DNA from: Opitutales bacterium
Lineage (GTDB): Bacteria > Verrucomicrobiota > Verrucomicrobiia > Opitutales > T3Sed10-336
Reading direction: 5' to 3'
DNA length: 49,814 nucleotides
NCBI GenBank assembly: GCA_007130045.1
Contig: SLTG01000064.1
Coordinates: 1-49,814 of the forward strand
Part shown: positions 1 through 49,814 of the stretch, piece after piece
Numbering within the stretch: position 1 is the first letter of the stretch
Layout of the letters: the number at the start of each line of letters is the position of its first letter
Made by a program: the position numbers and the translations under genes
The notes under the pieces: model-generated
The model's input: only the letters and a program-made list of their open reading frames with translations
What the model was told of the DNA's origin: nothing
Databases searched by the model: none

Positions 1-137
1 CCCTTGCGCAACGACAATATGCGGGTTGGCACCCGATTCAGAGCGATTTTGACCGGGTTTTCTTCTTCACCGAAATCCGCAAGTCGTTGATTCTCGCAAG
101 AGGTGTCGAACTTGGGTTAATATTGGCTTTTTCCACA
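1..137. other. Window edge, no gene identified
   Basis: The first 137 bases contain no open frame with recognisable content. They may be the 3' end of a gene cut by the window or an intergenic region. The frame of the first gene is open from about 87, but those residues are not conserved-looking. Confidence 0.5.
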
Positions 138-968
138 ATGACACCAAAGAAAATAGACTGTCACATGCACACACCGCTGTGCGGCCACGCCACCGGCGAA
201 CCGATCGAGTACGTGCGCACCGCCGCGCAAAATGGAATCGATCTGATCACCTTCACCTGCCACGTGCCCATCGACGACGAGCGGCTCGGCGGGCCGGGAA
301 TCCGGATGTACGAAGACGACCTGCCCCGGTACATCGACATGATCGCCGACGCCGCCGAGCAGGGCCGCGAGCTCGGCATCCGCGTTCTCACGGGAATCGA
401 GGCGGAGATTTCCCCGGAGAACTCGCTGATGGACCGGATGGACGCCGTGCTCGCCCGCCATCCCTTTGACTTCGTCCTGGGCTCCCTCCACCATCCGCTC
501 CCGGCCTACCGCGGCTGGCTCAGGGATAACGGTGTGACCGAACCGCGAAAGATCATCGAGACCTACTTTCGTCACCTGACCAACGGCGTCCGGTCCGGCC
601 GCTACAACAGCATCGCCCATCCCGACGTCATCCGCATCTACGGAACCGTTGACGAGTTCGAACCCGGAGAGTACGAGGACGCCGTTCGCGAATTCATCCG
701 GGCCGTGGTCGAGACCGATCTCTGCCTGGAGGTCAACACGAGCGGATTGATCAAAGGCGTTTACCAGGTCCACCCGGACCCGCTCATCCTCGACTGGGCC
801 GCGGAAATGGGCGCCCGGCTCACGATCGGTTCGGACGCCCATCTGCCTGAGTCGGTCGGACAAAAGTTCGACGAGATCCTCCCGATGCTTGCGAAAAAGG
901 GCTTCACCCGCCTGCACTATTTCGAAGGCCGGCAACGCCGCGAAATCCCCATCCCGAACGGCTCGTGA
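138..968 (+). CDS. PHP-domain phosphoesterase, histidinol-phosphatase (HisJ/HisK) family
   Basis: The 276-residue protein carries the metal-binding His and Asp motifs of the PHP superfamily: CHMHTPLCGH near the N-terminus, then TCH, GSLHH, HPD and a late GSDAH. This set is typical of the HisK-type histidinol-phosphate phosphatase, which makes histidinol in histidine synthesis; related PHP proteins act on other phosphoesters, so the substrate is inferred. I chose the ATG at 138 because the PHP core begins a few residues later; the frame stays open upstream to 87, but those residues do not look like a family N-terminus. The stop overlaps the GTG start of the next gene, which suggests translational coupling. 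No other his gene lies nearby. Confidence 0.85.
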   Translation: MTPKKIDCHMHTPLCGHATGEPIEYVRTAAQNGIDLITFTCHVPIDDERLGGPGIRMYEDDLPRYIDMIADAAEQGRELGIRVLTGIEAEISPENSLMDRMDAVLARHPFDFVLGSLHHPLPAYRGWLRDNGVTEPRKIIETYFRHLTNGVRSGRYNSIAHPDVIRIYGTVDEFEPGEYEDAVREFIRAVVETDLCLEVNTSGLIKGVYQVHPDPLILDWAAEMGARLTIGSDAHLPESVGQKFDEILPMLAKKGFTRLHYFEGRQRREIPIPNGS

Positions 969-1462
969 ACCTATTCCTCCTCAGGCACGCTCACTCGGAG
1001 AGCGGAGGTGACGACGCTGTTCGCCCGCTCAGCGCCAAGGGCGAAAAGACGGTGGCGAAGTTGGGTGAGTTCCTCCGAAAACAGAAAATCCCACTTCCAG
1101 AAGCCTTCGACCACAGCCCCCTCCTCCGCGCACGCCAGACCGCGGAGATCCTCGCCGAGACAATCGGCGGCGAGCATCGCGTTCGCGAAATCGAAGGCAT
1201 GGCGCCCATGGACGACGTCGCGGAAATCGCACGGGAATTGTACACCGAAAAACACGACCGGCTGCTCGTCGGACACGAACCGCACCTGGGGCGTCTCGCC
1301 TCGCTGCTGATCTGCGACGACGAAAACGCCGATGCTTTCGATTTCAAGAAGGGCGGCATTCTCCGCCTCGAACACCGCATCATCGTCAATCCCGCGGACG
1401 GCCAGTTTTCACGCTGGATCGCGAACTGGATGCTCACGCCCCAACTCTATTCCGGCCGGTAA
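965..1462 (+). CDS. SixA-like histidine phosphatase superfamily protein
   Basis: A small (165 aa) member of the histidine phosphatase (phosphoglycerate mutase-like) superfamily. The catalytic RHAHSES motif sits at residues 7-13 and a second active-site His is in the LLVGHEPH stretch around residue 101. The size and the short RHA motif match SixA, which removes phosphate from phosphohistidine on phosphotransfer domains; no such partner is encoded in this window, so the substrate is open. The start is GTG and overlaps the stop codon of the preceding PHP phosphatase, so the two are probably co-translated. Confidence 0.85.
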   Translation: MNLFLLRHAHSESGGDDAVRPLSAKGEKTVAKLGEFLRKQKIPLPEAFDHSPLLRARQTAEILAETIGGEHRVREIEGMAPMDDVAEIARELYTEKHDRLLVGHEPHLGRLASLLICDDENADAFDFKKGGILRLEHRIIVNPADGQFSRWIANWMLTPQLYSGR

Positions 1463-1463
1463 A

Positions 1464-1820
1464 TCAGAACGGGATCTCGTCGTCCTTTTCGCTGTAGTCG
1501 GTGGTGTCCTCGGGAACCGTGTCTCCGGCGGGCGGCGTGTCCGCCGGCTTCGACCCGTCGCCCGCCTCCAGGCGCCAGGCGTTCAGATTGACGAAGTACC
1601 GTCCGTTGTACTCCCGCCCGTTAATGTCGAACCAGACCTTCACCTGCCGCCCCGTCTCGATCCCGTCAAGAATCGACGCCTTTTCCTTCAAACACTCCAG
1701 TTTGATATCCTGCGGAAATTTGTCCTCGGTCGTGATGACAAACTCGCGCTTCGAGAAGCCGCTTGAAAATGTCTGCGTATCAAAGATGACCTTCACCGTT
1801 CCTGAGATTTCGTAAGACAT
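1464..1820 (-). CDS. DUF3127 family protein with SSB-like acidic tail
   Basis: A 118-residue protein that I recognise as DUF3127-like: an N-terminal beta-rich half ([15 protein letters not shown], then a [20 protein letters not shown] stretch) that looks like an OB-type fold, followed by a low-complexity Pro/Asp/Thr linker and the C-terminal sequence DDEIPF. An acidic tail ending in Ile-Pro-Phe is the hallmark of single-stranded DNA-binding proteins, where it recruits partner proteins; that link here is inference. The ATG at 1820 is chosen over a TTG twelve bases upstream because GGAGGG lies just before it. The gene converges on the SixA-like gene with one base between the stop codons. Confidence 0.75.
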
Positions 1821-1975
1821 CCCTCCAATCAAACAACCGGTTCACTGATGTCCACCACGGAATCAACGGCTCCCGTTTGACGCCAACCGCCGCTTCGCAA
1901 GGAACCGGGATGCGGGCCGGACGTTGATGACTCCGTTCGCTCCAAGCCTCGCCGGCTTTTTTGCGTCGAAAAAAG

Positions 1976-2046
1976 CTGCCCGGCAAGGATTCGAACCTCG
2001 ACTAGATGGACCAAAACCACCTGTGCTACCATTACACCACCGGGCA
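1976..2046 (-). tRNA. tRNA-Gln (anticodon UUG)
   Basis: The reverse strand folds as a 71-nt cloverleaf without encoded CCA. The acceptor stem TGCCCGG/CCGGGCA is perfect. The anticodon stem GGTGG/CCATC carries the loop TTTTGGT with anticodon TTG, and the T arm is CGAGG-TTCGAAT-CCTTG with one G-U pair. UUG decodes glutamine CAA. The gene stands alone between the DUF3127 gene and glpK. Confidence 0.95.
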
Positions 2047-2215
2047 ATAAGCAAAATACAGCCTTCAAAAAGGTTGAAGCGTTCGTCAAGCACTTAGGCG
2101 AAATTTATCGTCATTCACACGACTGCAACCCGCCTGCGGTGTGTCCGAAAGGGGTTCCATGCTTTTCGGAAGCGGTATTTCATGATAAAACGCACCCGCA
2201 AACCCGATCCTTTTT

Positions 2216-3706
2216 ATGAAATACATTCTCGCTCTGGACCAGGGAACCACAAGTTCGCGCGCCATTCTGTTCGATCAAGCCGGCAGGATCGTCCAGATCG
2301 CGCAACGGGAATTCACCCAGATTTTTCCGCGATCCGGATGGGTCGAGCATAAACCCGACGAAATCTGGTCGTCACAAAGCAGCGTGGCGGTCGAAGCCCT
2401 CGGCAATGCCAACCCGTCCACCAGAGATATCGCCGCCATCGGCATAACGAATCAACGCGAAACCACGGTGATCTGGGACAGGAAAACCGGACGACCCATC
2501 CACAACGCCATTGTCTGGCAGGACCGGCGGACCGCCGATCTCTGCGAAAAACTCAAAGCCGACGGGCTTGCCGGCACGTTTCAGAACAAGACCGGGCTTC
2601 TTCTCGACGCGTACTTTTCCGGGACCAAGGTAAAATGGCTTCTCGACAACGTGGACGGTGCGCGTGAAAAAGCCGGCAACGGCGAGCTCGCCTTTGGCAC
2701 CGTCGATTCGTGGCTGCTGTGGAAACTTACCGGCGGCAAGGTCCACGTCACGGATGTTACCAACGCCTCCCGAACCCTCATGTACAACATCCACACCGGC
2801 GAATGGGATGACGAGCTGCTGAAAGTTCTCGAAATTCCCCGCGAAATCCTGCCCCAAGTGCGTTCTTGCAGCGAGGTTTACGCCGAAGCGAGCGAAGGCG
2901 GAATCGTCTCCGGAACGCCGATAGCCGGAATCGCCGGCGATCAGCAGGCCGCGCTTTTCGGCCAGGCTTGCACCCGGTCCGGCATGGCGAAAAATACTTA
3001 CGGCACCGGCTGTTTCCTTTTGATGAACACCGGGGCCAAGCCGGTGGTGTCCCGGAACAACCTCCTGACCACCATCGCCTGGAAAATCGGCGACAAAACG
3101 GAGTACGCACTCGAAGGCAGTGTGTTTATCGCAGGAGCGGTCGTTCAATGGCTTCGGGACGGCCTGGGCATCATTGGGAATTCGTCCGAGGCCGAAATCC
3201 TGGCGGCAACTGTGGAGAATACGGGCGGTGTTTACTTTGTTCCCGCCTTCGCGGGCCTCGGAGCTCCCCACTGGGACCAGTACGCACGGGGAACGATCGC
3301 AGGACTCACCCGCGGAACGAGCGCCGCCCACATCGCCCGCGCCGCTCTCGAAAGCATCGCCTTCCAGTCGTACGACGTGCTTCGCGCGATGGAGTCCGAT
3401 TCCGGAATCTCCCTCATGGAACTTCGTGTCGACGGCGGCGCCTCCGTCAATAATCTCCTCATGCAGTTCCAGGCGGACCTCCTTCAATCCCCGGTCATCC
3501 GCCCCGGAATCACCGAAACCACTGCGCTTGGGGCCGCCTACCTGGCCGGCCTCGCAGTGGGTTTCTGGAAGGACAAGGACGAGATAGCCGGGCAATGGCG
3601 GCTCGACAGCTCGTTCATCCCCCAAACAACGAGCGAAGAAATGGAAGAACGCCTCGCCGGATGGCACAAGGCCCTGGACCGCGCCCGGGGATGGGAGGAT
3701 AAATGA
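2216..3706 (+). CDS. glpK: Glycerol kinase
   Basis: This 496-residue protein is a full-length FGGY-family glycerol kinase, which phosphorylates glycerol to sn-glycerol 3-phosphate with ATP. Visible signatures are [14 protein letters not shown] at residues 6-19, GITNQRETT around residue 82, the [13 protein letters not shown] segment, and the FGGY-type [19 protein letters not shown] near residue 403. The length matches the family. The ATG at 2216 starts directly in the first conserved strand; no good ribosome-binding site precedes it. glpD follows after 109 bases, giving a two-step glycerol catabolic unit; no glycerol facilitator gene (glpF) is present here. Confidence 0.97.
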
Positions 3707-3773
3707 CTTTGGCCCATTCCTCACGTCTCAACAGGCCGGGTCGGGCGACCGGAAAACCGGGTCTCCGGCTCGT

Positions 3774-3800
3774 GTTTCACCGATATAAAAGGGGTGAAAC
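3774..3800. promoter_or_regulatory. Perfect 8-bp inverted repeat before glpD (possible operator)
   Basis: GTTTCACC (3774-3781) and GGTGAAAC (3793-3800) are perfect inverted arms around an 11-base AT-rich spacer that contains TATAAA. The repeat ends 15 bases before the glpD start. The arms have no following T tract, so an attenuating terminator is unlikely; an operator overlapping a promoter between glpK and glpD is the simplest reading. No protein is known to bind it. Confidence 0.4.
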
Positions 3801-3815
3801 AAACCCTCTCGCGTA

Positions 3816-5387
3816 ATGGATCGCAACAAAGCAATTGAACGTCTGGGAAGCGAAACCGCTCCATGGGATTTCATTATCATCGGCGGCGGGGCAACCGGCC
3901 TTGGATGCGCGGTGGACGCGGCATCCCGGGGTTATCGGACTCTCCTGGTCGAACGGCACGACTTTGCAAAAGGCACATCGAGCCGGAGCACCAAACTGGT
4001 GCATGGCGGTCTTCGCTACCTCAGGCAGGGCAACCTTTCTCTCGTCCTCGCGGCCCTGCGCGAACGCGGACTCCTCCGTCGAAATGCGCCCCACCTCGTG
4101 CACAAACTCGGATTTGTCATCCCCGCGTACCGATGGCACGACAAGGCCTTTTATGGCGCGGGACTGAGAATCTACGACAGCCTTGCGGGAAAATTCGGGC
4201 TCGGACCGTCGAGAATCCTTTCCCGCAACGAAACCCTGGAACGCCTTCCCACTCTTAATGCGAAGAATCTTCGGGGAGGCATTATGTATTTCGACGGGCA
4301 GTTCGACGATGCCCGGCTGGCGATCACGCTTGCACGGACGGCCGCGGATCACGGGGCGACCGTTCTCAACTACGCCAAGGCGGTCGGATTCATCAAGGAG
4401 GGAGATCGCGTATCGGGAGTACAAATACTCGATGAAGAATCCGGAGCACGGATGGAAGCCCGCGGCCGGTGCGTGATCAATGCTGCAGGTGTGTTCTGCG
4501 ACGAAGTTCGGCGGTTGGACGATCCGCTCACTCCGCGGATGCTGGTGTTCAGCCAGGGTTCGCACCTCGTCTTCGACAAACATTTTCATCCCGGCGACGA
4601 CGCCCTGATGATTCCGAAAACCGAGGACGGACGGGTTCTTTTCGCCGTGCCGTGGCACGACCGCGTCATCATCGGCACGACCGACGTCCCGGTCGAAGAC
4701 ACTACGATCGAACCGGCCCCAAACGAATCCGAGCTTTCGTTTCTCTTCGAGCATGCAAAGAAATACCTCTGTCGCCACCCGGAACCCGGCGACGCGCTCA
4801 GTGTATTCTGCGGGCTGCGCGCTCTTGTCGCATCCGGCTCCGGCCGCAGAGTGACGTCGTCCCTTTCCCGCGACCATACGATCATGATTTCCGGATCGGG
4901 TCTCGTCACCGTAACAGGCGGGAAATGGACCACCTACAGAAAGATGGCCGCCGATGCGGTCGAACAAGCCCAAACATCGGCGGGCTTCGAACACCGGCCC
5001 TGTCAAACCGAAAGGCTTTTCCTTCACGGATGGAGAGAGGAAAGCGCCAGGACGGCAACCCTCGCGGAATACGGCTCGGACGCGGATGAGATCGAAGGGA
5101 TTGCCCGGGGGGATCCGGAACTTGCCGCCAGGCTTCATCCCCGCCTTCCGGCGATCGGGGCGGAAATCGTTTGGGCCGCCCGCCACGAGATGGCCCGAAC
5201 CGTTGAAGACGTGCTCGCGCGCCGAACGCGTTCCCTTGTGCTCGACACCGCGGCCAGCATCGACGCCGCGCCCGATGCCGCGCGCCTTCTCGCGCACGAG
5301 ATCGGCAGGGACGACGCGTGGGCCTCGGATCAGGTTGCAAAGTATTGCCAGATAGCACGACGATATTTGATTGAGCGTTATCAATGA
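3816..5387 (+). CDS. glpD: FAD-dependent glycerol-3-phosphate dehydrogenase
   Basis: A 523-residue GlpD/GlpA-type flavoprotein that oxidises glycerol 3-phosphate to dihydroxyacetone phosphate and passes electrons to the membrane quinone pool. The N-terminal FAD-binding motif is GGGATGLGCAVDAASRG, followed by the conserved RSTKLVHGGLRYL segment. FCGLRALV and the VTGGKWTTYRKMA motif lie in the middle to late part, and the C-terminal helical cap is present. The length fits aerobic GlpD. The ATG at 3816 lies just after an inverted repeat and lacks a strong ribosome-binding site. The stop overlaps the next ATG, so the downstream membrane protein is likely co-translated. Confidence 0.96.
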   Translation: MDRNKAIERLGSETAPWDFIIIGGGATGLGCAVDAASRGYRTLLVERHDFAKGTSSRSTKLVHGGLRYLRQGNLSLVLAALRERGLLRRNAPHLVHKLGFVIPAYRWHDKAFYGAGLRIYDSLAGKFGLGPSRILSRNETLERLPTLNAKNLRGGIMYFDGQFDDARLAITLARTAADHGATVLNYAKAVGFIKEGDRVSGVQILDEESGARMEARGRCVINAAGVFCDEVRRLDDPLTPRMLVFSQGSHLVFDKHFHPGDDALMIPKTEDGRVLFAVPWHDRVIIGTTDVPVEDTTIEPAPNESELSFLFEHAKKYLCRHPEPGDALSVFCGLRALVASGSGRRVTSSLSRDHTIMISGSGLVTVTGGKWTTYRKMAADAVEQAQTSAGFEHRPCQTERLFLHGWREESARTATLAEYGSDADEIEGIARGDPELAARLHPRLPAIGAEIVWAARHEMARTVEDVLARRTRSLVLDTAASIDAAPDAARLLAHEIGRDDAWASDQVAKYCQIARRYLIERYQ

Positions 5388-5938
5388 CGATGAATTCAAC
5401 TTTTCACGATTCCCCGCGAATTCGCGGCGACTACGTCAAATACACCTGTCTGAGACTCCTTCTCTGGGCCGTTATCGGTATCCCGTTCTGGGTATTCGGT
5501 GTTCTCATGGTTTTGCGCGGCGACGGCTACGCTGGAGTGGTTCTGGCCGCTGTCTTCACCTCCATCAAAGCCGGTTTCGAAATTTTCTTTCGCGTGGCAT
5601 CGAGCGAGATTCTCAGTCTCGCCAGACGGAAAATCGTGCATGAAGGAAGCCGCGTTCGACAGGAGTCAGGTGACGGCGTCGTCCTGGATTCCGTCAGCCT
5701 CGAACAACCTTTTTCAGTGGATTTCCATTTCAATCCTCTCGGTCAGCCGATCTATAAAGTAACGCAGGGAAACCACTCGATAAAGTTCGCCTCGCGTATC
5801 GACGACGCCGAACGATTGGTGAAAGAAGTGTTTCGAAGCCCCGAAAAGTGGCCGCCGGAAATCCCGCAACCCGAATCCGCCTCTCGGAAATACCATCGCC
5901 GGGCCGAACCGGACGGGTTCGGCGAGCGCCGCGAATAG
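5384..5938 (+). CDS. Unknown two-helix membrane protein, third gene of the glp unit
   Basis: I do not recognise this 184-residue protein. It has a short polar N-terminus, two hydrophobic segments at about residues 22-44 and 48-69 joined by a tight RGDG turn, then a soluble region of some 110 residues ending in a charged Pro/Arg-rich tail. The soluble part has alternating hydrophobic residues suggestive of beta structure. The ATG overlaps the glpD stop codon (ATGA), which strongly supports translation. Its position suggests a membrane-associated role with GlpD, but that rests only on gene order. It converges on the acetylesterase gene, with 59 bases between them and no obvious terminator. Confidence 0.75.
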   Translation: MTMNSTFHDSPRIRGDYVKYTCLRLLLWAVIGIPFWVFGVLMVLRGDGYAGVVLAAVFTSIKAGFEIFFRVASSEILSLARRKIVHEGSRVRQESGDGVVLDSVSLEQPFSVDFHFNPLGQPIYKVTQGNHSIKFASRIDDAERLVKEVFRSPEKWPPEIPQPESASRKYHRRAEPDGFGERRE

Positions 5939-5997
5939 TTACGACTTCTCCAACCCCTTGGGTTCCTTTAAGATACGAACAACGCCCCTCAATGCAT

Positions 5998-7509
5998 TCA
6001 GTCCTGCCGCCAGTCATCGGTGCGAAAGGGGGCTGCGGGGAGCCCCGCGCCGTTGGAAAGTGTTGCTTCCGGGGCGTTGCGCCAGGCATAGCGAATAGCG
6101 ACCGGGGCGGGAACGTCATCGGAGATCAGGACAACCGAGTCGCCGGAGATGCTGGCGGTGGCAGGGAAGAAACGGCGATCCTCGCCCGCAAGTTCGAAGC
6201 CCCGTACCGTAACCGCGGTTGTCCGGATGCCTCCGGCTGTATTCGAAAAATGAACACGAACGGTTTCACCTTCAAAATCGGCGCCGGCGAACGCCGGCCC
6301 CGAGTCCTCTATCCCATGGCCGTAAGTGCGGTTCAATGCAAGCCGGGCGAGACGCCGTCCGACGGTGCTTTTGTCTCCTGGATGAATATCGTGCACGTCT
6401 CCCACGTCCAGGATAACCGCCTGCCCGGTGCCGGGAAGGTGAAGCGCCCGGCTCTGGGCCTCGCGCAGAAAAGCCCATGTGGTATCCCGGGGGCCTTGGG
6501 CGCGGAACTCCGCCAGTTGAACCCAATAAAACGGAAAATCTCCCTGCCGGAACACCCTCCGCCACCCGGTAATCAGGGCGGGGAACAGATCGCGATACTC
6601 CTCGTAACGACGGGCGTTGCCTTCGCCCTGGTACCAGATTGCTCCCCGAATACCATAAGGCACGAGCGGATGAATCATCCCGTTGTAAAGAAATGAAGGC
6701 GCATTGCGCAGTTGGTGAGGAGTGGGAGGCGAAGGCCGTTCACGAGTGAAAGGGTCACCAGCGATTGCAGCCGCCTCACGTTCTCTCCGCCATTCAGCGA
6801 GGTTTTCCTCGTAGGCCGCAAGGGTTCGACCAAGCAGATCCTTCCCCCGCTGCCGGATGGCGGCGAACGCTTCTTCATCGAGAGTGTCGGCATCGGTCCA
6901 GGCTTCTGCCACGGTTCCGCCCCAGGTGCTGTTAATAATCCCCACCGGTATGTGCAGCGCCTGGTGGAGGTCTCGGGCGAAGGCGTAAGCGACAGCGCTG
7001 AAACTGGAGACGCTTTCCCTCTGTGCGGAAACCCAGCGGCCGTCGATCTGATCGAGGGGTTCCGGAGTGGCCGCGCGCGAAACGTTGAATTCCCGGATAA
7101 GGGGCCATTGGGCCATTAATACCTCAAGGTCCGCGTCGTGGGACTGAGCCACGGTCCACACCATATTTGATTGACCGGAGGCCAGCCAGACTTCGCCGAC
7201 GAGAATGTCCGTAATCCGCACGGTCTCGTTGCCGGCGATAAGCATTTCCGCCGGCTCGGCGTTCGGCTCGAGGGCAGCCAGCGTCACCGACCAGCGGCCC
7301 TGCGGATCGGTTTCGGTGGAGACGGTTTGTCCGGCGAACGTCACGGTGATCTCCTCTCCCGGAACCGCCATTCCCCACACGGGGATGGGCTTGCCGTGTT
7401 GCAACACGGCGCCGTCCCGAAAGAGCGGCGCAGACGAAACCGCGGCGGAAAGAAGCGGCGCCACGAAAATCGTCTGGACGATAACAAGGAAAAAGGCTCG
7501 GATAATCAT
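5998..7509 (-). CDS. Secreted sialate O-acetylesterase
   Basis: A 503-residue SASA-family (SGNH hydrolase fold) esterase expected to remove O-acetyl groups from sialic acids or plant and algal glycans. An N-terminal signal peptide (hydrophobic stretch FFLVIVQTIFVAPLL, then AAVSSA) indicates export. The nucleophile Ser is in SGQSNMVW at about residue 115, the GAIWYQGEGN block lies near residue 285, and the Asp/His pair is in DVGDVHDIHPGDK near residue 373. The ATG at 7509 is chosen because it places the signal peptide at the N-terminus; the open frame upstream adds thirty residues with no signal character. It is transcribed alone on this strand. Confidence 0.93.
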   Translation of the reverse strand: MIIRAFFLVIVQTIFVAPLLSAAVSSAPLFRDGAVLQHGKPIPVWGMAVPGEEITVTFAGQTVSTETDPQGRWSVTLAALEPNAEPAEMLIAGNETVRITDILVGEVWLASGQSNMVWTVAQSHDADLEVLMAQWPLIREFNVSRAATPEPLDQIDGRWVSAQRESVSSFSAVAYAFARDLHQALHIPVGIINSTWGGTVAEAWTDADTLDEEAFAAIRQRGKDLLGRTLAAYEENLAEWRREREAAAIAGDPFTRERPSPPTPHQLRNAPSFLYNGMIHPLVPYGIRGAIWYQGEGNARRYEEYRDLFPALITGWRRVFRQGDFPFYWVQLAEFRAQGPRDTTWAFLREAQSRALHLPGTGQAVILDVGDVHDIHPGDKSTVGRRLARLALNRTYGHGIEDSGPAFAGADFEGETVRVHFSNTAGGIRTTAVTVRGFELAGEDRRFFPATASISGDSVVLISDDVPAPVAIRYAWRNAPEATLSNGAGLPAAPFRTDDWRQD

Positions 7510-7767
7510 ATCAATCTTTGTTGAAATCGTTTTATATTTCCCGGCATTCAGCGAATGCCCGCAGCATGGACCGTCCAACGGCGAAAAGCAACCTGTCATC
7601 CCTGGTAATTCGGGCCGTCGAACGGGAATCGATCACGCAGGGCTCGTTCGAAGATCCGCGGATTTTACGCATTTGCGGGGCTGCTTGATTTTGGTGCGCG
7701 ATCATCCGGAAAAGGAGTTTTAAGACGGTGGTCCGCACAATTCCCGACGATACACCGGGAATCAGGC
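7510..7767. other. Non-coding stretch between acetylesterase and sulfotransferase cluster
   Basis: Together with the terminator and the 130 bases after it, this forms a gap of about 420 bases without a convincing gene. Short open frames on both strands have no recognisable start context or protein features. The part nearest 7509 presumably holds the promoter of the acetylesterase gene; I could not pick out clear -35 and -10 boxes. Confidence 0.6.
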
Positions 7768-7803
7768 AAAATAAAAACGGCCGGCCCGGATCACCGGACC
7801 GGC
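7768..7803 (-). terminator. Rho-independent terminator ending the glycan cluster
   Basis: Read on the minus strand, a 10-bp stem with one mismatch and a four-base loop is followed directly by CGTTTTTATTTT. The arms are plus-strand 7780-7789 and 7794-7803. It lies about 130 bases past the stop of the last sulfotransferase gene and is oriented to end transcription of the minus-strand cluster. Confidence 0.8.
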
Positions 7804-7933
7804 GGAATCGGGATGTTATGATTCAACACATGTGTTCCGGTTGCGGCGCCAGCAACCTGTGCGGCCGGCATCGCGACGGGACTCAATATTGAGCTTTTTT
7901 GGGGAATCGGGACGACCTTCTCCGACCTTCGTT

Positions 7934-8686
7934 TCAGAATCCAGGTTCAATTCGATTGATCTCTTTTGCTTTCTGCTTGCACAATTCGAGAAAATCAAAA
8001 TCGATCGCATACCACCTCTTAATGTTCTCCATCGCCGTATCCTGAAGATTCCTATCGACGCTGTCGGGATTCCGGTGCGAGTTTACATTGTCATTGGGAA
8101 GCTCGATGCAATCGGGAAGTTCGAGCTTTAGACTTAATGTTTTTACGTCGTCGGAAAGCGACTCCTGGAAACCGATGAAAAAGATATCTCCGAGGCGTGA
8201 GAGGAAGTAATCGCGCGTGCCGAACCAACTCCAGTATGAATCCCTCACATGTTGGATGGACCGCATTGCGGCTTCGGCTTGTTCCCGGCGTGTGCGATCT
8301 TCGCCTGACAAAGCAATGGCCAACTCGTTTGGCGTTTTAAAGCGCTCGAAGGCGATCTTCTCATCGGCGCTCCATGGGGAATGGATTCTTGGCTGCCCCT
8401 GGCGCTGACGACTATAGAAGCCGCTCACGAAGCGCGTAACCGGATTCCGGAGAAAAAAGATCACGGCGTCGCCTCCTGGTATATCCGCCAGTATTCTTCG
8501 ATGCGGATGCAGTCGAATAAAGAACCGATCAGCGACCAAGTGAGGTTCCAAAGCCGATTTCACAGCGGTTCCCCCGGTTTTGCCAATGTGAAGAAAATGA
8601 AGGGTTTGTTTACCCTTTAACTTCAGCAAGGCGGATCGGATGGTCTGCTTGATCCGGAATTTACGATCTCCGTGGTTTATCGGCAT
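7934..8686 (-). CDS. Sulfotransferase, Sulfotransfer_2-like
   Basis: This 250-residue protein resembles carbohydrate sulfotransferases that move sulfate from PAPS to a sugar hydroxyl. The 5'-phosphosulfate-binding loop is HIGKTGGT at residues 33-40, in the FLHIGKTGGT form typical of the heparan 2-O-sulfotransferase/Sulfotransfer_2 group. The 3'-phosphate-binding region is the FFLRNPVTRFVSGFYSR segment near residues 75-92. No signal peptide or membrane helix is seen, so it should act in the cytoplasm on a precursor. It is the last gene of the minus-strand glycan cluster and is followed by a terminator. The base composition looks more AT-rich than the flanking genes, which may mean transfer. 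Confidence 0.8.
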   Translation of the reverse strand: MPINHGDRKFRIKQTIRSALLKLKGKQTLHFLHIGKTGGTAVKSALEPHLVADRFFIRLHPHRRILADIPGGDAVIFFLRNPVTRFVSGFYSRQRQGQPRIHSPWSADEKIAFERFKTPNELAIALSGEDRTRREQAEAAMRSIQHVRDSYWSWFGTRDYFLSRLGDIFFIGFQESLSDDVKTLSLKLELPDCIELPNDNVNSHRNPDSVDRNLQDTAMENIKRWYAIDFDFLELCKQKAKEINRIEPGF

Positions 8687-8785
8687 TTCGCCCCCTTATC
8701 ATGTTTCTCCAACCAACGGTCAAGCCGCCCTTTCGATTACCGTCGGAACGCAGGCGTGATCGCCCCGAGAAACTCCGCCATCAAA

Positions 8786-9619
8786 TCAGTCGATTCTCCG
8801 CGCGCTGGGCCCGAATTCCGGATCGTCTTTCCCCAGGAAGAATTCATCGATCACATTCGCTATATAATCGAGATCGTCCGGACTGAACAACCCCGCATAA
8901 CTCGACGCCCGAGTCTCACGCACCTTCGCGGAACGCGGCTCATTTGGGTCGGTTGGAGCCAAAACCGTTTCGGAATAGGCGGGCGATTCGGCGAGCATCT
9001 TCATATTCCCGGCGGAGCCCTCGTTGGCTGAAGCCGCAATCAATTGATCGTCCGGTTCTATGCCGAACGCCTCAATCACGTTTCGCAGAGTGCCCGGGGT
9101 ATCACGTTTAAGCTCTTCGTAAGAAAAAGACACGAAACGGGGAAGCTGTCTTCTGAGGTGGAGCCACATGTTATAGTAGCTCACCAGATGAAGGATTCCG
9201 CAGTAAGGATCGCGAATGAACTCCGATGGGGTCGCTTCAACAACGCGCCTCCGGTAGACGCGGTGGTGGTAGGCTGAGTTCAGGATCGCATAGAAATTTC
9301 GTGCCAGAAACACATAGGGAAGATTTCGAAGGAGCAAGGTGTCGAAATTCATGATTCCGAAATACGGCCGTCGGAAGTCGCCGCCCATGTGGGTCCAAAC
9401 GATTCGATGACGGAACCGCAGCTTCTTTTCCACCGCGAACACCTGCGGAACGTTTATCCGGTAATGCCTGGTCAGGTAGTCATCAACCATAAACCGAAGC
9501 CACGTTCTCCCTGATTTCGGGTAACTCACGCAAAAATACTTTTTCCGCGCCAGGCGAACGGACAATTTGCGTACGGGCGGAACATATTCGACTGAGCGTT
9601 TCTCATTCATCTCGTTCAA
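8786..9619 (-). CDS. Sulfotransferase, Sulfotransfer_1-like
   Basis: A 277-residue protein with the PAPS-binding loop YPKSGRTW at residues 33-40, in the SYPKSGxTW form of the classical Sulfotransfer_1 family. The expected 3'-phosphate-binding block appears as FLARNFYAILNSAYHHR rather than the usual RDPRD form, so this site is divergent. The rest is alpha/beta with a KxxxPGTLRNVIEAFGI region common in the family's C-terminal third. It is cytosolic by sequence. It lies between the beta-propeller gene (34 bases away) and another sulfotransferase of a different subfamily, implying a sulfated glycan product. The acceptor cannot be read from sequence. Confidence 0.8.
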   Translation of the reverse strand: MNEMNEKRSVEYVPPVRKLSVRLARKKYFCVSYPKSGRTWLRFMVDDYLTRHYRINVPQVFAVEKKLRFRHRIVWTHMGGDFRRPYFGIMNFDTLLLRNLPYVFLARNFYAILNSAYHHRVYRRRVVEATPSEFIRDPYCGILHLVSYYNMWLHLRRQLPRFVSFSYEELKRDTPGTLRNVIEAFGIEPDDQLIAASANEGSAGNMKMLAESPAYSETVLAPTDPNEPRSAKVRETRASSYAGLFSPDDLDYIANVIDEFFLGKDDPEFGPSARRID

Positions 9620-9653
9620 ATCTTAAAATTAGCCATTTATCTCGTGTGCGCTT

Positions 9654-10817
9654 TCAGGTTGCATGGAGAAACGCCTTGTGAGGTTCAAATCCGGGCGCCA
9701 TTCGGGGTGCTTTCACCTGATAGACAGGCTCACCCAATGCAGACGTAAGGCATTTGCGGATTTCGTCGGGCCTGCAATCTTCAGGCCCCTCAATGAAGAC
9801 GCCATCATCTCGAATAATCTGATATACCTGGGATGCGGGCAGAGGGAGCGCGGCCCGATTACGCCGCTCGCCGAATACAAAAATCTCTCCCCTACCCTTG
9901 AAGCGCTCCTTCCTGCTTCCCTCGAATGAAGACCCGACAAGCCACTCGCCATCGCTTCCGGCGATCCCGCGTGGAAACGCGCGCCGGCTCCGCCAAAAAT
10001 CCCCGTCAATGGCACCCTGTTCGTCAAACACACAACCATGACGGTCAGAGGCCTCCTTACAGGCAAACGTGTCGCAACCGATGAATCCACCGTTGGTCAA
10101 GAACAGGTCATGCACTCCCCGATTCCGGTAGCGGAATCCCTCGATGGAGCGGGCCTCGGCGTCGAACACACCAAGGAGCGATCCATCGCCGGCGGCATAG
10201 GCCACAAAGAGGATGGTTGAACCATAGACGCTCACACTGTTCAGGTGATGATTATCATAGATGATAGGAGATCCGAACGAATCGAAAAACACCGGGATCT
10301 CTTCAACAATCTCACCTGTATCCGCCGAAATCCGCAGAATCGTATCCCGCCCCGTATTCGCAACGAACAAGACCCCATCCCGCAGAAATATCTGGTGAAT
10401 CCGCGCGTTGCTTTCGGTAACGTCCAGCGCGTAGATCTCCTCAAAACCGAATGACCGCCCGGGTTCATGCAAAGCAGACGCGTCCCCTCGCAGAAGACAA
10501 CTTCGTCGTCCGAGCCACGCCGCGACAAAAAGGTGCCTGGAGTCGAAAGCAATCCCATATGCGGGAAAACTGAAAATACGACGAATCGTTCCCCGGCGGT
10601 ATTCCAGTAGCCCGCGCTCGGTCGTAACGAAGTACGCCCCCTCAACGATCCCCGAATCAAATGTTTCGATGGTCTTCGCCTGGTTCCTGACCGCCAAAGC
10701 CGAACTTCGTGCTCTTGCATCTCGGAAGGCGTGACGTGCCGCTCGAAACGGAGAGAGTGCTGCTTTTCCCGTGCTTACCACGCCGCCCCTTTCAGTCCTG
10801 ATTCGGATTGATCCCAC
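9654..10817 (-). CDS. Beta-propeller (quinoprotein-like) protein of unknown function
   Basis: I recognise the fold type but not a named function. The 387 residues contain repeated short strands with Gly and aromatic turns (for example YFVTTERGLLEYRRG, VLFVANTGRDTILRI, TILFVAYAAGDGSLLGV and GEWLVGSSFEGS), as in six- or seven-bladed propellers. A DNHHLNSVSV motif and a later PRGIAGSDGEW block resemble, from memory, propeller proteins that sit beside sulfotransferases in other bacteria (TIGR03032/DUF4915-like). No signal peptide is seen. The start is uncertain: GTG at 10817 has GGAGAT upstream, while a GTG at 10781 follows AAAGGGG. The gene sits between a glycosyltransferase and two sulfotransferases. 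Confidence 0.65.
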   Translation of the reverse strand: MGSIRIRTERGGVVSTGKAALSPFRAARHAFRDARARSSALAVRNQAKTIETFDSGIVEGAYFVTTERGLLEYRRGTIRRIFSFPAYGIAFDSRHLFVAAWLGRRSCLLRGDASALHEPGRSFGFEEIYALDVTESNARIHQIFLRDGVLFVANTGRDTILRISADTGEIVEEIPVFFDSFGSPIIYDNHHLNSVSVYGSTILFVAYAAGDGSLLGVFDAEARSIEGFRYRNRGVHDLFLTNGGFIGCDTFACKEASDRHGCVFDEQGAIDGDFWRSRRAFPRGIAGSDGEWLVGSSFEGSRKERFKGRGEIFVFGERRNRAALPLPASQVYQIIRDDGVFIEGPEDCRPDEIRKCLTSALGEPVYQVKAPRMAPGFEPHKAFLHAT

Positions 10818-11007
10818 TCAACGGTATCTCCGCGAGGCTTACCCTCCACCCGTCCGGTTGATCCGCCGCGATCCGTGCGGAAAAAAAACCGAAGGTCGAG
10901 GTCATGTTGACACCTGAAGACATAACGCAGGGTCCGAGGAATCGATTGATTCGCCACACTTCATAAAGGAAGGCCCTCACCGTTGCGCAAAGTTTCCGCT
11001 CTGGCAA
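10792..11007 (-). CDS. Possible small ORF in the glycan cluster (doubtful)
   Basis: The frame remains open from just after the stop of the upstream glycosyltransferase, in the same frame, to a TGA at 10792 that lies just before the alternative propeller start. The encoded stretch (about 70 residues from a TTG) contains VWRINRFLGPC, GVNMTSTFGFF and DGWRVSLAEIPL, which look protein-like rather than random. No ribosome-binding site precedes the TTG and I recognise no family. It may be a real small protein, a remnant of a larger gene, or chance. Confidence 0.3.
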   Translation of the reverse strand: MPERKLCATVRAFLYEVWRINRFLGPCVMSSGVNMTSTFGFFSARIAADQPDGWRVSLAEIPLSGINPNQD

Positions 11008-11058
11008 ATCAAATGTCGAAGGCCCTCGAAGATTCCGCCGCTCCTCTCCCTGCCGGGC

Positions 11059-12150
11059 TTACGACAACGCCAATGCACTACGAAGTCTCTCCGGGTAGGT
11101 CGCGGGATTGTGCCTGAGGCGCAGACGGGCCGAAAGCGATCGGGTAGCAGCGTCAAGGTTCTCATTTTCGAATCCTTGATATATGATTCGAGCAAGCGAT
11201 AAATCCGTGTCGGCCCCCGGCACAAACATCGAAAAATGTTCTTCGTAAATTTCGTCCAGGCCGTCGAGAGTAAACGAGAACGCGGGGACCCCGGCCAACA
11301 GCGCTTCGATCAGGGAACGCGGAAGCCCTTCACGCCGGCTGGTCAGAATCACGGCGTCGATAAACCCGAGAACGTTTCCGACCGGCGTCACATGACCGGC
11401 CTCCACAACGGCGTCTTGCAGTCCGAGGTTTGTCACTTCCGCTCTCAATCCTTCCAGATACCCGGATTCCGCGTCCCCGGCCAGAACCAACCCCCAAGGC
11501 ACCCCGCTCAGTTCCCGAAGATGCGCGAGCACCCGTACGGCCTGAACCTGGTTTTTCCTGTCGCCAATCTTGCCTATGTATCCAAGCCACCGTTGGACGC
11601 CGGGGCACCGGGTTCGCCATTCCGGTACACCGTTTAGATCCTTACCGGGAACACTTATCGGGTTGTACAGCACGGTCAAGCGATCACCGGGCACTCCCTG
11701 ACCGGCAAGGCCGCCGCGAATTGCATCACTTACACAAAGCACCCTGTCGATGCGGTCGAGGCGGTATTGTTTCGCCTTTGGGCCGACAGCGATCAAATCG
11801 CGAACGACGGCCGCTGATTTGGCTCCAAGCCGCGATGCCAACCGCCGGGCGTGAGGCGCCCACCACATTTCATTCGCAATAACGACGTCAAACCCCTCGT
11901 CCCGAATCAATTCCAACGCCCGGTCCACTTTGAATGAAAAGAAAAGCCGCTCCGCCCACTTTCTCCATTCCGGCAACCGGACGATCGTGAACGGGACCCC
12001 CATTTCCCGGCATCGCTCCGTAAACGACCCCTCCTCGCCGCAGAGCACCCTGACAGTACAGCCCGACTCGCGCAAAACCGGCAGCGCGGCCAAAAGGCTG
12101 CTCTTGGATCCTCCTGTGCCGGCGCTTGTCTGTATAAAAAGAATCCGCAT
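11059..12150 (-). CDS. GT4-family glycosyltransferase
   Basis: A 363-residue GT-B fold glycosyltransferase that should transfer a sugar from a nucleotide donor to a glycan on the cytoplasmic side. The N-terminus MRILFIQTSAGTGGSK has the glycine-rich acceptor loop. The C-terminal half holds LGYIGKIGDRKNQ, LVLAGDAESGY and the GT4 E-x7-E motif in SRREGLPRSLIEALLAG. The ATG at 12150 is chosen because it begins the first Rossmann strand; the frame runs 18 residues further upstream to 12204. It lies in the minus-strand glycan cluster, 129 bases after a sulfotransferase gene. Sugar and acceptor are unknown. Confidence 0.85.
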   Translation of the reverse strand: MRILFIQTSAGTGGSKSSLLAALPVLRESGCTVRVLCGEEGSFTERCREMGVPFTIVRLPEWRKWAERLFFSFKVDRALELIRDEGFDVVIANEMWWAPHARRLASRLGAKSAAVVRDLIAVGPKAKQYRLDRIDRVLCVSDAIRGGLAGQGVPGDRLTVLYNPISVPGKDLNGVPEWRTRCPGVQRWLGYIGKIGDRKNQVQAVRVLAHLRELSGVPWGLVLAGDAESGYLEGLRAEVTNLGLQDAVVEAGHVTPVGNVLGFIDAVILTSRREGLPRSLIEALLAGVPAFSFTLDGLDEIYEEHFSMFVPGADTDLSLARIIYQGFENENLDAATRSLSARLRLRHNPATYPERLRSALALS

Positions 12151-12279
12151 TAAGTCATCCGGTTTGATGAAGACGTCTTTCCCATTTGTACATCGAAAAC
12201 TCAAAGATCATTGGCAAAACCGAACGCTACGACCACCGATGCTCAACCGTGACTTTCCGCCGCGCACCCAAAAACGCCG

Positions 12280-13086
12280 TCACCCCCGTCTGCGCATCTC
12301 CATCCGTCGCCACAACCGTCCGCAAAACAAATCGATCATTTTGATTTCGAGCTTGGTCAGGCGCCGGCGCCAGCTTTCGTCCAGAACGATGCTCGAGTCC
12401 TTCACAAGCTTCATCCGGTTGCCTCCAAGGCTGTGAAGGGTGACATCCCCCCAATCGCTCAAGACCGTCTTGCTGAATTCCAGCCCCACCGCTTCGAACA
12501 CGATGCGAAGCGATTCTTCCGGATTCCGGCAGAAATCCTCATAGGACACCCACAACGCGGCGAGGTCCCGGTCGCACACGGTCATGATCCGCCAATTCCG
12601 CGCCAGATAGCCGAGAATGGACTGAATCAGACGCCGCTCCCTCCGTTTCCACGAACTTGCCTGGCAGCGCGGTGATTTGTACAAATGGAGCGGGATGAGA
12701 TCGACTCCCGGAAGCGTCCGGATTCTCTTCAGCCTGCTGCTGCGCCGCGACGACTCGATAATCACTTTCGCTCCGCCGACCGCCTGAATCGCCCGATACA
12801 GAACGAGGTTGTCTTCAGCGAAGCGTCTGGAGTTGGAAGAGCCGACATCCAACTGTTCCAGACTTTTCCCTTTACGGGCGAGTTCCTCGTTCACAGCCCC
12901 CCAAAACGGACACTTGAGAAGACTCTCCGCGCCGCAGCAGCAAGGAGTCCCTCGTTGCAGGACAACGCCGAGTTTCTTGAGACTTCCCACGTTGATTACT
13001 TCCGGGTGGGCGCCAAGGACTCGGTTCATAAGGGTGGTGCCGCTATGCCTGCAGCCTGCAATATAAAGCACTTTTATTGTTTGCAC
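12280..13086 (-). CDS. Sulfotransferase, Sulfotransfer_3-like
   Basis: This 268-residue protein begins MQTIKVLYIAGCRHSGTT: the P-loop-like PAPS site GCRHSGTT is at residues 11-18, in the GxxRSGTTLL style of the Sulfotransfer_3 group, with His where Arg is usual. The following AHPEVINVG matches the normal 'HPev..vGE' context. A Cys-rich loop (GTPCCCGAESLLKCPFW) at about 46-62 is unusual and might bind metal. The C-terminal region ends with ExxWRRRLTKLEIKMID, which aligns in spirit with the family end. The start is GTG at 13086. It is the third sulfotransferase type in this cluster. Confidence 0.75.
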   Translation of the reverse strand: MQTIKVLYIAGCRHSGTTLMNRVLGAHPEVINVGSLKKLGVVLQRGTPCCCGAESLLKCPFWGAVNEELARKGKSLEQLDVGSSNSRRFAEDNLVLYRAIQAVGGAKVIIESSRRSSRLKRIRTLPGVDLIPLHLYKSPRCQASSWKRRERRLIQSILGYLARNWRIMTVCDRDLAALWVSYEDFCRNPEESLRIVFEAVGLEFSKTVLSDWGDVTLHSLGGNRMKLVKDSSIVLDESWRRRLTKLEIKMIDLFCGRLWRRMEMRRRG

Positions 13087-13171
13087 GGGTGACGGAAAGC
13101 ATGGCCGGACGCAGTTCTCCGCACAAGACCAATTGGAGCAAAAAATGCGTTTGTCGACGCGGATACACTTC

Positions 13172-14749
13172 TTATCGAGGAGCGAAAGGCCCTTCGGATT
13201 GTTCGAGCGCGCTGCGAACCAAGGCTTCTTCGCAGTGTTCGAGACCCCATCTAAACGCCTTGACGAGTAATCTTTCGATCGCCCGTTCGAGCCATTTTTC
13301 CCCCTCCCGGAGCGATCGAACCGCCTTCACGTCACTATCGATCCAGTAAATCCGCTCCGGCCGATCGGGATTCACCAGCACGTTTCCCAAGTGAAGGTCC
13401 TTCAACGAAACCCGGCCTCGGACCATCGTTTTGAGGTCGCCGGCAACCGAAAGAAGAAAGCGCTTTCGCACACCGGAATCCCGGCAATCACGCAAGAACC
13501 GGTGGCCGCTCACGGTTCCGTCGCAGTAATCGATTACGAGGAAAGACTCGAATTCGGAGAACGGGTTGACGGCGAAGCCCGAGCAGTGGTGACCGGGAAC
13601 CAGAAGGCCCGCTCTTCTCAGTATCCGGAGTCCGCGAATCTCCCTCGCAGCCCTCGATCTTCCCCAGTAGCGCCGCCAATAATCGACGGGAAGCGCGTCC
13701 GGCTTGATCCATTTCCAAAGAAGAAAGCCCCGTCGATCGCGGCGCCGGACGACCTCGAGCCAGGCGCTCCGCCTTTTTAGATGATTCACGCGGCGGTGGG
13801 CGCGCGCCTTCGCGCGAACATCGATCGAGCGTGGTCCGATCAATAGCCAGAGTTCCCGCCTGCCTTCGCCTTTCGGTTCGATCCAACGAAGCCGTATGGA
13901 ACCTCTCGATGATACCATCGCGCCATTTCGGTCACCCAGCCGAATTCCCATCCGCAATCGGGATGGCCGGATACCGCGTTCGCGACAGTAGGCCAGGATG
14001 AAAAGAGACCGATGGGCGGCATCGACGCATCGCAACTCGCGCGATGCGCGCTGAAACCGCTCCAAATCGCCTCGAACGCGCGCGAGCGGAAGGCGCCACC
14101 AGAATCGCACGCCTTCCATATCGATAAGAAACGGCTCTCCGGAATCATCGACGAGGATATTTGCCGCCTTGAGATCGCGGTGGGAGCATTTCATTGCGTG
14201 AAGGCGGCCGATCAGACGCCCGAGCCGGATTGCCAGCCGCGCCCGGTCGCCATCCCAACGGTCCAGCGCCACTGCGCTTTGTCGCTGCTCCATGACGAAG
14301 TAGCTCGATGAGAGAACCCGAAAAGTGCGTTTCTCGCACGCGGCGACCGGAACCGCGGTGCGCACCCCCGCTGCTTCCAGGCGAAACGCTTTGAAGAATG
14401 CCCGAAGACCGGGAGACTTCCGAAAGAACGCCTTGAGGACCTCGCTCCACTTGCGGGCCGGATTCCGTTTGATGACAAAACCGCCGGAAGCAGCCGTCTT
14501 CGACATCCCCTTATCACGAAGGACAACGCCGCTTTCATCGATTACCGCATTAGGATCATCCAACAGTTCGTTCAGGTCCGGACCGGAAAAACTGCTCCGA
14601 ACATACCAGATAAGCCCTCCGCGGCGAACAAGTTGAAACTCTTTCTTCTCCGGAGGAGAGAGCCACGCGGAAATCAATGCTCTAAGGCGGCCCCGATTAT
14701 TCATGTCCAACAATGAAATAAAGCGAAAACGTGGATCTTTACACGACAA
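13172..14749 (-). CDS. Tandem WaaP/Kdo-type lipopolysaccharide kinase (two kinase domains)
   Basis: A 525-residue protein with two protein-kinase-like lipopolysaccharide kinase domains in a row. Domain 1 (about 36-255) has VIKR with Lys94, a candidate Glu125, the catalytic loop HRDLKAANIL at 190-199 and the metal-binding Asp210 (IDMEG). Domain 2 (about 295-510) has LLWKWIK around Lys346, Glu370 in a helix, the loop KDLHLGNVLV at 450-459 and Asp471 (IDSD). Both halves therefore keep the catalytic Asp and Asn and the metal Asp. WaaP and KdkA use this fold to phosphorylate heptose or Kdo of the lipopolysaccharide core; two sugars could be phosphorylated here. The start is either TTG at 14749, close to the previous gene, or ATG at 14704. 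Confidence 0.82.
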   Translation of the reverse strand: MSCKDPRFRFISLLDMNNRGRLRALISAWLSPPEKKEFQLVRRGGLIWYVRSSFSGPDLNELLDDPNAVIDESGVVLRDKGMSKTAASGGFVIKRNPARKWSEVLKAFFRKSPGLRAFFKAFRLEAAGVRTAVPVAACEKRTFRVLSSSYFVMEQRQSAVALDRWDGDRARLAIRLGRLIGRLHAMKCSHRDLKAANILVDDSGEPFLIDMEGVRFWWRLPLARVRGDLERFQRASRELRCVDAAHRSLFILAYCRERGIRPSRLRMGIRLGDRNGAMVSSRGSIRLRWIEPKGEGRRELWLLIGPRSIDVRAKARAHRRVNHLKRRSAWLEVVRRRDRRGFLLWKWIKPDALPVDYWRRYWGRSRAAREIRGLRILRRAGLLVPGHHCSGFAVNPFSEFESFLVIDYCDGTVSGHRFLRDCRDSGVRKRFLLSVAGDLKTMVRGRVSLKDLHLGNVLVNPDRPERIYWIDSDVKAVRSLREGEKWLERAIERLLVKAFRWGLEHCEEALVRSALEQSEGPFAPR

Positions 14750-14754
14750 TTCGC

Positions 14755-15900
14755 CTAAATCCGCCGCCTCTCTCGAGGCGCTGTCGACGCCAGCGATTCA
14801 AAAAGTTCAATGAATTCGCGTAATTCGCTTTCGAGACGGCGGCTGAGGACGGATCGGGTAATCTGATGTGGGTCGCAGTCCAGATTTTCGAGAAAGCTCA
14901 CAGCGGCGGCGCGATCGGCTTGAGGATCCAAGTTCCCCAGGATGTATCCGGTCATCCCCTCATGAACCAGTTCGGATGCGCCATTGTGAACGGTGGTAAT
15001 GACCGGACAACCACACGCCAGGGCTTCAAGCGTGGAATTGGAGAACGGGTCGTAAAGAGTGGGCAGGACCATGCAGTCGGCGGCGCGGTAGTAATCGGCG
15101 ATCGCGTCCACCGAGCCGAGAAAGCGAACGGAATCCGCCAGGCCCTCACGCCGGATCCGGCGCCCGTAAGGCGCGGCGTGCCCGCGGCCGGCGACGAGGA
15201 TAAGGACGGGCTTGCCGGCCGCGGAAAACCGGCGTTTGGCTTCCGCGGTGATCGCCAGCGCCTCCCCGAGCCCCTTGCGTTCGAACCCGCTGCCGGAAAA
15301 GAGCAGTATCAACGCATCCTCCGGAAGCCCCAGCGGCTTGCGCAGTTCGGTTTTCGGGCATTCGGCGGGGAAAAACACTTTCTCGTCGTATCCGTTGTGA
15401 ATGACAGTGACCTTCGGTTCGATATCGGGATACGCCCGGGCGATATCCTTTTTGACCATGCGGGAGTTGGCCACCACCGCACGGGCGGACCTCATTCCCT
15501 TGTACTCCATCCTCGGCGCCAGCCAGTGCCAGGGGTTAAGGCGCCACAACGGCGAGCACCCATAGCGCCGACGCACCTGACGCAAGTGAACGCCGTCGCC
15601 GGCGCGGTAGACGTCGCACTCGGGACCCGGCTCCATGCTGAAGACCAAATTGCCCGGCCGCTTCAGCCCCAGCCGATCCACGGCGCGCACGTAGCGCCAT
15701 GATCGCCACCATGGCGGGCCGCCGGCTCCACCGATCGAAACTCCGTTCCAGGATGAGCCGGCCGCAAGCCGGACAGTATTCCAGTAGTGACGAAAAGACT
15801 CCTCGAAACGCTCGGCGACACGTTCGGCGCCGCCGATCCCTCCGGGTTTTCTCCTCAGGATAAAGAGTGTATCGACTCCGATCGGCCGGGATTCTTTCAC
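14755..15900 (-). CDS. WaaG-like GT4 lipopolysaccharide core glycosyltransferase
   Basis: A 381-residue GT4 enzyme resembling WaaG (RfaG), which adds the first hexose to the heptose region of the lipopolysaccharide core. Evidence is the CDVYRAGDGVHLRQVRRRYG segment, the NSRMVKKDI block, VIHNGYDE, LFSGSGFERKG and the donor-binding PTLYDPFSNSTLEALACGCP with the GT4 E-x7-E spacing. The N-terminal GGIGGAERV loop fits the acceptor side. The start is GTG at 15900. The stop is six bases before the tandem kinase start, so the two are likely coupled, which supports a lipopolysaccharide core function for both. The exporter permease lies 99 bases upstream on the same strand. Confidence 0.87.
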   Translation of the reverse strand: MKESRPIGVDTLFILRRKPGGIGGAERVAERFEESFRHYWNTVRLAAGSSWNGVSIGGAGGPPWWRSWRYVRAVDRLGLKRPGNLVFSMEPGPECDVYRAGDGVHLRQVRRRYGCSPLWRLNPWHWLAPRMEYKGMRSARAVVANSRMVKKDIARAYPDIEPKVTVIHNGYDEKVFFPAECPKTELRKPLGLPEDALILLFSGSGFERKGLGEALAITAEAKRRFSAAGKPVLILVAGRGHAAPYGRRIRREGLADSVRFLGSVDAIADYYRAADCMVLPTLYDPFSNSTLEALACGCPVITTVHNGASELVHEGMTGYILGNLDPQADRAAAVSFLENLDCDPHQITRSVLSRRLESELREFIELFESLASTAPRERRRI

Positions 15901-15999
15901 GTGTCATATCGTGGATACGTCCGGAAAAGGCGCAAGGATTCGTTTGCAGTTTTCGGTACGGGGATCGATGGCCTTGGCGGCCATCGCTAGTGTGCCTTG

Positions 16000-17217
16000 T
16001 TACTCGTACCGGAGCGCTTCGATCGGGTCGAGACGGGCGGCTTTTCTCGCCGGGTAGAAGCCGAAGAAAATCCCCACCATCGCGCTGAAAAGAAAGGCGT
16101 AGGCGATCGCGTTATGGGATAGGTATACGGGCCAGTCGGCATAGAACGCCAGCACGTAGCTGACGCCGATTCCTGTAAGGATACCGATTCCTCCCCCGAG
16201 GCAGCTCAACAAAATCGCCTCGACAAGGAACTGCCGAAGGATGTCGCGGTTTCGCGCGCCGAGCGCGATCCGGATGCCGATTTCCCTCGTTCGTTCGGTC
16301 ACGCTCACGAGCATAATGTTCATGATGCCGATTCCGCCGACCAGCAGTGAAATACCGGCGATCGCACCCAGCAGGAACGTCATGACCCGCGAAGTTTCGG
16401 TCGCCGCGCGCGCGACCTCCTCCTGGGTCTGCACGGTGAAATCGTTATCCTGGCCCGGACCGAGACCGTGCCGTTCGCGAAGGAGGTCGGTAATCTTCTG
16501 CCGAGCGACCGGCATGAGTTCGGCGCTGTAAACCTGGGTATTGATCACCATGGCGTGAGAACGGCCGGAAATGTACCGGAAAGCGGTGGTGTATGGAACG
16601 AGAATGATGTCATCCTGCACCGATCCCATCAGCGACATTCCCTTGGTCTGCAAAACTCCGATGATCTCAAGCGGCATGCCGCGCACCCGAATGATCGCCC
16701 CGATCGGATCGGCGCCTTCGAAGAGCTCCTCGACGATAGTCTGCCCCACGACGGCCACCATGTTCGCGCGAAGCACGTCTTCCTCGTCGAACATACGCCC
16801 GTACTCCATCGGCCACTGGCGAATCTGAAGATAGTCGGACGATTGGCCGTAAATTCGTGTAAACCAATTTCGGTTGCCATAAGAGACCTGCCGCTGCGAG
16901 CGCACTTCCGGACTGGCGGCAATCACCTCGGGAATCTCCTCGTGAATCGCCAGGGCGTCTTCGACGGTCAGGGTATTCGCGCTCCCTCCTCCAATGCTCA
17001 CACCGCCGAGCGAACGGCTGCCCGGAAACACGAGCACGACGTTTTGCCCCAGCCGCGTGACCTGTTCCTCGACCTCCGCCCGGGCGCCGTTTCCGATGCT
17101 GACGGTTGTGATCACCGCCGCAACACCGATCACGATCCCGAACGCGGTTAGCAACGAACGCATGCGGTTGCGTCGCAGTGCCCGCAGCGCGACCAGGAGG
17201 ATCATTTCGGGTCTCAT
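16000..17217 (-). CDS. MacB-type ABC transporter permease (FtsX/MacB_PCD)
   Basis: A 405-residue permease with one N-terminal membrane helix (about 20-41), a large periplasmic MacB_PCD domain, and three C-terminal helices (about 280-385) forming the FtsX domain. Family blocks are visible: NRMRSLLTAFGIVIGVAAVI, the GIGIMNIMLVSVTERTREIG segment and the closing PARKAARLDPIEALRYE. In MacAB-TolC systems it works as a mechanotransmitter rather than a classical pump, driving peptides, lipids or drugs from the periplasm through TolC. Here the ATPase is a separate protein, so the split permease/ATPase form applies. Its ATG overlaps the ATPase stop (ATGA). Confidence 0.94.
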   Translation of the reverse strand: MRPEMILLVALRALRRNRMRSLLTAFGIVIGVAAVITTVSIGNGARAEVEEQVTRLGQNVVLVFPGSRSLGGVSIGGGSANTLTVEDALAIHEEIPEVIAASPEVRSQRQVSYGNRNWFTRIYGQSSDYLQIRQWPMEYGRMFDEEDVLRANMVAVVGQTIVEELFEGADPIGAIIRVRGMPLEIIGVLQTKGMSLMGSVQDDIILVPYTTAFRYISGRSHAMVINTQVYSAELMPVARQKITDLLRERHGLGPGQDNDFTVQTQEEVARAATETSRVMTFLLGAIAGISLLVGGIGIMNIMLVSVTERTREIGIRIALGARNRDILRQFLVEAILLSCLGGGIGILTGIGVSYVLAFYADWPVYLSHNAIAYAFLFSAMVGIFFGFYPARKAARLDPIEALRYE

Positions 17218-17975
17218 TGGACGGACTCCTCCTCGGCGACGAGAACGGGAAGCTTTTCTTTTTCGTCCGACGCCGCCAGACGATCCTCGACCGGATCATC
17301 CCGGACGATCCGCCCGTCCCGCATGACGATGGTCCGCTTGGCAAACCGTCCGATATCCTGTTCGTGCGTGACCATGATCAATGTGATTCCATGATCGTTC
17401 AGTTTCTGAAAAATCTCCATTATTTCAAGGCCGGTGCGCGTATCGAGATTACCCGTCGGTTCGTCGGCCAGCAGGATGGTTGGTTCCGTGACCAGCGCCC
17501 TCGCGATCGCCACCCGCTGCTGCTGACCTCCGGAAAGCTGGCTTGGGTGGTGATCGGCCCGGTCGGACAGACCCACCTGGTCCAGCGCCTCGCTCGCGCG
17601 GCGTTGAATCTCCCGCAGGCTGAGGCCGTCGCTCTTGTACATGAGCGGGAGCTCGACGTTTTCGAGGGCGGAGGTGCGCGACAGCAGATTAAAACTCTGA
17701 AAAACGAAACCGATCTTCCGGTTCCGAACCGCGGCGAGACGGTCACGGGAAAGCTTTGCCACGTCCTCGCCTTCGAGCAGGTACCGCCCGCGGCCCGGCC
17801 GGTCCAGGCAGCCGATCACATTCATCAATGTGGATTTCCCCGACCCGCTCGGCCCCAGGATGGCGGCGAACTCGCCGGCTTCAAGGACAAGAGAAAGCCC
17901 GCGCAAGGCGGGCACGTCCACCTCGCTCCCGAGATGGTAGGTCTTGAAAATATCCTCCAGGACAACGACGGCCAT
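17214..17975 (-). CDS. MacB/LolD-type ABC transporter ATP-binding protein
   Basis: The 253-residue ATPase has Walker A GPSGSGKST near residues 38-46, the Q-loop, the signature LSGGQQQR and Walker B ILLADEPTGNLD followed by the H-loop MVTHEQD. The LSGGQQQRVAIARAL form is typical of the LolD/MacB/FtsE subfamily serving FtsX-type permeases. The ATG at 17975 is preferred over a TTG three codons upstream. It lies between the membrane-fusion gene (five bases) and the permease gene (four-base overlap), so the three are one operon. Confidence 0.96.
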   Translation of the reverse strand: MAVVVLEDIFKTYHLGSEVDVPALRGLSLVLEAGEFAAILGPSGSGKSTLMNVIGCLDRPGRGRYLLEGEDVAKLSRDRLAAVRNRKIGFVFQSFNLLSRTSALENVELPLMYKSDGLSLREIQRRASEALDQVGLSDRADHHPSQLSGGQQQRVAIARALVTEPTILLADEPTGNLDTRTGLEIMEIFQKLNDHGITLIMVTHEQDIGRFAKRTIVMRDGRIVRDDPVEDRLAASDEKEKLPVLVAEEESVQ

Positions 17976-17980
17976 ATGAC

Positions 17981-19177
17981 TCAATACTGCGCCGGCGAAG
18001 GTCCGAACAGGCTTCCACCGCGCCGGCCGCTGTCGGCCGTCGCCGTGATATCGATGCCGGTCACCAGAACGTCTCCTTCGTCCAACCCCTCGATAATCTC
18101 CGTGCGCACCCCGTCGCTCATTCCCGCGCGGACCGGCACGGCCTCGATCTCCCCGCTCGGATTCCCGCCGGCGAGGCGATAAACCGTACGCCAGTTCCCC
18201 TCCTCGTCACTTTCGGGAAGGTCGGGCGATTCAGGGCGGATACTGTCGGGCAATCGTGTGCGCAGCGCCAAATTGCGCACCCTGAGCACATCGTCTTTCC
18301 GGTCGGTGATGATTGTTACGGTCGCGGTCATCCCGGGCTTGAGTTTGCGATCGGGATTCGCCACTTCGATCACCGTATCGTAAGTGACGACATTCTGCTC
18401 GACGATCGGCGCGTTGCGCACCTGAACGACCTTTCCGACAAATCTCTCATTGGGATAGGCATCCACGTTGAATTCGACCGTCTGCCCGTCCCGGATGCCT
18501 CCGATATCGGCTTCCGGAACGTGGGAATTGATCTGCATGCGGGTCAGATCCTTGGCGATCGTAAAGAGGATCGGAGCGGTCATGCTGGCGGCGACGGTTT
18601 GGCCGACGTCGACGTTCCGTGAAATCACGATCCCGTCAATCGGGGAATGGATCGTGCAACGGGCAAGTTCCGACGCCGCGCGCTCCTTCGCGTGGGTCCG
18701 GATTCTGAGCGTCGCCTCGGCCTGTTTATGATTTGCTCTCGCCTGGTCGAGTTCGGATTGCGAAACGAGTTGGCGTTCCCGGAGCTGCTCGAGCCGGGCG
18801 ACCTCGAACCCGGCAAGTTCGAGGGCGGCCTCCGCGGCGGCAACCTGCCCCTCGGCCTCCTGAAGATCGGCCTCGAACGTCGAAGTCTCCAACCGGGCAA
18901 GCATCTGTCCCCTTTCGACTTCGGAATTAAAATCGACGTAAATCTCGTCGATTATCCCCGAGACCTGCGACCCCACCTCGACGTTGATGACCGGATTCAA
19001 CTGGCCGGTGGCGGACACCGTCCGCCGTATCTCGCCGCGGTCGACGCTCGCGGCGTTCAGCGCCGGACGATCGGCGCCGCCCCCAAGAAACGCGGCACCC
19101 GCCCAAGCGATACCGGCCAGGAACACGACCACCAGGCACCATTTAATCCATGATCTTTGATTCGTTGATTCAGACAT
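17981..19177 (-). CDS. MacA-like periplasmic membrane fusion protein
   Basis: A 398-residue HlyD/RND-type adaptor. An N-terminal membrane helix (about residues 12-32, WCLVVVFLAGIAWAG) anchors it in the inner membrane. The lipoyl half-motifs follow: GQLNPVINVEVGSQVSGI before, and ARCTIHSPIDGIVISRNV after, a helical hairpin of roughly residues 85-175. Then come beta-barrel and membrane-proximal segments (KLKPGMTATVTI). MacA-type adaptors form a hexameric channel joining the MacB permease to TolC. The C-terminal tail DSGRRGGSLFGPSPAQY is extra and unstructured. The gene is followed directly by its ATPase and preceded by the TolC gene. Confidence 0.94.
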   Translation of the reverse strand: MSESTNQRSWIKWCLVVVFLAGIAWAGAAFLGGGADRPALNAASVDRGEIRRTVSATGQLNPVINVEVGSQVSGIIDEIYVDFNSEVERGQMLARLETSTFEADLQEAEGQVAAAEAALELAGFEVARLEQLRERQLVSQSELDQARANHKQAEATLRIRTHAKERAASELARCTIHSPIDGIVISRNVDVGQTVAASMTAPILFTIAKDLTRMQINSHVPEADIGGIRDGQTVEFNVDAYPNERFVGKVVQVRNAPIVEQNVVTYDTVIEVANPDRKLKPGMTATVTIITDRKDDVLRVRNLALRTRLPDSIRPESPDLPESDEEGNWRTVYRLAGGNPSGEIEAVPVRAGMSDGVRTEIIEGLDEGDVLVTGIDITATADSGRRGGSLFGPSPAQY

Positions 19178-19333
19178 TATTGTAACGCAGGCAAAAGGTA
19201 ACCCATATTCGGTCCATTGACAACAAATCGGCGAATGTGTTCAAAATTCATTCGGCACAAGCACGGCAAGATTGAAGCCGTGCCATTCGGGTTGTCCCGC
19301 GATTCGTGGTCACGCCTCGCCGGGTCTCACGTC

Positions 19334-21007
19334 TCAGAATTCCTCCGGAGTCATTAAAGAAAACGTCGGCGGCGGAAGGTTCCGATCACCAGGGCCGCCG
19401 ATTCCACGACGTTTCAGAAGCGAGCCTTCGAGCCGGTAAAGATCGATGAGAGCCTTGCGGTAGTCAATGATCGCTCCAACCTCCGCGATCTGGGACTCGA
19501 GCAGGTCGCGCTGCGCCAGCGAAATGTCGAGCACGGTGGACAAGCCGACATCAAACTTCTCGGTCTCGGCGCGAAAGGCTTCCTCCTGAAGCCGCCGCGT
19601 CGCCGCGCTCGCATCGATCTGCTCCTTCGCGCGCAGCGTCTCGGTGTACGCGGAGCGCACGTCGAGCTCGACCAACTGCACGAGATTCCTGATGCTTTCC
19701 TCGGCCTGCCGGTGGGTGGCGCGCGCGCGGCGATGATTGGCATGGCTTTGACGGTTGCCCAACGCATACTCCGCCCGCACGCCCACTGTCGCGTCGTAAC
19801 CGTCGCCGTCGACATTGCGGAATCCCTCGCCAAACGAATTCGCGAATCCGGTCTTGCCCAGGGTGACGAAGAAATCGAGCCGCGGAAGAAGGCCGTTGCG
19901 GGTCTGAACGACGCTGAGCCCCTGCCCGGCAAGCTGCAGGTGGGATTCGTGGATCTCGGAACGCAACGAGAGCGCCACCTGGACGTGGTCACGGACGTCG
20001 TCGAGTTCGACGTCAGGTACGGACGGTTCATCGAGCACCTCGATCTTCCGATCCCAGCCATCAATGCCGGGCTCCGGGTTCAGGAATCGAATCAGTTGCA
20101 GACGCAGCAGTTCGACGGAACTCCTGGCGTTGATAAGGGCCTGGCGGCGCAGAGCGACCTCGGCCTCGGCCGCGGCGATTTCCGTCTCAGCCAATTGCCC
20201 TACCTCGATGCGCTCACGCGTGGCATCCAACTGCTGCTCCGCCACCGCCACCGACTCCTCAAAGATTTCGACTTCACGGCGTGCGAGCACGTAATCCCAG
20301 TAGGTGGATTCGACGTCGGCAAGCAGGGCCTCGGCAAAACCGCGCAGTTCGAACTCCGAAGCGAGGGTGTCCAGCCGGGCCTGACGCACCTGGGCGAGGT
20401 TCACATCGAGCCCGCGTCCCTGCAGAAGCGCCTGGGTCACCGTCACAAAACCCCGAACGCGGTCCGTCGGATCCCCGTCGCCGCGGGGGTCGCGGTAAGA
20501 CTGCGAGACACCGATCTCCAAATCCGTACCTGTGGGAAAAAACTGGCCCACACCCGCGCTGAAATTGAACCTCTCGCTTTCGTCCGTCAGGGTGTCGTCC
20601 AGTGTCGGAGAAAGGAATTCGTCTCTCCGTCGCTCAGCCGAAGCCTGCCCAAAAACAACGGGGTCGAACGTGGCGCGCTCCAATTCCTCAAACGTCCCCG
20701 CAATGATGGGATTCATCCTCTGTACACGCAGCGAGCGATTGTGCTCAAGGGCCATCATCACCGCATCTTCCCGCGAAATCCGAAGAGGACCCTCGGCTTC
20801 GACGGCCGGAATCGGTTCAGTGTATTGAAATGCCGTCCGCTCCCGTTGTTGATCGGATGCCCCGACATTCCCGGTCGGATCGGTCGCGCCGGATCCGAGC
20901 GTGCCCGGAACAGAAGGAGATTCGTAGGCTCGATCCGAAGTCGAACGGCAGGATACGAAACCGAGCGTAGCGAGAACGAGAATACAGAAAAGTCGGCGGT
21001 GTTTCAT
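19334..21007 (-). CDS. TolC-family outer-membrane efflux lipoprotein
   Basis: A 557-residue outer-membrane factor. The signal peptide ends in the lipobox FVSC, so the mature protein should start at a lipid-modified Cys. Two OEP repeats follow, each with long amphipathic helices (for example EVEIFEESVAVAEQQLDATRE and the ETEKFDVGLSTVLDISLAQR region), which form the periplasmic barrel of TolC-like channels. The ATG at 21007 is chosen because it places the lipoprotein signal first; upstream codons to 21067 do not fit. It is the first gene of the exporter set; a gap of 156 bases separates it from the adaptor. Confidence 0.93.
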   Translation of the reverse strand: MKHRRLFCILVLATLGFVSCRSTSDRAYESPSVPGTLGSGATDPTGNVGASDQQRERTAFQYTEPIPAVEAEGPLRISREDAVMMALEHNRSLRVQRMNPIIAGTFEELERATFDPVVFGQASAERRRDEFLSPTLDDTLTDESERFNFSAGVGQFFPTGTDLEIGVSQSYRDPRGDGDPTDRVRGFVTVTQALLQGRGLDVNLAQVRQARLDTLASEFELRGFAEALLADVESTYWDYVLARREVEIFEESVAVAEQQLDATRERIEVGQLAETEIAAAEAEVALRRQALINARSSVELLRLQLIRFLNPEPGIDGWDRKIEVLDEPSVPDVELDDVRDHVQVALSLRSEIHESHLQLAGQGLSVVQTRNGLLPRLDFFVTLGKTGFANSFGEGFRNVDGDGYDATVGVRAEYALGNRQSHANHRRARATHRQAEESIRNLVQLVELDVRSAYTETLRAKEQIDASAATRRLQEEAFRAETEKFDVGLSTVLDISLAQRDLLESQIAEVGAIIDYRKALIDLYRLEGSLLKRRGIGGPGDRNLPPPTFSLMTPEEF

Positions 21008-21218
21008 GGTGTTCACTCTATGATTAAGCCTCGGACATTCATGCACCGCGGGAAGAAATACCCGCAAGTAAATGAATATGAAGAGATCAATCGAATGGAA
21101 AACCCCCGGCCGGTCAAATACGAACCCGAGGAATTCCCGCGATCGATTGACATTCCACCGTCGATTTCCCGTTTTTCATTCGTGACATCTCCGGTCAAAC
21201 CGGTAGGAGTTTGAAACA

Positions 21219-21752
21219 GTGGCAAGATCGAGAAAAAAGAAACCGCCCGTAACGGACAACGAATGGATCGAAATCCGGGAATCTCCGATTCACGGATACG
21301 GATGTTTCGCGGCGAGACCCATTCCGAAAGAAACGCGCATCCTGGAATACCTCGGCGAAAAGATCACCAAAGCCGAATCCAACCGTCGCGGCCTGCTCCA
21401 GGAGGAAAAGGCGAAGAAAAACGGCGAGGGGCTCGTTTACATATTCGAACTCAACAAACGTTACGACATCGACGGGAACGTGCCCGAAAACATGGCCCGT
21501 TTCGTCAATCACAGTTGCGAACCGAGTTGTGAAGCGGTCAACATCCGGGGCCGCATCTGGTACGTCGCCCTCCGCGATATCGAGGAAGGCGAAGAGATTT
21601 TCATCGACTACGGCTACGACATGGAGCACTTCCTCGACCACCCCTGCCGCTGCGGCGCGCCGGGTTGTGTGGGTTATATCGTCCACAAAAGCCAGCGCTG
21701 GCGGGTGAGGCGGATGCTTGCCAAAAAGAAACGCGCGGTTAAGAAGAAGTAA
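21219..21752 (+). CDS. Bacterial SET-domain protein lysine methyltransferase
   Basis: A complete 177-residue SET-domain protein, expected to methylate lysine in a protein using S-adenosylmethionine. The pre-catalytic ESPIHGYGCFAARPIPK lies at 21-37, NHSCEPSC at 97-104, the catalytic Tyr block IDYGYD at 129-134, and a post-SET zinc motif CRCGAPGC at 143-150 that pairs with Cys100. Both ends are lysine/arginine rich (MARSRKKKPP; KKKRAVKKK), as in nucleic-acid or ribosome-associated proteins. The start is GTG with TAGGAG upstream. Such proteins occur in chlamydiae and other PVC bacteria; the target is unknown. The Sua5 gene follows after 67 bases. Confidence 0.93.
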   Translation: MARSRKKKPPVTDNEWIEIRESPIHGYGCFAARPIPKETRILEYLGEKITKAESNRRGLLQEEKAKKNGEGLVYIFELNKRYDIDGNVPENMARFVNHSCEPSCEAVNIRGRIWYVALRDIEEGEEIFIDYGYDMEHFLDHPCRCGAPGCVGYIVHKSQRWRVRRMLAKKKRAVKKK

Positions 21753-21819
21753 CGTCTTATGACATCGAACCCGGATTCTCTTCCCGTTTGCTTAACCCGG
21801 TCCTAAAAGGCGGCGCCGC

Positions 21820-22821
21820 GTGGCCACTCGATACACCGACACCCCGGAAAACCTCCGTTTTCTCTCCTCGCGACTCCGGGAGGGGGACCTTGTCGCGGTG
21901 CCGACCGAAACGGTTTATGGACTCGGAGCCGACGCGCGAAACGAAGCGGCGTGCCGCGAAATATTCCGTGCCAAGGAACGTCCGCCGGAGGATCCGCTGA
22001 TCGTGCACATCCCGGAAGCCTTTGATCTGCGGGAGATCGCCCGCCCCGGTCCCCTTCTCGGAAAACTTCGCGAGGCGTTCTGGCCAGGACCGCTCACGGT
22101 GGTAATGGACAAGACGGCCGCGATTCCCGACATCGTCACAGCCTCCCTCCCCTCCGTCGCCGTGCGGATGCCTGCGCATCCGGCCCTGCGGGCGCTTCTG
22201 GCCGAATTCGGCGGTCCGCTCGCCGCGCCCAGCGCAAATCCATTCGCCTATATCAGCCCGACGAGCGCCGATCACGTCGAGGAAAGCCTCGGTCAACGTA
22301 TCCGCTACATTCTTGACGGCGGGCTCTGCCGTCACGGGGTGGAATCGACGATTTTGGACATCCGTGATCCCGCTTGCCCAGTCTTACTGCGGCACGGGGC
22401 GATTCCGGTCGAGGAGTTGGAAGAGACGCTCGGGCAAACCCTGGCCTACCCGGCTGAGGACGCGCCGGCGGCGCGGGCCGCTCCCGGACAGATGCCCAAG
22501 CACTACAGCCCGAAAACGCCCCTCGACCTGATCCCGGCTCCGCTCTCGGTCAACGACGAACGGGCCGGACGGAACATCGCATTCCTTTTTTTCCGCAAAC
22601 CGGACTCGTTGGCCGCAGGCGATGAATCTGTTTTCTGGCTCTCCGAACAGGGTCGCCTGGAGGAAGCCGCGGCAAATCTGTTTTCGCTGCTCCGCGAAAT
22701 CGACAACCGCGGCTATTCGACGATTATCGCTGAAGCCGCGCCCGACTACGGCCTCGGCCGCGCGATAAACGACCGCCTCCGACGCGCCGCTGTCAAACGA
22801 CGAACGCCCTGCGAGGAGTGA
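21820..22821 (+). CDS. L-threonylcarbamoyladenylate synthase, Sua5 type
   Basis: The 333-residue protein makes threonylcarbamoyl-AMP, the precursor of t6A37 in ANN-decoding tRNAs. The YrdC core shows VPTETVYGLGADARN at 27-41, the KERPPEDPLIVHI block, a WPGPLTVVMDK motif and the PSANPF segment. After PGQMPKHYSPKTPLDLI it continues into the Sua5 C-terminal domain, so this is the two-domain Sua5 form rather than the short TsaC form. The start is GTG at 21820 without a strong ribosome-binding site. It is co-directional with the SET-domain gene. Confidence 0.95.
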   Translation: MATRYTDTPENLRFLSSRLREGDLVAVPTETVYGLGADARNEAACREIFRAKERPPEDPLIVHIPEAFDLREIARPGPLLGKLREAFWPGPLTVVMDKTAAIPDIVTASLPSVAVRMPAHPALRALLAEFGGPLAAPSANPFAYISPTSADHVEESLGQRIRYILDGGLCRHGVESTILDIRDPACPVLLRHGAIPVEELEETLGQTLAYPAEDAPAARAAPGQMPKHYSPKTPLDLIPAPLSVNDERAGRNIAFLFFRKPDSLAAGDESVFWLSEQGRLEEAAANLFSLLREIDNRGYSTIIAEAAPDYGLGRAINDRLRRAAVKRRTPCEE

Positions 22822-22867
22822 GGCTTCCAGCCGCCAGATGAAAAGGCCGGGTGGCCCCGCTCAATCC

Positions 22868-24577
<1,710 letters not shown>

Positions 24578-24583
24578 AATTCT

Positions 24584-25078
24584 TTACCTCCGTTGCGCGG
24601 ACTCCTTCTCGTACCATTCGATCACGTCCGCGATATCGTTTATCGAGGATACAAACCAAAGGACCGGGCCTTCCGTAAGGTCCTCCCAATACTCGCGCAC
24701 ATAGGAACTCAGGTAATACGCGGTGGCCAGGAACGTGAAATTGTCCTGCACGTCGAACGGAACGGTCCAGGTCGCCCAAAGCTGTTCGGGCTCCAGCTCG
24801 CGGTACAGGGTTTCATCCCGTTCAGCATGGCCGAGGGGAATCGGAGCGAGACTGAACTCATCGACCTGCCGGGCAATGAGCTCGCGTTCGTCGAGCGCGT
24901 TCATTTCGTTAGCCAGGAGCCCGAGGATCGAAGTGCGCCGGCCGATTCCGTCTTTGATGATCCCGAGCAGGCGTTCGTTCGCGGATTCGAGCTCGGACAC
25001 GTCCACCAGGTTGTAATCCACCAGGCTGGCCCCCATTCGCCGGTTCGCGCGCATCAGAAGCGATCGATGTTTAGACAT
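24584..25078 (-). CDS. Unknown protein, coupled to the PilB/GspE ATPase
   Basis: This 164-residue protein is not one I recognise. It starts MSKHRSLLMRANRRMG, then has an acidic, mostly helical pattern, with a Trp/Tyr-rich stretch (LWATWTVPFDVQDNFTFLAT) around 100-120 and a charged end (WYEKESAQRR). There is no signal peptide or membrane helix, so it should be cytoplasmic. Its stop is six bases before the ATPase start, and the ATPase ribosome-binding site lies in its last codons, so the two are one unit. A role as a regulator or accessory factor of the pilus or secretion ATPase is inference from that coupling. Confidence 0.8.
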   Translation of the reverse strand: MSKHRSLLMRANRRMGASLVDYNLVDVSELESANERLLGIIKDGIGRRTSILGLLANEMNALDERELIARQVDEFSLAPIPLGHAERDETLYRELEPEQLWATWTVPFDVQDNFTFLATAYYLSSYVREYWEDLTEGPVLWFVSSINDIADVIEWYEKESAQRR

Positions 25079-25210
25079 AAGCGTTAGATTTTCCGACCGT
25101 TAAAGACGCGTATCCATAAATGATCGACCCGCTCCGCGGTCCGCGCTTTGCGGTGGCGAGTCCTTTGAAAGGAGGAATGCACGGCTCGTCAAGGTCTCCG
25201 TATTCCACGT

Positions 25211-26257
25211 TCACAACCGCTCCTTTCCGGCGGCGCCCGCGGGCGCCGCCGCCCCCTCTTCCCTCCTCAGTCTGAGCACGGCGTCGAGAATGGCTTTCCT
25301 CAACTCTCCGACCCCGTCGCCGGTCAGGCAGGACAGTCCGAGCGCGGGGTCATCCGCCTCTTTTCGAAATTCCTCCAGATTCGCGGCCGCGGCGTCAACG
25401 TCCATCTTGTTCGCGATGATGAGGCGCGGCTTATCGAGCAGTCCTTCGGAGTAATACCCGAGTTCGCGCAGCAGAGCCCGGTAGTCGTCGATCGGATTTC
25501 GCCCGTCGGTGCCGGCCATATCAATCATCAGAATCAGGATCCGGCAACGCTCGATGTGTTTGAGAAACCGGTGCCCCAGTCCCCGGTTCTCGCTCGCTCC
25601 GTCGATCAGTCCGGGAATGTCCGCAACCGTAATCCGGTCGAATGTCTCGGGAAACTCGATCACACCGAGCTGCGGGTGAAGCGTCGTGAACGGATAGGCC
25701 GCACAACGCGGATGCGCCTTCGTGATAAGGTTCATCAGGGAGGATTTTCCGGCGTTCGGAAAACCGACAAGTCCCGCCTCGGCGATGGTCTTGAGGACGA
25801 AGCGAAACTTCCCTTCCTCGCCCGGAAGACCGTCGTTTGCCCGCCGGGGCGCCTGGTTGACGGATGACTTGAAATGCGTGTTTCCCCACCCGCCGTTTCC
25901 GCCGCGGAGCAACGTCACGGTCTGGCCGCCCTCGACCAACTCGGCCACGGGCCTGGCGGTCTCCTCGTCGATCACGACCGTTCCCGCCGGAACCTTCAGG
26001 ATGCGGTTCTCTCCTCCCCGTCCGTCCTGGTCCGATCCGCGGCCGGGTTCTCCATTGCGGGCTTCGTGACGGGGATTGTACCGGTATTCGGAAAGGTCGC
26101 TCACGTCGTCCACGCAGCGAAGAACCATGTCCCCTCCTTTTCCCCCGTCGCCTCCGTTCGGCCCACCGAAGGGCTCGTACTTCTCACGCCGGAAACTCAC
26201 GCAACCCCGCCCGCCGTCCCCGGCTTTCAAATAAACGACAACTTCATCTACAAACAT
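25211..26257 (-). CDS. obgE: Obg GTPase (CgtA), short form
   Basis: A 348-residue Obg/CgtA GTPase, involved in late assembly of the 50S ribosomal subunit and stress signalling. The N-terminal Obg domain is glycine-rich (GGPNGGDGGKGGD; GGNGGWGN). The G domain has GFPNAGKSS (G1, near 164), DIPGLIDGAS (G3, near 212), NKMD (G4, near 283) and LSCLTGDGVGEL (G5). The protein ends soon after G5 with an Ala/Gly-rich tail, so the OCT domain of many Obg proteins is absent. The ATG at 26257 is chosen because of the conserved MFVDEVVVYLKAGDGG start and an AGGAG eight to ten bases upstream. Confidence 0.96.
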   Translation of the reverse strand: MFVDEVVVYLKAGDGGRGCVSFRREKYEPFGGPNGGDGGKGGDMVLRCVDDVSDLSEYRYNPRHEARNGEPGRGSDQDGRGGENRILKVPAGTVVIDEETARPVAELVEGGQTVTLLRGGNGGWGNTHFKSSVNQAPRRANDGLPGEEGKFRFVLKTIAEAGLVGFPNAGKSSLMNLITKAHPRCAAYPFTTLHPQLGVIEFPETFDRITVADIPGLIDGASENRGLGHRFLKHIERCRILILMIDMAGTDGRNPIDDYRALLRELGYYSEGLLDKPRLIIANKMDVDAAAANLEEFRKEADDPALGLSCLTGDGVGELRKAILDAVLRLRREEGAAAPAGAAGKERL

Positions 26258-26426
26258 CCCTATAACTCCTCTGATGAAAAAATATACGGCAGGGAACATC
26301 GCGAGCAACACGACAGCGACAAGCAGACGGCCTCAAATACGCCATTTCATCACGTCGCCCGATCCTAAGCCCCCCAACATCTTCGGTACAGCCCAAAAAG
26401 GGGTCTCCGGCAAGATTAGCACAGTT

Positions 26427-28703
26427 TTAACAGGAGGCCGGATCCTTTTTCCCGATCCACTTGAATACCAGGGTCGAAACGGGGGGAATGGTCACCGGGA
26501 GGCTGTATTCAAAGCCATCGCAGGGAACATCCTCGGCCTCCATGCCTCCGTTGTTTCCGTAGTCCGTTCCCCCGTAAAGGTGGGAATCCGTATTGAGCCT
26601 CTCCTCCCAGTACCCGGCGAACGGCACCCCGAACCGGTACGGGCGCCGAAGGACGGGCGTGAAGTGACAGAGTACCGCAAACACTTCGTCCTCCTTTTCC
26701 CCGTAGCGCAGAAAACTGATCACGCTGCTGTCGGCGTCGTTGGCATTGATCCAGCGAAAGCCCTCGGAATGAAAATCCCGGCACGACAAAGCGGCTTCAT
26801 CCCGATAAAGACGATTCAGGTCCCCGACCAGGCGGCGGATGCCCTCGTGGTCCATGTACTGGCAAAGATGCCAATCCAAACTATGGTCGTAATGCCACTC
26901 GGCGGACTGGCCGAATTCGCTGCCCATGAAGAGCAGTTTCTTGCCGGGGTAGCACCACATGTAAGCATATAGCGCCCGAAGGTTTTTCGCTTTGTCCGCA
27001 ATGGTTGACGCCCCCATTTTCATCAACATGGAGCCCTTCCCGTGGACCACCTCGTCGTGGGAAAAGACACTGATGAAATTCTCGGAATACTGGTACAGCA
27101 TGCCGAAGGTCAGCTTCGAGTGATTCCATTTCCGGAAAATGGGATCGGTGGAAAAGTACTCCAGCGTATCGTTCATCCACCCCATATTCCACTTGATATC
27201 AAACCCTAGACCGCCTTCGGAGGTCGGACGGGTCACTCCGGGCCAGGAGGTGGATTCCTCCGCAAACATCAGAACGCCCGGGTAGTAGTGATGGACGAGT
27301 TCGTTGGTCTGCCGAAGAAAATCGATCGCCTCGAGATTCTCCCTTCCCCCGAACTTATTCGGAATCCACCCCCCGGCCTCACGCGAATAATCCAGGTAGA
27401 GCATCGAGGCGACCGCGTCCACCCGCAGGCCGTCGATGTGGTAGCGGTCCATCCAGGCCAGCGCGTTGCTGACCAGGAAACAGCGGACCTCGTGGCGACC
27501 GTAATTGAAAATCAGCGTGCCCCAATCCAGGTGCTCCCCCTGCCGGGGATCCGAATGCTCGTACAGGTGGCTCCCATCGAATTTGGCGAGCGCAAAAGCG
27601 TCGCGGGGGAAGTGTCCCGGCACCCAGTCGAGAATGATCCCGATTCCGTGCCGGTGCAGGTGATCGACAAAATACATGAAGTCCGCCGGTTCCCCCAGTC
27701 GATGGGTGGGCGCGAAAAACCCGGTGACCTGGTATCCCCACGACCCCGAATACGGATATTCGGCCACCGGAAGGATCTCAACGTGCGTAAATCCCAACTG
27801 CAAAACGTACTCGGTGAGAAGGGGCGCAAGCTCGCGGTAGGTCATCGGCCGGTTCCCGTCCTCCACCACCCGGCGCCACGAGTTGAGGTGCACCTCGTAG
27901 ATCGTGATCGGACGATCCTTTTTCCCGCCCTCCTCCGCGCGCCGTTCCATCCATTCGCTGTCGCGCCACTCGTACGTGCGGGTGTCGTAAACAATCGAAG
28001 CGTTGTGGGGCGGGCTCTCGAAGTACGTGCCATACGGATCCGTCTTCAACCGCGCAACGCCGTCCCGTCCGCGGATTTCAAACTTGTACATCTCCCCCTG
28101 CTGGAGGCCGGGAATGAACAACTCCCAGACCCCCGAGTTCCCAAGGAGGCGCATCGCGTGGTAACGGCCATCCCATTGGTTGAAGCTTCCCACGACAGAG
28201 ACCCCGACGGCGGCCGGCGCCCACACGGCGAAGGAAACCCCGTGAACCCCGCAATGATCGCGAAGGTGAGACCCGAGCTTGGTATAAATCCGGTGTTCGT
28301 TCCCCTCGTTGAAAAGGTAGAGATCCTGCTCGCCGAGAAATGGCGGGAAGGAGTAAGGATCGAAAAACTGCCGGAACTCGCCGTTTTCGTCGTACGCGCG
28401 CAACTGGTAGCGGAACGGCTCCCGGCCCTCGCCCGGAATCAGCACTTCGAACAAACCGCTTTCGTCCACCCGCTCCATCGGGTGGACCGCGTACTCCTCC
28501 GCCTGGATGTCGACCACCTCGCAGCGGACCACGTTCCGGAGGTGGGCGCGCACCACCAGCCCCGGTTTTCCAGCAGCCCCGACGCAATGCATTCCCAGCA
28601 GCCGGTGCGGATCAGACTCCGCACCTTGCAATAACTGCTGCATATCCGATTTTTCGATGAGCACGGCCCCTTCCTTGGCTCGGTGTTGAATTGAGCGGCG
28701 CAT
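26427..28703 (-). CDS. glgB: 1,4-alpha-glucan branching enzyme
   Basis: A 758-residue GlgB, which cuts alpha-1,4 chains and rejoins them by alpha-1,6 links to branch glycogen. N-terminal carbohydrate-binding (CBM48-type) segments are followed by the GH13 core. The nucleophile Asp is in GLRVDAVASMLYLDY near 427, the acid Glu in AEESTSWPGVTRPT near 480, and FSHDEVVHGKGS near 551. The C-terminal all-beta domain is present. Length fits two-CBM bacterial GlgB. ATG at 28703 is used; a GTG at 28664 preceded by AAGGAAGGGG is a good alternative start. No other glycogen gene lies nearby. Confidence 0.96.
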   Translation of the reverse strand: MRRSIQHRAKEGAVLIEKSDMQQLLQGAESDPHRLLGMHCVGAAGKPGLVVRAHLRNVVRCEVVDIQAEEYAVHPMERVDESGLFEVLIPGEGREPFRYQLRAYDENGEFRQFFDPYSFPPFLGEQDLYLFNEGNEHRIYTKLGSHLRDHCGVHGVSFAVWAPAAVGVSVVGSFNQWDGRYHAMRLLGNSGVWELFIPGLQQGEMYKFEIRGRDGVARLKTDPYGTYFESPPHNASIVYDTRTYEWRDSEWMERRAEEGGKKDRPITIYEVHLNSWRRVVEDGNRPMTYRELAPLLTEYVLQLGFTHVEILPVAEYPYSGSWGYQVTGFFAPTHRLGEPADFMYFVDHLHRHGIGIILDWVPGHFPRDAFALAKFDGSHLYEHSDPRQGEHLDWGTLIFNYGRHEVRCFLVSNALAWMDRYHIDGLRVDAVASMLYLDYSREAGGWIPNKFGGRENLEAIDFLRQTNELVHHYYPGVLMFAEESTSWPGVTRPTSEGGLGFDIKWNMGWMNDTLEYFSTDPIFRKWNHSKLTFGMLYQYSENFISVFSHDEVVHGKGSMLMKMGASTIADKAKNLRALYAYMWCYPGKKLLFMGSEFGQSAEWHYDHSLDWHLCQYMDHEGIRRLVGDLNRLYRDEAALSCRDFHSEGFRWINANDADSSVISFLRYGEKEDEVFAVLCHFTPVLRRPYRFGVPFAGYWEERLNTDSHLYGGTDYGNNGGMEAEDVPCDGFEYSLPVTIPPVSTLVFKWIGKKDPASC

Positions 28704-29003
28704 CCGCTTTTTTCAGGTTCCACTATGTAAACCGCACCGCCTTGACAAGCCAAGTTATTTCTCAACGGCACGGATCCGTCGCGATGTCCCGGAATGGCGT
28801 GCCCCGGATACCGACCGAATTTTTCGATCTTCTAATCCCGGGCGTTACCGGAAATTATCCCTCGGGGGGACGACGTTTTTTGCAGTTGACCTGAACGGCT
28901 GAACATTGACATTGGATGGATTGATTTTTCATTGTGAATGAACACACACTTTTGACCTTCCGGAAACGGAGGTCGAGAAAACCAAAAAAGGAGAAATGTA
29001 TTC
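28704..29003. other. Divergent intergenic region between glgB and the ferredoxin gene
   Basis: Three hundred bases without a convincing gene. It must hold promoters for both flanking genes. A perfect TTGACA at 28906-28911 faces the ferredoxin gene, but the hexamer at the right spacing (TTCATT or TCATTG) is a weak -10, so the promoter is only suggested. AAGGAG at 28988-28993 is the ferredoxin ribosome-binding site, ten bases before its ATG. Confidence 0.5.
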
Positions 29004-29306
29004 ATGGCTTATGTAGTCACCGAAAACTGCGTCGATTGTAAGTACACCAGTTGTGTATCGGTATGTCCCGTGGAGGCCTTCCATGAAGCGCCCGACCGTC
29101 TGTACATCAACCCGGAGACCTGCATCGACTGCAACGCCTGCGTCCCGGAGTGTCCGGTCGAAGCCATCTTTCCCGATTACGACGTACCGGAAAAATGGCA
29201 GCACTGGACCGAGGAAAACGCGAACGAATGCGAAAAGTACGAGGTCATCGTTGATGCAATAGATCCTCTCAAGGGTCCGAACTGCGTCGATCCAAACGCG
29301 GCGTGA
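29004..29306 (+). CDS. Seven-iron (3Fe-4S/4Fe-4S) ferredoxin, FdxA-like
   Basis: A 100-residue ferredoxin with two cluster motifs: [20 protein letters not shown] and [18 protein letters not shown]. The CKYTxCVxVCPV form is that of FdxA-type 7Fe ferredoxins, where the first motif binds a 3Fe-4S and the second a 4Fe-4S cluster. The extra Cys usual after the first CPV is Ala here. The C-terminal half is acidic and helical and ends with one more Cys. It should carry low-potential electrons in the cytoplasm; the partner enzyme is not visible. AAGGAG precedes the ATG, and a strong terminator follows, so it is a single-gene unit. Confidence 0.95.
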
Positions 29307-29338
29307 CGGCGTCGCAGTCCATTTGTCTTTATGATCGG

Positions 29339-29374
29339 AAAAAAAGCGGCGGGGATTTCCCCGCCGCTTTTTTT
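29339..29374 (+). terminator. Rho-independent terminator after the ferredoxin gene
   Basis: A perfect stem pairs AAAAAAAGCGGCGGGG (29339-29354) with CCCCGCCGCTTTTTTT (29359-29374) around an ATTT loop. The T run follows the GC core. The A run on the left means it can also act on the opposite strand, but no minus-strand gene ends here. Confidence 0.93.
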
Positions 29375-29419
29375 ATTAGGCTTGAATCCCCTCACCCCGC
29401 CCCCTAATTCCTCTGGTCA

Positions 29420-31504
29420 GTGTTTTTAGAAGCGCGCGCCAGCATCCTTTCCATTCTCTTGTTTGCCACGGGGGCTCTCGCGCCGCTCCGCGCCCTCGAG
29501 CTGATTTCCGATGATCCGATCGAGTTCGACCGCGGCCGCCAGGAGATGACCGCCCGGGGAAGCGCGCGCCTGATCCACGAAGACAGCTTCCTGACCGCCA
29601 ACGAAATCATCTTCAACCAGGAACGGATGCTCGCCACGGCGCGCGACAACGTGGCCGTTCAGTATCGGCAGGGGCGCCTGGTTGCCGATTACCTCGCCTA
29701 CCACGTCCCGACCCGCGAGGCGCAGGGAGAAAACGTCCGCTTCGGTTATTTCCCGTTTTTCCTCGAAAGCGAAACGGTGTCAGGGGATCCCGGGGAACTC
29801 CGGTTTACCGATGTCGTGTTCTACGTTTACGAGCCCCGGGCCTTTTCACCGAATCTGCGCGCACGCGATGTCTCGGTGACCGAGGACCGGCGGATGCGGG
29901 CGGAGGGAATTACCTTGAGGATAGGACGGGTGCCCTTCTTTTACTGGCCCGCGCTGGAACAGGAGCCCAGGGATTTTCCGGCCGATGTCACGATGGGCGC
30001 CGGTTACGAAAAGGTGCTCGGGACCTGGGTGCGGATCGGGGTTCGCGCGCCGGTCGCCGAAGACGTCCGGGTCGGATTCGATATAGACGGGTTCACGCGC
30101 CGCGGAGTTCTCCTCGGTCCGGGCGCCGACTACGCATGGTCGGGCGATCGGCACGAATTGTGGGGAAAATTCACCTCCGGCTACATCACGGACCAGGGCG
30201 ATACGGGAACGGACCTGTTCGACCGCGGCATTTCCAGGGACCGTTACTTTGTCGATTGGCGAAATCAATACTTCCGGGATGACCGCATCGAGGTCACCGC
30301 GCAGTTCAGGGACTGGAACGACTCGTTCGTCACCCGGGATTTTCGCCGCTCGCTGTTCGAAACCGAACAGGAGCCCGACACCTTCCTCGAAGCCAACATG
30401 CTCGGTGAGAACGCTATCCTCTCGCTGTTCACCCGCGCCCGCCCGAACGACTTTCAACTCGTCCAGGAACGGCTCCCGGAGGTCCGCGCGGATGGCCTCA
30501 ACCAACACTTGGGAGCCGGCATTTACCAGAACTACCAGGCAAGCGCGGCGAACCTTCAGGAACGCCCTCCGCCGATTCCGGACAGGGAGCGGGTCCGCAG
30601 CGAACGGCTCGACGTATTCTACGGTCTCGACCGCCCCGTGGTCGCCACCGGCTGGATGACTATTACCCCCGCCGCCGGCGGACGCGTCACCCATTACAAT
30701 CGTCCCGAGGGAGACCGCGACCACTACACCCGTTGGCTGGGCGAGGTCGGGATGGACGTGAACTTTTACGGTTACGGCCATTACGAATACCGGAACGATT
30801 TCTGGCGAATCGACGGGATTCGTCACCTCTTGGAGCCCAAACTGCAGTACCGCTACATTCCCAAGGCCGACCGCGGTGAAGCGTTTATCCCTGTAATCGA
30901 CGGACGCACGGTTTCAACACAGCTCCAACCGCTCCGGCTCGGACGCATCCGCAACATCGACGATCTCGATGAGATTCACGCGCTTCGTTTCGGGCTGGAC
31001 CAGTATTTTCAAACCCGCGATCCGGATTACGGTTCCCGCAACCTTCTCGCGCTCTATCTCGCCAACGACTGGCGTTTTTCACCCGCTCCGAACGAAGACG
31101 ACTTCTCCGACCTGCACAGCGAACTGATCTTTACGCCGGTTTACTGGTTGCGTCTCAACGTTTTCAACCGGCTTGACACGGACGGACCGGAGATCCGCGA
31201 AATCAATACCTCCCTCACGCTGACCGACGCCGACGTCTGGTCGCTCACGGTGGGCACCGATTTTCTCGAGAATGCGATCGAACAATACGCCGCACGGTAC
31301 GATTATCGAATCAACGAGGTTTACGGCGTCAATGCCTATGCCAGGTACGACGCGCGCACCAGCCTATTCACCGAACAACGCTACGCGATTCTCCAGACGC
31401 TCCAGAATACCTGGACCGTTGAATACCGGATCACACTGCGCAACGGCGCACAACGGGAAAGCTCGGCCGAATTCGCCATGGCCCTTTCCATGGTACGGTT
31501 CTGA
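29420..31504 (+). CDS. lptD: LPS-assembly protein LptD (OstA/Imp)
   Basis: A 694-residue outer-membrane protein that inserts lipopolysaccharide in the outer leaflet. A signal peptide (ILSILLFATGALAPLRALE) is followed by an OstA/LptA-like beta-jellyroll (ELISDDPIEFDRGRQEMTARG, NEIIFNQERMLATARDNV) and then a large beta-barrel with many aromatic-ended strands, closing on ...LSMVRF. The start is GTG at 29420, just after the terminator, with no clear ribosome-binding site, so it may need checking. I see no cysteine in the whole protein, so the disulfide-based maturation of E. coli LptD cannot apply. No lptE or lptA gene is adjacent. Confidence 0.9.
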   Translation: MFLEARASILSILLFATGALAPLRALELISDDPIEFDRGRQEMTARGSARLIHEDSFLTANEIIFNQERMLATARDNVAVQYRQGRLVADYLAYHVPTREAQGENVRFGYFPFFLESETVSGDPGELRFTDVVFYVYEPRAFSPNLRARDVSVTEDRRMRAEGITLRIGRVPFFYWPALEQEPRDFPADVTMGAGYEKVLGTWVRIGVRAPVAEDVRVGFDIDGFTRRGVLLGPGADYAWSGDRHELWGKFTSGYITDQGDTGTDLFDRGISRDRYFVDWRNQYFRDDRIEVTAQFRDWNDSFVTRDFRRSLFETEQEPDTFLEANMLGENAILSLFTRARPNDFQLVQERLPEVRADGLNQHLGAGIYQNYQASAANLQERPPPIPDRERVRSERLDVFYGLDRPVVATGWMTITPAAGGRVTHYNRPEGDRDHYTRWLGEVGMDVNFYGYGHYEYRNDFWRIDGIRHLLEPKLQYRYIPKADRGEAFIPVIDGRTVSTQLQPLRLGRIRNIDDLDEIHALRFGLDQYFQTRDPDYGSRNLLALYLANDWRFSPAPNEDDFSDLHSELIFTPVYWLRLNVFNRLDTDGPEIREINTSLTLTDADVWSLTVGTDFLENAIEQYAARYDYRINEVYGVNAYARYDARTSLFTEQRYAILQTLQNTWTVEYRITLRNGAQRESSAEFAMALSMVRF

Positions 31505-31528
31505 GGCGCGACACCCGACACCTGACTA

Positions 31529-32314
31529 ATGTTCACCAACGCTGATTACCCGGTAAAGCTTTCCGTTTTCGAAGGTCCTCTCGACCTGCTCCTTTTCCTG
31601 ATCCGCAAACAGGAAATCGACATTTACGATATTCCCATCAAGAGAATTACCGAACAATACCTCGGAATCCTCGCCGCGATGGAGGAGATTCGTCCCGAAG
31701 TGGCGGGGGAGTTTTTCGTAATGGCGGCGACCCTGATGGAAATCAAGAGCCGAATGCTCCTTCCGAGGCACCAGCGATCGGAAGATCCGGAGGGCGAAGA
31801 CGAATTCGATCCGAGGTGGGAACTTGTCCATCAACTGCTGGAATACCAGAAATTCAAGAAAGCCGCCGGCGACATCCGTGAAATGGCCGAGCTCCATGCC
31901 TCGCTCGTGCCGAGGCTCGTCCATTCCGGACGCAATCTCACAACCGACACGCGTCCCCTGAAACCCTCCGACAAGCTCGAACTCTGGTACGCCTTCAACC
32001 AGGTCCTGAAACGCCTCTCCGAGCAACTCGTTCTCGGGGAGATCGCCGCCGAACAGGTCACGGTCTCCGACCGCATGGAATTCATTCTCGAACGTACTTC
32101 CCGAGAGAAATCCTTCCTCTTCTCCTCCCTGTTCGCCGAACCGGGGCACATGACCGTGCGCACGGTCATCGCCACATTTCTCGCCCTTCTGGAACTGGTG
32201 CGCCTCAGAAAACTCCGAGTGGAGCAGAACGAGAGTTTCAGCGATATACATTGCATGGCCGAAACGGAAAACAGGCTTGAAAACCAATCAACTTCAACGA
32301 CATTGGAATCGTGA
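31529..32314 (+). CDS. scpA: Segregation and condensation protein A
   Basis: A 261-residue kleisin that bridges Smc heads in the Smc-ScpAB condensin. The N-terminus YPVKLSVFEGPLDLLLFLIR is the family hallmark, followed by KQEIDIYDIPIKRITEQYL and the EFFVMAATLMEIKSRMLLP block. The C-terminal winged-helix end contains TVIATFLALLELVRLRKL. Length is normal. scpB and smc are not in the window. The stop overlaps the GTG of a small unknown gene, suggesting translational coupling. Confidence 0.95.
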   Translation: MFTNADYPVKLSVFEGPLDLLLFLIRKQEIDIYDIPIKRITEQYLGILAAMEEIRPEVAGEFFVMAATLMEIKSRMLLPRHQRSEDPEGEDEFDPRWELVHQLLEYQKFKKAAGDIREMAELHASLVPRLVHSGRNLTTDTRPLKPSDKLELWYAFNQVLKRLSEQLVLGEIAAEQVTVSDRMEFILERTSREKSFLFSSLFAEPGHMTVRTVIATFLALLELVRLRKLRVEQNESFSDIHCMAETENRLENQSTSTTLES

Positions 32315-32556
32315 AAAGGAACGAACGAAAAAAGGGCCTCCTCCTGGGAGTCGGCCTGGACAACGACGATGGCCACAAACGGATCACCCATGCCGCGGAT
32401 TTTTTTATTGCGGGCGGTTCGGAGGAAACCCACGAACGGATGACCGAAACCGCGATAAAGACCGTCGAGGACCTCGGGAATCAAGGTAAAACACTCGGCG
32501 ACGTCGATCCTCGCGAACTCAAGGACATCATCCACAAACACACGTCCTCGGCATAA
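32311..32556 (+). CDS. Small unknown protein overlapping scpA
   Basis: This 81-residue protein starts at a GTG that overlaps the scpA stop codon (GTGA). I do not recognise the family. The sequence is charged and soluble, with LLLGVGLDNDDGHKRITHAADFF... near the N-terminus, an acidic-basic helix (SEETHERMTETAIKTVEDL) and a closing DPRELKDIIHKH. The GLDNDDGHKR start and no membrane segments point to a cytoplasmic protein. Gene overlap implies co-expression with ScpA, but a role in chromosome condensation is not shown. Confidence 0.75.
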   Translation: MKRNERKKGLLLGVGLDNDDGHKRITHAADFFIAGGSEETHERMTETAIKTVEDLGNQGKTLGDVDPRELKDIIHKHTSSA

Positions 32557-32637
32557 TTACCGCCCTCCTTCCCCCCGATTCACACACGGGGGGCGAACTT
32601 GACAAACATCGCCAATCCACGATTTACTGAGCGAACC

Positions 32638-33285
32638 ATGAGCAACAAAGAAGATTCTCCAGAAAACCAGGACTCGCAAAACGAGGGCGAGAAAAAGAAA
32701 GTGATCAAGCTCGGAGGTCTTCCCGAGAATATCGAAAAGAAAATCGAGGACAAGACCTCGTCAGGTGAGAACAAGCCCGGCGAGGGCCCGTCTGCGGAAG
32801 GGGCCTCGAAACTGAGACTTTCCCGCACCGAAGAGGGGGACGGACCGGCAAAGCAAGAGGAGCGGCTCTCCGATGCCGCCCGGGAAGCGGCGCCTCCCCC
32901 CGTCCCTTCAGGGGAGGAGAAGAAGCCGTCCCCGCCTCCCGATACCAAAGCTTCCCCCGCTCCATCCGAGTCCGCCCATTCCTCGGAGGCCAAACCCCCG
33001 GCACAGCCCGGAGGCGGAAGCGCGCCCAAACCCCCGGTGCCTCCGCGGATGAAACAATCGCCGCCGAGACCTCCGGGGCCCGGCGGCTCAAAACCCAAGC
33101 GACCGATGCCGCCTCCGCCGCCACGCAAAGCAGGCGCCGGATCCGCGCAGGTAAAAGCGGCCGAAACCGCGCCCCCCGCTCCCAAAGAGGAATCCCCCAA
33201 GGGTTCCGCGATCGGTCTCGTCGTTGATGTCATCGCGGCAGGCGTTGCCATCGTCTTCGCCTACCTCCTTTACACCAAGTACTAG
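32638..33285 (+). CDS. Proline-rich tail-anchored membrane protein, unknown
   Basis: A 215-residue protein with a long charged, disordered region rich in Pro, Lys, Glu, Ser and Gly, including runs such as MPPPPPRKAG, and one hydrophobic helix at the very C-terminus (SAIGLVVDVIAAGVAIVFAYLLY). This gives a cytoplasmic disordered domain held to the inner membrane by a tail anchor. A VIKLGGLPENIEKKIEDK segment near residue 22-40 is the only part that looks ordered. I chose the ATG at 32638 over an upstream one at 32599 as the latter adds unlike residues. The thioredoxin gene begins nine bases after its stop. No function is recognised. Confidence 0.7.
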   Translation: MSNKEDSPENQDSQNEGEKKKVIKLGGLPENIEKKIEDKTSSGENKPGEGPSAEGASKLRLSRTEEGDGPAKQEERLSDAAREAAPPPVPSGEEKKPSPPPDTKASPAPSESAHSSEAKPPAQPGGGSAPKPPVPPRMKQSPPRPPGPGGSKPKRPMPPPPPRKAGAGSAQVKAAETAPPAPKEESPKGSAIGLVVDVIAAGVAIVFAYLLYTKY

Positions 33286-33294
33286 GAAATCTCT

Positions 33295-33621
33295 ATGTCA
33301 GACAAAATCCAGGAACTGAATTCCGACAACTTCAAGAGCACGATCGATTCCGCCGACAAGCCGGTGCTGGTTGATTTCTGGGCGCCATGGTGCGGGCCCT
33401 GTAAAGCAATTGCGCCCGTCCTCGAAGAACTCGCCAGCGAACTGGACGGCCAGGTCAGGATCTGCAAAGTCAACATCGACGACAACAAGGAGATCGCTTC
33501 CGACCACAACGTCCGCGCGATTCCCACCCTCCTCCTTTTCAAGGATGGAAGCGTGGCGGACCAGGTCGTGGGCATGACCAATAAGGAAGACCTCAAGAGC
33601 AAACTCGCCGCTCACCTTTGA
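33295..33621 (+). CDS. trxA: Thioredoxin
   Basis: A 108-residue thioredoxin with the active site WCGPC at residues 32-36, the preceding VLVDFWAP strand, the conserved Lys-Val-Asn-Ile-Asp region after it, and the cis-Pro loop RAIPTLLLF. It should reduce disulfides in cytoplasmic proteins using thioredoxin reductase. It follows the tail-anchored protein gene by nine bases; whether the pair works together is unknown. Confidence 0.97.
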   Translation: MSDKIQELNSDNFKSTIDSADKPVLVDFWAPWCGPCKAIAPVLEELASELDGQVRICKVNIDDNKEIASDHNVRAIPTLLLFKDGSVADQVVGMTNKEDLKSKLAAHL

Positions 33622-33685
33622 TCCGCTGATCTCCGGAGTTTCGCCTTCCCGAGCTCGGCTTAGGCATGGGCCGGCGTGATTCAGG

Positions 33686-34915
33686 ATGAATCCCTTTGAT
33701 ATTGCGATCGTCGGCGGGGGGGCCGCCGGATTCTTCGCCGCGGTCACCGCGGCCGAAAACAACCCTTCCGCACGCATCGTTCTCTTTGAGAAAAGTTCGC
33801 GAGTCCTGGGCAAAGTGAAGATCTCCGGAGGCGGACGCTGCAACGTCACTCACGCCTGCTTCGACCCGGACGCATTGACTATCCACTATCCGCGCGGGGG
33901 GCGCGAGCTTCGCGGCGCCTTTCACCGTTGGCAGCCCTCGGACACGATCGACTGGTTCTCCGGTCGCGGCGTCGAACTCAAGACTGAAGCGGACGGCCGT
34001 GTGTTTCCAGTCACCAACGACTCACACACGATTATCAACTGCCTCGTTGACTCCGCGCGCGCGGCCGGTGTCGTCATTCGCACCAGTGCTGGGATACACC
34101 GGATCACGCGCACTGATCCTGGTTTCGAACTGGACATGGGCGACGGAGACCACATCCGGGCGCAACGCGTGTTCGTCGCACCCGGTTCGCTCAAAAATTC
34201 TCCCCTTGTCGCCTCACTTCAGGACCTCGGTCATACGATCGAACCCCTCGTCCCCTCGCTCTTTTCGCTTCACGTCAACGACGAACGGATTCAGGGGCTC
34301 CAGGGGATTTCCGTCGAACCGGCCGCGGTCGCCGTTCGTCCCGGACGAAAGATGCAGGCCGGTCCCATTCTGATCACCCACAACGGGTTCAGCGGCCCCG
34401 CCATCCTCCGGCTTTCGGCATGGGAGGCGCGACGCCTTTATGAGCTGAATTATCGCTGCGACATCGGCGTGTCCTGGATCGGAGACCGAAAAGCGGAATC
34501 CGTTCGGAAAGACTTTAATGGCCTGCGCCGCTCGCACGGCGGAAAGGCGATCAAGAACCTTCCCGCCGCCGGAATTCCCGCGCGGTTGTGGGAGCGCCTC
34601 CTGCAGGCGGCCGGAATCCCGCCGGCACAACGGTGGTCGCATCTCGGCCGGGACCGAGAAAACGCGTTGCTCAATCAACTTCTCGAAGCCCGTTTCGCCG
34701 TGAACGGCAAAACCATGAACAAGGAAGAGTTTGTGACCTGCGGCGGAATCCGGCTCAGCGAAGTCGATTTCCGCACCATGGAGAGCCGGCTGGTCCCCGG
34801 CCTGCATTTCGGAGGCGAGTGCCTCGATCTCGACGGAATCACGGGTGGTTTCAATTTCCAGGCCGCCTGGACCACCGGTCGCCTGGCCGGGCTCGCCCTC
34901 TGCCCGACCGGATAG
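33686..34915 (+). CDS. BaiN/HI0933-family FAD/NAD(P)-dependent oxidoreductase
   Basis: A 409-residue flavoprotein of the HI0933 (BaiN/RdsA) family. The N-terminal FAD site is VGGGAAGFFAAVTAAE, followed by the family's LGKVKISGGGRCNVTH motif, a middle domain with VPSLFSLHVND, and the C-terminal HFGGECLDLDGITGGFNFQAAWTTG that completes the FAD site. Members reduce C=C bonds in bile acids in gut species, but most are uncharacterised, and the substrate here is open. It lies 64 bases downstream of trxA. Confidence 0.92.
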   Translation: MNPFDIAIVGGGAAGFFAAVTAAENNPSARIVLFEKSSRVLGKVKISGGGRCNVTHACFDPDALTIHYPRGGRELRGAFHRWQPSDTIDWFSGRGVELKTEADGRVFPVTNDSHTIINCLVDSARAAGVVIRTSAGIHRITRTDPGFELDMGDGDHIRAQRVFVAPGSLKNSPLVASLQDLGHTIEPLVPSLFSLHVNDERIQGLQGISVEPAAVAVRPGRKMQAGPILITHNGFSGPAILRLSAWEARRLYELNYRCDIGVSWIGDRKAESVRKDFNGLRRSHGGKAIKNLPAAGIPARLWERLLQAAGIPPAQRWSHLGRDRENALLNQLLEARFAVNGKTMNKEEFVTCGGIRLSEVDFRTMESRLVPGLHFGGECLDLDGITGGFNFQAAWTTGRLAGLALCPTG

Positions 34916-35004
34916 CCGATTCGATCACTTTGCTTGCCTTTCGGCACTTCGTTCTTCGATAAAGGACGGCCGGGGCCCGCGCTCCCTCTATTCCTTTTTC
35001 CCGC

Positions 35005-35907
35005 ATGACCGTAGATTCCGAAACGACCACAGCTTCAGGCTCCGCAGGGCTTCTTATTCTGCGCACGCTCTGGCTCATAGTCGGAATATTCGCCTGCGCC
35101 ACATCCGTGATCATGATCAAGGCCAGCGAGTCGCATCCCGTCATGGTCGCCGCGTACCGGCTCCTTATGGCCTCGATCATCCTGACCCCCGTTTTCATTT
35201 TCCATCTGCGTCAGGAACGGACCGAATACCGGCTTGAACACCTGAAGCGGTCGTTTATCCCCGCCGTTCTCCTGGCCCTGCATTTCATCTCATGGGCTCT
35301 GGGGGCCCGGCTCACCTTCGCGGCGAATGCAACGTTGATCGTCAACATGGTGCCGCTCGTGATGCCGTTTATCCTCATTGTCATGCTGCGGGAAAGAATC
35401 CAACGACGGGAAATCGCCGGCACGATAATCGCGCTGGCCGGCGTTTCCATTATCGGTATTTCCGATTACACCCTCGATCCGGCTCTTTTGTTCGGCGATT
35501 TTGTGTGCTTCGTTTCGATGGTGCTTTTCGCCCTTTACCTCGCCCTGGGGCGCGCCAATCGCGACTTCCGGATCGTCTGGTTGTACCTCGTTCCGCTCTA
35601 CTGGATTGCAGGGATTCTTTGCTTTGCGGTCGCCATCGCCATGGGCCTTCCGCTCGGGGTGAATTCGTTAAAGGAATTCGCCCTCCTGCTCGGCATCGCG
35701 GTGATTCCGACCATCGTCGGCCATTCGATTCTCAATTACTCGGTCAAACACTTTCGCGGACAGGTCGTTAGCGTGGTCAACCTGTCCCAGTTCATATTTG
35801 CGGGCGCTCTCGCCTACTTCATATTCGCGGAAATCCCCGGAACGGCGTTCTACCTGACCGCTTTGCTCGTTGTCGCCGGCGCCTGGATCGTGCTGCGCCG
35901 CAGCTGA
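35005..35907 (+). CDS. EamA-family (DMT) transporter
   Basis: A 300-residue protein with ten predicted membrane helices in two EamA repeats, as in drug/metabolite exporters. The first repeat begins ILRTLWLIVGIFACATSVIM and holds the HPVMVAAYRLLMAS motif; the second begins after LDPALLFGDFVCFVSMVLFALYL and ends with the FIFAGALAYFIFAEIP helix. The substrate cannot be predicted. No close partner genes are evident. Confidence 0.92.
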   Translation: MTVDSETTTASGSAGLLILRTLWLIVGIFACATSVIMIKASESHPVMVAAYRLLMASIILTPVFIFHLRQERTEYRLEHLKRSFIPAVLLALHFISWALGARLTFAANATLIVNMVPLVMPFILIVMLRERIQRREIAGTIIALAGVSIIGISDYTLDPALLFGDFVCFVSMVLFALYLALGRANRDFRIVWLYLVPLYWIAGILCFAVAIAMGLPLGVNSLKEFALLLGIAVIPTIVGHSILNYSVKHFRGQVVSVVNLSQFIFAGALAYFIFAEIPGTAFYLTALLVVAGAWIVLRRS

Positions 35908-36046
35908 ACTTCCGGAAAGACCGAAGGTCGCCGCAATCGTGTCGGGGTTTCGGCTTCCCCCGTTTTCCCGTTTTCCGGCCTCAATATCACGCAAAACCGC
36001 TGATTCGGCTTTACCTCCCTTTACCCGACCTGATAGTAATAATGGT

Positions 36047-36077
36047 TTTCACACGTGAAATACGTGCCCGCACACGT
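36047..36077. repeat. Paired CACACGT repeats and TTTCAC/GTGAAA dyad before the sugar dehydratase gene
   Basis: TTTCAC-AC-GTGAAA (36047-36060) is a perfect dyad around AC. CACACGT occurs at 36050 and again at 36071, 21 bases apart (two helical turns), with a further ACGTG between. The pair lies 24 bases before the start of the next gene, a place suited to an operator. The half-site TTTCAC also forms the arms of the inverted repeat before glpD. No binding factor is known. Confidence 0.35.
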
Positions 36078-36100
36078 AGACGCCGAGATTCCAAGAGCCA

Positions 36101-37975
36101 ATGGGTAAGATCTGGTCAGTATTGAAACACTTCGTAGGCCCGCGTTTTCTCTTTCTTCTTGCCGCGTATTCAGTTATTTTCGCCGTCAGTCTCCGCCTCG
36201 GCTACCTGCTGCGTTTCGACTTCCATATATCGCCCCGGTACCACGAAGAGATGCTGGCCGCCTACCTCTGGATCATTCCCCTGAAGCTGGTGCTTCTCTT
36301 TGCCTTCAGGCAGTTTGCCGGACTCCTCAGTTACTTCAGCACGCCGGACCTGTGGAGGATTTTCTGCGCGCTTGCACTGAGCTCATTGATCATCGCCTCC
36401 CTCTGGTGGATCCCCCTCGTGGACGCCGTTCCGCCGCGAAGCGTTATCATGGCGGATTTCCTCTTCAGCTTCATGGGGGTAGCCGGTCTTCGGCTTGGTT
36501 TTCGCCTTGCACGTGAGCGCTACGGCAACGGAATCAATTCAAAATCGTCCGCGGCGCGTCCGGTGGCGATCATTGGCGCAGGCCACGTCGGCGCAAGCCT
36601 CGCCAGAGAGCTCAGGATCAAGTCCGGCCTCGGACTCAATCCAACAGCGTTCCTGGACGACGATTCGAGAAAATGGCACTCGCGCCTCTACGACATTCCC
36701 GTAATGGGCGCACCGGAACTGCTGGAGGACACGGAGTTCCGTGATCGATTTGACGAAGTTATTCTGGCGATCCCCAACGCGTCGACCGAACGCATGAGCG
36801 AAATCGTCGCGCTTCTGCAACGAACCAAACTCAAATTCGAAACGGTGCCGTCGATGTTCCAACTTGTCACAGGCAAGGTCCGCGTCTCCCAATTGCGTCC
36901 GGTCGAGATTCAGGACTTGCTGGGGAGGGAATCCGTCGAACTGGAAACCGAGAACATCAAACAGGTGATTGAAGGACGGATCGTCCTCGTTACGGGCGCC
37001 GGCGGAAGCATAGGCAGCGAACTCTGCCGTCAAATCATCCGCTACCATCCGAAACGCCTGCTGATGGTCGACCAGTCGGAGGTGCAGCTTTTCCCGATCG
37101 AGCAGGAACTGGCGGAGGACGGATTCGGGGGGATGATCCTTCCACTGATGGCCGACGTAACCGACAGCCAGCGAATCCGTTTCATTTTCGGCCGCTACAA
37201 CCCGTCCGTCGTTTTTCACGCCGCCGCGCACAAACACGTCCCGATGATGGAGAGCCAGCCGGGTGAAGCGGTTAAGAACAATATCATGGGCACGATCAAC
37301 GTCGCCCGCCTTGCCCAGGAATACAAGACCGAACGCTTCGTGCAGATCTCGACTGACAAAGCGATCAATCCCACCAATGTGATGGGCGCAAGCAAACGTA
37401 TGGCGGAGATTTTTCTCGGGGCGCTTTTCGCATCCAATCCCGGCGGCACCAAGTTCATGGCGGTGCGATTCGGCAACGTCCTGGGCTCCTCCGGAAGCGT
37501 AATCCCCACCTTTAAAAAACAGATCGAAGACGGCGGTCCGCTCCGCGTCACACATCCCGAAGTCACCCGTTTCTTCATGACGATTCCCGAAGCCGTCGGC
37601 CTTGTCCTGCAAAGTGGCGCACAGGGCGCGGGAGGAGAAATCTTCATCCTGGACATGGGCCGGCCGGTCAAAATCCTCGACCTCGCCCGCCAGTTGATCC
37701 AATTGAGCGGAATGCGTCCCGAAGAAGACATCGACATCGAGTTCATCGGTCTGCGCCCCGGCGAAAAGCTCTACGAAGAACTCAGCCACAAGAGCGAAAA
37801 GATTGTCGCGACCACACACCCGAAAATTCTCCGCCTTCTGTGCGATCCCGCGTCGCTCGGCAATGTCGAGAACATGATCGACCAGCTTGCCTCAAACCTT
37901 GAAACCTCGAAACCCAACCAGCTGAAGCTGCTACTCAAGCAGTTTGTGCCCGAATATCAACCCTACTTGAACTGA
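36101..37975 (+). CDS. Membrane UDP-sugar 4,6-dehydratase, WbpM/CapD/PglF type
   Basis: A 624-residue polysaccharide biosynthesis enzyme. Four membrane helices occupy about residues 12-135, a Rossmann-like domain with VAIIGAGHVGASLARELR follows, then the catalytic SDR domain with VLVTGAGGSIGSE near 294 and STDKAINPTNVMGASKRMAE, where Met and Lys of MGASK match the Ser-Met-Lys active site of the large WbpM class. Such enzymes make UDP-4-keto-6-deoxy-N-acetylhexosamine from UDP-GlcNAc for O-antigen, capsule or bacillosamine. It stands apart from the 8-16 kb glycan cluster, but could feed it. Possible operator repeats lie just upstream. Confidence 0.95.
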   Translation: MGKIWSVLKHFVGPRFLFLLAAYSVIFAVSLRLGYLLRFDFHISPRYHEEMLAAYLWIIPLKLVLLFAFRQFAGLLSYFSTPDLWRIFCALALSSLIIASLWWIPLVDAVPPRSVIMADFLFSFMGVAGLRLGFRLARERYGNGINSKSSAARPVAIIGAGHVGASLARELRIKSGLGLNPTAFLDDDSRKWHSRLYDIPVMGAPELLEDTEFRDRFDEVILAIPNASTERMSEIVALLQRTKLKFETVPSMFQLVTGKVRVSQLRPVEIQDLLGRESVELETENIKQVIEGRIVLVTGAGGSIGSELCRQIIRYHPKRLLMVDQSEVQLFPIEQELAEDGFGGMILPLMADVTDSQRIRFIFGRYNPSVVFHAAAHKHVPMMESQPGEAVKNNIMGTINVARLAQEYKTERFVQISTDKAINPTNVMGASKRMAEIFLGALFASNPGGTKFMAVRFGNVLGSSGSVIPTFKKQIEDGGPLRVTHPEVTRFFMTIPEAVGLVLQSGAQGAGGEIFILDMGRPVKILDLARQLIQLSGMRPEEDIDIEFIGLRPGEKLYEELSHKSEKIVATTHPKILRLLCDPASLGNVENMIDQLASNLETSKPNQLKLLLKQFVPEYQPYLN

Positions 37976-38016
37976 TTCGTGTTTCCTTTTTGCCGCTGAC
38001 GTGGTATGCCAAAGCA

Positions 38017-38289
38017 ATGCGTTTCTCGATTGCCACGGTTCTGATCCTCCTTGCGGGGTGGACGGGCGCAACAGCGGGGGAACCCGCCGCCTGCAGTGCC
38101 CGTGCCAACCATTTCGAACTCACCTTGAGTCGCCTGCTCGATTTCGACGGAGACGAGTTGCGGGGAATCGTCCGGGCGCTCAACACGCACGTCGGCGACG
38201 CCCGCGCAACGTGGATGCATAATATGTTCCGACACTGCTGCCCGACCGGTACGACGGGTTTGTCTTTATCGAGGAATCGACTCCTTTAA
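38017..38289 (+). pseudogene. Small secreted-protein ORF, possibly frameshifted
   Basis: From the ATG at 38017 the frame gives a convincing signal peptide (FSIATVLILLAGWTGATAGE) and then CSARANHFELTLSRLLDFDGDEL, about 60 residues in all, before turning to an unnatural Cys/Ser/Arg tail. In another frame, from 38223 to a TAA at 38302-38304, the sequence reads YVPTLLPDRYDGFVFIEEST, which looks more like protein. A single frameshift near 38215-38235 would join the two into one secreted protein of about 95 residues. I recognise no family. Either a broken gene or a sequence error is possible; the gap from 37976 to 38366 holds nothing else. Confidence 0.35.
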
Positions 38290-38366
38290 CGCCATTGCAC
38301 GATTAAATCCGCATCCAGTTAAGTTGACAAAGGATTTTCCGGAGATTTTCCTGGAGCCAGCACATC

Positions 38367-39083
38367 ATGACATCTACATCGAATATTCAATCGCTCCAGC
38401 GCTATTTCGCCGCTCGCTTCAGGGAGGAAATGCTTCCGGAACGGAAGCGTCCGGCACGCGGGCCGTCGGTGACGATCTCCCGGGAGGCAGGCGCAGGCGG
38501 GGTGAGCCTTGGCAACAAGCTGGCCACGTATCTCGAAAAGGAAGACGGGAATCGCGAAAGCGTCTGGGGCCTTTTCGACCGTAACCTCGTGGAAAAGGTC
38601 CTTGAGGACCATCACCTTCCGTCGAAGCTTGCCAAATACATGGAGGAAGACGCCGGAAGCGAGTTCAAAGCATATCTCGGAGAATATCTCGGGCTTCATC
38701 CTTCGATCTCGACACTGATTGAGAAAACGAACGAAACGATCAAAAAGCTGGCCAGGTCCGGCAATGCAATCATTGTGGGGCACGGCGCGAACCTCGTGAC
38801 ATCAAACCTCAGAAACACCTTGCACGTGCGTCTGACCTGCCACCTCGAAAAACGGATTGAGCGGATTCAGTCGTATCTTGGCGTCGATTACACGGAGGCA
38901 TTGGAGTACGCGAAAACCAAGGAGCGCGAGCGCCGTGATTACGTGAAGAAGCACTTTGATAAACGGATCGACGACCCGTTGATCTACCACCTCACCGTGA
39001 ACACCGGCGTGCTTTCGGACGATGAGGTGGTGCGGATTATCGGAGACGCCGTGCTCCAGCACGCGGGGCTCCTGCGGCGATAA
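38367..39083 (+). CDS. Cytidylate kinase-like family protein
   Basis: A 238-residue protein of the cytidylate-kinase-like (Cytidylate_kin2) family, P-loop NTPases resembling Cmk. VTISREAGAGGVSLG at 35-49 is the family's usual glycine-rich loop, and ARSGNAIIVGHGANLV and a basic helix (KTKERERRDYVKKHF) follow. True Cmk enzymes phosphorylate CMP; this family is often found with regulatory domains, and its substrate is unproven. It starts at an ATG after the doubtful small secreted ORF and is followed after 85 bases by a lipoprotein gene. Confidence 0.82.
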   Translation: MTSTSNIQSLQRYFAARFREEMLPERKRPARGPSVTISREAGAGGVSLGNKLATYLEKEDGNRESVWGLFDRNLVEKVLEDHHLPSKLAKYMEEDAGSEFKAYLGEYLGLHPSISTLIEKTNETIKKLARSGNAIIVGHGANLVTSNLRNTLHVRLTCHLEKRIERIQSYLGVDYTEALEYAKTKERERRDYVKKHFDKRIDDPLIYHLTVNTGVLSDDEVVRIIGDAVLQHAGLLRR

Positions 39084-39168
39084 ACCGGCATAAATACTCG
39101 CTCGAATCTCCTGTGAAGCGACCCCAAAATCCAGGGAATAATTTCAGCGCCCATCGCTCCTAGTTTAC

Positions 39169-39663
39169 ATGAACACATCAATCAGATTTCTAACCGTTGT
39201 CGGAATTGCCATCGGGATGACGGCATGCGAGTACGCTTCCGATTCAATGGCGGACGCCGCTGCGGACGAGAATGGCGCTCAAGAAAGCGAAATCGTAACC
39301 GAATGGCTCACAAGCTACGAAAAGGCGATCGAGAAAAGTCGCGAAACCGAGCGTCCGATCCTCATGAACTTCACCGGATCCGACTGGTGCCCGCCGTGCA
39401 TTCAGATGAAAAACGATGTACTGGACACCCGTGCATTCAAGGAGTTTGCGAAAGGCAACCTCGTCCTACTCGAATTGGACTTCCCTCGCACCAAACCCCA
39501 GAAGGCGGAATTGGAGCAACAGAACACGGAACTTGCGGAAAAATTCCGGATTCAGGGATTTCCCACGTTCCTCGTCGTGGATGATGAAGGCGAAGAAGTC
39601 CGCCGCACGGTCGGTTATATGCAAGGCGGCCCGAATGCGTTTGTCGCCTGGATCGAAGGATAG
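39169..39663 (+). CDS. Thioredoxin-like lipoprotein (CPPC)
   Basis: A 164-residue exported protein. The signal ends in the lipobox MTAC with Cys20, and the residue after it is Glu, so sorting to the outer membrane is likely. A disordered acidic linker follows, then a thioredoxin_7-type domain with active site WCPPC (Cys74 and Cys77 in FTGSDWCPPCIQM) and the cis-Pro loop IQGFPTFLVVD. It should act as a periplasmic thiol-disulfide enzyme; the redox partner is not visible here. Confidence 0.88.
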   Translation: MNTSIRFLTVVGIAIGMTACEYASDSMADAAADENGAQESEIVTEWLTSYEKAIEKSRETERPILMNFTGSDWCPPCIQMKNDVLDTRAFKEFAKGNLVLLELDFPRTKPQKAELEQQNTELAEKFRIQGFPTFLVVDDEGEEVRRTVGYMQGGPNAFVAWIEG

Positions 39664-39828
39664 GAGTCGACAGTCGCAAGAGTTTCCCATCCCATGGCTC
39701 GCGTTTGGCAGAATCGTTTCTTTCCCGAAGAACACCCTGTCCGTCCCTCTTGATCCAAATAGAATTATTCGACACCTTCCAACCGTCCTTGACACCCGTC
39801 CCTCGTCCCACGACCCTCCTTCGTGACG

Positions 39829-40179
39829 ATGACCTCCAGGGAAATACAGGATCTGGTCGAAGACGCCACGTTCGACTTTACGATGGGAGACAATGAAGTC
39901 GCCCTAAGCAAACTCGACGAAGCGCTGACGCACGACCCGCGGTGCTTCGAAGCCTGGCACGCAAAGACTGAAATCCACTTCAGCATGCGAGAATTCGATC
40001 TCGCCCGGGATGCAGGGGAAAAGGCCCTGGAAATCCGCCCCGAAGACATCCATATCCATACGAGCCTCTCCCGGATTTTCATGGAAAAAGGGGACAAGGC
40101 AACCGCCGAAAAACACGGCGCCCAAGCGAGAATGCTCGGATGGAAAGACGAACTCCGGGAGAAACCTCCGGAGGAGTGA
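39829..40179 (+). CDS. Small TPR-repeat protein
   Basis: A roughly 116-residue soluble protein with at least two tetratricopeptide repeats: the DEALTHDPRCFEAWHAKTEI helix pair and the following DAGEKALEIRPEDIHIHTSL pair, then EKGDKATAEKHGAQARMLG. TPR proteins act as protein-binding scaffolds. ATG at 39829 is chosen; a GTG two codons upstream (39823) is an alternative. It lies 83 bases before accA on the same strand, and no shared role is evident. Confidence 0.78.
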   Translation: MTSREIQDLVEDATFDFTMGDNEVALSKLDEALTHDPRCFEAWHAKTEIHFSMREFDLARDAGEKALEIRPEDIHIHTSLSRIFMEKGDKATAEKHGAQARMLGWKDELREKPPEE

Positions 40180-40262
40180 GCCGGGGAACGCTCCACGTTC
40201 GAGATCGAGCGTTTCCGTCCCTATTGACAACCCCCGCCAAACCCATAATCCTCGGGCAACAG

Positions 40263-41285
40263 ATGGAGAAATCCGAATACATTCTGGACTTCGAAAAGCC
40301 GCTGCGCGACCTCGACAAGCAGCTTGAGGAACTGACCAAACTCTCTGTGGAAAACAAGGTGGACGTCACCGAGGAAATCGGGGCAATCGAGAAAAAAATC
40401 GAGGCAACCAAACGCAGCCTCTACTCGGATCTGAACGCATGGCAAAAGGTGCAGCTCGCCCGCCACCCGAAGCGTCCCTACTCTCTCGATTATTTCAGCG
40501 AGGCGTTCGATAACTTTCAGGAACTGCACGGCGACCGGGTTTACGGCGACGACCAGGCAATAATCGGCGGAGTCGCTTTTTTTCGCGGGGAGGCAGTAAT
40601 GCTGATCGGGCAACAGAAAGGGCGCGACACGAAGGAAAACCTCAAACGGAACTTCGGGTGCCCCCACCCGGAGGGTTACCGCAAAGCGCTTCGCCTGATG
40701 AAAATGGCGGAGCGTTTCCGGATGCCGATCATCACCCTGATCGATACGCCCGGCGCCTTTCCCGGGATCGCCTCCGAAGAACGCCACGTGGCCGAAGCGA
40801 TCGCGGTCAATATCAGGGAGATGAGTCTGCTCGAGGTCCCCATCGTCACCGTGATTATCGGAGAAGGCGGATCCGGAGGAGCGCTCGGCATCGGAGTCGC
40901 CGATCGCGTGTTGATCTTTGAAAACGCGTACTACTCGGTGATTTCGCCCGAAGGGTGCGCCGCCATTCTCTGGAAAGACCGCGCGAATTCGCCCCGGGCC
41001 GCCGCCGCGCTGAAGCTGGACGCCGACCACCTCCTCAAGCTCGAAGTGGTCGACGAGGTACTCGAAGAGCCTTTCGGAGGCGCTCACAACGATCCGGAAG
41101 AATGCTTCAGAACACTTGAATCCGCCCTCAGAAAGGCATTTTCCGAGCTCAGGAAAACGCCCATCGACCAACTGCTGGATAACAGGTACCGGAAATACAG
41201 GAGAATGGGCGTCTACGCCGAAGAAGCGGAACCTGCACCTTCGGAAAAGGAGGACACCGCCTCCCCGGAGCCGAAGAACTCCTGA
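40263..41285 (+). CDS. accA: Acetyl-CoA carboxylase carboxyltransferase subunit alpha
   Basis: A 340-residue AccA, which with AccD moves the carboxyl group from biotin to acetyl-CoA to give malonyl-CoA for fatty acid synthesis. The N-terminal helix pair (YILDFEKPLRDLDKQLEEL) is typical. The core contains GRDTKENLKRNFGCPHPEG, LIDTPGAFPGIASEE and GEGGSGGALGIGVADRVLI. The ATG at 40263 is chosen because the family N-terminus starts there; the frame is open a further 41 residues upstream. The C-terminal tail after about 310 is acidic and disordered. accD is not in the window. Confidence 0.97.
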   Translation: MEKSEYILDFEKPLRDLDKQLEELTKLSVENKVDVTEEIGAIEKKIEATKRSLYSDLNAWQKVQLARHPKRPYSLDYFSEAFDNFQELHGDRVYGDDQAIIGGVAFFRGEAVMLIGQQKGRDTKENLKRNFGCPHPEGYRKALRLMKMAERFRMPIITLIDTPGAFPGIASEERHVAEAIAVNIREMSLLEVPIVTVIIGEGGSGGALGIGVADRVLIFENAYYSVISPEGCAAILWKDRANSPRAAAALKLDADHLLKLEVVDEVLEEPFGGAHNDPEECFRTLESALRKAFSELRKTPIDQLLDNRYRKYRRMGVYAEEAEPAPSEKEDTASPEPKNS

Positions 41286-41428
41286 CCGGGCGAAACCGGA
41301 GCCCGAACGTGATGAATTCAGGGCTCCCCCCTTCCGCATGAGCGCTATCAATAACGATCCCGACGCGGCAGGTTGTCCGAAGACACAGGTCCCTTAATCT
41401 CCGACTCCCGGTCCGATCCCCGTCCCTC

Positions 41429-43231
41429 ATGGAACTCACTCCCGAGATCATCACAATTTACGTCCTTCTGTTTCTGACCCTGGCCAGCTTCGTCTGGGAA
41501 AAGATTACGCCGGATTTGACCGCGATGACTCTGTTCGCGATTCTGCTCGTAACCGGTCTCCTTCCCCGCGACCGCGCCTGGGACGTCTTTTCCAATCCCG
41601 CGCCGATCACCGTCGGTGCCATGTTCATCATCAGCGCGGCGCTCAGTAAATGCGGGGTCATTGAAAGCATGGCCGGTGCCATGCAGGGGCTTACTCGCCT
41701 CGGTTACACGTGGTTTGTATTTATCATGCTGCTCGCAGTGGCGAGTATTTCCGCGTTCATCAACAATACCCCCGTAGTCGTGGTCTTCATGCCGGTCGTC
41801 CTGAGCCTGGCCAAGAAACTTGATATTCCCGCCTCCAAACTTCTAATCCCTCTTTCCTACGCCTCGATTTTCGGCGGCACCTGCACCCTCATCGGAACGA
41901 GCACCAACATCCTTGTCAGCGGGATCGGCCAACAACGAGGGCTCGATCCCTTCGGCATGTTCGAAATCGGCAAGGTCGGTCTGCCGATTCTCTTCATAGG
42001 CGTCCTTTATATTCTCTTTTTCGGTCAAAAATTGCTTCCGGTCCGCGAGACGCTGACCTCGATTCTTTCGGAAGACGAACGTCGCGAGTACATTACCGAG
42101 GCCTTCGTTCAACACGACTCGCCCCTCGCTGGAAAGACCGTCGAAAGCTCCGATCTGATGAAAGCCAGGGGGATCCGGGTGATGGAAATAGTCCGGAGCG
42201 GCGTCGCCCTGCCCGGAGATGTGAAAAAGGTCCGCCTGGAGACCGGGGACCGTCTCGTGCTCGCCTGCCGCCCCTCGGGAATCGCCCACGCACGGAGCGT
42301 CGAAGGCATCGACTTTGTCGCCGAGTCCGGGCTCGGGCTCGAACAGATCGCCGCCCACGAGGGTTCGTTGGTGGAAGGCGTGATCGGGGTCAATTCGCCC
42401 CTGATCGGAAAAACGATTCGCGAGATCAACTTCCGCCAGCGCTACCGCGTGGTCATTCTCGCCATCCACCGCCGCGGAAAGAATGTGCGAGAAAAGATCG
42501 AGAGCCTGAGAATGGAATTCGGCGACACGCTCCTCATGCTTGGCACCGACCGCGCCATCAACAATCTACGCCAGAGCGAAGACATCATGCTGATCGACCG
42601 TCCTCCGGTTCCGGCACAGAATATGCGCCGGAAAATTCCCATCGTGCTCGCCACGATCGCCGGCGTCGTCATCGCCGCCAGCACAGGTATTCTCGCGATC
42701 GAAGTCGCTGCGGTTGCCGGGGTCACCATCATCTTCCTGACCGGGTGCCTGAAACCAACGGAAGGTTATGCCTCCATTCAATGGAATATTCTGTTCATCA
42801 TTTTCGGCATGCTCGGGATGGGGATCGCCATGGAAGTCAACGGTGCATCCGCCTACCTCGCCGCTATCCTCATCAACTTCGTCAACGCGTACATCCCTGA
42901 ATCCATGCAGCCGATCTTTATGCTCGCCTGCGTGTACTTGATGACGAATCTTCTGACCGAAATCCTCTCCAATAACGCTGCGGCTGTACTTGTGGCCGTT
43001 CTCGCGATTGGCCTGGCCGAAACGCTCGGCGTCGATCCGCGCCCGTTCCTGATCGCCGTCGCGATTGCCGCCTCGGCAAGCTTCGCCACCCCGATCGGCT
43101 ACCAGACCAATACCTATGTGTACGGCGTCGGCGGCTACCGTTTCACCGACTTCACCAAATGCGGCGTCCCGCTGAACATCCTATATTTCATCGGATCAAT
43201 GGCGTTCATTCCACTCTTCTGGAGCTTCTAA
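41429..43231 (+). CDS. SLC13-family permease with two RCK_C (TrkA_C) domains
   Basis: A 600-residue transporter. An N-terminal helix-rich half contains the SLC13-like NNTPVVVVFMPVV and GGTCTLIGTSTNILVSG motifs (residues near 113 and 150). Two TrkA_C-type domains follow at about 200-290 (ITEAFVQHDSPLAGKTVE) and 305-395 (VEGVIGVNSPLIGKTIREI). The second transmembrane half has NNAAAVLVAVLAIG and FATPIGYQTNTYVYG. This architecture is usual for bacterial sodium-coupled sulfate or dicarboxylate permeases; sulfate is an attractive but unproven substrate given the sulfotransferases elsewhere in the window. The stop overlaps that of the convergent chromate-transporter gene. Confidence 0.92.
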   Translation: MELTPEIITIYVLLFLTLASFVWEKITPDLTAMTLFAILLVTGLLPRDRAWDVFSNPAPITVGAMFIISAALSKCGVIESMAGAMQGLTRLGYTWFVFIMLLAVASISAFINNTPVVVVFMPVVLSLAKKLDIPASKLLIPLSYASIFGGTCTLIGTSTNILVSGIGQQRGLDPFGMFEIGKVGLPILFIGVLYILFFGQKLLPVRETLTSILSEDERREYITEAFVQHDSPLAGKTVESSDLMKARGIRVMEIVRSGVALPGDVKKVRLETGDRLVLACRPSGIAHARSVEGIDFVAESGLGLEQIAAHEGSLVEGVIGVNSPLIGKTIREINFRQRYRVVILAIHRRGKNVREKIESLRMEFGDTLLMLGTDRAINNLRQSEDIMLIDRPPVPAQNMRRKIPIVLATIAGVVIAASTGILAIEVAAVAGVTIIFLTGCLKPTEGYASIQWNILFIIFGMLGMGIAMEVNGASAYLAAILINFVNAYIPESMQPIFMLACVYLMTNLLTEILSNNAAAVLVAVLAIGLAETLGVDPRPFLIAVAIAASASFATPIGYQTNTYVYGVGGYRFTDFTKCGVPLNILYFIGSMAFIPLFWSF

Positions 43232-44595
43232 CGCAATCCCAGCAAGAACAACCCCAACCCGACCGCGCCGCCGAGACCGACGACCCAGAGGACGTCCCAT
43301 TTAAACTTGTACAGGAGCAGGAAAAACAGGCCGGCCAGTACCAGGGGGAGCGCGTCGAAACCGTTTTCCTCGCTCACGATCACGTTCCATCCGAACCAGA
43401 TAGCAAGATTCAGAATTACCCCGACCACTGCGGCGGTGACGGCGGTCAGGGCGCGGTTCAGCATAAGGTTGCCCCGGGTGCGTTCGATATAGGGCGCTCC
43501 GACAAAAATGAACAGGTAACCCGGCACGAAGGTAATCCATACCGTCAAACCGGCCGCGAACATCCCCATCGTTGCCGGAGAAAAACCTTCCGGCTGGTTC
43601 CATCCCCCGAGGAATCCCACAAACTGCAGGACGAGAATGAGCGGGCCCGGCGTCGTTTCGGCAAGGCCGAGCCCGTCCATCATCTGCGTCGCGCTCAGCC
43701 AGCCGTGAACTTCCACCGCCTGCTGCGCCACGTAGGGAAGCACCGCGTACGCGCCTCCAAAAGTCACCAGCGCCGCCTTGCTGAAAAATAGCCCTTCCTC
43801 CGTCAAAACATGCCCCGGTCCGAAAACAAAAAGACACCCGGCAAGCGGCGCTAGCCAGATCGCGGTCCAGACCAAAGCCGTAACCAGCGAGCGCGCGAGC
43901 GTCGGGGCCGGGATCGTATCGTTCACTTCATCTGAAACCACGTAGTTATCCGCGCCAACCGCTGCTGCCGCATCCCCGCGGCTCGCCTCTCCCGCGTCCA
44001 GTACCGACGGCGCCAGGCGTCCGAGGACGAACCCGATGACCAGCGCGCTCACGATGATCGCCGGGAAGGGAACATTCGCAAAAAAGATTCCGGCAAATGC
44101 CGCAGCCGCGAGAATCCAGAGGACCGGGAGTTTGAGAATTTTTCGTCCGATCCTGATCAACGCCATCACCACAATCGCCATCACGGCGGCCTTGAGCCCG
44201 TAGAAAACGGCTTCGAGAACGGGAACGTCACCAAAAGTCACATACACCCAGGAAATCCCCATCATAAGCGCCGCTCCCGGCAAAACAAACAGCGCCCCCG
44301 CAACCACCCCGCCCCAGGTCCGGTGAAGCAGCCAACCGGTGTAAATCGCCAGTTGCTGCGCCTCCGGCCCGGGGAGCAGCATGCAGTAGTTCAGCGCGTG
44401 CAGAAAGCGGCGGTCGCTGATCCATTTCCGTTTCTCCACCAGTTCCCCATGCATCAACCCGATCTGCCCCGCAGGCCCTCCGAAACTCAGCAGCCCGATC
44501 TTGATCCACATCTTCAGGGCAACAAGGAATGGCGGCGGCTCCGGCGCGTCCTCGGAGGAAGATTTCGGGCCGGAAGATTCGGATCGCCTACCCAT
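43228..44595 (-). CDS. chrA: Chromate transporter, long two-domain CHR type
   Basis: A 455-residue ChrA-like transporter with two homologous halves. The first has [20 protein letters not shown] and the conserved [20 protein letters not shown], the second [20 protein letters not shown] and [20 protein letters not shown]. These are the signatures of the CHR family, which exports chromate and may take sulfate-like anions. A linker of about 50 residues between halves is rich in Ala and Asp. ATG at 44595 is preferred over a TTG at 44619. The last codons overlap the stop of the SLC13 gene on the other strand. Confidence 0.93.
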
Positions 44596-44806
44596 CCGTC
44601 CGCACGAGTGCCGCGACAAATGCGAAAAGCGTTACACCTCGGCCAATTCCGGCAAGTCCCCGCACAAAATAAATCCGGCCCTTTAAACTCATATCGGTGC
44701 CCACCGTACCAACGACTCGGACGGTTGCAAGGGTTCAGAATGGAGAAAAAACAACTTCGCTTATGATTATTGCCATTATTTAGCAAATCAAGGAGCAGCA
44801 CTGATG

Positions 44807-45586
44807 CTACAATACGATCCTCAACCCGTCGTACGCCAGGCGGACCGCCGAAGGCAGACCCGCTTCGACCGCGGCATGATCGACGGTGTGAGTCAGATGC
44901 GTCAGGTAATTGCGCGGCGCGCCGATATCGAGCGCGACCTCAACCGCCTCATCAATTGTCATATGGGTCGGGTGTGGCGCCTGCCTGAGGCCGTCCAGAA
45001 CGACCAGGTCGGCGCCCCGCGCCATTTCACGCTGCTCCTGTGAAACGCTCTTGCAATCCGTGTAATACACGAACTTTTTCCCCGTTCCCGCCTCCTCGAA
45101 TACCAGACCAATGACTTCGATATTCCCATGCGGAAGCAAAGTGCTGCGAATCCGCCCGTATTCACCCTCGATAACACCAGGCATCTCGCGAAGCAAAAAC
45201 GCCGGATAACCGCGGATCGCGGCTCGGTCAAGGATCGCGTAGGGAAACGTTCGCCCCACGCATTCAAGCGCGTCCGGGGTGGAAAAAACCGGGAGCGCCC
45301 CCCCTTCCCGCGCGTCGCAGAAACGGCGCAGATCGTCCATACCCATCAAGTGATCCGCGTGCCCGTGCGTCAGGATGAAAAAGTCGATTTTCGTAATTAA
45401 ATTACCGATACATTGAATCCGGAACTCCGGACCCGCATCCACCTGGATACGCGCGCCGCTCATGATCACGTGTACGCTGGTGCGGCTGCGTTTGTTCCGC
45501 GGATCCTCGGAACGGCAGGTCGGACAATCGCACCCGATCATCGGCACGCCGTGCGAGGTTCCGGTTCCGAGAAAAACAATCTCCAT
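44807..45586 (-). CDS. MBL-fold metallo-hydrolase, PhnP-like
   Basis: A 259-residue metallo-beta-lactamase-fold protein. The N-terminus IVFLGTGTSHGVPMIGCDCPTC has the PhnP-like Gly and Cys positions; the metal-binding HGHADHLMGMDDLR motif follows, then a late THLTHTVDH with the remaining His ligands. PhnP is a phosphodiesterase on cyclic ribose phosphates; relatives have other phosphodiester substrates, so the exact one is inference. ATG at 45586 is chosen; the frame remains open further upstream, but that part overlaps nadB and is low-complexity. It lies 79 bases after nadB, likely in the same operon. Confidence 0.9.
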   Translation of the reverse strand: MEIVFLGTGTSHGVPMIGCDCPTCRSEDPRNKRSRTSVHVIMSGARIQVDAGPEFRIQCIGNLITKIDFFILTHGHADHLMGMDDLRRFCDAREGGALPVFSTPDALECVGRTFPYAILDRAAIRGYPAFLLREMPGVIEGEYGRIRSTLLPHGNIEVIGLVFEEAGTGKKFVYYTDCKSVSQEQREMARGADLVVLDGLRQAPHPTHMTIDEAVEVALDIGAPRNYLTHLTHTVDHAAVEAGLPSAVRLAYDGLRIVL

Positions 45587-45665
45587 ATCAATCCATTGCG
45601 TGGTCGTGTAAATGGGCGCCTCCACTCCGTTAGCACGGCGGCGCCGCGATTGTTCTGCGGATAAA

Positions 45666-47288
45666 TCACCCCACCTGATCAGGTCGGCGACGCACCCGGC
45701 TCGGTTCGAAAAAAGCCCGCTTCTCCGGGTGATCAATGGTGTAGTGCAACCCCCGGCTTTCCGTCCTCTGGGCTGCGCATTCGACGATGAGTTCCGCCAC
45801 CACAATAAGGTTCCGCAACTCCAGCAGGCCGGAATCCACGGAAAAATTCCAATAGTAGTCGTGAATCTCCTGCGCGAGGTTGCGAATTCGCGCGCGGGCG
45901 CGCTCCAACCTGCGCGTGGAGCGGACGATCCCGACGTAGTCCCACATCGCGCGGCGCAACTCGTCCCAGTTGTGCGATATGACCACCCGTTCATCTTCGT
46001 TGTTTCCCCCGTAGTCGATCCATTCGGGAAGAGTGCCGTTCTCCCGACGCGCCCCTTTCAGGTACGCCGCCACCGCCTCGGCCCCCCGGTGAGAAAGGAC
46101 GAGTGCTTCGAGCAACGAATTGCTCGCCAGGCGGTTGGCTCCGTGCAATCCCGTGCACGCCGCCTCTCCGCACGCGTAAAGACCGGGAAGCAGCGTCTCC
46201 GCGTTGAGGCTTGTCTCGATTCCGCCGCAGTTGTAATGGGCGGCGGGGACGACGGGAATCCTGTCCTCCCCGATATTGATCCCCTGCTTTAGGCAGGTCG
46301 CGTTGATGTTCGGAAACCTTTCCTTGAGATAGGCTTCGTCATGGTGAGTGATATCCAGCCACACGTAAGGCGCCCCCGTTTTCTTCATCTCGGCATCAAT
46401 GGCGCGCGCAACCACGTCCCGTGGAGCCAGGTCGGCCTGCGGATGGTATTCCGGCATGAACGCGCGACCTTCCATGTTGCGGAGGATAGCACCTTCACCA
46501 CGTATGGCTTCACTGATCAGAAACCGCTTCTCGTCGTGACTGAACAGTGTCGTGGGGTGAAACTGGATGAACTCCATGTTCGCCACGGGCACTCCCGCCC
46601 GATAGGCCATTGCCACCCCGTCACCGGTCGCAATATCCGGATTCGTCGTGTAAAGGTAAACCTGGCCGATGCCTCCGGTGGCGATCAGGATAACCGGCGC
46701 CTCGAATACGACCACTTTGTTGGCGTGAACATCGAGAGCGTAAAGTCCGACCACCGCGTCGTTCTCCGGATCCTCGCCCTGCGGCCGGCCGGCAAGCTTA
46801 TTCCGGGTGATGATATCGATTCCAAACGTATGTTCGAGCATTGCAATGCGAGGCGAACGGGCCACCTGCCCGAGCAACGCTTCTTCGATCGCCTTGCCGG
46901 TCATATCCTTGACGTGGAGGATTCTGCGGCGCGAATGCCCTCCCTCGCGCCCTAGGTCGTATTCTCCGCTGTCCAATTGGGAAAACCGGAGCCCAAAGTC
47001 GACCAACTCCCGTATCCGTACCGGTCCCTCGCTCACGATTTCGCGCACGACCTTCTCATCGCACAGTCCGTCACCCGCTTCCAATGTATCATGGACATGA
47101 CTCTCGAAGTCGTCTTCCTCCGAAGTCACACAGGCGATACCGCCCTGGGCATAATTCGTGTTGGAGTCCGCGCTGTTCTTCTTCGTCAGGATCGCAACGC
47201 GATGCCCCTGGTTTGCAACCGTCAACGCAAAACTCAAGCCGGCGATCCCGCTGCCCACAACCAATACATCAAACTTTCGAGAGTTCAT
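45666..47288 (-). CDS. nadB: L-aspartate oxidase
   Basis: A 540-residue flavoenzyme of the succinate dehydrogenase/fumarate reductase family that oxidises L-aspartate to iminoaspartate, the first step of NAD synthesis. The FAD site VVGSGIAGLSFALTVANQG is near the N-terminus. NTNYAQGGIACV and the HPTTLF block lie in the first half, and YNCGGIETSLNAETLLPG and GLHGANRLASNSLLEALV close the catalytic region. A helical C-terminal domain is present. It follows panC by 103 bases on the same strand; nadA is not in the window. Confidence 0.96.
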   Translation of the reverse strand: MNSRKFDVLVVGSGIAGLSFALTVANQGHRVAILTKKNSADSNTNYAQGGIACVTSEEDDFESHVHDTLEAGDGLCDEKVVREIVSEGPVRIRELVDFGLRFSQLDSGEYDLGREGGHSRRRILHVKDMTGKAIEEALLGQVARSPRIAMLEHTFGIDIITRNKLAGRPQGEDPENDAVVGLYALDVHANKVVVFEAPVILIATGGIGQVYLYTTNPDIATGDGVAMAYRAGVPVANMEFIQFHPTTLFSHDEKRFLISEAIRGEGAILRNMEGRAFMPEYHPQADLAPRDVVARAIDAEMKKTGAPYVWLDITHHDEAYLKERFPNINATCLKQGINIGEDRIPVVPAAHYNCGGIETSLNAETLLPGLYACGEAACTGLHGANRLASNSLLEALVLSHRGAEAVAAYLKGARRENGTLPEWIDYGGNNEDERVVISHNWDELRRAMWDYVGIVRSTRRLERARARIRNLAQEIHDYYWNFSVDSGLLELRNLIVVAELIVECAAQRTESRGLHYTIDHPEKRAFFEPSRVRRRPDQVG

Positions 47289-47391
47289 TCGGCGTCAAAA
47301 TGAAAAATGGCGGCCGCTACTTCGGCTGAAGCACGAAGCTCCCAGGAGAGCAACCTCGACCATTTTGCGCACAATTTCACAACCCGGAGGA

Positions 47392-48252
47392 CTAAAGGAG
47401 AATATTGTCGATCAACCTGATCTCATCCACCCACGCGGCCACCGCAAGAAGCGATTCACCGGGCACGATTTCGCGCCTTGCCTCCATGGTCCGCAGGTCG
47501 ACAATGGATACGTAAATCACGCGCACCCGCCGTTTGGTCTGCAAAATGTTGGACACCTCAGCCTCCACCCTGTCCGTGTTTACGATGCCCGAACCGACCA
47601 TCTCCTTCGCCCGAAAAAGCGCCTGGCTGATCACCGCGGCGTCCTCCCGCTGATGCCTGCTCAGGTAATGATTTCGCGAACTCATCGCCAGACCGTCCTC
47701 CTCGCGCACCGTTGGAACGACGATGATTTCGACCGGGAAATGAAGGTCGTCCACCATCTTCCGGATTACGGCCACCTGCTGGGCGTCCTTCTGACCGAAT
47801 ACGGCGAAATCGGGGCGCACGATGTTGAACAACTTCCCGACCACCGTCAACACGCCGCGAAAATGATTCGGCCGAGAAATTCCGCAAAGCCGCTTGCTGT
47901 AAGTCTCCTCGTTGATGAAGGTGGAAAAGTTTCTCGGATACATCTCATCGCCGGCGGGATAAAATACGCAATCCACGTCGGCCTTCTCACACGCGGAACG
48001 ATCCTTATCGAAGTCGTGCGGGTAGCGCTCGTAGTCCTCGTTCGGGCCGAATTGGATCGGGTTGACGAAAATCGAAACGACCACCTTGCCGGCCTTTTCG
48101 CGCGCGGCCTCGATCAGGCTCATGTGTCCTTCATGAAGGTACCCCATGGTCGGCACAAACCCGATCCGCCCGCCTTTGGAGCGAAGTGCAATCGCCGCCG
48201 ATTGCATTTCCTGAACTGATCGAATAATCTGCATTCTTGCTTTTTCTTCCAT
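47392..48252 (-). CDS. panC: Pantothenate synthetase
   Basis: A 286-residue PanC, which joins pantoate and beta-alanine with ATP to make pantothenate, the coenzyme A precursor. VPTMGYLHEGHMSLI contains the HxGH nucleotide motif near residue 40. FVNPIQFGPNEDYERYPHD, FGQKDAQQVAVI and the MSSRNHYLS motif follow, as in all family members. The ATG at 48252 is used; another Met at residue 7 could also serve. It is the first gene of a minus-strand unit with nadB and the MBL hydrolase, divergent from dapL. Confidence 0.96.
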   Translation of the reverse strand: MEEKARMQIIRSVQEMQSAAIALRSKGGRIGFVPTMGYLHEGHMSLIEAAREKAGKVVVSIFVNPIQFGPNEDYERYPHDFDKDRSACEKADVDCVFYPAGDEMYPRNFSTFINEETYSKRLCGISRPNHFRGVLTVVGKLFNIVRPDFAVFGQKDAQQVAVIRKMVDDLHFPVEIIVVPTVREEDGLAMSSRNHYLSRHQREDAAVISQALFRAKEMVGSGIVNTDRVEAEVSNILQTKRRVRVIYVSIVDLRTMEARREIVPGESLLAVAAWVDEIRLIDNILL

Positions 48253-48421
48253 ACGCCTCTGGCGGTTTGCGGGCTGCGGCGGCGCAAATTCGCGGACGGC
48301 ACCGGCACCACCCCTAAAAGAGGGTCACAGGAAACCGCTCTCCTGTAAAGAGTTAATGCCGGGATAAAAAAACGGTTTGCTCACCCCCGGCACTTTTCAT
48401 TTAAATTCCAGGTTTTCTATT

Positions 48422-49666
48422 ATGAGCGAATCCTACATTCAGAATCTTTTCGCCGAACGCATCGGAGGCGCGTCCTACGGAAAATCCACCGCGATCTACA
48501 AATTCGCGAAAATCAAGCAGGCGAAAGCGGCTGCGAAAAGGAAAAATCCGGATACGCCGCTGATTGATATGGGCGTGGGCGAACCCGATGAAATGGCGGA
48601 TCCCCAAGTAGTCGAAACTCTCCGGAACGAAGCCGGGAAACCGGAGAACCGCGGTTACGCCGACAACGGCGGACCCGAGTTCCGGGAAGCGGCGGCCGAT
48701 TACATGAAGAAGGTCTTCGGCGTAAAGGAGCTCGATCCCGAAACGGATGTCATCCATTCCATCGGCAGCAAAACCGCCCTCTCCCTCCTCCCGGCCGGCT
48801 TTGTCAATCCTGGCGAATACGTCATCATGACGGTCCCCGGCTACCCGGTCCTCGGCACTCACGCGAAGTATTACGGAGGCAACGTCCACAACGTCGAATT
48901 GCATGAGGAGAACGACTTTCTCCCCAACCTCGGCTCGATTCCGCGGGAAGTGCTCGAAAAAGCGAAAATCCTGGTCCTCAATTACCCGAACAATCCTACC
49001 GGAGCCTGTGCCACAAATGAATTCTTCCAACGTGCCGTGCGTTTCGCCAAAGAGAACCGGCTCATAATCGTTCAGGACGCCGCCTACGGCGCGTTGGTAT
49101 TCGACGGGAAGCCCCTCTCGATTCTCAGCGTCCCGGGCGCAAAAGACGTCGCCGTCGAGCTGCACTCCCTTTCCAAGAGCTACAACATGACCGGGTGGCG
49201 AATCGGGTTCGTCTGCGGCAATCCGCTGATCGTCAAAGCCTACGGCGACATCAAAGACAACAGCGACTCCGGACAATTTCTCGCCATTCAGAAAGCCGGC
49301 GTCACCGCTTTGAAGCATCCGGCAATCACGCAAAAGATTACCACGAAATATTTCCGTCGGATGGATCTCCTGGTTGAAGCGCTGAACGCGGGCGGATTCA
49401 AAGCGAAAAAATCCGGCGGCACCTTCTTTCTATATACGCGTGCGCCGCTTTCCGCGACCCGGGACGGCAAAACGACACGATTTGACACCGCTGAAGCTTT
49501 CAGCGAATGGTTGATCGGCGAACAACTGATCTCCACCGTCCCGTGGGACGAAGCCGGACCCTACGTCCGCTTCTCCGTCACCTTCGAAGCAAAGGACGAA
49601 AAGGACGAGAAACGAATCATTCACGAAATCGCGGATCGCCTGAATCCGTACAGCTTCGAGTTCTAG
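48422..49666 (+). CDS. dapL: LL-diaminopimelate aminotransferase
   Basis: A 414-residue PLP enzyme of the DapL pathway, converting tetrahydrodipicolinate directly to LL-diaminopimelate for lysine and peptidoglycan. DMGVGEPDEMADPQVVETLR, NYPNNPTGACAT and the PLP-lysine block HSLSKSYNMTGWRIGF (near 250) fit the DapL/AspC-like family. This route is typical of plants, chlamydiae and other PVC bacteria, supporting the taxonomic guess. ATG at 48422 is chosen because ESYIQNLFAERIGG is the family start; the frame is open 15 residues upstream. A TTTAAA at 48400 might be a -10 box. The last 148 bases of the window hold no gene. Confidence 0.93.
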   Translation: MSESYIQNLFAERIGGASYGKSTAIYKFAKIKQAKAAAKRKNPDTPLIDMGVGEPDEMADPQVVETLRNEAGKPENRGYADNGGPEFREAAADYMKKVFGVKELDPETDVIHSIGSKTALSLLPAGFVNPGEYVIMTVPGYPVLGTHAKYYGGNVHNVELHEENDFLPNLGSIPREVLEKAKILVLNYPNNPTGACATNEFFQRAVRFAKENRLIIVQDAAYGALVFDGKPLSILSVPGAKDVAVELHSLSKSYNMTGWRIGFVCGNPLIVKAYGDIKDNSDSGQFLAIQKAGVTALKHPAITQKITTKYFRRMDLLVEALNAGGFKAKKSGGTFFLYTRAPLSATRDGKTTRFDTAEAFSEWLIGEQLISTVPWDEAGPYVRFSVTFEAKDEKDEKRIIHEIADRLNPYSFEF

Positions 49667-49814
49667 CCCGTCCCGGAATTCCCACAACCGAATGCTAACC
49701 CATCTTCGACAGTTCCGAAAGAACGATTAGCTGTTCAAGCGGGTTTCCTGAAGATTTCACTGATTTTTCTCCACTACATTTTCGATGATTTTTGGGCGGG
49801 TGGGCAATTTCAGC

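Follow-up and report, generated by a model that had tools for sequence, protein, structure and literature searches.

Organization and gene content of the cluster

The window analyzed here (49,814 nucleotides) is the whole of one contig (C109) from a 3.4-Mb draft genome. Within it, a seven-gene cluster (7934–15900), encoded entirely on the minus strand, contains two family-4 glycosyltransferases (GT4a and GT4b), one two-domain kinase (KIN), three sulfotransferases (STb1, STb2, and STb3), and one protein of no known family. All six proteins that have a family pass their Pfam gathering cut-offs. Transcription runs from GT4a through KIN, STb3, GT4b, a 387-aa protein, and STb1 to STb2, with intergenic gaps of 5, 85, 75, 241, 34, and 99 bp. 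The cluster closes with an intrinsic terminator on the same strand (7780–7803)—a 10-bp stem with nine G-C pairs and a T tail—whose hairpin (7803–7780) has a folding energy of −22.5 kcal/mol (z = −3.1), and no strong terminator was found inside the seven genes. The initial annotation had described seven co-directional minus-strand genes ending in a terminator, and all seven open reading frames and the hairpin were recovered.

GT4a (14755–15900, minus strand, 381 aa) matches PF13692 at 85.6 bits, over the cut-off. In a single-sequence phmmer search, its alignment to WaaG/RfaG spans residues ~80–322, while most other matches start after residue ~128. A profile made from GT4a and its neighbors in the class (alignment A2, which includes two more distant GT4s of the family) covers Escherichia coli WaaG from position 14 to 353, nearly end to end; most other strong matches of this profile cover mainly the C-terminal domain. 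This match across both GT-B domains agrees with the earlier description of the protein as WaaG-like. No WaaG equivalog appeared among its best 25 NCBIfam matches, and the substrate is not fixed by GT4 sequence families. The second glycosyltransferase, GT4b (11059–12204, minus strand, 381 aa), matches PF00534 at 56.6 bits, also over the cut-off, and alignment with its homologue in another genome (G006) makes an ATG at 12150 its more likely start.

The three sulfotransferases, all on the minus strand, belong to three Pfam families, as originally proposed, and each passes the cut-off of its own: STb1 (8786–9619, 277 aa, with a possible ATG start at 9610) is a Sulfotransfer_1 protein (PF00685, 40.9 bits, cut-off 22), STb2 (7934–8686, 250 aa) a Sulfotransfer_2 or carbohydrate sulfotransferase-type protein (PF03567, 34.4 bits, cut-off 22), and STb3 (12280–13086, 268 aa) a Sulfotransfer_3 protein (PF13469, 34.8 bits, cut-off 27). 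Characterized members of Sulfotransfer_2 act on carbohydrates. A PAPS-type 5′ loop (HIGKTGGT, SYPKSGRT, or CRHSGTT) can be read from each of the three translations, and together with the family matches it marks all three as putative PAPS-dependent sulfotransferases. They may serve three different positions. Distant relatives of STb1 in the class lie in mixed gene contexts, which give no guidance on its role.

The 387-aa protein (9654–10817, minus strand) has no match in Pfam, NCBIfam, or PDB sequences. Its single-sequence structure model is of low confidence (pLDDT 42), and the fold matches listed are mostly to unrelated beta-propeller families at a TM-score of about 0.3. On so poor a model, the earlier assignment as a beta-propeller is plausible at most.

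A rearranged two-domain kinase related to LPS-core enzymes

KIN (13172–14749, minus strand, 525 aa) matches PF06293 in two stretches (77.3 bits, cut-off 21.3) and belongs to the Kdo/WaaP kinase superfamily. Its N-terminal domain spans about 13895–14749 and its C-terminal domain about 13172–13894, and alignments show that the Lys, catalytic Asp/Asn, and metal-binding Asp positions are kept in both. Is this enzyme WaaP, as the initial annotation implied? We rejected that identity: NF011703 (WaaP/RfaP heptose(I) kinase, cut-off 170 bits) is absent from the NCBIfam matches of KIN, and the true RfaP equivalog of this genome is encoded on another contig (C14), where it scores 255.9 bits against the same model. 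Against NF002475, the model for the KdkA Kdo kinase, KIN reaches 54.8 bits, below the curated cut-off of 142. Thus, the tandem superfamily kinase stands, the name WaaP does not, and KIN is an enzyme additional to a separate RfaP.

Tandem kinases of relatives in the class (loci L038–L046; 460–540 aa) resemble KIN in having two fused kinase domains and in lying close to WaaG-like or heptosyltransferase genes. They differ in the arrangement of the domains. The N-terminal domain of KIN matches the C-terminal domain of these proteins, at up to 131 bits, whereas the C-terminal domain of KIN differs from their other domain and has as its only match a stand-alone kinase (L038:7095–7997 of genome G142; 30.9 bits). 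Judged from these alignments, KIN is rearranged relative to its relatives, with the shared domain at the N terminus and a different second domain fused to it.

A GT4a homologue lies within about 2 kb of the kinase in five of the seven closest kinase relatives (loci L040–L044 in genomes G108, G045, G061, G036, and G266; E-values for the GT4a homologue from 4e-43 to 4e-25). Two Opitutales genomes (G040 and G186) have a tandem kinase of more distant kinship placed between an LpxL–GT9 fusion and a GT9 heptosyltransferase, a neighborhood verified with Pfam in G040. Because kinase relatives adjoin WaaG-like GT4 or heptosyltransferase genes, the tandem-kinase family is linked to lipopolysaccharide (LPS)-core synthesis. 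A scan of named genomes with the kinase gave no match. The enterobacterial waa core locus offers a further parallel, in that a WaaG-like GT4 is directly followed there, as here, by a Kdo/WaaP-superfamily kinase. The present cluster differs in that its two-domain kinase falls short of the RfaP threshold and the genuine RfaP is encoded elsewhere; it also includes sulfotransferases and is an accessory locus.

LPS-core and PAPS genes elsewhere in the genome

Does the genome encode the pathways that a sulfated-LPS locus would draw on? Both LPS-core synthesis and PAPS synthesis are represented. WaaA is encoded, as are two GT9 proteins: a stand-alone enzyme closest to heptosyltransferase I and an LpxL–GT9 fusion closest to heptosyltransferase II. 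MsbA has TIGR02203 as its best match, below the cut-off, and LptD lies within the window itself (29420–31504). The genes cysC, cysD, and cysN are located on another contig (C113), and a CysH-like gene is also present (the CysH-like and CysN assignments were made by inspection); together these indicate that a PAPS supply exists. The initial annotation had expected that supply to come from outside the window, and these genes bear it out.

In this genome, a GT9 gene precedes cysC, and in a second genome, G007, the final part of an MsbA-like gene lies in front of it. We considered the GT9–cysC adjacency as proof of an LPS-sulfate operon, and its value was weakened on both counts examined. The other cysC loci of the family have different upstream neighbors, and a conserved upstream element is common to all seven cysC genes. 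Since the neighbors vary and cysC keeps its own upstream element, the GT9–cysC and MsbA–cysC adjacencies are weak evidence.

The cluster is an accessory, strain-variable locus

How widely is this set of genes shared? Genus g__SLOW01 has been assigned to the soda-lake Opitutales family T3Sed10-336/Verruconatronaceae, which is reported to be abundant in alkaline soda lakes (PMC13274419) and to which the genome of the window probably belongs. KIN is absent from each of seven other family genomes, and the 387-aa protein has no relative among 285 other genomes sampled from the class. The initial annotation had named co-conservation in relatives as its own test, and on these counts the expectation failed. 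Among the remaining genes, the family loci that we fetched held only the STb1–GT4b pair and one distant STb3 homologue (G005, L095:4884–5726; 33% identity over 257 aa). The pair is adjacent also in G006 (locus L104), with 69–70% identity for STb1 and 48% for GT4b; a scan of named genomes with STb1 found this same soda-lake metagenome-assembled genome (Opitutales bacterium CSSed165cm_470, contig SLOW01000304.1) and no other.

In a sister genome (G004), the gene that follows macB (86% identical between the two genomes), at the point where the cluster begins in the window, is metH-like, as judged by visual inspection of the first part of its sequence. Codon usage in the cluster is atypical relative to the other genes of the window (Mann–Whitney P = 0.0003; GC3, P = 0.0007). 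From the lack of co-conservation, the metH-like gene at the sister genome's site, and the atypical codon usage, we conclude that the seven-gene block is an accessory, strain-variable locus.

A separate locus in G005 is headed by an MsbA ortholog, which shares 68% identity with the MsbA of the window's genome. It also holds four sulfotransferases and three GT4s, together with one Kdo-family kinase that narrowly passes the cut-off and one kinase-like protein without a Pfam match. This is a similar mix of functions, assembled independently.

A predicted route to sulfated and phosphorylated LPS

We favor, at a probability of about 0.5, a reading in which the cluster is an accessory module for a short, polyanionic, probably LPS-borne oligosaccharide that carries sulfate and phosphate. 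GT4a and GT4b would work in the cytoplasm, lengthening a short oligosaccharide attached to the lipid A-core. KIN would phosphorylate core sugars alongside the housekeeping RfaP, a separate enzyme. All three sulfotransferases would transfer sulfate from PAPS made via the cysC, cysD, and cysN products, with STb1 and GT4b probably sharing one sugar as their target. The finished molecule would leave with lipid A through MsbA and Lpt, giving a sulfated and phosphorylated, polyanionic LPS. We infer that all seven genes act on one molecule, that this molecule is LPS, and which sugars are modified. The original proposal of phosphate and sulfate on the LPS core is thus retained in part: the LPS-core neighbors of the kinase relatives, the WaaG-like profile, and the core and PAPS genes of the genome speak for it, while the set is not co-conserved, KIN is not WaaP and falls below the RfaP and KdkA cut-offs, and sulfotransferases of these families also use small molecules and proteins. 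The STb1–GT4b pair shared with G006 and the MsbA-headed locus of G005 also favor our reading.

Could the sulfated product instead be a capsule, an exopolysaccharide, or a glycan that is secreted, with the genes for polymerization and export elsewhere? GT4s with several sulfotransferases are also found in sulfated exopolysaccharide clusters, and the Clr-regulated cluster of Sinorhizobium meliloti combines 13 glycosyltransferases and three sulfotransferases with nodP2Q2 (PMC5498481). The window itself encodes a Polysacc_synt_2 sugar-nucleotide gene (36101–37975), and in one family genome a sulfotransferase lies inside a polysaccharide-type locus (L103). However, neither Pfam matches of the seven genes nor the flanking genes scanned include a polymerase, flippase, or ABC/Wzc exporter—the Wzx/Wzy or ABC-type genes that would characterize a capsule or exopolysaccharide cluster—and the pairing of a Kdo/WaaP kinase with a WaaG-like glycosyltransferase is of LPS type in the class relatives. 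We therefore consider a capsule or exopolysaccharide role unlikely. In the LPS reading, MsbA and Lpt would carry the product out together with lipid A, which would explain why the cluster contains no such genes.

A loose accessory island, its surface-modification genes serving more than one pathway, would fit the recurrence of STb1–GT4b alone, the atypical codon usage, the metH-like gene at the same site in the sister genome, and intergenic gaps of up to 241 bp. Yet the genes share a single strand with no strong terminator between them, and a comparable mix of functions was put together independently in G005, which makes such an island quite improbable in our view. Least credible are sulfotransferases acting on small molecules or proteins beside glycosyltransferase and kinase genes for an unrelated substrate: the best PDB matches (SULT-type enzymes for STb1, tyrosylprotein sulfotransferases for STb3) are weak and follow from membership of a common superfamily, STb2 falls in a family whose characterized members use carbohydrates, and in G006 the STb1 homologue has a glycosyltransferase as its partner.

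Among known systems, according to the passages of PMC5498481 and PMC6192434 that cite Cronan and Keating (2004), rhizobia make sulfated LPS with the sulfotransferase LpsS and PAPS from NodPQ. This is the closest chemistry described, sharing with our reading a PAPS-dependent sulfotransferase proposed for LPS and PAPS genes elsewhere in the genome. It differs from the present locus, which groups three sulfotransferases, each from a different Pfam family, with GT4 and kinase genes and for which the LPS sulfate is predicted. A literature search on LPS sulfation in Verrucomicrobiota returned nothing relevant and found sulfated LPS for rhizobia. The combination of parts is unusual, the parts themselves are familiar, and the cluster is not a new kind of system.

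A broader and more speculative possibility, which we raise tentatively and regard as rather doubtful, is that accessory loci of this sort have been assembled time and again among the soda-lake Opitutales of this family. In them, a domain-swapped double kinase and sulfotransferases of several families would place phosphate and sulfate at separate positions, and the strongly polyanionic LPS core that results would be an adaptation of the outer membrane, specific to this lineage, to high salt and high pH. If the LPS reading is correct, this soda-lake family would vary its LPS charge by exchangeable sulfotransferase and kinase genes. Tolerance of salt and pH would then be affected, as would metal binding and the adsorption of phages. 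The three uncharacterized sulfotransferases and the rearranged double kinase would also become candidates for testing.

Genomic surroundings of the cluster and related loci

The seven-gene cluster is bordered directly upstream by a conserved macAB-type efflux operon (window 16000-21067) that comprises a MacB permease, an ATPase, an HlyD protein and an outer-membrane factor. On its other side, 334 bp downstream and beyond the terminator, lies a sialate O-acetylesterase-like (SASA) gene on the same strand (5998-7599). Elsewhere in the window, the gene at 41429-43231 encodes a transporter of the citrate/sodium-sulfate symporter type that carries two TrkA-C domains and may serve in sulfate uptake.

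A possible family counterpart of the cluster is found in genome G005, where an MsbA ortholog has four sulfotransferases and three GT4s next to it, along with genes for kinases (L095:245-11941). In a class relative, a single 613-aa ORF (L138:8530-10371) contains a sulfotransferase like STb1, the cluster's Sulfotransfer_1 family member, behind an N-terminal part that resembles a glycosyltransferase.

A conserved element lies immediately 5' of the GTG start of the PAPS synthesis gene cysC (L050 10200-10270, and six family homologues). It reads approximately ACTTGC, then TNAATCTTTAGTA about 7 nt ahead of the GTG, and resembles a promoter whose transcript would have almost no leader.

At five loci (L139, L140, L141, L045 and L046), a single ORF of 638-671 aa joins an LpxL-type lipid A acyltransferase to a GT9 heptosyltransferase. 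Pfam verified both domains in the fusions of L139 (8834-10750, on contig C86 of the window genome) and L045, to which the other three ORFs are similar.
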